Source: Caenorhabditis elegans
Taxonomy: Eukaryota > Nematoda > Chromadorea > Rhabditida > Rhabditidae
Direction: 5' to 3'
NCBI RefSeq assembly: GCF_000002985.6
Contig: NC_003281.10
Span: 8,308,001 to 8,372,000 of the forward strand
Length of the DNA: 64,000 nt
Positions 1-64,000 of the stretch are shown here, one piece after another (the first letter of the stretch is position 1; each line of letters begins with the position of its first letter). A program made the position numbers and the translations under genes. Below the pieces are notes generated by a model that worked only from the letters and a program-made list of their open reading frames with translations, was not told where the DNA came from and made no database searches.

Positions 1-409
1 CATCGTCAAAAGTGTAAGTTTAATCGGAATTAGACGAATATTTGTTTTAAATAACTTTGTTTATTTCAGTAAAAGAACAAAGAGCGGCAGAAAAACGGAA
101 AGAAGGGCAATCAAGTTCAAAAAGTCAAGAGGAATACGTTAACGTTGATAAAAGTAAGAAAATTGGTTTATTTAACGGTTTGATAAATTTTAATGGGCAT
201 TTTTAGTTAGTATACGTGGGCGTATAGAGCAATCAACGGATCACCGAAACGCCAGCGCCGAATTCATAGCAAAAAGAGAGAAAGCGAAAAAAGATTACGG
301 AGAATCAGCGACAAAGATTCTAGCAATGGAAAGTACATTGGCAATGAAGTTTGAATCCGAATATTCACAAAATCCTCAGCTCTGGCCTAATATTCCATTC
401 AGATTTTGA
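1..409 (+). CDS. C-terminal part of a conserved coiled protein (5' end outside window)
   Basis: Three exon pieces are visible: a few bases at the left edge ending before GTAAGT, an exon at about 69-153 and a last exon at about 207-409. They read a charged, Lys/Glu-rich helical stretch (around KEQRAAEKRKEG) and then a compact hydrophobic C-terminus, PQLWPNIPFRF, before TGA at 407. I do not recognise the family; the sharply defined C-terminal motif suggests a conserved eukaryotic protein rather than noise. The next gene starts 140 bp downstream on the same strand behind an AG acceptor, so this is probably the upstream gene of an operon. Reading frame is confident; function is unknown. Confidence 0.7.
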
Positions 410-549
410 CTATTCTTTATATGAAGCTAAAAGCATTTTTCGTGTCTACTGTATTTGTTTTTATGCACTGGTTTTCGAGCCGAAAATGTTTACCTGTTTC
501 GTTAATTATTTCATATCAAATGTTTACCAATCTTTACAGAATTGTAAAA

Positions 550-1675
550 ATGGGAAAGAAAAAGTTTATCGAGAACGAGGATGGAACTACAGAAGTCCAG
601 GAAACAGAAAGTGAAGCACCAAAGGATAAAAAGGAGAAGAAAGAATATCGATTGAGAACTCTTGGAGCAAACATTAAAACATCAAAGAAAAGTTTCAAAG
701 AACAATTTTTCATGAATTATGAAGATGGACTCAAACTAATCAAAAAGATGCGCGGAAAGGGAAAAGGAGGTCAACTCGTTCAAAAAGTGATGCCACGTCA
801 TATCTCCTTACCTTATCACATGTCTGGAAAAGCTGCAATGGAAGAAGCATGTGATTGGATTGCTCAAAATACTGTCGGAAAGTATAGAAAAGAGTAAGTT
901 GATGAGTTAAAATATACAAAGAGTGTTAATTTTTAATTTTTATTCGTTATTCTCAAGAAAAACATTTTTTTGTATAATGATATGAATGCTGAAAACTGAA
1001 TAACGATTTTATAATTCACAACGAATATTTATTTTTGATTTCAGATACAAAGGAATCGTCGTAGCCGTTGGAAGTGTCGATCTTGCATCTGCGCCACGTG
1101 TCATTTCCGACCAATATGCTTTCCATACCGATGTTGCAATTAATCAAATTGTTTTCATGTAAGATTTTGAATTTTCATAGGGAATTCATTTATTTTTAGA
1201 CTATCAAAAATGATTCTCGTAATTTCAATAGTTTTGAATTAATTTCCAGCCCAAAAATCGGAGATCAATACGAAGCAAAAGTGAAATATGTGCAAGAAGG
1301 TCTTATGGTCGGTGTTGTCATGGATATGATCACAATTCACATTAAGCAGAATGACAAGACTTCAGGTAAATGAAAATTAGACTATTTGAAAACGGAGAAA
1401 TTTTCAGAAGATCAAGTTGCAATTGATGACAAGATTCTAGTGAAATACAGCGGAATCCGAATCAAAAGTTCATTATGTCACTTGAAAGGAGAATATGTGA
1501 AAATGATTGAAAAGTGGGTTCACATTGAAGATTATTATTATTAAAAACTAATATTTTATTTTTCAGAGCCGAAATAAAAGAAGAAGAAGAAGTAGAAGAT
1601 GAAGCCGATGAAGAAACGGATGTGAAGGAAAAAGTAAAAGAAGAAGAAGATGAAGATGAAGACATGGAAGAATAA
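550..1675 (+). CDS. RNA polymerase I subunit RPA43 (POLR1F)-like protein
   Basis: Five exons (about 550-894, 1045-1158, 1250-1364, 1408-1514, 1567-1675) join in phase to about 260 residues. A basic N-terminus is followed by an SHS2/RPB7-N-like segment (LPYHMSGKAAMEEACDWI), a central piece (HTDVAINQIVFIPKIGDQYE) that matches the way RPB7/RPA43 proteins enter their OB fold, and an acidic Glu/Lys tail ending DEDEDMEE. RPA43 is the stalk subunit of RNA polymerase I that contacts Rrn3/TIF-IA, so the expected role is rRNA transcription in the nucleolus. The start at 550 follows a TTTACAG acceptor at about 539 and lies 140 bp behind the upstream stop, typical of a downstream operon gene trans-spliced to SL2. 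The family call rests on remembered pattern, not a search. Confidence 0.65.
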
Positions 1676-3007
1676 TCTGTCTCTGATTGTTATTCATTAT
1701 TTGTTCTAGTAATTTTTGTTGATTTTTGTACTCTTTTTTACCTTTTTGTTATTTTTTCTGTTTTGGTTCTGACTTTATTTTTAATCTTTATGAACCTATC
1801 AAATTTATTGTCGTATTTTTTCTATAGTTGCTTCAGTTTTTTAATCTTCAAAGATACTTTGGCATTGTGCCAGCCGTTTTTGTTATTCGTCTACGGCTCT
1901 CTTTTCTTCAATTTTTATCCGAAAACGAAGAGACTGAGAGAAAAGTAGAAATCAAAACTTTGTGACAAGGATTTTCGTTCTTTATTCAATTTTTGATATT
2001 ATTATGACTATGTACTTCCTAGGATATTGATCTCAATAGCTCCAATTAAAAAAATTGTTGGATCACTCGAATATGGAAATTTGAATGAGTTATTAGTGTG
2101 AAATCTGAACTTTTTTTAAAGTATTAATATCAGGAGAATATTTTAGCTTTTCAGTTATAAGTTTCTAGTTTCCTAGTCGATATCGTCAAATCATGTAAAA
2201 TTTTCATATAGCCAGTCAGAAATAAGAAATTTCATGCTTCAACATTGAAATCCAACTTATCACAATTGATAGAAACAATCACTCTTCTTCCCATCTATCA
2301 GTTTCATCAAATGCTTAAAAATCATAATTCTCCCTGTTTTCCAACCAGTTTTAATCGATACATGGACGCACCTACAGAACCCCAATTTTCTACCGTACCA
2401 CTCTTATTCGTTGCGAGACACAACCAACAGCCACCGCCTTTAGTCTATGTCTCTACCACCCAAACACTATTTACCGCATCGTTGCCGCGGTTTGTTCGTT
2501 TCTTTTTTCACTTGGTTTCAAGTTTGCTTGGATTCATAAGGTTTTCAGCGTTTTAAATTTGTCCCAGATTTGTGAATTTTCTCATACCATTTCGAGAATA
2601 GATATAATCTTTAGCCCAATTGATCAATATCTTTGTACTATGCACTCCGATTTATTATCGTTTTCAGCTATCTTAAAATTGAGAAATACTATTTTTAAAT
2701 ATCGAATCTTACCATTTTTATAGTTAATTCTTCAATAAGCCATGAAAAAAGAAAATTAATTGGTTAGGGTCGCTTCAATTCGTTACCATGTTGAGCAAAA
2801 ATATAAATTTACCACGTTTTGATGAATGTGAAATCAAGTTGAATTTAGTATTTAACAAGTCCATAAAAATAATCTAATGAATTTAAATTTGAAAAATCCG
2901 CGATTTCTGTTTTATTACAGCTCTATTTGTTGAGAAAATTTTTTTTTTGTATTTTCTCCTTTTTTGGTTCAAAAATACATAGTATTTATAATGAATTATT
3001 TTACAGA
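1676..3007. other. Noncoding interval: 3' UTR and promoter
   Basis: A T-rich 3' UTR for the preceding gene is followed by AT-rich DNA with no supportable exon. An open frame at 2245-2556 has no splice context or protein-like composition. The TTTTACAG acceptor at about 3006 marks the trans-splice site of the next gene. Confidence 0.5.
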
Positions 3008-4385
3008 ATGGCTTCAAAAACCCGGCGCGGTTCAAGCCTCGCGAAAAAAGAAAAGGAAATCAAAAAAGAAATTGAAGAAGATAAAGAAGTTGCACCGATA
3101 CAAGAAGAAGATGATGATGGTCCACCACCGATTTTAGAGAGAGAAGCCAGTTGTGGAGAGAATGATGATACAGATGGAGATGGAAAAGAAGAAGATGCAC
3201 AAAAGGAAGATGATATTGATGGAAGTAAAACGAAGAATGAAAGTATTCTTGAAGCATTATCTCAATTTTTCACCGCAGATGATGCTACTGTCAAAAATCG
3301 TCGGAATAGTCCACCATCGGAGTCTTCATCAACCAGAAATACACTTGGACTCAATCGTGGAGGGGCAAGTGAGTTGAAAAAAAATCGTATTCTATAAGAA
3401 ATATTCGATCTTGAGAAAAATTTGATAATTTTATTTTGCATTACCAGTAAGTAAATGTATAAAAATTTAATTTTTTTAATCGAAATATTGTACATTATTA
3501 GTTACTAACTTTGAAGTTTAATATAATTTTCTGGAAAATGCCCAGATACATAGCAATTTCCCTATTTTATAATCGACAACCTCCCATTTTTTAAAATTTG
3601 AATTTTCAGTTCCAAAGGCTCTTCTTCTGAACAAAAACCTTCGCCCTGTACCTTCAAAGACACCTCCAATTGCTACAACACGTTTTGCATCTCTTCGTCA
3701 TCTTTCATCAGCCCCTGGTACATCAGCGTCTACTTCCGGATCACCTTCAGTTGGGATTCGCAAGTATGGGGTCCCACCGCCGATGCCTCGATCTCTTCGT
3801 AATATTGCGGGAAGCATAAATGTTGTTGGGTCAAATTCGTCGCTCGGGCCTGCCAGACTTCTTGAAAGCCGAAAAAGACATTTCGATAAGGATAAAGATG
3901 GGAAGAACCCGAAAAGATCTTCACTGGTAGCCTACAATGGGGGGAGAGCCGGTGAAAACTTCCGAAAAGTGCCGCCTTCCGCAGTGTCACCAGCTCCAGG
4001 ATCAGGTTCATCTGCATCTTCTGGAACATCAACTTCATCGTCCAATGGTATAATAGATGTGCAATCAATGCTCCGTGATCAGTCGCCAGTCAGAATGCAA
4101 GTGATGGTTGGAGGGGATCACGAAACTAATGGAGATTCAATTCAAGAAGCTATGGAATTGGCTAATGCTCAAAAGGAAAGCATAGGAAATATTGCAAGAG
4201 CATCCAGCCATCACAATATGCTTCTTGGTTAGTAATTTAATTTGTATAAAAAATTATAATTTGTTAATTTTCCAGGTTCGATGATTATTAATGGTCTCAA
4301 CACTCTACAATCTCGGGATAAGGATGAATACACTAATTTCTCATCAGACCTCTTTTCCCTTATCACAAGATATAATATTAATTAA
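3008..4385 (+). CDS. Unrecognised Ser-rich, probably nuclear protein
   Basis: Three exons (3008-3370, 3610-4229, 4276-4385) join in phase to about 360 residues. The first ATG lies two bases after a TTTTACAG trans-splice acceptor. Residues 1-80 are strongly charged with Lys/Glu/Asp runs. A middle segment is low complexity, rich in Ser, Pro and Gly, with basic patches such as RKRHFDKDKDGK that could act as nuclear localisation signals. The C-terminal 100 residues look more ordered: an amphipathic helix (SIQEAMELANAQKESIG) and the ending FSSDLFSLITRYNIN. I cannot assign a family; the pattern suits a chromatin or transcription cofactor, which is inference only. The RING-like gene follows 334 bp downstream on the same strand, so the two could share an operon. 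Confidence 0.7.
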
Positions 4386-4718
4386 ATGTATTGATCGTCA
4401 CTATATCATTTTTTTTTCTCTTTTCCTCAGACTCTCCAAATTGACCCCGTTTTTAAAATCTACTTCATTCCTCGTTTCCAATAATTGTCCCTTCTTGTTT
4501 TATCCATGGCATCATTGAATTGAAAAATAACAAAAACATGATTCAAGTCAGAATATTATTTATAATAAATAAATGATATATTTAATAGAACGTGGATGCT
4601 TATTGTTAAGATCGAAAGCGTAGATAACAACAACAAAAACTACAGGAACAGGAAAAAAGAAAAAAGTTCCAATTTTCAATCATTTTGTATTTTATCCGAT
4701 TAAGAATCGATTTTAGTG

Positions 4719-6286
4719 ATGTCGCAAAAGAAAAAAGCGAGTCTCTCTAAAATCCAGTAAGTCGTTTTGATTCAACACTGATAATTGAAATTTGTTCAGT
4801 ACTGGAATGAATTCCTCATCCAAGCAAGTCCTCTCATCAACTTCTTCAGCAAATGAAAAAACTGAAGATGATGTGAGTTTCGTTTGAATTAAAGGTTTCG
4901 AATATTGACAGTTTTCTGGAACGCGAACTTAAACGCACAGAGTAGGTTTTACAGCGAAATAAATTGTCCTGGTAACTTTTCTAATTTAGCGATATTCTTG
5001 AATGGTCTTCGTGTTTACGTTAAGATTACGATAAGTTAAGCCTACTGGAGCTGTGGCTATATTACGTAGACGTCTACATAAAAATGAGAATTTCCGTCAA
5101 CTTACGCGGCAGTGTCTCGCCGCGCGAACAACGAAATACTGTAACTTGTCAATTCTGGGTCGCTATTGCATAATATTTTTATTTGAAAAAAATCTTGGCG
5201 CTTCATTGGAAAAAGATATTTAGCGGTCCATAGATCTACACGAGCTACAGTAACCTGCTGTGGCGAGGTATATTTATTTGTGCATGAATTCTGGGCGGCT
5301 TTCACTTTAAAATCTGGATATATTGAAAATTAATATTTTTCAGGTCGGAGATGAAATGGATTTTTCATTACAATGTGATGCATGCAAGAAAGTAAGATTG
5401 TTTTACAAAATGCAGGTTTTTGAAAGATCAAACCAATTATTCCAGTTAATCATTGGGTTAAACAATTTGGATCGTTTTGATTGTGGGCACTTCTACTGTC
5501 TGGTGTGTAGTCCACTTCAGCCAAAAGGTAACAGAAATTGATCAGAAATCTGATAAAAAGAGTTCAATCTTTCAGAAAACCACTCGTCTTGTGCCACTTC
5601 GACATCTCCGTCAAATGCTTTTACGCGTGAAGTCTCACCGCAACAAATTGCTGAGCATACTGGAGAATTGTCGAATAATGGAGCTGAACGTGGAAAGATT
5701 CGAGGAAGTACTCGTGCTACTCGGAAAGGATCTGTGAACAAATCAAAAAGTGGAAGGACTCGTCGACATAAGAAGGTTCCGGATCAACGTCTTTGGTACT
5801 TTTTGTACCTTTCAAAGCCAGTCGTTGTCAGCCTTCCAACGGATGCCACTTATCGTAAGCTTAAGAATCTAAGATTTTTAAACAATTATATCGTTCAGAC
5901 GATCTGATGGCTCGACTCTACACGCTTCTTGGTGTCAGCGGTAAGACCCATATGATTACTCTGAGAACTCAGAAATCATCGAGTGAAGAAGGCGAAGGCG
6001 AGTTTTCTGGTCGAGGTGACCCGGTTAGTTTTTTGATATTCTGAATATAAAAAGATAAGGATGATTGTAGGCTCCTCTTGAAGTCGGCGATTCGAAAACT
6101 CGTCTCAGTGATCTAAAGATTACACGTCACAAGATGCTGCTCCTGGATGTAGATGATCAGAAGAAAGATGGAAGTGGTGAGGAGAAGAAAGAGAAGAAAA
6201 GTGCGGAAAAAGAAAAGAAAATCTCACACGAAAATGTTCAAAGTTTGAGTCCGTCGAGTCGTGCAGAAGATCCGAGATCATCTTGA
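4719..6286 (+). CDS. Degenerate RING-finger protein with ubiquitin-like C-terminal domain
   Basis: Seven exons (4719-4756, 4800-4872, 5344-5391, 5446-5527, 5576-5854, 5899-6023, 6071-6286) join in phase. After a Ser-rich start the protein has C-x2-C (CDAC) and, after about 25 residues, C-x-H-x2-C-x2-C (CGHFYCLVC), the first six ligands of a RING. The final C-x2-C pair is not seen downstream, so the finger looks incomplete. A basic linker (RGSTRATRKGSVNKSKSGR) leads to a segment beginning WYFLYLSKPVVVSLPTDATY that resembles a ubiquitin-like or RAWUL fold, then a Lys/Glu tail. RING plus C-terminal RAWUL is the plan of Polycomb RING1/PCGF proteins, so a chromatin-linked ubiquitin ligase partner is one possibility, but this is inference. 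The start follows a TTTTAG acceptor by two bases. Intron 2 is long and repeat-filled. Confidence 0.7.
4905..5320. repeat. Intronic foldback-type repeat in the RING-like gene
   Basis: The 471-bp intron 2 is much longer than its neighbours. It carries words shared by several other intervals of the window, such as CTACAGTAAC, GCGCG clusters and CTGTAACTTG. These are typical of the nonautonomous palindromic DNA elements common in worm introns. No coding content is seen. Confidence 0.45.
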
Positions 6287-6575
6287 AATGTCTCCAGTGT
6301 TCCAATAAATCTTTGCAATCTGAATCCCGAATTTTGTGCAGAACATTTAAAGTTAAAATTGTTTATAACAGTCAATAAAATAACCATGAAGATCAATATG
6401 AAAGAAATGGGGGAGGGGGCAAGTGAAAATTGAGATAGTAAAAAATGATTGAATTATTTGATATGATTTTACAGGAGGTAGAATTAATTATAATTTTAGA
6501 GCACTCAGGAGTGAAAAATAATGTCAATGGAATAGATATACAAACCACAAGTTAAAATAAAGGGGTTGGAATTTC
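6287..6575. other. Convergent 3' UTRs
   Basis: The plus-strand RING-like gene and minus-strand sas-4 converge here. AATAAA-type signals occur soon after the RING stop (near 6304 and 6376). A run of G (GGGGGAGGGGGC near 6412) is the only striking composition. Confidence 0.5.
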
Positions 6576-9500
6576 TCATTTTTTCCACTGGAACAAAGTT
6601 GTTTTCCGACGTTTATCGCCTATCATCTCTGCAGTTTCCAATGTACCTTCACACGTGGAAAGATTCACTTCAAGTCTCAATGTTTTCTCGCTGCATTCAG
6701 GTCGTCCAATGATCTTGAGAATATACTGATTGTTGAGACCAGTCGGATCTCCCTGATACCAACGAAGACGGAATTCTGGCTCAACGAGCTCAAAATCGTT
6801 GTAATCAGTGACGAGAACGTAGCGACATTGATTGTCGCGATATGTGTGTGTACCGGGATTGTATCTGAAAATTTGATAGGTTTCAGAGGCAAAAATATTT
6901 ATAACGGGGTTTTAAACCTGTTTTACTAACTTTTTGAAGAATTGAGGTCATATTCCTAAATTTTGGGTTAGACAAAAATTATAGAAACATGTTTTGTTTG
7001 AAAATATATTATTTGCTAAAATATCGTTATACTTATTTGAGTTTTTTTAATGAATAAATTAAAATTCATCGAAAAACTAACTAAGGAAAATCGATGAAAA
7101 TTCTGTTTCAAATTGAGTTTGAAATTACAGTACTCTTTGAAGGCGCCAAATTTTACAATTTTTTCGTTAAAGGACAGATTTTTAAATGTGAAAATACGTG
7201 CGCCTATAAAGACTGTTGTAGTTTGGTTTATTTATCTTTTTTCTAAACTAATAAACATGTTTTTATCAAAAAAAAAAGGGGCAAACAACAATTCGACAGT
7301 AACGCGATTTTTAAACTACAGTAATATTTAAAGGCGCACGCCTTTTCCCATTTAACTAAATTTTATCGTGCCGAGACATTTTTTGCCGCAAAATGTCACA
7401 TCTCTTTTTTTATTTTTGTTTCGTTTTATTTATGTAATTTATTTATGTAACCACTTGTGATGGTTTGTATCTATTAATGTGTGTGTGTTTTTTTTTCTAC
7501 CTAACGATATCTTCTATCGTAATAAATTAAATTAAATTAAATTAAACATCTGGGTAATAGTTTTGAGATTTTAATGGTTTTTCTGAATAATTAATTGGAA
7601 AATGAATAGAGACTCACTTTCTCGAAACTTCTTGATTGCTAAAATCCTTCGTAACATATCTTCCGTCCCTATTGAAGCTGAAATACGAAATTTCCGATGA
7701 ACTTTAAAAAAGAAAATAATCTTACATTTCAGTTTTATACATTCCGTTTTGATAAATCAAATCAGTTCGAACTTCTCGTCGTTTAATACTTATCAATGTT
7801 ATGTTATTTCCAGGACGAAGTACTTCAACTTGCCTTTGAAATGTATGAATAATTGAAATATTGTATGTGGGGAGATCAATTCTGACTGTTTTATCAACTG
7901 CGGATATGTAGATCTGTAAATTGGTCACTTTAATTGACAAAATTCCAATTAAAACTTACATTAACAGCGTTCTGCCGATTAACCCATCGAAGATCTCCAT
8001 TGGAATATTCGAAAAGAAGACCGTTAGCTATTGTATCCGTCACTTTAGATGTTTCTCCAAGAGAATCTCTGTAGATCGTGCATTTTCCAAATTTTCCCGG
8101 CATTTCTTTGACTGGCATCTTCAAAAAGCATGATTTAAAATTTTTTTTTGACAATTTTCGGTAACTCGAAAACTATTGATTTTTAATTCTGGGAATTTTG
8201 AAAAATCGGAACTTTCGGCAAATGCTAATAGTAAGCTGTAAATTTTTAGACTTAAAAAACTATTTTTCAAAAATATTAATTTTTTAGTCGGGAAGAAAAA
8301 ATAATTTGAAATTTTTTTTGAATTGATTTTTTCAGAGCAATATTCTAAAAACAATTTTAAAAAAACCCTGCTTTGATCTAAATATTACCATCAAAAACTC
8401 CTGTGGTACAGCTTCCAATGATTGTTCATTTGGTTCATCTGCCCAACTAACACCTCTTTCTCGATTTGATGTAGATGGTTTTCTAAATGTTGTCAACGAA
8501 GATGATGATGGATGTCTAGATGGACCATTTGATGTTATCGAAATTGGAACACTTTGATTCAAAACTGGTGGCACTGGATTCGAAGTTTTTCGATTCATTG
8601 CAACCTTCGCGAACATCTCCTTTTCTTTATCGTCGCGTTCTTTTTCAGTACGTAATTGTTTTACGCGCTTTTCTAAAGTCTGTAGAGTGCTCTTTAGCCG
8701 GTTTCCGTCTTTCTGAAGCTTCTCGATTTCCTCGTCTTTTTTCTTGAGCTTTTCGTCTCGAACACGTATATCCTGTCGATATTGTGCATTCTTGGTTTCT
8801 GATGCTCTTAATTTGTCGCGGAGAGTGGCTATCTGAAATTTGACAAGTTTTGCTGGATTTTAAATTAAAGGTTTTATAATAGAATTTCAACTTTTTAAAT
8901 TCTCAATTTATTTCAATGAAAATTTTAGATTTTGCTTTGAGAAAAATTTTCAATCGAAATTTCGTGGTTTTTCTCGAATAACTATTTCTTGCTTAAATTC
9001 TTAATTACCGTTTCTGTGAATTCTTTATTCCTTTCTCCCGTTCCTTTCTTCAATATCTTCTGATCTCGTTCAAGATCTCGTTGATCCCTCTTCAATTTCT
9101 CGTAAAGTTCATCATAATCTTCCTTAATTTTCTCAAACTTCTTCTCAAATTCTTCCTCAACTCCTTTTTTGCATTTCTTAAATTCTTCTATCAGTTCTTT
9201 CTTAAAATTATTGACTTCGGAAATTTTTTCTTCGAGCTGTCGTTTTGTGGTGTGCACGGATTCTTCTGCATAATCCAAGTGAGCAATAGTGTCTCTCAGT
9301 TGTATGTTCAAGTTACGATGACGTCGAATTTCAATTTCAAGTTTCTGTCGGTCCAGTGATGATCCAGGAACATGTATTGGTTGATCATAAACGTGCTCGG
9401 GTCGATTTTCATCTTGAACATTTCCATTCTGTGGATTCTGTCGTGATGAGTTCATCATATCATTTCGTCTCAATGGGGCGGTCACAGTAGGTCTTTCATG

Positions 9501-10581
9501 GTGTTGTAAAAGGCTTATTCCCGTTTGAGCCTCACTTCGAACTAAAAATCTAATCAATCATGTTTTTTTTGTTATTAACCTACCAAGCTGATTAATTCTA
9601 TTGCTGCCAAGCGGTCGAGCCTGTGGTGTTTCCAGAGAAATTCCTGATAATTCTTGCATTGAAGACGGCCAATTGTGATTATTTGGGCCAACGCCTAAAT
9701 CGTTCATAATTGGTGTAGACCGAGTAGGAGGCTCAGAGGAGTTTGATGGTGCACAAGATGATGGCGTTGCCAGTGATGTTGTGATTGTTGAAGCTGATCT
9801 CATCTTTAATTTTAATTAATTAAATTTTGAATTAGAGAGTATTCGTAGGTTTTGATTTTTGATACGTAAATCTATTCTATGTAAAATTTCAATTATCATT
9901 CTGATTTGGCTGTTCTTACCGAATCCATTCTTCTCTCAAAAGCTTTGAATTCGGCAGCTGCATTTTTATACTTTAAAGCATCATCAGACAATTCATGATC
10001 TGAATTAACAAGAGTCGAAGGTTCATCAGGCACAAAAGAAGGCATTGCAGATACTTCATCCGTGTCATTGTCTTCTTCTTCTTCAGCGTGCTGTCCACTG
10101 TGGCCATGCTCTTCAGCAACGGAAGGTGCGGGATTTAGACGATTTTCCGGCGAAGATGACAATGATGGTTGATCCATTGGAAGAGATGCGGTGGTTGGTG
10201 GACGGGTCTCGTCTTCATTTGATATTCCACTGTCCACGGTTCGGGCAGAGTTCGGGAGAGCATTCTGGAATAATTCTACTTAATATTTATATTTAACTAG
10301 TCACCACAGTTTTATAACGTTTGTATTTAAGATATTTTACTTACCGACAGACTAAACCTAGGAACATTAATAGAAGGACTTGAAGCAGATGAAAGTTCCG
10401 ACGTTGGAGGTGCACCAGCAGATGTTTTGTTGTTTCTAGGCTGAACTTCATATATTATTTCGATAAGCCTTGTATTTGCACAAACTACCATTCTAAATCT
10501 TGCTGTTCCTTGTCCTTTTCTCAAAAACGGCCGAGAAGGCTTCTGTTCACCGTCGGCACCGATATTTTCATCGGAAGCCAT
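6576..10581 (-). CDS. sas-4: SAS-4, centriole assembly protein (CPAP/CENPJ homologue)
   Basis: Minus-strand multi-exon gene from ATG at 10581 to TGA at 6576. The first exon carries the conserved CPAP N-terminal motif RPFLRKGQGTARF. Next come Ser/Pro-rich and acidic exons, a long coiled coil (about 9000-9550, then 8620-8833), the segment VSWADEPNEQ, and a C-terminal TCP10/G-box beta-rich domain spread over exons at about 8120-7960, 7916-7728, 7680-7620 and 6867-6576 (for example LLFEYSNGDLRWVNRQNAVN). SAS-4 is recruited by SAS-5/SAS-6 and builds the centriole wall microtubules; CPAP binds tubulin through its N-terminal half and the STIL/SAS-5 family through the TCP10 domain. The start lies directly after a TTCAG acceptor and 165 bp behind the upstream gene's stop, so it is probably a downstream operon gene. 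The last intron (about 6868-7616) is enlarged by repeats. Confidence 0.85.
7100..7399. repeat. Foldback repeat in the last sas-4 intron
   Basis: The left arm holds TTACAGTACTCTTTGAAGGCGC and the right arm the inverted words AAACTACAGTAATATTTAAAGGCGCACGCC, around an AT-rich loop. The same words recur at 17.6-18.1, 21.0-21.3, 53.6-53.9 and 55.4 kb, which marks a dispersed palindromic DNA element family. Confidence 0.6.
7400..7547 (+). mobile_element. 3' tail of a 5'-truncated LINE-like retroelement
   Basis: This 148-bp stretch is nearly identical to the 3' end of the LINE fragments near 32.2 and 40.4 kb. It starts at CATCTCTTTTTTTATTTTTG, includes a small hairpin (ACGATA...TATCGT), and ends in reiterated AATTA units. 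An extremely 5'-truncated end carrying a short-repeat tail is the expected product of target-primed reverse transcription of a CR1/Sam-like element. Confidence 0.65.
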
Positions 10582-10745
10582 CTGAAGGCTGAAAAGGTTT
10601 TTAATAAATAATTGAATTATATTTCAGAAAATAAAGTATACTATCGGTAAGAAACGAAGAAACGATAAAACTATCGATTTTTAAAAACACAACAATTTCA
10701 TTTCAACAAAAAAAATCTGAAAATATAAAAGACAAAACAATTAGT

Positions 10746-11138
10746 TCATTTCTTCTCCTTTTTCTCCTTATCCACTCTTTTCTGTATCCTCTCGAGAAGT
10801 ACATCCATTTGAGCATTCAGATTTGGTTGTCCTTTTTTATTTCTTTTTGCCAATGCCTGATTCATCTTCTTTCTTGATTTATTTGTCGCTGCAATCGTCT
10901 CATTTCGCTTTTCTCGTTCGGCTCGCTCTCGTTGTTTCTCCTCTTCTTTTTCTTGCTTCAGACGAAGATATACGTCTTGTGCTTGTGAAAAGCTCATTTT
11001 CTTTTGCTTTTTCCTAAAAATGTTGATGATTTCAGATATATTAGTTTTGAAAATAGGAAAGAAAACTTACGATTTAACTTTTTTGGGTGGTTGCGATGCC
11101 ACGGCAGTTGCATTGTCTGTCTTTGATCGATTTCCCAT
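10746..11138 (-). CDS. Fyv7/TAP26 (CCDC59)-like rRNA-processing protein
   Basis: Two exons: ATG at 11138 to a donor near 11070, then about 11018 down to TAA at 10746. The product is about 110 residues and very basic: MGNRSKTDN, a KKVKSKKQKK patch, a long charged helix, and the C-terminal signature ALAKRNKKGQPNLNAQMDVL. The KKGQPNL motif followed by a helix that ends near the C-terminus is characteristic of the Fyv7/TAP26 family, small nucleolar proteins needed for 18S rRNA maturation. The gene is 165 bp upstream of sas-4 on the same strand and probably leads a two-gene operon. Family call is from memory of the motif. Confidence 0.65.
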
Positions 11139-11582
11139 CTGAATAAACGATTGAGATTTCTAAGAAGAGATTATGTGAAATTATAAAAGCGTTTTGAAGG
11201 GATTAAGGTGGTAAACGGTATAATAACCACAGCGGGGGGTAACGAGAGAGCGTGCAAGACGAAGATGACGCAGACAATTCCCGCCGTCGTGCTAGGGAAA
11301 ATGCTAGTCCACGGCCATCACAATTCTAGGCCATTTTCAAAGAAAACGGAGGGAGGTTCAAAATTTAATTGTTTTTGTTGAGAAAAAGAGAATTAATTCG
11401 AATTGTCCCTCATCATCCGCGCTCGTGACATGAATTTCGAAAATATAATTTATGCCAGTAATGAGTATCAAAATAATATTTACATGAAATGAATTGAGCA
11501 AGAGTAAATATCACAGTTCACATAATATTTTTGATTCCTATAAAATGTTTCATATTTGATAAAAACAATGATACAAGTTTTT
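11139..11582. promoter_or_regulatory. Operon promoter region and 3' UTR
   Basis: Upstream of the Fyv7-like gene, at 11215-11330, lies a GC-richer stretch (AACCACAGCGGGGGG, CCCGCCGTCGTGC) in otherwise AT-rich DNA, as expected for a housekeeping promoter. The rest is the 3' end region of the membrane gene to the right. Confidence 0.4.
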
Positions 11583-12280
11583 TCACATCGATTTGAAGAA
11601 GATTGGAAATTCAAATATGTTGGAAGGATTATTGAAGTGTGAACGCAATTGTAGCATGTAAAAGGCATAAAAGTATTGAAGATCCCTGAAAATATCGATT
11701 TTTAAACAATCGTTGATTGGTAAACCCACAGATGACAGTAACCACTGATCAGTCCATTGAACTTGATTTACTTCAATGGAAAAATGAATTTCTATTACAG
11801 AACTAATACCACCAAGTAGAGAACAAAGTACTGCAGATGGCATTTCCTTTAATTTCAATATTTATTTTATTCCTCCTTCCTATAAAACTTACCATAAAAT
11901 TGAATGTAAGAACACATGAACTACTTGAATAATATATTGCAATTATTAACCAAGAAAACGATATTACCATTATAATCGGAGCTGCTATCACCGGAAAGTA
12001 CTGAAAGTTATGTCATTTCTTTATGGTACCAAATTGTATGATACCTGTAGTAAGTGCCGAGTACTTCCCCATCGAAATTCCTTCTCAACGACACAGTCAT
12101 AATTTTTGCAGTAAAGAAGATTCCAGTATAATAAAGAGCAGGAAATAATCTAGAATTATAGGTGTAAACTTGAATTTTCTATTGATTGGTAATTCTTACG
12201 ATGGAAACAGTGTAGAGGTACAGTGGTAGGCGTGTCCGAGGATATGGAGAACTTATTATTTTTGGTATCACTGTGACCAT
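11583..12280 (-). CDS. Hypothetical multi-exon membrane protein
   Basis: Four exons joined in phase 0: ATG at 12280 down to about 12200, about 12151-12046, about 12000-11893, and about 11849 down to TGA at 11583. A clear transmembrane helix lies in exon 3 (PVIAAPIIMVISFSWLIIAI) and a weaker one in exon 4 (AVLCSLLGGISSV). Exon 2 is Cys-rich (NLLYCKNYDCVVE). A 45-bp GT-AG interval inside exon 4 (about 11736-11692) would give an alternative C-terminus ending near 11480. No family is recognised. Exon 2 is also open in another frame, so the exact splicing is uncertain. Confidence 0.5.
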
Positions 12281-15186
12281 CCTGAACACATTATTATTAT
12301 TGTAAGAAGAAAAAAGAAGAAATGAGTTAAATAAGGATGTCAATGGGTAGATACTTGCAGATAACTATTTGTAAAATATAATTTTATAAGTTATAAGTAA
12401 CGGCCTTGATCGTTTAAAGGATACCGTTTATTTTCAAATGAAACTATTCCCAGAATATCTATTTCAAGAGTATCTGGATTGTCTTAATGAAATTTTCAAA
12501 CTGGTCGTATTTTGCTAGTTAAACAAATTGATAGAAACTATTCTCGCCAAAATGCCAAATTATCATAGATATATAATTTTTTTAATTGAAATTTTATTGT
12601 TCACTGTCAAAAAATATCAGTCCTTATCATAATTTTGGAGGATTCTCTATTAAAAATGAACAAATTATTTCTACGAGTTTTTTTTCGGATTAAAAAAACT
12701 AACAACTTTCTAGAAATTAGATTTACATTTATGCTCAAAATTGCTGGGAAAGCCCACATTTTCTTAGAATTTGGCAATTTACCAAAAAGTTGACTGAAAG
12801 TTTTGAAACATCTAAAATTTATTTAGGTTTTAGGTTTGAATTACTATTATCCAAAGAATTTTACGTTTTTTTAAACGCAAAGTACCGTATTTCCTCGTCG
12901 AAAATCGCAAAATTTCGAATCTAGGTGTACAAAATCTTGGCTTTTTGAAAGTAACAAATCGATAAATTCAAAGCTAATTGATAAATTCAATTTCTGGTAA
13001 AACGGAATTTCTGGCGTTTTTCAAATTTCATGTCTTGAAACATGTGTTCTTCAAATAACAATATTTCGGAAATTTTTAAGGTTTTCTGAAGAGGTACGAT
13101 ATTTGTGGCTTATGAGAGTCCTACATCTATAGAGCTTCTGAATTTCTAAAACTGGAAGGCAAGAGGAACGTAATTTAAAACTGGGCAAAGTTAAAACCGA
13201 ACGTGGAGCACAAAAGTTATGATGATCATAAAAATGAGATGGATATTGAAAGCATATAGTTGAAAGAAGAGAAGGGTCTCTGGTGCATGTAGTTGAATAC
13301 TTCTTGTGCCTTTTTCTTCCATCTTCTCTTTTTCCTCTTCTCAATGTCTCTCTTTCATCATAAACAAAAGCCTGTGATGACTGACTACTTTGTGCAGTGT
13401 CCTTCTGGCCCATTCACAGCCTATTACTCTCACATGGCAAACGGCAAAAAGAACGAAAAAAGGAAGAGAAGCAAGAAAAAGAAAAATGAATTGTGAGATG
13501 TATTCATAGCATTCTTATTATTCGGTGACAAAAAACCACAACCAATATCAAAAAAAGAAGACAAATGAGGAGAAGAGCAGAGAGAGTGAAGAGTGAGAGT
13601 TAGTATGAGGGAATTATCCCCTCGTCTCTCAGTTAATAATCTTATCCCTTTTTGGCTGGTGATTGTTGACATGTCTTGTGATATGTAGTTGTAGTTTTGG
13701 ATGAAGAAAAGGGCAAGTAAAGAGCAGCAGTAAATGCTCCTGCAATCTTAGTAATTGGAAAACCGAGGCGAGACAGAAATTCCGAGTGCACATTCGATTG
13801 ACATCAGTGTTCATTACTTTTTGAAGCAGCACATCGTCATACACGGCTTTTAAAGATTGAAGAACAGAAAAAGAGGTATAGACCAGTAATTTCATAGGGA
13901 TAGGTGCGATTCACGTCCAGAAAATAGCTCGGAAAAGGGAATGCAAAATATGCAAAATTAAAGGAAAAACACAAAAGTGTATAACAGGCATTTTGTAAAT
14001 TGACGACATTTGCACCCAAGGTAGGGCACTTGTGGTTGGGCCGCGCCCCGACACGCCACGATAGAATATCTGGATTTTCAGTTTTAGATTAGTTATCACT
14101 TTTACTTGAATACTGAATCGTATTCTAGACGGTTCCAGTGGAAAAATTAGTTGTAGGCAAGACTGAAAACTGACAACGATACGTACGCCTACCTCGAGTG
14201 CTTACAGTCAAACTACACGAGAACAGTTTTTTCATTCTTTTTGCAATTTTTTGTTTCATGTTCCACAAAATGTTTTAAGTAAGCAATTTATTGAAAAGTA
14301 AACAACGGAGTACCCACCGGAATGCAACAAAAATAGGATTTAAACAAATTGAGAAAAATTCAAAAATGTTTCGAAAATTCTAGATGTAATCCTGAAGTGT
14401 AATCTCAAAAATTATTTCAAGTACCGTTTGCTCTTGAACATGAAATGCATATACTTCAAGTTGGGGGCTAGATTTTTCCCAAGGAAACACAGAAATTAAA
14501 TGAGAAAAGGTTATGGTCTATTCAATGCTCACCTACGTGCCCACTCGCCTACGCTTCATCCCTGTCACGCAACTTGATCAAGTTTACCAACGGTCTACCT
14601 GGTTATGCCTACTTCATAAATGCTTCGAGATCTTCCCGTCCTGGCTACCTCACTCCTACTTTGTGCACACCCCCTACCTTCGTGCCTTCATATTTACCTA
14701 TCGCATGTTCTCAAGCATTTTTTTTTATTTGAAAGAAGTATGTTGTAATTACAAATGTTGCCATTCTGTTTTTGTCTTCAATATACTCAAATAACTTGCG
14801 CAACTCGTGATTTGCGTTCATTATTTTCATTCTTCGTATGGCTGCTTGCTACACTTTTTGCTCAGCTTGTGATCACCCCTACTACTGTTGCCATAGGGAT
14901 AACGCGTTTTCAGTCAGAAATGCATTCTCCTCGTCTCGAGATGCCGCTCATTGTATTTTCTCATTTTTGAGGTTTTTGTTATGATTTTTTGTAGTTTTAA
15001 GAATTATCTAGAAATATACTTCCTGTAGTTTGTGTCAAATTGTGCCAGCTGAAAAATGCTGTCGGTGGTTGTAGTTTGTAAATCAAAAATAGTTTCGATG
15101 AACAATAATTGTATTATCTATCAGTACTGCACCACCGTTCAAAATGCTCATCACCTTTCTGATTTCCTATTCCTCAGGTCGAAACT
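12281..15186. other. Gene-poor interval of about 2.9 kb
   Basis: No supported exon is seen. The interval contains AT-rich unique DNA, a purine-rich tract at 13430-13620 (AAGAAAAAGAAAAATGAATT and relatives), and a patch at 14515-14710 rich in CTACC/CCTAC words resembling other CCTAC patches in the window. Open frames here lack splice context. It may hold promoter elements for the genes on both sides or unannotated ncRNA. Confidence 0.45.
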
Positions 15187-16380
15187 ATGACATTCGAAAT
15201 ATTGGAGTTGCTGGACAAAACAGCCGTGAGGAAGCCACTTCAGAAACAATTAAATGTAAGTGAATATCCACAAAGATTTCTATATCCAAAGGTTTTAGTT
15301 CTCCCTCCGATTCCATCAAATCTGCTACGCATGGATCAGTGTCTCTACCATATGGTACATCTTCTTCAGTGCTTGGTTTATTCGCGCAGCAGGATATATC
15401 TTTTCTGGAATTACCGTTTCTATTGCATTCCTTCTATCAATCGCATTTTTCTGTGAGGCAGACGGAAAGGGATGGAAGAAGTTTGTGGTGAGTTTTGTAA
15501 CTTTTCTTCTTGTTCAAGAGACCCGCTTTTAGACTTTGTGCATTATCTGTGCCGCACCACGTCTCTTCTTCACTCCGATCTACGCAGTTGCTAACATTCA
15601 GACGTCACATGCAAACAATACAATGGAGTTCATTGAGGAGTTCCATAATTTGGGAATGTAAGGTTTTTCCAATGTTTTTTGCAAAAACAGCTATGATCTC
15701 CTAATTAACAATTTTCATCAGAATCGATAGTTTGAGTTTTGTGGAAAAAACGGGTAGTTTTGAGAATTTCTGGAGATTAAAAAAATTTTTGAGAATTTCC
15801 ACAATAGCCTAACATAAATATTAAAATGTCTGCATATCATCCAGGCCTACGCCTGCCTTCGGATACTTGAAATAAAAGGGAGCAGGAATCGTAGATAGGC
15901 CTTTGGTTGGCATTGGTAGGCAGGAGAGGTACGTAGCAGACATGAGGCTGATACGTATGCAGGCAAGTATAGGATAGGTATTACATAGACACTTACATCT
16001 GCATATCTTTTGCGGATTCATAATGAATGTCCTACTGGCAAAGTCATACCTACTGACATAGTAACAATGAGGTTTGAAACAATTTTTCAATTGTTTTAAC
16101 AAATGTTAAATTTTGAATATGCAGAATGGGATTCAAGGACAACAAATATAATGACATTTCGATTATCTGGTTTGTCTACTACTACAACTTCATGCTAGTT
16201 TTCTGTATGTTCTAATATTTGTCATTTGTCACAATTTTCATATTTTCAGTGGCGATTCAAAGACTTTTTTGTCGCAAAGCTGTTGAGGAGAAGAAGATGA
16301 AAATCTTCGCTGACACCCTGAGAGAAGAACAACAAAAAAGAACAGAAAATGAGGAAGCTGTCGGACCATTGCACATTTAA
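15187..16380 (+). CDS. Nematode multi-pass membrane protein, unknown function
   Basis: Five exons (15187-15255, 15299-15487, 15533-15657, 16125-16204, 16250-16380) join in phase to about 195 residues. The ATG is six bases after a TTCCTCAG acceptor. After a cytosolic-looking start (MTFEILELLDKTAVRKPLQK) there are about four hydrophobic helices: around CYAWISVSTIWYIFFSAW, IFSGITVSIAFLLSIAFF, LCIICAAPRLFFTPIYAV, and IIWFVYYYNFMLVFCM. The tail is charged (EEKKMKIFADTLREEQQK) and ends GPLHI. An NNT sequon lies between helices 3 and 4. I do not recognise the family; four-helix membrane proteins of this size are numerous in nematodes. Intron 3 (15658-16124) is expanded by a GGCAGGC-type repeat patch. 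Confidence 0.7.
15835..16010. repeat. CCTACC/GGTAGG-type repeat patch in intron 3
   Basis: Loosely repeated words (GGCCTACGCCTGCC, GGTAGGCAGG, GCAGGCAAG) make a patch much richer in GTAGG/CCTAC than its surroundings. Related patches occur at 14.5-14.7, 29.9-30.1, 33.1-33.25 and 59.0-59.2 kb, and as an ordered 8-bp array at 26.8-27.0 kb. Confidence 0.5.
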
Positions 16381-16818
16381 GAGTCATCTTGAAATAATTG
16401 ACAAATAATCAAAAAATTCATCACAATCAAACCCTTTTTTATTGTACTTCTAAAAAATGTCTACGTAAAAAAGTATACTGAATAAATGTTCATCCTCCAT
16501 TTAATTCTTCTTTATTTCTTCCAATAGAACTGTTGAATCACCCGGTTAGAAGCATCGAGAATCTTTTAAACCATTTTATCACATGTTTTCCCACATTTTT
16601 TTGAAACTGACTCCTGAAAGAACAGCACGCTCTCTTAAAAATATTCTCCAAGCGATAACAAAATTTATCGTTTTTTTCTCTCTTCAGTTGCCTGTCTATT
16701 CATTCCTGTTCTCCGCCCTCTGACACGCATCATTTCTTTTCTGTTTTTTCCCGGGTTTTCCAATTTTCAACTTTTCTCGAATCTACCAAAAAGACAATAC
16801 TTTGTTGGTCTAGAAGCC

Positions 16819-17544
16819 ATGAATGCATTATGGGTAAGTTTAAAAATTTTACTGTGGTGCCTAACTTATCAATTTTCCAAAATTAAATTAAAGTTTCCAC
16901 TTTTCTGAAACGTCTACTTGAGAGTTTTGAAACAAGTTCATGAAGCTTATTTGTAGTTTTGATGGTTTTCGCGAAAAAGTTTACAGTATCGAATTTTCAA
17001 AAAGCTGATAATCGTTACAAAATCGTTACAAACCATTCAAATTTTCTCCTGGTGAGACCCATCTGAATAAATCCATGCGCCTTTAAATACGAGTTCTAAA
17101 ATGTTCGATAATAATAATTTCGAAACATAATTGCAGTTACTTCTCGTAGTGTTCTTCACATTTTCTCTTGCTGAAACTGAAGTCAACATAACTTCCTCTG
17201 AAGAATCACATAATGAAACTGAATCGGAAATTCACATTCCATCATCCGAAGAGTCTCCAAAAGAAGAAATTGATGATAAGCTACCACTAGAAGCAGTTCT
17301 ACAAAAATCCAAAGAATTCGATGAAATCCCAACTACTCCGGATAATATTCCATATCTTCCATTAATCCAAAGATGCTCTATTGACACGGACTGCTCATCG
17401 GAAACCGCTTGTTACGATGGAAAATGTTTAAATGCGAAACGTTTCCAGCTATTCCCGTATTTATTCCGAAGGTGTGACAGTCAATTGGATTGTCCTTCTG
17501 GAAATCAGTGTATTATCAATATGTGTATCCCATTTCGATGGTGA
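16819..17544 (+). CDS. Small secreted cysteine-rich protein
   Basis: A 15-bp first exon (MNALW) and a second exon from 17137 encode about 140 residues. Residues 1-20 form a signal peptide (MNALWLLLVVFFTFSLAETE). An acidic Ser/Glu linker follows, with two imperfect SSEES repeats and NxS/T sequons. The C-terminal 60 residues hold two Cys clusters of the plan C-x5-C-x5-C-x4-C (CSIDTDCSSETACYDGKC and the related cluster before FRW), reminiscent of EB-type modules in worm secreted proteins. Likely extracellular; function unknown. A second gene of the same style follows at 18289 on the same strand, suggesting a local duplicated pair. Confidence 0.75.
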
Positions 17545-17624
17545 ATTATTTTCTTGTTTCTTCTTTTTTTTTCATAATTCTTGTGCATAATAAATCTTTC
17601 AACAATTATGTTTCAACTAATAAG

Positions 17625-18065
17625 GTTACCGTAAGACGCCAAGGTGTACTTCAAATTTCAAAGTTTCAGTTAATTAAAGTAGAGACCTGACGTCCTGAAA
17701 CGAATAAAAAGTTTCACTTACAGTACCCGCGGAAATTGCTTTTTCTTTTCTATATCACCCAGACGCAAAAATTTAGCGATTTTTATGCCGAAAATACGGC
17801 ACCGGCCTCGAAACGACAATTTTTCTTAAGTGCAAAATTTTGTGCGCCTCAAAGACTACTGTAATCCCAAACTTTTGTACGTTGGAATTTTTATAGATAA
17901 CATTTTTTTCATATTTTGTCATAAAAATATGATGATTCATCGAAAAACTGATATAAAAACAATAAGAACTCATAAGTTCATGAAAAAACGTGTGGCTACA
18001 GTAGTCTTCAGAGGCCGAATTGCGAAATATCGTACTCTTGAGTACTGTAGCTGGATTATTTCGTT
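17625..18065. repeat. Foldback DNA element
   Basis: It contains CGGCACCGGCCTCG, GTGCGCCTCAAAGACTACTG, and inverted counterparts CTACAGTAGTCTTCAGAGGC and CTTGAGTACTGTAG around an AT-rich centre. The composition and word set match the family seen in the sas-4, iglr-2-like and rfp-1 introns. Confidence 0.6.
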
Positions 18066-18288
18066 CGCTTCAAGATCAAGTAGCAAATTTGATTCTTAAA
18101 TTTTTGGGGAGATTTTAAAATTGAGCTAACACAATTTTTAAATTCATCAAATTTCTCACCGAGAGAATCTCTCATTCGGAAAAATGTCTCTATTGTTGTA
18201 ATATATTTTTTTCTTTTTTTCTAAAGTGTCGATCAACTGATAAGAGCTCTCGTCAGGTGATATTGATTATCTGGCACTTTTCAATTCT

Positions 18289-18598
18289 ATGACTCAATTC
18301 CTCAAAATTCTATTTTTGGTGAGTGAGAGGTATGATAACAAATTTCTTATTATTTTGAAGTTTTCAGCTTCTTCTCCTCGTTCCGCTGATATCATCAGCA
18401 TCCACACGTGGACAATGCTTGACCGATCGGAACTGTGATAGCAATCATAAATGTGTGAATCGACATTGTTTCTATCAGAATGAGCATGTCTTCAAATGTG
18501 TCGATGACCTCACTTGTCCGGAATTTCATTCATGCCACAATCGAGTATGTTTGATGCAGAAATCGTCGCCAGAAAAAAGAATACAATCAAAAATTTAA
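18289..18598 (+). CDS. Small secreted cysteine-rich protein
   Basis: Exon 1 (18289-18318) and exon 2 (18368-18598) encode about 86 residues. The N-terminus is a clear signal peptide (MTQFLKILFLLLLLVPLISS) with likely cleavage after ISSAS. The mature part has two Cys clusters (CLTDRNCDSNHKCVNRHC and CVDDLTCPEFHSCHNRVC), each C-x5-C-x5-C-x4-C, the same spacing as in the neighbour at 16819. The tail is basic. It is probably an extracellular EB-like module protein, related to its neighbour by tandem duplication; function unknown. Confidence 0.75.
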
Positions 18599-18906
18599 TC
18601 TCTGAATATGCGTACAGTAAAACTTGAATTAAATGAAAATAAATAAATGAACACATGAAATTTGGAACAAAAAGTGGGAATTGGGGGAGAAGTTTGCATG
18701 GATTTCCTGGCATGAAACAATTGAATTGGAAAGATATATTAAAGACACTCTCGAAAAGAAAAAAACAAAGCTCTAGTTGAGAACATTATTCCTGAAGATG
18801 GTAAGTAAGTGTTTTAGGACTAATTGCAAAAAGAAATGATAGGTCGGATGATGATGGCACCGATTTTGGAATGGTTATAGACAAACAAACAAAATGATTT
18901 AAAGAA
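18599..18906. other. Convergent 3' UTRs
   Basis: Intergenic 3' ends of the secreted-protein gene and the minus-strand LRR/Ig gene. An AATAAATAAATG signal lies near 18640. Nothing else is seen. Confidence 0.5.
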
Positions 18907-21900
18907 TTATCTCTTTTCTGGTGGAGAATCTGGCGATCGATGAGCTCCTGATGAGCTCGGAGAAGAGGTACTTGCCTCGTTTGATATTGAAGATGTTGTT
19001 GGTTTGGTAGTGAATCTGAAAGTATAGATGAGAAATGTTTTTCATCACTGACAGTGAGACATTAACCTAATGGAAGGCGCATTTGTTGGAATAATTCCCG
19101 GTCGTACGTTTCCTTGTTCATCAATAACATATTCAGGAAGACTATGGAATGATGAACTACGCGAGAGGCGAGAAGGAGTGTCCATTGAACCATCAATAGT
19201 TGCCAAATCATCAGGAATCTCTAGAGCAGCACGTACTTTTTCTTCCTGAAATTTCAAAAAAATCAATTAATCTAGTTTTCCAGAAACTAACATTCTCCAA
19301 TTGAACTTCTGGTGATGTTGCTTGCAGTGATTCGAGTAATTTATTAACATAACGTTGCTTCACTTTGTACTGGCGCATCATTTTTAGACGATGTTGTAGA
19401 CTGAAGGTTCGCATGCGATTCACCTGGAAAAAATTTATAAAAATGTATTTTTTCTTTTTTTCCAAAGTTTGGTCATATTATTTTCAACTTTTGAAGAGAA
19501 TAACCAAACTATTTAAAACTCATCTTATTATGATAAACAAAATTCGAATTTGATTGTAATTTTTTTTTTAAATCGATTTTTAGATTCTCGTTCTTTAATT
19601 TTTCTTTTTGATTAAGATTTTTACACATAGGACATTTTCGATTTTTATTGGAAATTATTTTTAAATTTTGAAATTTTTTGCCAATTTTTCAGAGATTTCA
19701 AAAACCTTTTCTGCACATTTTTCATTTAGAAATTTGCATAAATTTTCTTTTTGAAAAAAAAACCCCATTTTACCTGTCGCTCATAGCTCTCCCATAATTG
19801 TTCTGCACGTTTTGATCCATATTCTCTGACTCTACCCAATTGATTATTATATCCATCTCTCATTGCATCCAAATGTGAATGTACAGCATCCACTTGAGCT
19901 GCTTTATAATTTTGAAATTTCTCTTGTTGTGATGCATACGATACACGAAGTGCTTCAACTTGTTGATGATAATTATCACGAACAATTTGAACGCGTTTCG
20001 TGTATTTTTCATGAAGTGACTCCATTTGACGAACACGATATTTTTCCATTGCTTCAACCATTTTTCGGACACGTGACAGGCGTTCGGCTCTAGAAAAATC
20101 ATAGATTTAATTAATTTATTAATTTAATTAATCTGGTACCTTTGAATCCACCAAAGAGCACTTTTTCGGGTGAGAATCCATGTAATATTGAGCAAGAATG
20201 ATATGAGACAAACGATTAATGAAGTGGCGAGACCTCCCCAAAATACTGAATTGAACACATCATAGCTGTACCAATCGAGATAATCGAGTCTAAAAACTTT
20301 AGTTATTACCTTCGATTATTGAAATTTATGGTAGGTGGAAAACCGATTTTTTTAAGACTAATAATGACAATTTTAGAAAAAGTTGAAAGTCTCCAAAATT
20401 GTTAAATTTCCGTCTCGATTAGTTTTTATTTCATTTCTGGATATTTTAGGGGAGAAATTTTAGACCGCCGTAATCATATGTATTTTGAGAAATTTTAAAA
20501 AGTTTGGTTGAAGATATAATTTCTCCTTCTTTTACTAATTATTTGAAGTACCTAAAATGATAAATTCCATAATCTTTTCCATATTCATTTTCCACGACAC
20601 AAACATATCGTTCAACATGTGATCGGTTGGGTGATCGAATTAGAAGAGACCCGCCAGATTGAATTTCATAGCTGAAAATGTAATTATCTGTTATTTAAGT
20701 CTATTTTTGATATAAAATACCTTTCTTTCATCGTTTCCGAAACATTTGTATAACTGATTTCATCTGTGATTGGATCATAGGATCCAAGCTTCTCTGCTGG
20801 TCTAAATCTCCACCAACTGATTTTTGGAGATGGAACTCCGTAGGAGAAACAAGAAATTGCTGTTGGTTTCTCATATTTTCCATATTGAATTCCAGTATCA
20901 TTAGCAACAACACCAATCTTACAAGATGCCGATTCAATTTCTTCTCTGAAAATTGAAACATTTTGATTTAAAAAAAATTACCCAAACACCATATTTTGCG
21001 CCAGAATAACCGGCCTCGGCACGACAATGTTTTATGTTAATGCTAAAATGTGTGCGCCTTTAAAGATTATTGTACAGCCAAAATTTTGTTTTTTATAGAT
21101 GTTTTATAGATTTTTCAGTAGTTTTTCACATTATTTGTTAAAATTCATGTATTTAAATAAATATTATCGCGAAGAATTATGAAAAATCGATGAAAATTCT
21201 GCAGGAACAAAAGTTTGAAAGTACAGTACTCTTTTCTTTTCGAGACCTGTATTTTCGCCGGCAAAACCGAAAATTTTCGCGACCAGATGATAATTTACCG
21301 TGTCAAATTGCAATCTTTTCGAATACTTGTCTGTGCATAAACTGGTAGAGACCATTGCAATAAACATTTATCACAAAGAAGCTGATTCGTAGAGAAATCG
21401 AATGAAACCTTTTGCATATGGTTGGTAGATGACCTAAAAATCCCGAATATATTATGAAATTTCGAAAAATATGTCTTACATTGGAATAAAATCAGCTGGA
21501 AGAGTTCTCAGCATTGTATCAGTGAAAGCCACATCCGTTACTGTAGAAGGTAAACGACCGGCAATATTTCGAAGCTCCGTTAGATATCGAGCAGAGAACC
21601 TGAATTTTTGGAAAAATTAATAATATCCAAATAATGAAAAATCACAAACTTTTTGAGTTTCGGCGTAAGGATTTGATGAAAATTCAAGTATCTTAGTGAT
21701 GCGCCGTCAATATTAAGAGAATTTAAAAGTGGAGCATCTAATTGAAATCCCGTTTGCAAATCCAATTTGATTGCCGACAAACTACGAAGATTCGGGAACT
21801 TCCAATCGTCGAAAGATGGCCATAAGGATAGTTTATTGAAGGAAATATCTGTAAAAATAATTGTTAACTGCGATTATTCTTTTTTCTCGAACAAACCTAA

Positions 21901-22910
21901 ATCTGTCAGCTTCGTCGAAATATTTTCAAAAGAAGTCAGTCTATTGCGTGAAACATTCAAAACTCTGAGGGTATTTGGCACTTCCAGGTGGGAAATCTAG
22001 AATTATTTCTTTGAATTGTTTTTTATTGCATAATTGACATACTCTATTCTGACTCAAATCTAGAATTTTTAATTTGGTATTACTCGTGTCGCATTCAAAT
22101 TTCTCAAAATAATTCTTCGATAGGGATAGACTTTGAATCTTCGGGAAAATGCTCAAAAGGCGACAAACTTCTGAGCTCGATGTCAGCTCTGAATTTTCGA
22201 TAGAAAGCACTTTGAGAGTTGGATGGATTACAGTTCCATTCAGAGATTCCAAATCACCATCTGAAAATCAAAATTTTGATACTTTTAAAGAAGCAATTCT
22301 CGATTTACCTCGGAGAATTATATGTTCTAGTTGCGGAAATGGTGCGAAAATATCGAAATTAAGCTGATCATGTTGCCAATTGTGAAGTTCCAAACGTTGA
22401 ATATTTGATCCGTAGATTTTTTGAATTTCAAGAAGTTTTGATTCGTCTGTAAATAATGAAATAGTTTTTATTTGAATAGGGGGCCGAGGATGTCAGTTTT
22501 TCGATTTTCTCGAACACGTTTTTTGTGTTTTTCCTTATCCACTTTTAGAAAAGTTTTATTTTAATCTTTTATACACTGATGAACTGGGGAAAATTTAAAA
22601 TTCTAGCTGAAAATAGGTTCTATCCTAAACTTTAAAAAAAAATTTTGGAGCGTTTCAGCTTGACCCTTTCTAATAAAGTACCTTTTGAAAAGTAACATCA
22701 AACATTTGTTTAAAAAATTAATTTCTTACCAATAGAAAAGCACTGAATATTTCTTGTAGAATCCCGAACACAACGACATCCGAGAACTTGAGGACATTTT
22801 TCAAGTTGAAGATCCAAAAATCCAGATGGCGATGAACTTCTATTTCTTTGTGATGTTGTCGTGTGAATTTGAATAAGAATAGCTACGACGAAAAATACAA
22901 ATTTTCGCAT
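18907..22910 (-). CDS. iglr-2: Leucine-rich repeat and Ig-domain transmembrane protein (IGLR-2-like)
   Basis: Minus-strand gene of about ten exons from ATG at 22910 to TAA at 18907. Signal peptide MRKFVFFVVAILIQIHTTTS; an LRRNT-like Cys cluster (CPQVLGCRCVRDSTRNIQC); LRRs in exons at about 22.4-21.6 kb (for example LKILDLSQNRVCQL); a C2-type Ig domain at about 20.95-20.57 kb with paired Cys (AISCFSYGVPSPKISWW ... YVCVVENEYGKDYG); a transmembrane helix near 20.2 kb (GGLATSLIVCLISFLLNITW); a cytoplasmic coiled coil (about 20.06-19.77 kb) and a Ser-rich tail. The architecture fits the worm IGLR family and neuronal LRR-Ig receptors, implying a surface adhesion or receptor role. The symbol is my best recollection for this locus and is less certain than the domain call. 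Confidence 0.7.
20990..21330. repeat. Foldback element in an intron of the LRR-Ig gene
   Basis: Words GCCTCGGCACGACAATG, GTGCGCCTTTAAAGATTATTG and the inverted TACAGTACTC plus CGAGACC flank an AT-rich core. These are shared with the other foldback copies in the window. Confidence 0.6.
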
Positions 22911-23128
22911 TTCTTCTTTTCTTTGTATCAAGACATCTGCGATGTTCCTGGAAAAATGAATTGCAATAAAGCGGAAATAACAACAGATAAGAGATATTGA
23001 AAATGTTTTAAAACATTTCGAAACAACGATGGAAAGTTCGAGGATCGGAAAAATTCTTTAGAAACAAACAAAACAACAGAATAATATTGAGCTAAAAAAG
23101 GATAATATCTAAATAAAATCTAACAATT
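22911..23128. other. Short intergenic interval between two minus-strand genes
   Basis: It separates the S18-like stop from the LRR-Ig start by about 220 bp. An ordinary promoter/3' UTR or an operon spacing are both possible. No exon is seen. Confidence 0.4.
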
Positions 23129-23890
23129 TCAATTGAGTGGATTCTTGAAGAGTTGTTGATTCTTCGTAGGATATCTGAAAACCAAAAAATAATTTGAATA
23201 TTAAATTTTTCAGTGCAAAACCTTTTAATATAAAACCATGTTCCATGTCGTTGTTTCGTCTCCAATTGATACATTGACATATCATCTTTCCAGTATCGAT
23301 TGAATCGTTTATAACCTGCTCTATCCGCTTCTGTGCCATATTTATCACCGAAAAGTCCAGACCAGAATGCTTGCATTACACATCTTCAAATAATTATTTG
23401 CATGTAAGCAACAGTTAGTTTCTTTTAATTACCTTTCCATTCTCAATTGTTGTTTCTTACAAAGCCCGGTGAGTTGACGTGGAAGAACAGTTCCATCGTC
23501 TCTCATGAATTGTTCCAAGATCAGAACATCTCTGAAACGATTAAAATAACATTTTTCAAATTGCGGAAAGAAAAAACAAGTAATTTTTCAAACAACTTAC
23601 TTATAAGTGAGCTTAATTGGCACGTTGCATGTGCACAGCGAGCACAACTCGTCATCTTTTCGTGCTCCACGCGAGTCCGTCACCTTTTCCATTGAAATAT
23701 ACGTTGTTCCCTCTTTTTTATCTTCTTTCGCTGAATTATTAAAAGTTATTACATGTTAGCAAATGAACAAAATAAACGAACTCTGAAATTTATGTCCAGC
23801 GGCTCCTGATGCTGTCGATTGTAACCGTGAAGCCGTTTCGACAGCTGCTTTTATCTTACCGGCACAATTACTTGCGTAGAGACGAAGCAT
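23129..23890 (-). CDS. Mitochondrial ribosomal protein S18A (mL66)-like
   Basis: Five exons (about 23890-23782, 23730-23602, 23532-23433, 23384-23241, 23173-23129) join in phase to about 175 residues. A basic, Ser/Ala-rich N-terminus (MLRLYASNCAGKIKAAVETA) looks like a mitochondrial targeting peptide. The core has CSLCTCNVPIKLTYKDVLIL and the family motif LPRQLTGLCKKQQ followed by a helix ending FWSGLFG, characteristic of the bacterial S18 fold in metazoan MRPS18 paralogues; the long C-terminal extension suggests the S18A (mL66) type rather than S18B or S18C. It should act in the mitochondrial ribosome. The ATG directly follows a TGCAG acceptor. It is divergently arranged with the gene at 24224. 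Confidence 0.7.
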
Positions 23891-24223
23891 CTGCATTTAT
23901 TATTGAATTTTTTATGAATGAAACGAGGTAAAAAAGATTGGAAAAACGTTTTGTTGAATCGAAAAAAAATGTGACCAGGGTACGGTTGACAAATGTACGC
24001 AAACACCACTTACGGACAAAACACACAATCTCACGACACATTTGAGAGAACTTTTTTTTACAGCTTCTGATCTGGAGATTCCTTCTCTTATAGAAGTATT
24101 ATATAAAATTCTAAAAAGTAAACTGAAAAAAATTAAATATTTCATGTCTTTGTAGCCTGCCCGTCCCTCAGTTCTCCGTAACGATGTGGTTTTCCTTAAA
24201 ACACTAAATTATTGATTTTCAGA
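23891..24223. promoter_or_regulatory. Shared divergent promoter region
   Basis: About 330 bp between two head-to-head genes. It contains GTACGGTTGACAAATG and pyrimidine-rich tracts; the TTTTCAG acceptor at 24216-24222 is the trans-splice site of the plus-strand gene. Confidence 0.45.
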
Positions 24224-25447
24224 ATGGGAAAACATACGAAATTCGGCAGCAGTGACGACGAAGGAGAGACTGAGACGTACGTTGTTTCTTTCGAAGTTAA
24301 CGAAAAAATCATTTTCCAGCAGTGTAGCAAAACGCCAAAAAGACGAGAAAAAGGAGAAGAAGAAGGAAAAACGAGACAGAAGTCGTTCTCCACACAAGGA
24401 ACGCGAGAGATCTCCTAAACGAGACCGTCATCCAGAAAAGGTATATAATGAAACAATAAGACTCACTAGATAATTTAAATCGTTTCAAAAAATAGTTTGT
24501 TCAAATTAGAAAGTGTAAACTGAAATTAAAACAATAAATGACTTGAAATCGTTGCAAACTGAAACTAATATCTTAACGAATTTAGTTTTGTTTGCCGATG
24601 TGATCCGGAGTCTGAAACAAGGTGCACACCACATTGGTAGAAAGGTGAGAAAAGTACTGGAGAAACTCGAGAAAAATTTAAATTTTCAGGTTTTCACCCA
24701 AATTCATCTAGTGGCATATCTAGTTTTTAAAGCTAAATTTTAGCTTTAAATTCTTCTAAACCTCTTTTTCAGAATGAATCGAGACGTCACGACGATCGCG
24801 ATCAAGAGAGAAGACGTGATTACGGAAGAAATGATCGGCGAGATGATAGAAGAGGCGACGGTAGCTGGAAAACGGATCGAAACGATCGGAATGATCGGAG
24901 AAACGACTTTCAAAGAAGAGATGACAAGTAAATATGGTTGATGTAAATCTGTTTTAAATTAAAAATTGAAATTACAGAAATCGTCTCTCTGCTGAAGAGA
25001 TTGCTGCTCAACGAAAAGCTCTCTGGGGAAACAAAAAAGTGGCTGGAGAATCATCTTCCTCGGTACAACTGCGTTATTTTCTGCACATTAAAACCTTTTT
25101 TTTTTCAGAACACCACTGACACCGCCTCGTCATCTTCTGAACCTGCAACTGGAGGAAAAAACGAAAAATTATGGTCATCAGCCATCGCAGCAACTGGGGT
25201 CGATTCATCAAAAGCCAACAAATTCATGCGTTTGATGGGCGTCAAGAATGCACCGAAACCAACGGTGAGAAATATCTTATTTTACCATATAAATTGAATT
25301 ATTTAACATTTATAGGATGATTCGTCGAGATTGTCAGATGAAAAGAATCGCCAAGATAAAATGCTAAACGATCTCGAGAAACAATATGCAATTGCTAGAG
25401 AAACAACTCATATGGGACGTGGAACTGGATTCGGATTTGGACATTGA
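24224..25447 (+). CDS. Arg/Ser-rich protein with SMAP/RSRC2-type C-terminal domain
   Basis: Six exons in phase: about 24224-24278, 24320-24440, 24773-24928, 24977-25060, 25108-25263, 25317-25447. The N-terminal half is almost wholly charged (KKEKRDRSRSPHKERERS, RRDDRRGDG), like splicing-linked RS/RD proteins. The C-terminal half is ordered: AEEIAAQRKALWGNKK, LWSSAIAATGVDSSKANKFM, RLMGVKN, a helix LNDLEKQYAIARETT, and the ending GRGTGFGFGH. The RLMG...LEKQYE-like...G.G.GF pattern is that of the small acidic protein domain in RSRC2 and SMAP. Probable nuclear RNA-processing factor. The ATG follows a TTTTCAG acceptor by one base. Intron 2 is unusually long (about 330 bp). Confidence 0.65.
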
Positions 25448-25662
25448 GTTGCAATTTGACATTCCTTGCAAATATTATTCTAGTTTTCTGTTAATACTTC
25501 AAAATTCAATTTAATCCCCAATCAGTAAAACTTTATTGAAATTGAATAAACGGAATAAATGAATACAAATTGTTTATTGCAAAAATACTTAAATCAATTA
25601 CATAAAATGCGGCTATTTTATAAAAACAAGAAGAGATCTCAAAGAAAAATAATTTAAATTAT
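25448..25662. other. Convergent 3' UTRs
   Basis: AATAAA-like signals on both strands (near 25542 and 25628). No gene content. Confidence 0.5.
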
Positions 25663-26524
25663 TTAGCAGGAACTCTCACTCGGGTCAGTAGCCATTGGAG
25701 CAGAGGCAGTGAGATTCTGAAAGAAGTTGCATTTCAAGAACCCAACATAGATTCCTGAAAAACTTACAATCTTATGCTCAAGAGCTCTCACACGGGAGAA
25801 AAGACATTCGGCAAGAAGATTCCAATCATCCACTGACTCAACAAATCCGTGGAATTTGGCAGCAATCTGACTGAGTTTGTTTGAGTCAACGAAATCCTTC
25901 ATCATTTGCTCAAAAATGTCCGTTCGAAAATCCTTCTCACCGACAGTACCCAGCATCTCGCCGTACTTCAACCACTTTTCTGCATTTTCTTCGGTTATTG
26001 GGAAGATCGTTTTGAGATGCGTAAGAAATGCCTGAAAATCGAATTATTTCTCAAGAGGATAAAATTTTTATGATTACCTCAGTGTAATAATCACGGCATC
26101 CTCTGGAATAGAGCTGTTTAGCAATGGAGACGAAATACTCAAAGTCTCTTGAAGAATTGAGTCTCATAAAGTCTGAGATCGTGGTTTCCACAAATTTATC
26201 GGCATTCATAATTCTTTCGATAAAGAAGAACCTGCAAAAATACCAGAAAGTAATTGGAAAGTTTTTTCGCGAAGCTTTTCCATACGACAAGCCATCATGT
26301 AGAGCGAATGACTTCCAGGAAGTGCAAGCAGAGCATCCACCATGGCGTATCTTCGTTCTTCTCCTCGGAATCCATTGATGGCACCAATCCTGGAAAAATA
26401 TATATATATTACATAAAAAAATAGCTGAAACTCACCAGACTCGCTCGGGAACTTCTATAATTGGTCGATCTGGATCAAGACGAACCTCAATCAAAGCGTC
26501 GGCGAGAGATTTTCCTTCGCTCAT
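25663..26524 (-). CDS. Helical protein of unknown function (possible frame break)
   Basis: Five exons: ATG at 26524 (MSEGKSLADALIEVRLDPDR), about 26390-26286 (IGAINGFRGEERRYAM), about 26232-26079 (RIMNADKFVETTISDFMRLN), about 26032-25768 (AFLTHLKTIFPITEENAEKW), and the last exon to TAA at 25663. The product is about 220 residues, acidic and predicted mostly helical, with no signal peptide or transmembrane segment; I do not recognise it. Exons 1-2 and exons 3-5 are each consistent internally, but the junction of exons 2 and 3 does not keep frame with any GT-AG pair I can find. A GC donor, an unannotated microexon or a real frameshift are possible. Confidence 0.55.
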
Positions 26525-26774
26525 CTGAAAATAAATATTTTAAAAAATACATTTAATTAGGTTCTGAAACTCGCTTTAAAATTGAGAAAATGAAAACGTA
26601 GTAAGAAAGAGCTATCGAGAGCTGAATGAAATAGACTGTGAAATGACGTGGAAATAGTTGTGGATTGCAAAATAGGGACGTAGGTCACGTCAACGTGAAT
26701 ATATATTTTGTTTCAATTCTTTTGTATTTTAATTTCTCACATTTACAAAATTTATATATAATAATTGGCAAGTA
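26525..26774. promoter_or_regulatory. Promoter region of the helical-protein gene
   Basis: AT-rich 5' flank of the minus-strand gene ending at 26524. A short CACGTCAACGTG word lies near 26685. No exon is seen. Confidence 0.35.
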
Positions 26775-27014
26775 GGCACTAGGCACGTAGGCACGTAGGA
26801 ACGTAGGCACGTAGGCACGTAGGCACACAGGCACGTAGGCACGTAGCCACGTAGCCACGTAGGCACGTAGGCACGTAGGCACGTAGGCACGTAGGCACGT
26901 AGGCACGTAGGCACGTAGGCACACAGGCACGTAGGCACGTAGCCACGTAGGCACGTAGCCACGTAGGCACGTAGCCACGTAGGCACGTAGCCACGTAGCC
27001 ACGTAGCCACGTAG
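26775..27014. repeat. 8-bp tandem array (GCACGTAG units)
   Basis: About 30 head-to-tail copies of GCACGTAG, with variants in which the last bases are GCC or the middle reads ACACAG. Three units make 24 bp, so several frames stay open and read Leu-Arg-Ala-Tyr-Val-Pro-Thr-Cys; this is an artefact of the period and not evidence of a gene. The unit matches the GTAGGC words of the dispersed patches elsewhere in the window. Confidence 0.9.
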
Positions 27015-27266
27015 TGGGTTTTTATTCTGAAAAATTCTGAATTTGTGTGAAAGTTAAAGGTGGGGTACCGAAATTTGAGACTTTGCTTTTTTAGACCCAA
27101 AATGGTCCAAAACTACCGAATTTTGTAATGAGACGTTCTGAAAAATTTTCAAAAAAAAGTTATGGCCGCACAAAGTTTTGGAAAAAACGGTCTATTTTTA
27201 GCTAAAATCTCAAATTTTGGCAACTTATCGGTGTCGCAGCGGTTGGAACTTAATTTTTATTTAATT

Positions 27267-27447
27267 ATCATACTTTAATGCATGTTGTGGCATTTTATTA
27301 CGCGTTGTTTCGTTGATTGAGATGGTATGGTTTTTTGGCCAATGGGACGCAAAATTGTATCATATTTGCGTCCCCATTGGCCAAAAAACCATCTCAATCA
27401 ACGAAACAACGCGTAATAAAATGCCAGAACATGCATTAAAGTATGAT
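27267..27447. repeat. Near-perfect 181-bp palindrome (foldback element)
   Basis: The left arm runs from ATCATACTTTAATGCATG through GGCCAATGGGACGCAAA, and the right arm is its reverse complement from TTTGCGTCCCCATTGGCC to CATTAAAGTATGAT. The spacer is about 12 bases, and the left arm has a five-base insertion. Transcripts would form a long hairpin. Confidence 0.9.
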
Positions 27448-27569
27448 CATTACTTATATATAAAAAATAATTCCGTTTGTTCCATAGTTTGTAGTCTATG
27501 TAGACTTTGTAGTCTGTGACGTCACACCCAAAGTCACTGAGAATTGTGGGCGGGGTCTGTCATCCTTCG

Positions 27570-28100
27570 TGGTGAGATCCATCGTGGCGATACCCATCGT
27601 GGCGAGACCCATCGTGGCGAGACCCATCGTGGCGAGACCCATCGTGGTGAGACCCATCGTGGTGAGACCCATCGTGGCGAGACCCACCGTGGTGAGATCC
27701 ATCGTGGCGAGACCCATCGTGGCGAGACCCATCGTGGCGAGACCCATCGTGGCGAGACCCATCGTGGTGAGACCCATCGTGGTGAGACCCATCGTGGCGA
27801 GACCCATCGTGGTGAGACCCATCGTGGTGAGACCCATCGTGGTGAGACCCATCGTGGTGAGACCCATCGTGGTGAGACCCATCGTGGCGAGACCCATCGT
27901 GGCGAGACCCATCGTGGCGAGACCCATCGTGGCGAGACCCATCGTGGCGAGACCCATCGTGGCGAGACCCACCGTGGTGAGACCCATCGTGGCGAGACCC
28001 ATCGTGGCGAGACCCACCGTGGTGAAACCCACCGTGGGGAGACCCGTCGTGGTGAGACGCACCGTGGTAAGACCCATCGTGGTAAGACCCATCGTGGTGA
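27570..28100. repeat. 15-bp minisatellite, about 35 copies
   Basis: Head-to-tail units of ACCCATCGTGGCGAG, with a C/T switch (GGCGAG or GGTGAG) in register and occasional ACCCACC or AGATCC units. The 15-bp period keeps every frame open on both strands (for example Arg-Gly-Glu-Thr-His), so the long open frames are not evidence of genes. The array is strikingly GC-rich in an AT-rich region. Confidence 0.92.
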
Positions 28101-28106
28101 GACCAA

Positions 28107-28325
28107 ATTTTGGCGGGAAATTTAAATTTTCTGTGAAAAATATTTTGGAGGGAAATTTAAATTTTCTGTGAAAAATATTTTGGCGGGAAATTTAAATTTT
28201 CTGTGAAAAATATTTTGGAGGGAAATTTAAATTTTCTGTGAAAAATATTTTGGCGGGAAATTTAAATTTTCTGAAAAAATATTTTGGCGGGAAATTTAAA
28301 TTTTCTGTGAAAAATATTTTTGCGG
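28107..28325. repeat. 35-bp minisatellite, about 6 copies
   Basis: Units of TTTGGCGGGAAATTTAAA followed by TTTTCTGTGAAAAATAT. Alternate units read GGCGGG or GGAGGG, as if a two-unit repeat had been amplified. GGCGGGAAA resembles an E2F/EFL site. The array stops exactly where unc-116 homology begins at 28326. Confidence 0.88.
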
Positions 28326-28399
28326 GAATCTTCTCCCTCGGTGTCTTGATTGGCTTGGCATCGAGCAACAAGTACTCTCATGAACTCCTTTTTCAAATT
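28326..28399 (-). pseudogene. unc-116: 74-bp relic of the unc-116 penultimate exon
   Basis: From GAATCTTCTCCCTCGG to CTTTTTCAAATT, this matches the intact unc-116 exon (44476-44549) and the second relic (36281-36354). On the minus strand it reads [20 protein letters not shown]. It is too short to function. It marks the left breakpoint of the first duplicated unit and implies that a further copy once lay to the left. Confidence 0.88.
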
Positions 28400-28500
28400 T
28401 AGGGAAAATTCTGGAATGTTCCAGAACTTTCTAGAAAAATTGGGAAAAGTCTGGAATGTTCCAGAACTTTCTAGAAAAATTGGGAAAAGTCTGGAAAAAA
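28400..28500. repeat. 40-bp heat-shock-element minisatellite, 2 full units
   Basis: Units start at 28411 and 28451, with a partial unit at 28491. Each unit contains TGGAATGTTCCAGAACTTTC followed by TAGAAA: five contiguous nGAAn modules in alternating orientation, the HSF-1 binding architecture. This is the short allele of the same array found at 36355-36700. Confidence 0.9.
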
Positions 28501-28790
28501 AGAGGTATTGGGTTAGGAGTCGGTGGAGGATAATGTCAAGGTACTGTAGTGGTATTGTAAGGTTACTGTCTTGGTCAAAAAGTAACAGAAAGTTTTCATA
28601 CTGTCTGTGAATTTTTGAAACATGCATGTCGTAGAAAAATACATACATGTAACAGTGCCAGTAAACCGCGTTTTAAGTGTTTCAAGTTTTTTTCATGATG
28701 AGAAATTTTTTGAGTGATCGAAGGTATGTGTGTCAAATACGTTTAATGGTGCCAGTCGTTGCCCGCGCCGTAGGCGCGGTCAGCGGCTGG
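28400..28790 (+). mobile_element. Helitron-like element 3' segment (copy 1)
   Basis: The segment ends with a GC hairpin (CCGCGCC-GTA-GGCGCGG) about 8 bases before CTGG at 28787-28790, followed by T. A short hairpin plus CTRR terminus next to T is the Helitron 3' signature. Carrying HSE tandem repeats is a published feature of C. elegans Helitrons. The 5' TC end is not identified; the HSE array may be its interior, and the element seems truncated by the duplication breakpoint. No Rep/helicase gene is present, so it is nonautonomous. Confidence 0.6.
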
Positions 28791-28852
28791 TACATATATA
28801 TAAATATATTTTGACTTTTATGCAAGAACAGCTATAGCTGAAAAAATCTTAC

Positions 28853-29026
28853 CGTAATTTCAGTTCTATAAGGAATAATTCCGAGGGATGATTTAACATC
28901 ATAGTCAAATTCAATTGAATAAGTAGATGTAACCCATCCAGAAGTAAAAACTCCAACGGTATTCAGAACAAAAGAAACCGATAGAAGAGCTCCGATGAAG
29001 AGCACAAGTTTGTCCAAAGGTAACAT
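28853..29026 (-). pseudogene. Claudin-like gene relic, exon 1 only (copy 1)
   Basis: The 58-codon exon (MLPLDKLVLFIGALLSVSFV ... IIPYRTEIT) ends at an intact GTAAG donor and is a clear paralogue of the first exons of the two genes to the right. No exons 2 or 3 exist: 60 bp beyond the donor on the minus strand lies the Helitron-like 3' end, then the HSE array and unc-116 relic. The gene was truncated before the duplication, because the second copy has the same structure. It is a gene fragment unless spliced to something unexpected. Confidence 0.75.
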
Positions 29027-29503
29027 TTGGAATCAGGCGGCTTTTGCTCTTTCTTCAATGCTTTTTATTTCAATTTTTATCAAATCATTGTTTACTACAA
29101 AATGTTTGGGAATTTCACGGTTATGGCATTGTAAAAAACTAATGGTTTACTCTATTCAAATGTGTGAAAGAATGAGATAAAATATGATCGAACTGTGTTT
29201 GATAAGCAACTCTTCATTCACAATTTCTTCCTCACTTGAAATGAGTTCCATGAAATGTGAATCATAAAATGAAACTTATTTTGTATGGAGGTTTGCGGCC
29301 TGTCAGACCTCAAATGGTTGCAGTTTATTTTAGATTATAGGTACGGGATAAGAACTGTATTCTGATAATATCCAATTAATTATTTTATGAAAGTTCACAC
29401 AGTTATCCGTGATTTCAATTTTTTTCTTTCAATGTTTATTTAAAATTTAAACCCACAGAAATCAAGATTCAATTTTGTATTCTATATCGGAAAAATATAC
29501 TAT

Positions 29504-30631
29504 TCAATAAAAACTGTAAGACATAAAAGCAGAAGCTCCAAAAACACCAATCATCAGAATGGATGAGACTACGCACAGCCAAGCCGAATATCCAAGAGAA
29601 AGTGATTCCGGAGAAAGTTTGAAAAGAATACTATTTAAACCGACTAGATTCACAGCAATTAAAATAACTGAAATTATGGTAAATAAGAAAATTGTGAGTG
29701 ACATTGCCGATAGTGCACCGAATCCTGCTCGTATTGCTGGTTGTAGATCATCTTTACGTGCTTTAAAACTGAAATATTTGGAAATAACCTGGGACTCCGA
29801 ATTTGCCTCTGATTACCAATTTTTATGGGAAAATATATTTTTTTTGTGCACCAACTCACGTACCTATCTTACGCCTATCTCATGCCTATCTACATACATG
29901 CCTACTTTAAGTTTACTCTAGGTTCTGCTTGCTCATCAGATTGTAGATTCTAACCTGTTTTATTACGTCCGCTTTACTACCTCTTACCTTCCTAGGCATC
30001 TAACCTATGAACACCTGCTGCCGTTCTTAAAGTCTGCCTCATGCCTACTAATGTGTCTATTTCATTATTACCCTTATCTTAGAAAACAAATGCTACCTGA
30101 AAAACTAGTGAAACAACAAACCTTAACAATCCATACAGAGGGATAGTCAGAAGAAACAGGACAAATGTCAGGATCATTAGAATTTCAGCGACTCCGAACC
30201 AAGGAAACATAGTCTGAAATAATTCAATTTGGCGAAAGTGAATACACACATTCTTTGAAAAATTCGACTGCATTCGTAATAATCTTTAAAAATTCATTTT
30301 TTAATAATAAAATCTTCAGACCAATCAGAACCTATTTCCGCCCATCTTTCATCCAATCAGAGGAAGTGAGCTGTACCAAGCGTGCTGATTGGTTCCATGT
30401 TTTCATTTCGGTGGGAGTTCAAACAGTCTTTAGGAGACCGTGTTTCTTTTTCAAACTTACCGTGACTTCAGTTCTGTATGGGATAATGCCAAGTGATTTC
30501 ATATTTTGAAACTCAGCATCAACTGTTAGTGGATATTTAGATGTAACCCATTCATTTGTGAATACTCCAACAGCATTCAAAACAAAAGAAAGAGCCAAGA
30601 GAGCTCCGAGAACTATTTTCAAAGCTAACAT
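29504..30631 (-). CDS. Claudin-like (Clc-type) four-TM protein, copy 1
   Basis: Three exons (30461-30631, 30122-30213, 29504-29768) join in phase to 175 residues with four transmembrane helices: ALKIVLGALLALSFVLNAVG, then GVAEILMILTFVLFLLTIPL, AMSLTIFLFTIISVILIAVN and WLCVVSSILMIGVFGASAFM. The first extracellular loop contains NEWVTSKYP and GIIPYRTEV. The length, four-TM topology and W-containing first loop resemble the nematode Clc-like claudin family, PMP22/claudin-type proteins of plasma membrane and junctions. Intron 1 holds CCAATCAGA words and intron 2 a CCTAC repeat patch. Two paralogues flank it, so this is a small local cluster. An identical copy lies 8,195 bp to the right. Confidence 0.78.
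29868..30075. repeat. CCTAC-rich patch in claudin-like intron 2 (copy 1)
   Basis: Loosely repeated GCCTATC/GCCTACT/CTACC words occupy the intron between exons 2 and 3; the same patch is in the second copy at about 38063-38270. It belongs with the dispersed GTAGG/CCTAC family. Confidence 0.5.
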
Positions 30632-30992
30632 CTGAAATCAAATGCGTTTTATTTTTTTGCCTTTTATTCCAATTTTTATCAATCCTTTGTTTAGTTTCAT
30701 ATTTAAAACAACTGCACAATTTTAGCATAATAAAAATTGCAAAGTAAATATATTCTATCCACATAGATGAACTAAAAGATCAAAATGATCAAACTCTATA
30801 AAACAAAGTTTGATAAGAGACATTATTTTAATTCACAACTTTTTCTACAGTGCCAAATCGTTTTGTAATTTTTATTTCTTTATTGATATCTTCAAAATTA
30901 CCGAGATGTTACCTTTCAAAGTGAAGTATTGGGTCAGAAACTAGAAAATATACTGTATGCACATTGAAATGTTTATATAAACAAAAAACGTC

Positions 30993-31730
30993 TTACAAAT
31001 CGTTATTAAATTTTTGAAAATGCCGAATCTTTTTATATGAAAAGTAGAAAGAAGGGATCATCACAGGAATTAGTAAAACAGCTGAAGAAACAGAAAGCCA
31101 TGCAGAATAACCAAGACGAAATGAAGTTGGAGTCAGCAATTGATTCATCATTTGAAGATCCGATCCTATTAAAATAACGGATATAAAAATAAAACAAAAA
31201 ATTAACAGTGAAATTGCTGCAATTATATTAATCCATTTTTGTAGTGATATTGGAAAACCACTTTTGTAGATTTTGACACTGAAAAATATAATTATTCTTA
31301 TGTATTTTCAATAACTTTTGGAGGTGAGCCAGTGGAAAATTTAACTTTTTCAGGCAAAAAGTTATATTTTGATTTTAAAATTGTTGAGAGTACCAAAAAA
31401 TAGTTTCCAAACGTACCTAACAATACCATAAACTGGGAAAATAATTATTAAAAATCCAATTGATATAAACATAAGTACACTTGCAACTCCATACCAAGGA
31501 AATTGACTCTGAAAAGTTTTGAATTTTTGAAGATTCCTAGGAAACTCTCAACCTACTACAAAATCAGTTCTATATGGAACAATTCCAATTGAGCTTGAGC
31601 CATTTAAAACTCCAAAAGTCATTTCTTTTGAAAATACTATCCATTGGGGTGTAAGTACCCCTACTGTGTTCAGAATAAATATTATTGAAATGAGTAAGCC
31701 AATAGAAATAATAATAATTATATTCATCAA
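30993..31730 (-). CDS. Claudin-like (Clc-type) four-TM protein, second paralogue, copy 1
   Basis: Three exons (about 31730-31560, 31509-31418, 31279-30993) join in phase. The four hydrophobic helices are IIIIISIGLLISIIFILN, ASVLMFISIGFLIIIFPVYG, IIAAISLLIFCFIFISVILI and WLSVSSAVLLIPVMIPSFYF, and the first loop has PQWIVFSK and GIVPYRTDF. The plan, the exon borders and the loop motif match the neighbour at 29504, so the genes arose by local duplication. Codon use is markedly more A/T-rich than in the neighbour, giving many Ile residues. A truncated LINE lies just 11 bp upstream of the start codon, where the promoter would be expected. Confidence 0.72.
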
Positions 31731-31740
31731 AGGTTAGAAT

Positions 31741-32362
31741 ATGGAACAGTAGTGTCTTCTCCGACAAAAAAATCGGATGAGAAAGCAATAGAGTCTGTAC
31801 AAAACGCATTCACTAGGCGCCTTTATAGTAGAATCAACAAAAGATATATTAATCCAACTGATAAAGATTACAAAACTGCCATGGAACGTGACGAACTATT
31901 CGACCTCCAAACCTTAAGCACGAGACGTAAAATAATTGACAGAATCCAAGTAATCAGAATGAATACTGGTAAAGTAGACTTAAAAACATCTGAGTTCTTT
32001 GAGCAACAAGAGACCCACACTCGTTCTAAAAAGAAATATATCTGGAGTACAGATAAATCTAAACTTAGGATTCACTTTTTTGTCAACAGAACACTACCCA
32101 CAATGAAGCAACACTAATCTAATGTTACCTTATCCTCACTTCTATCCATCATTTATTCTTGCCTTTTATACATCGATATTTGTGTTTTTTGCTTCTTCTC
32201 CAATGTAGCCATTATTTTCTTCTCATCTCTTTTTTATTTTTGTTTCGTTTTATTTATGTAATTTATTTATGTAACCACTTGTGATGGTTTGTATCTATTA
32301 ATGTGTGTTTTTTTTTCTACCTCACGATATCTTACTATCGTAATAAATTAAATTAAATTAAA
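31741..32362 (+). mobile_element. 5'-truncated LINE fragment (RT C-terminus and 3' UTR), copy 1
   Basis: The coding remnant (about 31752-32117) reads the end of a non-LTR reverse transcriptase ORF: IESVQNAFTRRLYSRINKRY, then LQTLSTRRKIIDRIQVIRM, the conserved FTRR-Y/L-LxTLxxRR region near the C-terminus of CR1/jockey-like ORF2. A 3' UTR follows, ending in a small hairpin (CGATATCTTACTATCG) and reiterated TAAAT units at about 32340-32362. There is no upstream RT or endonuclease, so it is dead on arrival. The tail matches 7400-7547. Confidence 0.78.
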
Positions 32363-32925
32363 ATCAAAGTCTAGAGGTACAGTACTTCAAGTGGTCCAAA
32401 AACCTGAAGATCTTTTTTTGAGGAAACTAGTTTTGAAAGTTTCAGTGCTAGAAAATACACTTTATATCAAAAAACAAATACAAAATGTTTTATTTACTTT
32501 TTCTTAATATTGAACGTATATGATCTATGAACTTTTATTGCTTCAATAACTGAAGGCATCTTCTGCCAATAAAAAAGTTTTATAAAACTGTAAAATTAGA
32601 AGAATTCAGTATTCCAGGGTATAGATTGAAACAGCTTGCCTGCCTAACAGGCGACAAATGACTGTGGCATGCCTACACTCGTTCCCTCTGTAAAAATCCC
32701 GCGTATTGCAATTTTAAAACTAAACGCTTATTTCATTTTACAAAATAAAACGTGAAGGTTCAGTTTTTATATCTGACGTTTGATTGTTGAGGAAATATGA
32801 CAGTCAAACTCTTATTTCAATTATTTCAACTTTATTTTCTGCTCATTTATAGCAGCTTGGAGGTAAGTAATCTTCAAAGATTTTTCAAACGTTTCAGAAT
32901 TTGAATCTGTTTTCAGAACTAACAA

Positions 32926-33743
32926 ATGGGTGATAAAAAATCACCGGTTGCTGTTGGTATGACGGTTCTTCCACCAAATCAAGAAAATTTTGTTGATGCT
33001 GGATCAACTACATTGATGAATAAACCCGGTGAACCGATTTTCAAATTGGCCATTAATCTGACAAAGTAAGTTACTGAGTCTACATTCGAGGCGACATATA
33101 CCTGCCATTTGCCTACTTTCGCCTACTGTCAAAATACACAGTTAATTCACGATGTGCGCATGATGCCTCAGTAAGAATCATTCACATATCGCAATCGAGG
33201 ATCGAGCACATCAAAGCAGCCGTTTGCAAGTGCAGAAAGCAAGCGGCTAACAGGCATGTAGGCAGGCGTAAATCAAGAACGAACTTTAAAAACACATTTT
33301 CAACAGTTCTTGAATAGCTTTGTGTTCATTCCTATAAATTCCTGAATAAGACTCAATCTAATTGTAGGTTGAATTCAAGTGCACAGAAGATCGAAAACCA
33401 ATATCAGTAAACTTGAAGTTGCACAATCCAACGGCTGTAACTGTTTCGTACAAAGTTCGTTGCACGTCTGCAGATATTTTTCGTGTCCAACCTCCACTGG
33501 GATTTGTAAAGCCGAGTGAAACAGTTTCAATTGTGATTTGGTATCAGAATCAAGACAAGAAAGATGCAATCTCAAAGAATCACTATTTCGCTTTTTACCA
33601 TACCAACAGCGATGGAAGAACTGCTCGTGAATTATGGGCAAATTCGAAAGTTGAAGGTTACACTTAAAATTGGAATATCTAGTTTTTAATGTATTATTTC
33701 AGGTGTCCGTCGTCTCCCTGCTTCGTTTTTATCGACTAAGTGA
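32926..33743 (+). CDS. MSP-domain protein, copy 1
   Basis: Exons 32926-33065, 33368-33656 and 33703-33743. Exon 2 holds a major sperm protein-type Ig fold: VNLKLHNPTAVTVSYKVRCT, ADIFRVQPPLGFVKPSETVS, IVIWYQNQDKK; exon 3 ends LPASFLSTK. MSP domains occur in nematode sperm cytoskeletal and signalling proteins and in VAP-type proteins, so sperm expression is likely but not shown. Exon 1 (MGDKKSPVAVGMTVLPPNQE) ends in phase 2 while exon 2 starts in phase 0, so this join breaks frame. A small upstream exon (32797-32862, MTVKLLFQLFQLYFLLIYSS) ends in phase 0 and could join exon 2 directly. The true 5' structure is unresolved. Confidence 0.65.
33075..33260. repeat. CCTAC/GTAGG patch in the MSP gene intron (copy 1)
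   Basis: GCCTACTTTCGCCTACTG and the inverted GGCATGTAGGCAGGCG occur at the two ends of the interval, giving weak foldback potential. The duplicate is at about 41270-41455. Confidence 0.5.
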
Positions 33744-34223
33744 ACTTTGATCGAATGAAAATATTGTCATTTGTCATTTGTATTATTCAACTACATTAAA
33801 TTTAGAGTTTAATGGTGCATGAATCATTTTCCAGGACTCGGCGCGATTTTTTATGGAGGCTGAAGTTCTGTATTAATTTAACAACTGTACTTCTTCTTCA
33901 TTTGAAATATTTTTAAACACTGCCATGCGTTCTAGCACGAGCGAAACTTGTAAGCCACCGTACCAGCACCTACACGAGGTACGGTAACTGAAAACTTTTT
34001 CACGTGCCAGGACCCCGTTCCGGGAGTTTGTTTTGTCGGATTTTTATTATTCTGGTCAATACTCATTTTTTCTCACTTTTTCAAACGCTTTCAAACAAAA
34101 CTAAGAGTTTATTATTGCACACAAATCAATAAAAAATGCGGAAAATGGCATATTGCACCGAACTTGATGAAACCTATTTGTTTATTTTTTTCTCAAATGG
34201 AAATGATCAATTATCGAATGAAT

Positions 34224-34610
34224 CTATTGAGACTTGGACACCATCTTTCCATTCTCCCAAGCAGTGGTCTTCAAGGTGGCTTGGGGCTTCTTCACGTTGG
34301 CGCCTCCCTGTAATTTTTGATAATTTTTGCGATTTTTCATACTTTGATGTGGGACAAAAATGTGTGAACCTTTAGGAGCCCAGTAATTAATTACCGGTAA
34401 TTTTCAGAAACATATTACTTAATTGAAACCTATAGGTTATAACTTGAAAAATGATAAACAGAAAATTAACGGAACGGGTTACTGTACCACTTAAAGGGGC
34501 ATATATTGTTATTTAAGGGTCCAACAAACCTTGGTGCACTGACGAACGACTTGTGCGGCGATTTGTGAATAACGGACGTAGTTGAGTCCAGCAGCTCTCC
34601 AGGCGACCAT
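34224..34610 (-). CDS. ATP synthase F1 epsilon subunit, copy 1
   Basis: Two exons (about 34610-34530 and 34307-34224) encode 54 residues. The N-terminus MVAWRAAGLNYVRYSQIAAQ followed by VVRQCTK matches the mitochondrial ATP synthase epsilon subunit (human ATP5F1E starts with a W, then a GLxYIRYS motif). The second exon reads GGANVKKPQATLKTTAWENG, a nematode-style extension of normal length. The protein sits in the central stalk of F1-ATPase in the mitochondrial matrix and has no cleaved presequence. Both duplicates look intact and identical, so dosage may be doubled. The start is preceded by a short AT-rich leader. Confidence 0.85.
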
Positions 34611-35770
34611 TTTTGATTTTGGGGGAAAGTTATTTAACCTTAATTTATACTATAAAATAATAAAATTTTCAGAAAAAGGAAGTAAATTGAAAGGTATGGA
34701 GAACAACCTTTAGACTAGAGAAATCTGTAAAATAAAAAATAAAAACTTTATACAGTCAAAGTTCAACAGGAAACTTGATAATATTCGAAAGTTACTGAAT
34801 AATAATTAGTTGGTCCAAAATGGAAACAAAACTATCAATAAATATTTAATTACATTAAACTTATTTCTCATAGTTTTCAATGATATTCTCACTCCAGAAC
34901 ACTAATCAGTTAAGCTCATGCGTTTGTTGGTTATTCTTGCTCGTATGTTATTGTAAAATCTTGTTTAAAAAACAGCAAAACGTTTATTTAATAACAGAAA
35001 AAATAATAATTTTATTTACTGGAAGAGCAAAAGATACAAAAAAATGAATTACGCAATTGGGATGTGCGGGGATTTGGGGGCCGAATTGTGCAGAAACGAA
35101 ACAAGTTGATTTCTTATGAAGAATGATAGGGGGATTTAGCAAGCAAGCTTTAAAGACACTCAAACGCATGCAAAAAACAATCATAGGAGTGTTGGTGGGT
35201 GACGGGGGGAAGAACCAGACAAAACCTCGTGTCAGATTAGTAAAACTGAAACAGGAAAATCGTATAGAAACAGACTATTAGAACAAAAAGGCGGAAAAAG
35301 GCAATTTGGGTGGGGGTGGAGGGAAGCTTTAAATACTTTTAGCTTTTGAAGTTTTGTATTCTACATGGAAGACGAGAAGCCAAGGAACGAAATGGGGAGA
35401 CACAACCAACCAAATGAAGATATTTTTGTTGAAACTTCCAGAAGCCGCGTAATTGTATAAGTTACTAGATTTTAAAATAAACAGAAAAGCCCATCGAAAG
35501 TATATCACAAAGCCGGGAAAAGAAGAGAGATAGAGAAGCATTTGAATGTCAGTCTTCAGTGTATTGATTGGATCAAAGAAGACGATGAGTTGATGTTGTT
35601 GTTGGGAGACATTATGCTGAAAAACTTTGATTAGTGAAAAATGGACGGACAAAAGACTGTTAAATTTGATAATACGGTAGGAAGAAAAAGAAACACTCAC
35701 TCTAATTCTAATTCATAGTATAATTACTTGTGAAAAATTACATGAGCACTAAAGAATTTTTTAAAAAATC
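34611..35770. other. Noncoding interval including the unc-116 3' UTR (copy 1)
   Basis: The interval holds the AT-rich upstream region of the epsilon-subunit gene and, next to the unc-116 stop, a long transcribed-looking 3' region with G-rich words (GGGGGATTTGGG-like near 35065-35215, GGGTGGGGGTGGAGGG at 35310). No exon is supported; the open frames here are shadows. Confidence 0.45.
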
Positions 35771-36354
35771 TTAAATTTCTGCAATCAACTGTGAAATAGT
35801 CATTTTTGATGGTATCTGATTGCGAGATGTTGAAGGTGTAGATGTCTGACTAAACACACCGTTTGAGCCATTTGGAGCTCCTTGTGACATTCCTGCTGAC
35901 GGAGACGTATACACTTGTCCTGGACGGATTGGCTTCACAATTTGTGGAGCATTCATTCGTCGCATGTTACGTTGTCGAACAGCTTCCTTGATTCGTTCAA
36001 CTTCTTGTTGATACTTCTTTCGTTCTGCTTGACTACGTTGCTTCGAATCACGAAGAGCAGTTTCTAATATTTTGATGCGATCTTCACGACCACGAAGACG
36101 AGCTTCCATCTTTGGCAGTTCAACGCGCAAATCGGCATTGTCGCGAACAAGCTGAAAATTCAAGTTTTAAGATAATCAAAATGAGAATAAAAACGACAAA
36201 CCTGCTTGTGAACCTTCGTCAACTTGTCCAAATTGTTCTCCAAGAACTGAATTCGTTGCTTTTGAGCTGGTCCACTGAGAGAATCTTCTCCCTCGGTGTC
36301 TTGATTGGCTTGGCATCGAGCAACAAGTACTCTCATGAACTCCTTTTTCAAATT
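35771..36354 (-). pseudogene. unc-116: Truncated unc-116: stalk end and tail (duplicated fragment)
   Basis: Last exon (36151-35771) and the 3' 150 bp of the penultimate exon (36354-36202), with the intron intact. The coding sequence is undamaged and, on my reading, identical to the intact gene, but the motor, neck and most of the stalk are missing. Starting at the ATG whose complement is 36334-36336, it encodes 171 residues: the end of the coiled coil ([13 protein letters not shown]), charged helix, the autoinhibitory IAK-like motif ([10 protein letters not shown]) and the Gly/Ser tail. It is joined at 36355 to an array of heat-shock elements lying upstream on its own strand. It is either an unexpressed fragment or a source of a kinesin tail peptide. 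Confidence 0.88.
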
Positions 36355-36700
36355 TAGGGAAAATTCTGGAATGTTCCAGAACTTTCTAGAAAAATTGGGA
36401 AAAGTCTGGAATGTTCCAGAACTTTCTAGAAAAATTGGGAAAAGTCTGGAATGTTCCAGAACTTTCTAGAAAAATTGAGAAAAGTCTGGAATGTTCCAGA
36501 ACTTTCTAGAAAAATTGGGAAAATTCTGGAATGTTCCAAAACTTTCTAGAAAAATTGGGAAAAGTCTGGAATGTTCCAGAACTTTCTAGAAAAATTGGGA
36601 AAAGTCTGGAATGTTCCAGAACTTTCTAGAAAAATTGGGAAAAGTCTGGAATGTTCCAGAACTTTCTAGAAAAATTGGGAAAAGTCTGGAAAAAAAGAGG
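36355..36700. repeat. 40-bp heat-shock-element minisatellite, 8 full units
   Basis: Units begin at 36366, 36406, 36446, 36486, 36526, 36566, 36606 and 36646, with a partial ninth at 36686. Each unit has GGAAT-GTTCC-AGAAC-TTTCT-AGAAA, five alternating HSE modules without gaps, and then ATTGGGAAAAGT. Two units carry single changes (ATTGAG; TTCCAAAAC). This is the expanded form of the two-unit array at 28400-28500. Confidence 0.92.
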
Positions 36701-36985
36701 TATTGGGTTAGGAGTCGGTGGAGGATAATGTCAAGGTACTGTAGTGGTATTGTAAGGTTACTGTCTTGGTCAAAAAGTAACAGAAAGTTTTCATACTGTC
36801 TGTGAATTTTTGAAACATGCATGTCGTAGAAAAATACATACATGTAGCAGTGCCAGTAAACCGCGTTTTAAGTGTTTCAAGTTTTTTTCATGATGAGAAA
36901 TTTTTTGAGTGATCGAAGGTATGTGTGTCAAATACGTTTAATGGTGCCAGTCGTTGCCCGCGCCGTAGGCGCGGTCAGCGGCTGG
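36355..36985 (+). mobile_element. Helitron-like element 3' segment (copy 2)
   Basis: Same as 28400-28790 but with six more HSE units. The hairpin GCCCGCGCCGTAGGCGCGG and the CTGG end at 36982-36985, followed by T, are conserved. The left border is the unc-116 breakpoint. Confidence 0.6.
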
Positions 36986-37047
36986 TACATATATATAAAT
37001 ATATTTTGACTTTTATGCAAGAACAGCTATAGCTGAAAAAATCTTAC

Positions 37048-37221
37048 CGTAATTTCAGTTCTATAAGGAATAATTCCGAGGGATGATTTAACATCATAGT
37101 CAAATTCAATTGAATAAGTAGATGTAACCCATCCAGAAGTAAAAACTCCAACGGTATTCAGAACAAAAGAAACCGATAGAAGAGCTCCGATGAAGAGCAC
37201 AAGTTTGTCCAAAGGTAACAT
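37048..37221 (-). pseudogene. Claudin-like gene relic, exon 1 only (copy 2)
   Basis: Identical to 28853-29026: one exon with an intact donor and no partner exons on this strand before the Helitron/HSE segment. Its presence in both units shows that the truncation predates the duplication. Confidence 0.75.
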
Positions 37222-37698
37222 TTGGAATCAGGCGGCTTTTGCTCTTTCTTCAATGCTTTTTATTTCAATTTTTATCAAATCATTGTTTACTACAAAATGT
37301 TTGGGAATTTCACGGTTATGGCATTGTAAAAAACTAATGGTTTACTCTATTCAAATGTGTGAAAGAATGAGATAAAATATGATCGAACTGTGTTTGATAA
37401 GCAACTCTTCATTCACAATTTCTTCCTCACTTGAAATGAGTTCCATGAAATGTGAATCATAAAATGAAACTTATTTTGTATGGAGGTTTGCGGCCTGTCA
37501 GACCTCAAATGGTTGCAGTTTATTTTAGATTATAGGTACGGGATAAGAACTGTATTCTGATAATATCCAATTAATTATTTTATGAAAGTTCACACAGTTA
37601 TCCGTGATTTCAATTTTTTTCTTTCAATGTTTATTTAAAATTTAAACCCACAGAAATCAAGATTCAATTTTGTATTCTATATCGGAAAAATATACTAT

Positions 37699-38826
37699 TC
37701 AATAAAAACTGTAAGACATAAAAGCAGAAGCTCCAAAAACACCAATCATCAGAATGGATGAGACTACGCACAGCCAAGCCGAATATCCAAGAGAAAGTGA
37801 TTCCGGAGAAAGTTTGAAAAGAATACTATTTAAACCGACTAGATTCACAGCAATTAAAATAACTGAAATTATGGTAAATAAGAAAATTGTGAGTGACATT
37901 GCCGATAGTGCACCGAATCCTGCTCGTATTGCTGGTTGTAGATCATCTTTACGTGCTTTAAAACTGAAATATTTGGAAATAACCTGGGACTCCGAATTTG
38001 CCTCTGATTACCAATTTTTATGGGAAAATATATTTTTTTTGTGCACCAACTCACGTACCTATCTTACGCCTATCTCATGCCTATCTACATACATGCCTAC
38101 TTTAAGTTTACTCTAGGTTCTGCTTGCTCATCAGATTGTAGATTCTAACCTGTTTTATTACGTCCGCTTTACTACCTCTTACCTTCCTAGGCATCTAACC
38201 TATGAACACCTGCTGCCGTTCTTAAAGTCTGCCTCATGCCTACTAATGTGTCTATTTCATTATTACCCTTATCTTAGAAAACAAATGCTACCTGAAAAAC
38301 TAGTGAAACAACAAACCTTAACAATCCATACAGAGGGATAGTCAGAAGAAACAGGACAAATGTCAGGATCATTAGAATTTCAGCGACTCCGAACCAAGGA
38401 AACATAGTCTGAAATAATTCAATTTGGCGAAAGTGAATACACACATTCTTTGAAAAATTCGACTGCATTCGTAATAATCTTTAAAAATTCATTTTTTAAT
38501 AATAAAATCTTCAGACCAATCAGAACCTATTTCCGCCCATCTTTCATCCAATCAGAGGAAGTGAGCTGTACCAAGCGTGCTGATTGGTTCCATGTTTTCA
38601 TTTCGGTGGGAGTTCAAACAGTCTTTAGGAGACCGTGTTTCTTTTTCAAACTTACCGTGACTTCAGTTCTGTATGGGATAATGCCAAGTGATTTCATATT
38701 TTGAAACTCAGCATCAACTGTTAGTGGATATTTAGATGTAACCCATTCATTTGTGAATACTCCAACAGCATTCAAAACAAAAGAAAGAGCCAAGAGAGCT
38801 CCGAGAACTATTTTCAAAGCTAACAT
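37699..38826 (-). CDS. Claudin-like (Clc-type) four-TM protein, copy 2
   Basis: Duplicate of the gene at 29504-30631. The exons are 38656-38826, 38317-38408 and 37699-37963, with the same reading frame and no visible difference. It has four transmembrane helices and the first-loop motif GIIPYRTEV. Both copies look intact, including splice sites, so both may be expressed. See the first copy for the domain description. Confidence 0.78.
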
Positions 38827-39187
38827 CTGAAATCAAATGCGTTTTATTTTTTTGCCTTTTATTCCAATTTTTATCAATCCTTTGTTTAGTTTCATATTTA
38901 AAACAACTGCACAATTTTAGCATAATAAAAATTGCAAAGTAAATATATTCTATCCACATAGATGAACTAAAAGATCAAAATGATCAAACTCTATAAAACA
39001 AAGTTTGATAAGAGACATTATTTTAATTCACAACTTTTTCTACAGTGCCAAATCGTTTTGTAATTTTTATTTCTTTATTGATATCTTCAAAATTACCGAG
39101 ATGTTACCTTTCAAAGTGAAGTATTGGGTCAGAAACTAGAAAATATACTGTATGCACATTGAAATGTTTATATAAACAAAAAACGTC

Positions 39188-39925
39188 TTACAAATCGTTA
39201 TTAAATTTTTGAAAATGCCGAATCTTTTTATATGAAAAGTAGAAAGAAGGGATCATCACAGGAATTAGTAAAACAGCTGAAGAAACAGAAAGCCATGCAG
39301 AATAACCAAGACGAAATGAAGTTGGAGTCAGCAATTGATTCATCATTTGAAGATCCGATCCTATTAAAATAACGGATATAAAAATAAAACAAAAAATTAA
39401 CAGTGAAATTGCTGCAATTATATTAATCCATTTTTGTAGTGATATTGGAAAACCACTTTTGTAGATTTTGACACTGAAAAATATAATTATTCTTATGTAT
39501 TTTCAATAACTTTTGGAGGTGAGCCAGTGGAAAATTTAACTTTTTCAGGCAAAAAGTTATATTTTGATTTTAAAATTGTTGAGAGTACCAAAAAATAGTT
39601 TCCAAACGTACCTAACAATACCATAAACTGGGAAAATAATTATTAAAAATCCAATTGATATAAACATAAGTACACTTGCAACTCCATACCAAGGAAATTG
39701 ACTCTGAAAAGTTTTGAATTTTTGAAGATTCCTAGGAAACTCTCAACCTACTACAAAATCAGTTCTATATGGAACAATTCCAATTGAGCTTGAGCCATTT
39801 AAAACTCCAAAAGTCATTTCTTTTGAAAATACTATCCATTGGGGTGTAAGTACCCCTACTGTGTTCAGAATAAATATTATTGAAATGAGTAAGCCAATAG
39901 AAATAATAATAATTATATTCATCAA
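39188..39925 (-). CDS. Claudin-like four-TM protein, second paralogue, copy 2
   Basis: Duplicate of the gene at 30993-31730, with exons at about 39925-39755, 39704-39613 and 39474-39188. The four hydrophobic helices and the loop motif GIVPYRTDF are unchanged. The LINE fragment again lies directly upstream of its start. Confidence 0.72.
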
Positions 39926-39935
39926 AGGTTAGAAT

Positions 39936-40557
39936 ATGGAACAGTAGTGTCTTCTCCGACAAAAAAATCGGATGAGAAAGCAATAGAGTCTGTACAAAAC
40001 GCATTCACTAGGCGCCTTTATAGTAGAATCAACAAAAGATATATTAATCCAACTGATAAAGATTACAAAACTGCCATGGAACGTGACGAACTATTCGACC
40101 TCCAAACCTTAAGCACGAGACGTAAAATAATTGACAGAATCCAAGTAATCAGAATGAATACTGGTAAAGTAGACTTAAAAACATCTGAGTTCTTTGAGCA
40201 ACAAGAGACCCACACTCGTTCTAAAAAGAAATATATCTGGAGTACAGATAAATCTAAACTTAGGATTCACTTTTTTGTCAACAGAACACTACCCACAATG
40301 AAGCAACACTAATCTAATGTTACCTTATCCTCACTTCTATCCATCATTTATTCTTGCCTTTTATACATCGATATTTGTGTTTTTTGCTTCTTCTCCAATG
40401 TAGCCATTATTTTCTTCTCATCTCTTTTTTATTTTTGTTTCGTTTTATTTATGTAATTTATTTATGTAACCACTTGTGATGGTTTGTATCTATTAATGTG
40501 TGTTTTTTTTTCTACCTCACGATATCTTACTATCGTAATAAATTAAATTAAATTAAA
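39936..40557 (+). mobile_element. 5'-truncated LINE fragment, copy 2
   Basis: Copy of 31741-32362 carried by the segmental duplication and not by a second retrotransposition, because the flanks are identical too. RT C-terminal remnant, 3' UTR hairpin and TAAAT-type tail are all present. Confidence 0.78.
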
Positions 40558-41120
40558 ATCAAAGTCTAGAGGTACAGTACTTCAAGTGGTCCAAAAACCT
40601 GAAGATCTTTTTTTGAGGAAACTAGTTTTGAAAGTTTCAGTGCTAGAAAATACACTTTATATCAAAAAACAAATACAAAATGTTTTATTTACTTTTTCTT
40701 AATATTGAACGTATATGATCTATGAACTTTTATTGCTTCAATAACTGAAGGCATCTTCTGCCAATAAAAAAGTTTTATAAAACTGTAAAATTAGAAGAAT
40801 TCAGTATTCCAGGGTATAGATTGAAACAGCTTGCCTGCCTAACAGGCGACAAATGACTGTGGCATGCCTACACTCGTTCCCTCTGTAAAAATCCCGCGTA
40901 TTGCAATTTTAAAACTAAACGCTTATTTCATTTTACAAAATAAAACGTGAAGGTTCAGTTTTTATATCTGACGTTTGATTGTTGAGGAAATATGACAGTC
41001 AAACTCTTATTTCAATTATTTCAACTTTATTTTCTGCTCATTTATAGCAGCTTGGAGGTAAGTAATCTTCAAAGATTTTTCAAACGTTTCAGAATTTGAA
41101 TCTGTTTTCAGAACTAACAA

Positions 41121-41938
41121 ATGGGTGATAAAAAATCACCGGTTGCTGTTGGTATGACGGTTCTTCCACCAAATCAAGAAAATTTTGTTGATGCTGGATC
41201 AACTACATTGATGAATAAACCCGGTGAACCGATTTTCAAATTGGCCATTAATCTGACAAAGTAAGTTACTGAGTCTACATTCGAGGCGACATATACCTGC
41301 CATTTGCCTACTTTCGCCTACTGTCAAAATACACAGTTAATTCACGATGTGCGCATGATGCCTCAGTAAGAATCATTCACATATCGCAATCGAGGATCGA
41401 GCACATCAAAGCAGCCGTTTGCAAGTGCAGAAAGCAAGCGGCTAACAGGCATGTAGGCAGGCGTAAATCAAGAACGAACTTTAAAAACACATTTTCAACA
41501 GTTCTTGAATAGCTTTGTGTTCATTCCTATAAATTCCTGAATAAGACTCAATCTAATTGTAGGTTGAATTCAAGTGCACAGAAGATCGAAAACCAATATC
41601 AGTAAACTTGAAGTTGCACAATCCAACGGCTGTAACTGTTTCGTACAAAGTTCGTTGCACGTCTGCAGATATTTTTCGTGTCCAACCTCCACTGGGATTT
41701 GTAAAGCCGAGTGAAACAGTTTCAATTGTGATTTGGTATCAGAATCAAGACAAGAAAGATGCAATCTCAAAGAATCACTATTTCGCTTTTTACCATACCA
41801 ACAGCGATGGAAGAACTGCTCGTGAATTATGGGCAAATTCGAAAGTTGAAGGTTACACTTAAAATTGGAATATCTAGTTTTTAATGTATTATTTCAGGTG
41901 TCCGTCGTCTCCCTGCTTCGTTTTTATCGACTAAGTGA
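41121..41938 (+). CDS. MSP-domain protein, copy 2
   Basis: Duplicate of 32926-33743 with exons 41121-41260, 41563-41851 and 41898-41938. It shows the same phase conflict between the MGDKK exon and the MSP exon, so the conflict is not a private sequencing error in one copy. The alternative upstream exon is at 40992-41057. Confidence 0.65.
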
Positions 41939-42418
41939 ACTTTGATCGAATGAAAATATTGTCATTTGTCATTTGTATTATTCAACTACATTAAATTTAG
42001 AGTTTAATGGTGCATGAATCATTTTCCAGGACTCGGCGCGATTTTTTATGGAGGCTGAAGTTCTGTATTAATTTAACAACTGTACTTCTTCTTCATTTGA
42101 AATATTTTTAAACACTGCCATGCGTTCTAGCACGAGCGAAACTTGTAAGCCACCGTACCAGCACCTACACGAGGTACGGTAACTGAAAACTTTTTCACGT
42201 GCCAGGACCCCGTTCCGGGAGTTTGTTTTGTCGGATTTTTATTATTCTGGTCAATACTCATTTTTTCTCACTTTTTCAAACGCTTTCAAACAAAACTAAG
42301 AGTTTATTATTGCACACAAATCAATAAAAAATGCGGAAAATGGCATATTGCACCGAACTTGATGAAACCTATTTGTTTATTTTTTTCTCAAATGGAAATG
42401 ATCAATTATCGAATGAAT

Positions 42419-42805
42419 CTATTGAGACTTGGACACCATCTTTCCATTCTCCCAAGCAGTGGTCTTCAAGGTGGCTTGGGGCTTCTTCACGTTGGCGCCT
42501 CCCTGTAATTTTTGATAATTTTTGCGATTTTTCATACTTTGATGTGGGACAAAAATGTGTGAACCTTTAGGAGCCCAGTAATTAATTACCGGTAATTTTC
42601 AGAAACATATTACTTAATTGAAACCTATAGGTTATAACTTGAAAAATGATAAACAGAAAATTAACGGAACGGGTTACTGTACCACTTAAAGGGGCATATA
42701 TTGTTATTTAAGGGTCCAACAAACCTTGGTGCACTGACGAACGACTTGTGCGGCGATTTGTGAATAACGGACGTAGTTGAGTCCAGCAGCTCTCCAGGCG
42801 ACCAT
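42419..42805 (-). CDS. ATP synthase F1 epsilon subunit, copy 2
   Basis: Identical duplicate of 34224-34610 (MVAWRAAGLNYVRYSQIAAQ start, stop at 42419). Coding sequence and splice sites are intact. See the first copy for role and motif evidence. Confidence 0.85.
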
Positions 42806-43965
42806 TTTTGATTTTGGGGGAAAGTTATTTAACCTTAATTTATACTATAAAATAATAAAATTTTCAGAAAAAGGAAGTAAATTGAAAGGTATGGAGAACA
42901 ACCTTTAGACTAGAGAAATCTGTAAAATAAAAAATAAAAACTTTATACAGTCAAAGTTCAACAGGAAACTTGATAATATTCGAAAGTTACTGAATAATAA
43001 TTAGTTGGTCCAAAATGGAAACAAAACTATCAATAAATATTTAATTACATTAAACTTATTTCTCATAGTTTTCAATGATATTCTCACTCCAGAACACTAA
43101 TCAGTTAAGCTCATGCGTTTGTTGGTTATTCTTGCTCGTATGTTATTGTAAAATCTTGTTTAAAAAACAGCAAAACGTTTATTTAATAACAGAAAAAATA
43201 ATAATTTTATTTACTGGAAGAGCAAAAGATACAAAAAAATGAATTACGCAATTGGGATGTGCGGGGATTTGGGGGCCGAATTGTGCAGAAACGAAACAAG
43301 TTGATTTCTTATGAAGAATGATAGGGGGATTTAGCAAGCAAGCTTTAAAGACACTCAAACGCATGCAAAAAACAATCATAGGAGTGTTGGTGGGTGACGG
43401 GGGGAAGAACCAGACAAAACCTCGTGTCAGATTAGTAAAACTGAAACAGGAAAATCGTATAGAAACAGACTATTAGAACAAAAAGGCGGAAAAAGGCAAT
43501 TTGGGTGGGGGTGGAGGGAAGCTTTAAATACTTTTAGCTTTTGAAGTTTTGTATTCTACATGGAAGACGAGAAGCCAAGGAACGAAATGGGGAGACACAA
43601 CCAACCAAATGAAGATATTTTTGTTGAAACTTCCAGAAGCCGCGTAATTGTATAAGTTACTAGATTTTAAAATAAACAGAAAAGCCCATCGAAAGTATAT
43701 CACAAAGCCGGGAAAAGAAGAGAGATAGAGAAGCATTTGAATGTCAGTCTTCAGTGTATTGATTGGATCAAAGAAGACGATGAGTTGATGTTGTTGTTGG
43801 GAGACATTATGCTGAAAAACTTTGATTAGTGAAAAATGGACGGACAAAAGACTGTTAAATTTGATAATACGGTAGGAAGAAAAAGAAACACTCACTCTAA
43901 TTCTAATTCATAGTATAATTACTTGTGAAAAATTACATGAGCACTAAAGAATTTTTAAAAAAATC
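42806..43965. other. Noncoding interval including the unc-116 3' UTR (copy 2)
   Basis: Same content as 34611-35770: upstream DNA of the epsilon-subunit gene and the 3' region of the intact unc-116 gene, with G-rich words near 43260-43520. No exon is seen. Confidence 0.45.
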
Positions 43966-46900
43966 TTAAATTTCTGCAATCAACTGTGAAATAGTCATTT
44001 TTGATGGTATCTGATTGCGAGATGTTGAAGGTGTAGATGTCTGACTAAACACACCGTTTGAGCCATTTGGAGCTCCTTGTGACATTCCTGCTGACGGAGA
44101 CGTATACACTTGTCCTGGACGGATTGGCTTCACAATTTGTGGAGCATTCATTCGTCGCATGTTACGTTGTCGAACAGCTTCCTTGATTCGTTCAACTTCT
44201 TGTTGATACTTCTTTCGTTCTGCTTGACTACGTTGCTTCGAATCACGAAGAGCAGTTTCTAATATTTTGATGCGATCTTCACGACCACGAAGACGAGCTT
44301 CCATCTTTGGCAGTTCAACGCGCAAATCGGCATTGTCGCGAACAAGCTGAAAATTCAAGTTTTAAGATAATCAAAATGAGAATAAAAACGACAAACCTGC
44401 TTGTGAACCTTCGTCAACTTGTCCAAATTGTTCTCCAAGAACTGAATTCGTTGCTTTTGAGCTGGTCCACTGAGAGAATCTTCTCCCTCGGTGTCTTGAT
44501 TGGCTTGGCATCGAGCAACAAGTACTCTCATGAACTCCTTTTTCAAATTCTTCAACGTTGTAAGCTCCATATTGACACGATCTGTTAGTGGCTTGATCTC
44601 CTTTGCCGCCTGATCCTTCACCAGCAATTGTTTCATTCTACCCGCGTCTTGACCAGATTCAACACGAGCAACATCAGCTGCAAGTTTCGCTTCAGCATCA
44701 TGCTCGGCAGCTGTACTGCTCTCTTTCGCAGCAGAGTATTCTGAGAAGAGTTTTGAAACTCCGATTCTGACATGGTTCAGAAGATCGTGATCAGGAAGTT
44801 GATCATTTTGAGAGGCAATGTCAGCAATGTTGAATTCACGAATAACATTGTAGATTCCTTCTTTGAAATGACGGATTTTTGGACCACATTCGTCAAGATG
44901 AGCATTGAGGAGTGATGTTGCTTGGTTCATTCGATCTTCCAAACTCTGGTTATCTTCTTGAACAACTTCCAACTCTCTCTTCAATTTTTCGCATTCTGCT
45001 TGTCGAACATCCAAGTTGACAGCAATCTCTTCCAGAGCTGTCATCATTTCCTTTCCTTCTTGCTGCTTGTCTTCAGCTTCTTTTTGGAATCGGTTGTTCT
45101 CTTCACGGATCAGCTCCTCGTTTTCACGCATAGTTCCCAAAGCTTCTTCTTGGAGAAGAACTTGTTGTCTAAGCTTCTCAAGCTCTTGCGAAACTTTTTG
45201 AATCTCATCATCTTTCTCGTCGAGTTGCTGATACAGTTTGACACGTTCCTCTTCGTACTTCTTCTTCTCTTCGTCAGTGATCGGGCCAGTTGTAGAAGTT
45301 AGCATTGGAGGAGCTGGAGCAATCGAACGTTCCATGAGTGGAGTCGACCCACCAGAAACTTCCGACACAGCCATTTGAGCAGAATCTGATAGATTGACCC
45401 ATTCAACCTCAGACACTGATTCTCCAGCACGCCAGCGTGAAAGTTCCAAAGCCGCTGCCTGGAGAAGGGCGGCCAATCGAGTATTCTTCTCTTTTTCTTT
45501 CTCATATCGCCGTTTCCATTCTTCTGCTGTGAGCTCTTCGTTGATTTGTACAACATTCTTGATAGTCTTCGCACGTGCTCCGAACAAAAGTGTGGATTTA
45601 GTTTCAGCTTCGTTGAAATGTGACGGAGAAGCACAAATAATAACTGTAGTACGGGAATTTCCTCCTAGAGATTCTTGAAGAATACGAGTCAGTTTGGAAT
45701 CACGATATGGAACATGAGATTTCTGAAATAAATATTCGTTTTAAGAAGGTCATAATTTAAACAACTCACAGTTCCTTCAGCCAATGCTGAAATAACTATT
45801 CCGAGTGCAGTAAGTGACTTGTTGATGTTTTTGGCTTCTTCTAAAACTGTTCCTTGAGCTCCAGTTTTGCTCACTTTCTCAGAACCAGCCAAATCAACAA
45901 GATAAAGCTTTCCGGTGAGCTGTTTCTTTGTTGTCTGATGTTCTTGTTTCACAGTAATCAAGAAGACGGAATGAGATCGAGAAGAATGTTCGTTCATGTC
46001 TGAAATTTCGTTCACATGTTAATTTGTTTAATTTTAAGTTTACTCACTCGTAACTGCAACCATTCTGTTGGATTTTCCATCTTCGATTGCCTGAAGAACC
46101 TCATCGGGTCCTCCAACAAACCGTTCGGTGGCTCCCTTCACGTATGGCACTCGATTTTTATCTTCATGAATGGACAAATTGACCTTCTCGGGGTCTAATA
46201 AATCTCGAATCTTCTCGTTGTAAATTTCATAATAGGACACTTTGATGTGAAATTGAAGATTCTCGTCCATACTATAAATGTGGTTAAAGATGTCAGCAAC
46301 GATACGTGGAATGATTCCCGACAAGCCATTATCACCGATTACTCCCTGTAAAAAATATGAAAATAATTAAATTATATTGTTAATTTCATCGAGCGCCGAA
46401 TATTTTAAACGTAAAAATTATCAAAAATCTTTCGGGCATTCGATTTCGGAAATAACTGCTGAAAATTAGTTCTCAAACTTTTCTTTTCATTAATCAGTAA
46501 AGATTTGCACTGTTGATATTACAACTTGATTGTCTTTGTCGCATTCTACGTAATTATCAAGGTTTTCATAATTCCTACCTCCATTGTATGTGTTTTTCCG
46601 GAAGATGTTTGTCCATATGCAAAAACTGTTCCATTATAACCGGATAATACATCCTGTACGATGTGATAAGCGGCTCCTTTGTACACTTGCTCTTGCGTGG
46701 TGTTCGGCTTGAACACTTTATCGAACACGTATACTTTTCCCTGAAAAATTCCAACAAATCAATCGATATATATATATATATTCAACTTTGCACTTTTCGT
46801 GTACTTTTCAAACAGATGAATGTGTCATGTGAGAGAATTGACACACCTGCATCCCCCGTGCTTCCCGTCCCTGTTGACATAATTGTTCCCTATGACCCCT

Positions 46901-47095
46901 TTGTATTACTCACCCCAAGCGATATACTGTCCTCGGAAGGGAATTTGGGCAGGAAACGGTCCGCATTCTTCTCCTCGGTCTTATTGAGCGGCCGAATACG
47001 ACAAAATACCTGAAAACAATATGAAATTGGAAAATCTAGGCGGGGAAAATTAATACCTGGACACCGCATTCTGCTCCGTCTGTCCGCGGCTCCAT
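43966..47095 (-). CDS. unc-116: Kinesin-1 heavy chain UNC-116
   Basis: Seven exons from ATG at 47095 to TAA at 43966, about 815 residues, a full-length kinesin-1 heavy chain. Motor domain: [11 protein letters not shown]-loop GQTSSGKT with [10 protein letters not shown], switch I NEHSSRSH, switch II VDLAGSE, and [17 protein letters not shown]. The long exon at about 44399-45726 encodes the neck and coiled-coil stalk. The last exon carries the tail with the IAK-like autoinhibitory motif [13 protein letters not shown]-116 works with kinesin light chains as a plus-end motor for axonal cargo, nuclear migration and meiotic spindle positioning. The first exon follows a TTTTCAG acceptor. Its last two exons are duplicated at 35771-36354, but this copy is complete. 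Confidence 0.95.
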
Positions 47096-48986
47096 TTTCA
47101 GAGAATAATGATCACCAGTTGGCGGTTTGTAACGGCGCCTATCGTATTAATTACCCGGCTTCTCCTTACAATGCCTGCAATAAGTATAATCAATATGCTG
47201 AGTAGAGAACAAGAAAAGATGACGAGATGCAAGAGAAATAGAGAAAGGAGGAAACGGCAAAACATTGCGAAATTTCGGAATATTTCATCACTCGTCTCGT
47301 GCGCGATGCACAGAAGCTGCGAGTTTTGTTTGATTGGGCGGCTTTGACAAAAAATAAACTAAAGGCTCATAGATTATGGATAGACAACGGAATGATAACA
47401 AAATAACAAAAACTGCAACGTTTGTACTGAATATTCAAAATTTTCACACAGAAAATAGAGAAATAGAAAAAGACTGGCGTCGATCAAACGTGGCACACAC
47501 AAATTTCACAAATTTATGCATTTTTGGTTAAATTGTTCGAAAAATGAGTTCGGAAAATGTTTTATAATTGAAATAATAGCTTCAAAACAACAGGAAACTT
47601 CTGGAAACAATAAAAGTTTTTCCCGCGCGGAAAAATGTTTTAGTTGGCAATTTGTCGTGAAATCTTGGGTTTTTCGAATTACGTACGTTTGCCTATCGTA
47701 TTTTCGGTCAGATTAATTTTTAATTTCAGTTTTCTTTTTTTTTTCAGCAATGCTTATTTAATTACTTATTTATATTTGACATTTTATGTATATGCGCGAG
47801 AATTAAAAATTAAAAACAACTTGCAAAATCTCGTACATTTTCAAAATTTTATACTATAAAATTAACACCATCCAGCAGTGCTCAGTAAACCCGTTCATAA
47901 TATACCCAGATTTAAACCAAATTAAAACCGTACAAGCCTATATTGTGAATTTATCTGCACAAATTTGGTTTGGATCTACACAAAATCGATTTGGAAATAC
48001 ACAAACCTACACAAATTCAGTTTACATCTACTCAAACTTGCAATCTATGCAAATTAAGTTTGGATCTAGACAATCTTGGTTTACATCTGCCCAAAATTAG
48101 AATTTTTCATAATATAGGCTTGTACGGTTTTAATTTGGTTTAAATCTGGGTATATTCTGAACGGGTTTACTGAGTGACAAGAAAGACAAAGTGAAACTGA
48201 AATCGCAAATCCAAAAACTAACATTTCTCCACGATACTTGTCTCTTAACTTTTCGGAATGAATATTAGCTTCAATATTATGCAATAACATATGGATAAAT
48301 GCGGTTTTAAATAAATTTCATAGATAAATACACAAACTAAACAAGATGAGGATATCCGAGGGCAAATAAGGAGACTCAAACCAAATATGGTCATCAAATT
48401 GACAATGAGTAATGGCCAATACGACACGATACGGCAGATGGTGAAGGAAGGCGGGGGAGACCGATTCGGATGCGAAAAAGAACGATAAGAGAGAAAAGAC
48501 ACTGCAGGTGGGAGTATTGTGTTCAGTAGATTTTCGTGGTGGGACCTAGAGGATGGTCGGTGCAAAAGCTTCATTGAAAAAGAGTGAAACGAGAGGAGAG
48601 ACACACTCACAACATTCATTCGTTTGGCGGGAAAAGAGACGAGGGAAGACTTTAGTATTGGGTGGTAGAAAGAGTTGGAGAAAGAAATTCGAAGGGATAC
48701 AAGGAATGTATTGGCATCGTGAAGAGACACAGAGATACATCCGTGGTTCCCTGTGTTCTCTTCATTTTGTATAATGTTTTATTCTCGGTCAGAGGGACAA
48801 CGGACGGCCTCTTCAAACACTCACAGAACATTCGCTCACTGCGCTCACTAGTAGAGAATAAAGGAAGTTACGAGAGAATGAAACTTCGAAGATAAATCAA
48901 TTTTATTTTTTAAAATCAATGTTCGTAAACTTCGAATTAAGTGAAACCGTAATTTGAGATATATGAGTTTTGTTTGATCATCACAG
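47096..48986. other. unc-116 upstream region
   Basis: No supported exon. The first 300 bp upstream of unc-116 (GGCGCCTATCG, GCGCGATGC words) probably hold its promoter. Inside lies a MITE (47881-48174), then about 700 bp with purine-rich tracts (48550-48720). Open frames here are not protein-like. Confidence 0.5.
47881..48174. mobile_element. MITE with about 75-bp terminal inverted repeats
   Basis: The left end CTCAGTAAACCCGTTCA through AAAACCGTACAAGCC and the right end (reverse complement, finishing TGAACGGGTTTACTGAG) pair over about 75 bp with few mismatches. The interior holds degenerate direct repeats of TTTGGTTTGGATCTACAC. With no ORF and a 294-bp length, it is a nonautonomous DNA transposon. 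A clear target duplication is not visible. Confidence 0.85.
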
Positions 48987-50264
48987 CTACCATTTTCTCG
49001 GTCCATAGCCACATTGAGACAATGGATCTGATTCTGGTGGTTGATGATATAGTGGTGCATATCCTGCTGCTGCAGATGGATCATAGTGATTTGATGAAGC
49101 AGATGATGAGGCATGTACAGAAGTTACGGGACGTGACGGCGTTAGATAAGCAGTGTGATTTGGAGGCTGAAAATGTAATGCAATATTTTAAAACACGTTT
49201 TACAAGATAATTTATTTAAACTTTATAAAACTTACTAGTTGCACGAGGTTTTGTTGTTCCTGCTCTTTTATCTTATGTTCCGCTATTTTAACGGACTCCT
49301 TCAATACAGCACGTCGGGTGAACATCAGAACATCCTGAAAAATGTTTCATAACGCGTTATAATACGAGGTTGCAATCAAGTCCTGATGACTACGCCTGAT
49401 ATTGTTTGTTGAAGAATTAGTCGCATCTTTTTTTGAAAGCATTCTATATTCTCACCCTGATGTATATTGACTTGGTTAGAAGAACATCAACAGATCTGGA
49501 GTCTGCGAAAGTTATAATGCAGAAGTGAAGCGGCCCTTCTGAATCCTGCAACAATAAAAATTAACATGAAATAAACATACAAATAATTAAAAACTTACAC
49601 TGACAAATTCTACATCTGTGATTTTTCCGTAGGCTCCAAAATTCATTTTCAGTTCTTTTGAAGTTAATCTGTCTAGTGGAAAATAAGAAACAAAAAGTCG
49701 TTTTGATTCTACTTTCAACTTCTTATCATTTTCATCTTTTGCTGGCTCAACAGTGCATTTGGCTCGATCGATTTCATGAATATCTGATTTCATGCAATTT
49801 GAATATCCGTTCGAATCAACGAAAGTGATGTAGGCGTAGCCTGCGCTAGTCTTTCTCGGCTCTTTGATAAATGCTTCACCTTCTCCAATTTTTTCTGGAA
49901 CTCGGCATTTTTACTTTTTTCAAAAGCTTTCGAACTTACGTACTCATGTAACTCTCAAAATCGCCGTGTTTTTCAACATCGTATCGTTCGACATCGAGCT
50001 CGTCATCTAATACATCATCATTTTCCACAGGCTCATATCGAATCGATGATCGTGTTGAAATTTTCTCCTCGTCTGGTCCATTGTCGAATACCTATAAAAT
50101 GAAAATAATGACATTTTCTATCAGAACAAGAGTTTCTGTACCGAATATCTAGGAGGAGGAGGTAGAATGCACTCGTATAAAGTTCCAAATTGTTCAAAAT
50201 ATTTTTTAACTGTCGATTCCGTTGTATAGCTATCCAATCCTTGCACAAAAATCCTTTTTACCAT
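48987..50264 (-). CDS. RNA-binding protein with two RRM domains
   Basis: ATG at 50264 to TAG at 48987, about six exons. An N-terminal RRM (RIFVQGLDSYTTESTVKKYF, EQFGTLYECILPPPP) is interrupted by an acidic insert (DDVLDDELDVERYD) before its second half (AYITFVDSNGYSN). A second RRM follows (RLFVSYFPLDRLTSKELKMN, FGAYGKITDVEFV, FCIITFADSRSVD), then a Gln/Lys helix and a Pro/Tyr/Ser-rich tail ending QCGYGPRKW. The RNP motifs are weak, so RNA binding may be atypical. I do not recognise a named orthologue. It shares a 360-bp divergent promoter with rfp-1. Exon borders in the middle are approximate. Confidence 0.7.
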
Positions 50265-50626
50265 TGTTATTTGGACGAAAGACCGAAATTTGAGGAGAAA
50301 AAAACGAATTAAGAATTCGAAAGTCCCGCAAGTCTCGTAAATGCTGTTCGGTCGTAAATCTACCCCATTTCCGTCTCTTGACCGTAGTCACACACTCTCT
50401 CACTCAGGTCTCGCAACGAAAAGAGTGCCATTTGAAATGTCTCTTTGGAAATCTTTTTGTAATCACCTTTTTTGCACTCCAAAAACAATAAAATTGTCAT
50501 CAAATCTGTTCAAAAACATTGATTAAGTATCCGTTAATATGTTTAAAATCTTTTCCTTGTTTTCCCTGCTTTCTACCATCTCTTTAACATTTTGTATACA
50601 ATATTAGAAACGTATTGATTTCAGGT
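50265..50626. promoter_or_regulatory. Divergent promoter between the RRM gene and rfp-1
   Basis: About 360 bp between two head-to-head starts, with CACTCTCTCACTCAGGTC near 50392 and an ATTTCAG acceptor at 50618-50624 for rfp-1 trans-splicing. Confidence 0.5.
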
Positions 50627-53600
50627 ATGATGAAAAGAAGTAATGAAGGTATAGGAGGAGAAAATTATGCAAGTAGCCCGAGTGACGATGGACAACAAAA
50701 ACGACGCAAAATTCAATTCGAACCGGTCCGAATGCCCGCTGTTAGCAACGTGGTATGTCTTTCATTTAAAATCGAGGATACTATTAATAATCCCTAACGA
50801 TTTCAGAACGATATAAGAGCTCGTGCCGTAGTTTATCAGACATCTAAATTAAAGCAGCAATTGTTGTACAAAAATAAGCGAATAGCCGAATTGGAAAAAG
50901 AAAATGAACGGTCCAAGAGGCGGCAGCAGACAGACGAAAGCAACTTTCTGAAGGTTTATAATATGTTCTCAGATGTACGTTTTTACTTATTTTCAGATTG
51001 CAATTAGTTATTTTCTTTTTCAGATTGAGAAATACATATGTACACAAACTAAGAATGAGTTTGGAGAATACATCGGAGGAGACACTGCACCAACTGGTAT
51101 AGACGTTCTTGGAATGACTAATGAAACATATAACAAGTTCTTTGATCAGGCAAAGCAGAATTTGTGAGTTTTAAATTATTAAAATTCACTCTTAATTTAC
51201 ATATTTCTATAGACGGAATGCATTCGTATCGTATGCTAAAGCGCGCCACGATCGGGCTCACGAATCCACCATTTTCATCGATAAACTAAAAACATTGATC
51301 GATTCTCCTACCTTCAATCCAAATGGTGTCCATAAGGAGCTTACAGCCAAAGCAGCAAGTTTAGCTATACAAAATGAAAAGCTTCAATCCGAAGTTACCA
51401 AAGTTCAAAGCGATTGTTACAATTTGGAACGGAAAAAGCGTATTCTAACGGATAAGCTTTCTGTACAAGAGAACAGAGTTCAAGAATTAGAACATCAATT
51501 GGAAGATGCCCGATTTGAAACTGACAAACATATGCGTCTTGCTAACAAATTTGAGTACAAACTAGCCACCCTCGTCTCGGAGGGACAGTCTGGAGGGAAC
51601 GGAGGGGCGACACCGTCTTCGTCGGGTACAACAAATGCTACTGAGAAGAAGATATCAGCTCCAGATATTCCACCAAGTGAAACAGCTGCAAAAGAAGTGA
51701 GATTTAAAAATTTTTTATCAATCGAAATGAATAACGCATTTTTAAAAAATAATTTCAGATCGAAAATCTGCGTCTTGAACGAGATGAACAGGAATCCATT
51801 GCATCACGACGCCTTCAAGATCTCGAGGAGATGAATAAAAAAGTTCAAACATTAACACAGGAAAATAGCAAGCTAAGACTAGAGGTACCGTTTTGACTAT
51901 ATATTAATTTTTATCCATTACAAAAATATGAAATTTTTACCCGAATTTCTTCTATTACCTCTGAAATAGTTGCAGACACAAACTTTCTTCTCTGTGGATT
52001 CAATTGTCAACTCGGAGGAATACAAGAATCTTAAAAAGTACTACTCATTAGCAATTAAAGAATACGAGCGAGTCAGCAAAGATCTTGAAGATATCACAAC
52101 AGAACGTGATGCTTTCCGCAGTGCAAAGGAAGCTCGTGCAATGCTAATGTCTGAAGAACATCAGAAGACGCTGAAGGAAATTCAATGTCAATCGGATATT
52201 CACAATTCTTTCTACAAAGTATCTCATGACAGTGAAGTTCTACGCTGCGAATTCGAAACTGTTAAGGAAGAATATAATAAGACGGTGAAGCAAAGCGAGT
52301 GGGATGAAATGAAAGCAACTTTGAATACTCTACGATCTATGAATAGATCGTTAAAATCAGAGAAAATTCGTTTGCGCGAAAAGGATAAGCAATCTCAAAA
52401 AGATATCAACACTCTCAAGTCTGAGTTAACTTCACTGAAAGAAGCCCAGGATAAATGTCTACTTGTTCCTCTTGAAGACGTTAGTAATGCTCCACCGGAA
52501 GATGTTAATAAAATTCGTCAAGAATACGAATCTTTGTGTAAAGAAGTAAAACGACTGGGAGCAATGGAAAAACAGGAGAAGCAGAAACAAGTCGAAGTAA
52601 GTCATTGTACCTTATTTGACAAAAATGTGTTTTCAAAGTACACGTCCTTTCGTTATTTGGTACTTTCAGTAAACTCTAAAACATTATTTCTGCGTCTGTT
52701 CATATCTCTACAATCCCGTGTGAGAATTTACAGAAAGAAGTCAATCGTCAAATTGCTGATAAATTGTCCGAATTGGAGACTCTTCGTAAGACCAATGAAA
52801 TGCTGACTAATGACGAAGAATGCATATCTGATGAGTTAGAAGCCATTGGAACAGCTGTAGAAGAAGAACAAGAACGGAATGCTCAACTGTACATTGAGAA
52901 GCGGGAACAGGAGGATCGAAATCTGAAAATGATGAATGATCGAATGATTCAGAATCAGACATTTAATCGATTGCGTGAAAAATTGTCTTGTTTGGAAAGT
53001 AAAGCACAAACAGATGCTCAAATAGCAAAAATGCACGAATTTGAGAAGAAAGCAAATGAAGAGTTGGTAACTAAACTGTCGGAATCAGTTCAGTTCAAAT
53101 CTGCCGAATTAACGTTAGTTTTGAATGTTAAGAAATCCATAAATTAAAATATCATTTTTTAGACGTCTCACAAACTTGATGGAACAACATAGAAAGAACA
53201 TTCAAGAAGTTGGAATGTCACGAGACGAAAACCAAATTAAAGCGGATCGATGTGAAGGTCAAATGAAGCAAATTCAAGAATTATACGCTGCCAAGGCACG
53301 TGAAATCGAAGATTTTAAATTCAAGAGACAACGTGCTGAAGAGGAACTTGAGACGCTTCGAATTAAATATGAACGAGTAAAACGAAATGAGTCTGTACCG
53401 GCTCAAAGTGGTGATCAAGTCCTCGAGGAAGCGAATCGACAAATGAAAGAAACACTGACTTGTCCATCATGTAAAACGAGGCCAAAGGATTGTATTATGC
53501 TCAAATGCTATCATTTATTCTGTGAAACTTGCATTAAGACTATGTTAGTTTCATTTTTCAAACACTAAAATTGGTTGGTTTGACCTAGACGCAAAAATTT

Positions 53601-54088
53601 TCAATTTTTAATTAAAAAAAATGTATCGACACGCGTCTTTAGAGAGTACTGTAATTTCAAACTCTTGATGCTACGAAATTTTCATCAATTTTTCATAGTT
53701 TCTCGATAAAAAATGTCAACTGAATATGAAATTTAAAAAAAACCCGAATTTTAACAAATTGTGAGAATTTGGTATTACAATACCTATTTCTCACAATCTT
53801 TTAACTAATAAAAAAGTGCAACTAGTTATGAAAATTCCGCTAAAACAAAAGTCTGAGACTACAGTACTCTTTGAAGACGCACACCTTTTCCCATTTAACA
53901 AAACATTTTGTCGTGTATTTTCAGCTTGAAATTTCGCGTCGGAGTAAAACGAAAAATACATATTCAAGCGATATCTCGCATTTCTAGCTTATGATTCAAA
54001 AAATTCCAGGTACGACACTCGTCAACGGAAATGCCCGAAATGCAACAGCAACTTCGGAGCCAATGACTTCCATCGTATTTTCATCTAG
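50627..54088 (+). CDS. rfp-1: RFP-1, Bre1/RNF20-40-type E3 ubiquitin ligase
   Basis: Nine or ten exons from ATG at 50627 (two bases after an acceptor) to TAG at 54088, about 830 residues. The N-terminus has a basic patch (QQKRRKIQFEPV) and the Bre1-like LKQQLLYKNKRIAELEKE; nearly the whole length is coiled coil; the C-terminus is a C3HC4 RING (CPSCKTRPKDCIMLKCYHLF, CETCIKTM, then CPKCNSNFGANDFHRI). This is the classic Bre1 plan: the enzyme monoubiquitinates histone H2B with a Rad6/UBC-1 E2, and RFP-1 is known to interact with UBC-1. It acts in the nucleus. The RING is split by a 460-bp intron that contains a foldback element; the join ACT-ATG-TAC keeps frame. Confidence 0.9.
53590..53935. repeat. 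Foldback element in the last rfp-1 intron
   Basis: CTTTAGAGAGTACTGTAATTTCAAAC in the left half and the inverted GAGACTACAGTACTCTTTGAAG in the right half, near ACACCTTTTCCCATTTAAC. It is the best preserved member of the family and lies between the two halves of the RING coding sequence. Confidence 0.65.
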
Positions 54089-54483
54089 AACCGCCATTAA
54101 ATTATTTAGTAAATTTCCTCATTTTCTCAATCTCTCAGTTCAACATGGGTTTCTGTCCTCCGTTTTCTCTGTTTTGGTCCCTTCCCCTCCCCCCACCTCT
54201 CACAGCGCAATTTCTAAGCTTCTATCTTAAACTGTCTCATCCTATCAAGTTATTGAATCACTATCTCTATAGTTAGTCGGCTTATATTATTTGAATTCTG
54301 TTCTGATACTCTGAATCTCCGTGATGATGCCACGGCACGCACACATCCACAAGTTTATGAACTTTGTTGAAGTTGATATTGATATAATTTTGAAGTTGTA
54401 AATTCTTATGTTTTTTCTCATTTTATTAAAAATGTATAGTAATAGTTATTCTTGTTTCAAAAATTATGCATGATGATAATATA

Positions 54484-57400
54484 TCAAAGTTCTGAATGTT
54501 GACTAGATTCTGTTGGTGCTCCACCTCCTTGCATAAATGGGCAACCACCACCACCACCCTCTGTAATTGGTGGATGACGAGAGAATGGCTGAAAATTCAA
54601 GAGATTTTATTTGACTGGAAACAAAACTTTTACTTACATCGGAATCCAGGAAAAGTGTGTGATCTGGAAGAACAAGAGTCTCCTCGAATCCGAATACTTC
54701 GTTCACTTTTTCAACTTGAAGATATCTTAATGGATGTGGCTCTTTTGTTGAGAGAACTTCTGTAATTTCGGTCTCGGCACGATGAATTCTTTGTTAAATT
54801 CAACAAAAATCACGAAACTTCGCGTATGGCTAAGTATCTGGAAAAACTCACGATCCGCTTCAGATGTAATAATCATCTGGAGAATTTTCTGAAGATGATC
54901 AGGGCATTTAGGCTTTGAAATTGGAATTCGATGCACTCGATCCTTGTTCAAAAACACAATTATTGATTCGTTCTCCCCAACTCCCAATGCTTTTTTGGTT
55001 TTCTTAATCATCTCACTTTCCCCATCAATTTTTGTGAAAATATAGGTTTTCCGAGCATCTTGCCGAGCAGACAACTTCGAGAAAGGCTCAAATTCCCCTG
55101 CGCCGCCAATTTGAATAAGAATTGGACGTTTTTGATGAAACAGTAGATCCGTTGTGAAACCATTTGAAATACCAATCTAAAACTTGAAATTTTCTCTTGA
55201 TATAAAATAGAAACATACAATTGAAGGAATCGAAGATTTTGTGATAAACTCCATCAAAGTGGCTGGATCAAATTTTCCTGAATAATCCGTTCTTTTTTGT
55301 TTTTCAGCATGACGATATGTGGTTATGGCCGGTTTTGAGCTGAAAAAAGATTATTATCATTACTCAGCTGGAAAAAAATGGTCTCGACACGATCGGAAAT
55401 TGTTTTTTGAAGGCTACGAAAAGGAATGTGCGCCTTTGAGGAGTACGGTAGTGCACGTTATTCTCGTTTTTTACTGCTTTTCCACATTTCCACATTTCCA
55501 AATTGCAAATTTCTTTAAGACATTATATATTCTCTGGCAAGACGTTTTTTTATAATCGAAACATTAGACAAATTTCGTTATTCAGGATACATATAGGTTT
55601 TCGAAGTTTCGGAAAAAAAACTATTTTAAATTCCGCGCGCAAATAAGCGCCCTTCGTGTGTACTCCTCTCGGATAATCAAATAATTAATTTGTCAATTTG
55701 TTTTTTCAGCATAATTTTAAGTTATTTTCATATTTTCTCATGATTTTTTCTGCTTTTTTAATTGTGCTAGGGGCAATTGAAAGTCTATGAACACACTTCA
55801 AACCAATTGATTGTTCAATAACATCTAAAATTACACAAAACGCGATTTTTTCAATTATTCAGTTATTATTGTTCTTCGAAACAATAATTTTCGATTAAAA
55901 AAAACCAACAAAACCTTAAAGGTTTATTTAAAATATATTTGATCGTATCGCGACTACTATCTTAAACCAACTTACTTTTCGTTTATAAAATAAGCTACAT
56001 AATATTTTCCAGATAACTTCTCAGCGGCAATTTGAAAGTGTTGAAAAGATGTATCCTGATCAGATGGGAATACTCCAATTGTCACTGATGATCGCTTCTT
56101 CCCTCCAACAATTCCTTTCTTAAACTCGGAAAGCTTCGATTCATTTGGAAGTCTTTGAATCGCTCCGGATAGTGATCTGGAAGGATTTATCTAAAGTAAT
56201 ATCTAAATTTAAAAATTTACTCACAATTCAACCCAATTTTCGTAAAACTCCACGTCCCCAATATTCTCGGTTTTTCCAGTATTCTGCCCATTTCTATACG
56301 AGACAACAGTATGATAGTCTTCAGAGTTGAGGCCCTGACAAAAATCAGCGTTGTCATGACAGGGAACATGTGCCAAAAGAGTGTCTGCAAGTTATAAAAT
56401 TGCCATTTTTCTCTAAATTTCTATGGAAAACCTTCAGAAATCTTTATCTTGTCGGCTACTCGTGACCAGAGATTGAATGTATGAAGACTGACCATTCTAT
56501 CTGAAAATTTGGTTAACACTTAAAAAAAACCTTGTATATATTTAACTTTGAAAAATATATTCAAAACTTTCACGTGCTAAATGTTCAATATCACGTCGCA
56601 TGAAGAATCCAATTTCTCTGCACCTGTCTATATCTTAATTTTCAGTTCTGCGGGTCACCACGTCAAATAGGTCACCATGAGGTCGAAAGTTCAAGTAGGG
56701 TCATCCAAGTGCCGAAGACAAACTGTTCCAGATAAATCAGTTCGAGTTTTGTTTATCCAGAACACAGTGATCCAGAACTGCTTACGTCTTCTAAAGGTTT
56801 ATGGTTTGTTCGGCAAAAGCTAACTGAAATTGTGTTTCCAGAATGGAGTCTCCAAATATGAGAAAACGTCTAATCGAAATGGAATCATCGTTGGAAGTGA
56901 AGAAGACAGCTACTACAGTGAAACAAGAACCACTTGAGACTTCATCTCCACTCCTTGCATCCATGATTTCGACTGCACCCAACCCACCACCGACTTCGCC
57001 TCATGCTCTGAACTATCTGACTCTTTTGGGTTTGTTGTTTTTTGTCATCAAATTAAATATTTTGATAACTTTCCTTGAAATCTAAAATAAATATGCTTCA
57101 ATTTTCAGCTGCGTTCCGGCAATTTCTCCACGGATACATCCAAGCTGGTGGAGATGAAAATCTGGCGAACACTCTTGGCAACTACGTCGCTGCTCTTCCA
57201 ATGCCACCTAATTCTCTGAACCCAATCGGTCCTCTGAATGCTCCAAAATCTCCATTCAAGCAGCAGCAGAAGTTTCACTCTATCATAAAAGCTGTCAAAC
57301 GGGAACCAGTCTCGGAGCCGGCGCAAAATGCAGGATCCGGTGATTCCTCTGTGACGTTGAGTTCGGCACTCGGAGAAGATGCTGTGCCACAAAATAGGTG

Positions 57401-60400
57401 TGTTAAACTACCGAAAGACTAAAAAAACCTCAATATTTCATTCCAGAGGTTCATGTACTAGCATGAAGCCCGTGCCCAGATTTGTGATGCTTCCAGTTGT
57501 TGCTGCACAGTCTGCTTCGCCATCTGCTTCTGGTCCTACATCTGAGATTCAGCAACTTCGTGAAGCTGCATTCGGAAGATACAAGAACGTGTTGTGTGTG
57601 ATTTGCAACGAATGGATTTGTTCGAGAAATCGGTTCGTTTTTCCCGAAAGTGATTCGATTAATTATCTGAATATTCCAGAAAGAATCACATCGAAGCTCA
57701 TCTGAACTACCGTCCATACAAGTGCTCCGCGTGCAGCTATGCCAGACGTCGTGAAATCTTTGTAGATCAACACATCAGAACTCAGCACAAAGGTGTTGAA
57801 GGAGTTGTGATGCTTAGTGATGTGGATCTTCATGTTGCCATGGAGTAAGTCATGAAATTTCAAGAAATCTACCGTACTACTACAGTCCAAAATTTTCAGA
57901 GTTGATCGCCTTGCTGAAGAATGTGTGACTAGAACACGTAAAATCATCGACACAATGCAAGAAAAGAAAGATGGTGATTTCGGAGAAAACAAGGACTTTG
58001 ACGAGAAAGCTCTCCAAATGATGCTTGCAGAAGAAGCTGAAAATAAGGTTGTGGTGATCGAGTCTGTGAGCCAAGTCCGTCCGAAAGTTGCCAACTATCA
58101 TCGAAGACAACGTACAAAGGTTCTCAAGAAAATCTACGATACCGATGTAGCCAAGCAGACCGAGTTGAAAATTGTGAAAGACGAAGAAGGAGGTGTTCCG
58201 ACGATGTCGATAAAACTGGAGGAAGGATTTGAGATCAATTTAGAGGATTTGATGAAGATGGTTGGAGCTGGAAGTTCGATCACTGATTCAAATGAACCTG
58301 GGCCCAGTGAGATCAAGAAGGAACTAGCCGAAGTCTGAAACCATTTATTTCTAAATTTTTGTCTATTTTTCTTTTAAATTCATCCTGTAGTCTTCAATAC
58401 TCCCATATGAAAGGCCACACATTCCCCAATCTCTTCTTGTATCATTTCCATATTGGACAACTTTTTGTTTTTCCAATTTCACCTCCCATTGTTCAAATAA
58501 ATATTGTATCAAAAAATGACTCACTGCTATTCCAGAATAAAATGAACACATTTCTGAACTCCTCCAGAAGTTTATCAAATTCTTTTGTTGAATCGATTCT
58601 TCTCAAGGAATCTGAGTTCAATTTGAGATTCGCGCCAGTTCGAACCTCTAGAAGTGCAGGCTCCAGAAGTATAAGCTCGTTTGGACCAAATTTTTCCATT
58701 GAGATTTTTTGATGGCTTCGTTTTCCACTCAAAGACTGAAATGTGTAAGACGTTAATACTACTGTAGTTTGGAAAGTGAGAAACATACATCCATTTCCTG
58801 AACTGTTAAAGCTCTTATATATCCAACTTCTTTTTCAGCTTCAGATGATGCAAATGCAATTAGAGATGATGGAGAATGACGAGAAAATGCACTGGAATTA
58901 TTTTCTATTTATATGAATGAAAAATCAAAATGACAATGATTTTTGGCTGCTCTCGGAAAATGGTATATCATTTTATCGTACGTGTCTACAGCCTTTTTTC
59001 TTAAGGCACGGGTGCCTGTTTAATTTGGAAATTAAGGTGGACCAGGCACGTCCTACCTACACACCTGTCTGGGCGCCTTCCTGTCTGGTTAGGTCTCTGT
59101 CCCATTTCCAGGTGCCTAGCTACATATGAGTGTGCTTCCCTCCTGATGCCTACATGCCTACCTACTACCTACGCGTACCCTTCAAGATCTTTTTTCTGTC
59201 AAATTAGAAAAAAAAATTCACTGAAAAATGTGAAAGAGCAGTTGATATTTGGAAACAAATAAAACAAATAAAAACTCATATTCCAGATAAAATTAATTGG
59301 AAACTCACTCCAAAAGTGCCATTTCAATAGTTCCATCATTTTTCTCATTGAACTTTCGATCGAATGTATACGTAACTGCCCCTTTTTGTCTGGAATTTTA
59401 AGATTTGGGTTTTTAGAAAAAGCTTAAGAACTTACTGATCTTCAACAATCAAATAATTCCAAGTTCCTGAAGCAGGATATTCCTGACACCTATAGTGATC
59501 TGTAGGAGAAGAGCATTCAATCTGGAAGTTTCACCTTGAAATTACTAATATTTAAAATTCAGCTTACGTTCTCATTTTCCAATGTAAGTCTTGCAGATTT
59601 AGCAAGCCTTGTTCGGATATCTTTCAGTACATTCACCACTCTCGAAGAAAATGTCTTCTCTTGAACTGGAATTATAAACAATTAATTATTATTCTATTTT
59701 TGGGCTTTTTGAAGTAAAGTGTATTTAGTTTTATTATCAAGGAATAAATATTATTTCGGAAAAAATTGTACCGCAATACTTACCATTTGGAGATCTATAA
59801 ATATACGTAGATTGAATAAAATGTGGCTCTGGAACAATTCCTGGTGCAGCTGTCTCATCGTAATCCCATCCCTATAATAAATACAAAAGTATTTTTAAAA
59901 AATTTCAAAAGTAGATCACCTCATCTCCATCAGGAAATTTACCAGGCGGGCTTGGTCCAGATGGTGGTCCCGGAGGTTTAACTCCCATCATATGAGGACA
60001 GTGACATCTGAAAATATGTCATCTAAGAACATTTGAATGAAAAATATTACGGCTCTAAATAAACGTCCACAACGACTAAATATCATAAATAAAAACTTTT
60101 TTAGACTGTTCAAAAATTTCAGTCAAAGTTTTGCTAAATTACCAAAATATTCAAAATGTGGGTTTTTTGAGTGATTTTCAAACCTCCAGAATGCTAAAGT
60201 TTTAAAACTGGTATCAACATTGAAACATAAAATTTTTAGCCGGCTTCAAAATTATTACAGTAACGTTGAGTTTCCTCATTTTCGAAAAAAAAAAACATTT
60301 CAACAAAGTTTTGAAATGTTTTACTGTTATTTGGTCATTTTAGCACCATAGGAGCGGTTTAGAAAAGTTTTCTTGCCCACCAAACTTGACAATTAATCAA

Positions 60401-60691
60401 AAGAATAATTTTGATTGAATACTCAACTCCGTTGAGCCATATAACTGTAATTTTCAGCTACTATCAGGTTTTCTAAAAATATTCCAATTGAAGCAATCTA
60501 GAATTTATATTGTGAACCGGGGCACTCTTCAACTAATCCATCAACTTATTGAATCTAGGTCACTAGTTGAGACAGTTTCTTGATGTCTCCTTTCCCTCAA
60601 AAATTTACCTTACAACTCCGATAAATGCCACAAATCCTAGACACCTGATTGAATATTGAAACAATGTAGGACCCCTATTCGACGGCCACAT
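54484..60691 (-). CDS. Secreted/ER thioredoxin-fold protein, host of a nested gene
   Basis: Long minus-strand gene, first exon 60609-60691 (signal-anchor-like [20 protein letters not shown]), last stop TGA at 54484. Exons at about 60007-59921, 59876-59787, 59668-59575, 59522-59437, 59391-59310, 58890-58789, 58738-58540, 56510-56444 and several to 54484. Pieces such as [13 protein letters not shown] + [18 protein letters not shown] + [15 protein letters not shown] + HTVVSYRNG match PDI/thioredoxin-like folds, though no CxxC active site is seen, so it is probably not a redox enzyme. The C-terminus is Gly-rich and ends HSEL, a near-miss to an ER-retention signal. The 2-kb intron between 58539 and 56511 keeps phase and holds a complete gene on the other strand. 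Orthology (TXNDC16-like?) is not settled. Confidence 0.62.
55325..55700. repeat. Foldback-related words in a thioredoxin-like gene intron
   Basis: GGTCTCGACACGATCGG, GTGCGCCTTTGAGGAGTACGG and GTGTACTCCTCTCGG occur within 300 bp; they belong to the same word set as the other intronic foldback elements. Confidence 0.5.
56843..58338 (+). CDS. C2H2 zinc-finger protein, nested in an intron of the opposite-strand gene
   Basis: Five or six exons from ATG at 56843 (one base after TTTCCAG) to TGA at 58338, about 440 residues. The N-terminal half has sumoylation-like motifs ([15 protein letters not shown]) and Pro/Ser stretches with an [13 protein letters not shown] helix. The fingers are [20 protein letters not shown] and [20 protein letters not shown], a two-finger C2H2 pair whose first finger has noncanonical spacing; an exon border falls inside it. 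The C-terminus is acidic with a basic patch ([12 protein letters not shown]) and ends IKKELAEV. Probable nuclear transcription regulator; no orthologue named. It lies wholly inside the 58539-56511 intron of the thioredoxin-fold gene. Confidence 0.75.
58990..59185. repeat. CCTACC-type repeat patch in an intron
   Basis: GGCACGGGTGCCTG is a small palindrome, followed by GCACGTCCTACCTACAC and GCCTACATGCCTACCTAC words. Same dispersed family as at 15.9, 29.9 and 33.1 kb. It lies in the intron between the exons near 59310 and 58890. Confidence 0.5.
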
Positions 60692-63600
60692 TTTTAAAGA
60701 ATATAGATGTCAAGAATGACAATAAGAAGTAAGAATGAATGGGCAAACGAAGTCGAGAGATGTCCTTGGGAATGAGATACCGAGAGAAACCGGAGAAAAG
60801 AAGACCTTCTTTTGATGACGGGAACGATGGTAAAGTGTGTGTTTGTGTGGTGTGAGGAGGAGAAGGGTTATGGAAATTGATTGGATTTTTCTGATTGACT
60901 GGGATGATAACGGAAAAGCTCTTGGTGTTTTTATTGTGTGGAGAATTTTGAGAGAGCAGTGCTGAAAGCAGGCACAAAAGTACCTAAGTCTACAAGGTCT
61001 TTCGCTTTGAACTACACTGTTACTCAAGGGTTATTGGAGTACTGTAAGGTGCTATGTTTTTTGAAATGTAAATGAAAATCTATTACTTGACCACTACATT
61101 CTGAGAATGCACATTGGAAAACATACCTGACGAATAGAATATCTCGTTGCGAAAACTACATTTATTCTTTATATGACTACTGTAGCACTGGTGTCGATTC
61201 ACGGGATCTCCATTTTCGAAATGAATTTCTGTTCGAATTCTGACAGCGATATTCAATTTTTCATTTTTCGTAATGCTTTGTATTCTTTTTTTGTGTTTTC
61301 TTTTAAAATTTTATCCATTATGAAAATTTACTTCCATAAATCGAAACAAACGCTACAGTAGTCATTCAACGAGTTACTGTAGTTTTCGTTATGAGATATT
61401 TTGCGCGGCAAATATGTTGCGCAATATGTATGTACGTATTCTCAGAATTCTGTGTAACGCTGGACTAAATCTCAGCTTTGGAAGATTTAATATTACTTAA
61501 TTATGTAAGTGTTAGATAAAATATTTTGATTTGTTTCCGTTTTCGAAATCTTCACGACTATCATACTTTTTTTGAAAAATTAGTTCCAAACTTCCCAATT
61601 CCATAAGCCTCAGTCTATCAGCTGCAAATTTTCACACACATTTTCTCGCTTTTATTATATCTCAAACGTTTTCAATTATTTTTTTTGCAACGAATTCCCA
61701 TGGATTCGCAGATATTTCGGGATAAAATAATTGTTTTTGCGTTTTGGTAAGCTTATTTATTTATCATCACAACACATGAATTATCAGAATAAATCTTCCT
61801 ATCATTCTATTCAGTTATACAACATTCTCTGATTCGCATTACTACTTCCGTTGACGTTAATTTCATACACATCTCGTGATCTGAATGAAAATAACTTTTT
61901 TTTTCAAAATGCAATTTTTCTCGTTTTCTGCAAAATTTAAGATATCAAATATGTAACACCTGTTCCTTAGATCATAAACTTTTTTCAAGTTGAAAATAGA
62001 AAAAGAGACACGTGGGTGTCTCTGCTTTCTTTGCGTTCAATTCATTGACACTTTGGTAAACATTTATTGAATGGATATTTCGGAAAAAAAAAACTTCGCA
62101 AAAACTGACGTTTCGGGAAATAGCTTGGTTGATTTGGAATTTGTAAGTTTGATTGATTGGTCAATAAGCTTTTGTTCTTACTTTCCTGTCAAACCTTCTG
62201 ATTCAAATTCTTATTTTCCTTTGATGTTTGCCGTCAGAAATCTAGAGATTATTTTCTGAATATTCATCGAAATCTTTGTGTAACATTGAATACAGTTTTT
62301 TTTTAATTTTTGTATTTAATAATAAATGCAAATCACTTTCAAATTCAAACTCGCGCCCCCACTCTCCTCTCGGTCTCTCCATTCGACGTGCTCTCTAGCT
62401 GCATAGGTCTCACCACGCAGCCTTTGTGAACTCCTCTCGGAGTACTTAAATTTTTTTTAGTTTATTAATTTTAACAGTTATTTCTTTCGTTTTCTTGGGG
62501 GTTCCAATGTTATAAAGCACAAAAACTATTATAATAGATTTATTAAATTTAGAAAATTGCTAAAGCGTGATTTTTAACAGAAACACTGTTTTCCTTGCGT
62601 GCAGAAGTGATATTGGCTTCCTATAGGCCTTTAAGACTTTAGGGTTTAAGACTGTCTATACAGGTGTAAAACATAAGTTTTAGTTATTGCTATGCGAATA
62701 ATTTCGATTTTTCTAAAGTTGTGAAATGAACCATCTTATGGTTTCGAAAAAAAAACAATGTTGACATTGTTTTCTGTTCTCTTGAATTGACATCATTTTT
62801 AACGCAAAAATAATTAAATACCATAAATTAGAGCTCAACTGATCAATAATACAACCTTTCAGCACGTGAGAGTGCGTGTTTCCTCCTCCTCCAACCAGCC
62901 ATCTCGATTCGAATCGACACGCTCTTTGTCTTTCTATGTCTCTTATTTCCTCATGCTCTCTCGGTTTTCTTCTTCGACGCGTTCAAATTGTAAGAGTGGT
63001 TGCACCACTGAGCGTCCGTGCATGGTTCTGATCCATTTTTATGTTTTTATTTTGTTTTTTTTTTTTCGAATTTTCACGTGAAAAAACCAGTTTCTGTTTC
63101 CTTTTCAGTGTCTCTTATCTAATCTTGATTACCCATTTCACATTTCGCCTCACTCTCTTTTCACGCAGCCTTTACACTTTGAACCCTTCTTTTTATGTCG
63201 TTGTTTTTCTTTGCAATCACTAAAATCACACAGGAGTTGGAAATTTTTACTTGCGAAATTTAAGTCAACGTCGACCTATTATCTTTATTGACACATATAT
63301 TTTTCTCGCGTTTCGGATGCTTTTTGTGGCGAAAGAAACCGTAAATTAGTCAAAGGAAGACAAAAAGAATTCCTCCTTGTTTCAATTCACTATCTCGCTC
63401 TTTACCACCTGTATAGCTAATCAATTTCGAATTTTTCATATGAAAATGCATGTTTTTTTCAAAACTGTTTTTAGCAATTATTTTAGAATTTCCAAAACCT
63501 CCAATAATTTCGATTCAATGCTTTGATAAGTTAACCGCTTTTATAAATGCTCTTTACACGTTGAGTTCTTGAAGTTTTTTCTTTTCACTTGACGAATTTA

Positions 63601-63725
63601 CGAGGTCATGTTGTAACATTGTCCCCGCCGAAATGAAATAGAAAACGCACTCAAAAAACACTCTGACCTCATAACCAATTTTCTATTGGCCGCTATCTAT
63701 TTTCAAATTGTAAAAAAAAGATTTA
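60692..63725. other. Gene-poor right-hand interval
   Basis: About 3 kb without a supported exon. It contains a foldback at 61010-61430, AT-rich DNA, and three pyrimidine-rich, TCTC-containing tracts (62360-62450, 62870-62970, 63140-63180) with recurring CACGCAGCCTTT words. It may be a long intron or promoter of the thioredoxin-fold gene. Confidence 0.4.
61010..61430. repeat. Foldback element
   Basis: ACGAATAGAATATCTCGTTGCG on the left pairs with CGTTATGAGATATTTTGCGC on the right; CTACTGTAGCAC and CTACAGTAGTC lie inside. The composition resembles the intronic foldbacks, but the terminal words differ, so it is a separate subfamily. Confidence 0.55.
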
Positions 63726-63791
63726 CCGAAATTCGACTCCACAACAAAGAGCTTCTCCACCGGGACGAAATACGACAATTTCCGGCAACCT
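63726..63791 (-). CDS. Possible 5' exon of the thioredoxin-fold gene or a gene beyond the window
   Basis: A 66-bp stretch bounded by an ACAG acceptor and a GTAAAT donor reads LPEIVVFRPGGEALCCGVEF on the minus strand. It ends in phase 2 (TTT CG), exactly the phase needed to join the exon at about 60007 (A TGT CAC TGT), giving FRCHCPHMM. The first exon at 60609-60691 ends in the same phase, so the two would be alternative 5' exons. The acceptor is weak and only one exon is seen. Confidence 0.35.
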
Positions 63792-64000
63792 GTTTTCAAT
63801 ATGTCACATGTGTTTGTGTCTTTCTAACTAACTTTCAAACACCGATATCTTTTTTCTAAGTTTCTAACCGAACCGATGAGAACAATCTGGGAGATTTTTG
63901 AGACTTCCCAGTTCTATTCGGTTATCCACTCGTAGGTTCCAACAATTGAACTTTGTCCTTTTCAATTATATCTGTTAAATTTCATCCCTATCAATGATAA

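Follow-up and report, generated by a model that had tools for sequence, protein, structure and literature searches.

An array of heat-shock elements in a Helitron-like element abuts a headless kinesin-1 fragment at a tandem duplication junction in Caenorhabditis elegans

Heat-shock elements (HSEs) carried by Helitrons in C. elegans bind HSF-1 and gain RNA polymerase II (Pol II) on heat shock, and they are enriched near heat-induced genes (Garrigues et al., 2019, PMC6927752). In that study, 556 HSF-1 summits on heat shock hold Helitron HSEs, with HSF-1 and Pol II generally higher there, and 60 induced genes are located at most 2.5 kb downstream of a bound Helitron HSE, compared to a background of 13. 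The contrast between 556 summits and only 60 induced genes suggests that a site of this type often does not induce any annotated gene nearby. The same study (PMC6927752) also describes repressive marks close to Helitrons, and the RNA of Helitron1_CE is up-regulated on heat shock and sensitive to the HSF-1 level (PMC6765114). Partial copies made up 21% and 63% of the new C. elegans duplicates in two studies covered by a review (PMC3449122). An HSE-bearing Helitron and a partial gene duplicate are each of a kind already known (PMC6927752, PMC3449122).

Here we describe a locus at which the two meet, in a stretch of 64,000 nucleotides of C. elegans DNA (the window; all positions refer to it). The window contains a kinesin-1 heavy chain gene, which we take to be unc-116, and a second copy of its 3′ part with an HSE array directly upstream.

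An 8-kb tandem duplication with one end in unc-116

An 8-kb sequence is present in two nearly perfect tandem copies, and the kinesin fragment lies at one end of this duplication. The features concerned are:

28326 to 36354, no strand assigned: copy 1 of the tandem duplication (self-BLAST and MAFFT; Pfam Claudin_3 and MSP)
36281 to 44549, no strand assigned: copy 2, the right end of which is inside a native unc-116 exon
35771 to 36336, minus strand: headless unc-116 fragment, 171 codons plus stop (spliced ORF; match to a solved kinesin-1 heavy chain)
43966 to 47095, minus strand: native unc-116 (kinesin-1 heavy chain), apparently intact (Pfam kinesin motor; exon frames by eye)

Copy 1 comprises a 74-bp stretch of kinesin exon, a short HSE array, a Helitron-like 3′ end, claudin-like genes, a gene with an MSP domain and the 3′ part of unc-116. 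Comparison of the 8-kb copies with self-BLAST and MAFFT revealed two substitutions and one 240-bp indel, which corresponds to six units of the array. One substitution (28652/36847) is located in the Helitron-like part, the other (35762/43957) just beyond the unc-116 stop codon, where it could help to separate the 3′ ends of fragment transcripts from the native ones. Outside of the array the divergence is approximately 0.00025 substitutions per site, which points to a recent event or to later gene conversion. The coding sequence of the fragment shows no difference to the native one; with two substitutions in 8 kb and none in this coding sequence there is no sign of selection or decay. The breakpoint of the duplication is in the second-last exon of unc-116, thus the extra copy begins mid-exon, right after the HSE array. 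As a near-identical copy of part of its neighbour, the intactness of which was read by eye, the fragment is a partial gene duplicate.

False duplication in the assembly was considered as well and rejected, if not with certainty, since the copies differ by 240 bp and two substitutions and since the 74-bp stretch occurs with three different pairs of neighbours.

The fragment had been annotated in a first pass as an open, splice-competent 3′ part of unc-116 with its own ATG at the complement of 36334-36336, encoding a stalk and tail peptide of 171 residues with the autoinhibitory motif but no motor, and this description was confirmed. On the minus strand, the in-frame ATG (36336-36334) opens an exon (36336-36202) that is followed by a 50-bp GT..AG intron (36201-36152) and the last exon (36151-35771, the stop ending at 35771); ORF, donor, acceptor and stop are all intact. 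The spliced product of 171 residues is identical to the native unc-116 tail and matched three distinct PDB sequences. In the alignment with a solved kinesin-1 heavy chain (E 1.9e-40) its residues 4-155 correspond to 807-956, and its IAK-type motif is found opposite QIAKPIRPGQ in solved chains of this type. By sequence relation and motif the fragment is a kinesin-1 tail that lacks the motor and almost the entire stalk. Its ATG has a T at −3 (TTCATG).

For the native gene, the ATG at 47095 and the exon frames were judged by eye and not spliced by script; Pfam located the kinesin motor domain in the minus-strand frames 46043-46366 and 44358-45740. A long imperfect palindrome (47881-48174, 72% identity to its own reverse complement) is found upstream of its start. 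Pfam Claudin_3 genes and a frame with an MSP domain are located in the duplicated region, and a RING-finger frame to the right. A minus-strand frame near 34613 beginning MVAWRAAGLNYVRYSQIAAQVVRQCTKV presumably encodes ATP synthase epsilon. The open frame at 31698-32114, repeated 8195 bp to the right in copy 2, resembles a LINE reverse transcriptase at its C-terminal end, and the sequence after it (32221-32362) is also present at 7396-7541 with 95% identity. Scans of the window with Rfam and with ARAGORN (bacterial code) yielded no hits.

The HSE array, its Helitron-like surroundings and the junctions

Both copies of the duplication carry an array of 40-bp units:

36357 to 36691, no strand assigned: copy-2 HSE array, 40 bp × 8.4 (TRF and module runs)
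28402 to 28496, no strand assigned: copy-1 HSE array, 40 bp × 2.4 (TRF and module runs)

For the copy-2 array TRF reported a period of 40, 8.4 copies and 97% matches. HSEs were scanned for as contiguous alternating GAA/TTC modules with 5-bp spacing, at least three modules counting as a run. Eight uninterrupted runs of 7, 5, 5, 5, 4, 5, 5 and 5 modules were identified in the copy-2 array, so that the eight HSE units of the first-pass annotation stand while its total of 40 modules becomes 41. The run nearest to the kinesin fragment is the one with seven modules, and the array ends 20 bp from the ATG of the fragment, in agreement with the distance of less than 30 bp given earlier. Altogether, the 64-kb window contains 20 runs of at least three modules: eight in the copy-2 array, two in the copy-1 array (28404-28476) and ten isolated 3-module runs. 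One hundred first-order Markov sequences of the same length had on average 2.27 such runs (maximum 7), and runs of at least five modules were found in none of them. With eight runs of four to seven modules in the array, a chance origin of the HSEs was rejected on this comparison.

Since at least three contacting inverted nGAAn modules make up an HSE that HSF-1 is predicted to bind, all eight runs are candidate binding sites. The common pentamer of the array and the pentamer of the F44E5.4 promoter probe published in PMC9148306 share 20 of 23 bases by visual count, including all 15 module bases; F44E5.4 is described there as being among the most strongly heat-induced genes. The minus strand of the copy-2 array also holds eight TTTTTCTAG sites, which might act as splice or trans-splice acceptors, and the first ATG downstream of the last of these is that of the fragment. 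The 29-base core of the 40-bp unit had no exact match in viral contigs.

Helitrons end at the 3′ side with a hairpin located 10-12 nt before a CTRR, which is followed by a T. A terminus of this form was found approximately 290 bp from the HSE array, with minisatellites at the other side of copy 1:

36958 to 36985, plus strand: Helitron-like 3′ terminus, with a hairpin at 36958-36974 (17 nt), TCAGCGG and CTGG at 36982-36985, then T
27567 to 28328, no strand assigned: minisatellites with units of 15 bp and 35 bp, left of copy 1 (TRF)

The distance from the hairpin to the end is 11 nt, and CTGG and T follow the rule. The same hairpin is present in copy 1 at 28763, and copy 2 of the element is cut at the junction 36354/36355. 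The HSE array belongs to the 3′ part of this Helitron-like element, and we infer that the minisatellites at 27567-28328 are more of the same element. Just left of the 15-bp minisatellite, an inverted repeat (27262-27452) matches its own reverse complement to 88%; it is possibly a separate foldback element, possibly part of the Helitron-like element. A tandem array of 31 copies of the 8-bp GGCACGTA is located left of the Helitron-like element at 26767-27014.

The joins between kinesin exon and element contain two further features:

28326 to 28399, minus strand: 74-bp unc-116 exon stretch (proposed capture), between the 35-bp minisatellite and the HSE array
36355 to 36356, no strand assigned: TA filler of 2 bp at the exon/array junction (sequence read by eye)

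The 74-bp stretch occurs three times in identical form, at 28326-28399, 36281-36354 and 44476-44549, the last being the part of the native unc-116 exon that is common to the fragment. On the right side, the stretches at 28326 and 36281 are followed by the TA and the array, and the stretch at 44476 by the rest of the kinesin gene. On the left side, the stretches at 36281 and 44476 are flanked by the remainder of the kinesin tail, and the stretch at 28326 borders on the 35-bp minisatellite. Read by eye, both joins show microhomology: at the right join the exon stretch and the 40-bp unit both terminate in AAATT, and at the left join GAA is common to both sides. The ATG of the fragment recurs in the copy-1 stretch, and the frame it opens there stops after 39 residues in the minisatellite.

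The junction 36354/36355 had been taken as unique, which did not hold: it occurs twice, inside 171 bp (28326-28496 and 36281-36451) that are identical between the copies. Since the exon/array junction is also present in copy 1, transcript read-out over 36354/36355 is ambiguous; position 36355 separates fragment reads from the native gene and position 36280 separates the fragment from copy 1. Short-read expression or ChIP data at this locus need care, whether the fragment is transcribed or silent, because its exons are identical to the native ones and the junction is present twice. At the protein level the fragment would depart from native UNC-116 solely at the N-terminus, where trypsin would cleave behind MR, so that routine peptide proteomics would not tell the two apart.

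The simplest of several histories that fit would be a capture followed by an unequal crossover. In the first step, 74 bp of the unc-116 exon would have been copied into the Helitron-like element between its two minisatellites, as filler DNA joined through 3-5 bp of microhomology. In the second step, an unequal crossover between the captured 74 bp and the native exon would have generated the tandem duplication and set the array against the last one and a half exons of unc-116. The TA junction is identical in both copies, which suggests one event that was copied later. This identity would equally be explained if the 8-kb unit had been triplicated and the first copy then mostly lost, or if it had been inserted from a circle, but such histories require larger or additional steps, and the 74 bp are located exactly between two minisatellites, as a filler-DNA capture would leave them. 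We regard these other origins as somewhat unlikely; they concern the origin only and do not compete with the functional readings discussed below.

Possible transcripts and products of the fragment

Since published Helitron HSEs bind HSF-1, heat-induced transcription at this locus is plausible. The reading we favour, as the somewhat more probable one, is that part of a gene was recently duplicated and that the broken end of the copy carries a heat-shock enhancer brought by a transposon; RNA of the tail would then mostly be a weak by-product. On heat shock HSF-1 would bind to the array, and Pol II would initiate inefficiently within the array or next to it, with transcription running both ways. 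In the minus-strand RNA the native intron could be spliced and the end could be set by the duplicated 3′ region. Such an RNA could encode the 171-residue tail, and for the most part a weak, heat-induced by-product is to be expected.

No TATA-like motif (TATAWA) is present on the minus strand between the ATG of the fragment and 36995-36997. A start site would therefore have to be in the array or far upstream. Taking the data on Helitron HSEs together with the array 20 bp from the ATG, the missing TATAWA and the acceptors in the array, we put the chances of a weak heat-induced minus-strand RNA at about even. A functional kinesin-tail peptide would be much less likely than this RNA. The first-pass proposal of a headless kinesin driven by the array thus keeps its geometry, ORF, splice sites and very strong HSE set, but not the unique junction by which it was to be followed, and a heat-inducible kinesin tail arising from the arrangement of array and fragment is possible.

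The proposal went further, to a stable tail of 171 residues made under HSF-1 during stress that would bind cargo or inhibit kinesin-1 in heat shock. An ORF identical to the native tail with its IAK-type motif, the alignment with a solved kinesin-1 heavy chain (its residues 807-956) and a strong HSE array at 20 bp would all be compatible with such a product, but its ATG has the T at −3, it lacks the motor and almost the whole stalk, two differences in 8 kb leave no trace of selection, and no paper combining unc-116, hsf-1, heat shock and RNA-seq was found in the literature searched. We consider such a stable tail quite improbable.

Splicing from a neighbouring gene might yield a different product:

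37048 to 37221, minus strand: first exon of a claudin-like gene, 58 codons (Pfam Claudin_3; phase-0 donor)

This gene is truncated where it faces the Helitron-like element, and its phase-0 donor is in frame with the last exon of unc-116. Exon 1 (37221-37048) could be spliced over the Helitron-like element to this last exon (acceptor 36151), and the array would then be an intronic enhancer. With a phase-0 donor (GTAAG) and a phase-0 acceptor (TTTTCAG), the fusion ORF stays open for 184 codons, but such an agreement in frame arises by chance in approximately one third of cases. In addition, the first membrane segment of the claudin would, on the topology we assume, carry the kinesin tail out of the cytosol, so that the fusion would hardly touch kinesin. 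This chimera is in our view very unlikely. A tblastn search of the window with only the first- and last-exon frames of the paralogues as queries found nothing convincing to the left of exon 1 of copy 1. Splicing of claudin exon 1 to the acceptors in the array was rejected where the frames are short: six of the eight are only 82-98 long and one is 130 (lengths include the stop symbol). Acceptor 36465 gives a frame of 273 (stop symbol counted) that ends in the kinesin tail, and a splice to this acceptor is possible.

The locus might also be inert, either as a silent duplicate beside a silenced transposon remnant or with only a non-coding heat-induced RNA. Repressive marks near Helitrons (PMC6927752) would be in line with silencing, and partial copies are common among new C. 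elegans duplicates (PMC3449122); on the other hand, the density and quality of the HSEs here are of the kind that HSF-1 is reported to bind (PMC6927752). We consider inertness a real possibility, if a less than even one. The most far-reaching reading is that Helitron enhancers, together with a captured shred serving as crossover point, made a heat-inducible gene, a stress-switched kinesin-1 inhibitor, in two ordinary steps; we give it little chance.

Comparison with known systems

Transcription of the fragment on heat shock would make it a very young example of a transposon that provides a new gene piece with its promoter as well as its recombination point, and the unbroken parent gene next to it could serve as control. 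A silent fragment would simply be an ordinary partial duplicate next to a Helitron. In the literature searched, no paper describes this locus (HSF-1 peak lists in supplementary files being outside the scope of the search), an unc-116 duplication or a heat response of unc-116, a search on the kinesin tail likewise found nothing, and unc-116 and Helitron are mentioned jointly only through the name of a co-expression group. The main text of PMC6927752 does not mention unc-116, and the text of PMC12239620 available to us has nothing bearing on the unc-116 duplication locus.

The proposed first step is related to gene capture by Helitrons. Helitrons are able to capture pieces of genes, and the short piece of exon found here, which lies in a Helitron-like element with a minisatellite on either side, is alike in this respect; however, only 74 bp are concerned, and they come from a gene 8 kb away. 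Truncated headless kinesin heavy-chain constructs consist of the tail with the IAK-type motif and lack the motor. In contrast to such constructs, the piece described here is a natural genomic fragment.

The partial and chimeric duplicates of C. elegans described in PMC3449122 are likewise recent, with a breakpoint inside a gene and a partial copy beside an intact one. The unc-116 fragment differs from them in that its new 5′ sequence is an enhancer array and in that the breakpoint is located in a 74-bp stretch that is also found inside a transposon. With the Helitron-acquired HSEs of Caenorhabditis (Garrigues et al., 2019, PMC6927752) the locus shares tandem HSEs inside a Helitron beside genes. 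Those elements are able to recruit HSF-1 and Pol II, and the same is predicted for the array here. In examples from that study such as col-88, col-52 and nhr-247 the array is located upstream of an annotated gene, whereas here it abuts, through a duplication junction, a gene that is broken mid-exon.
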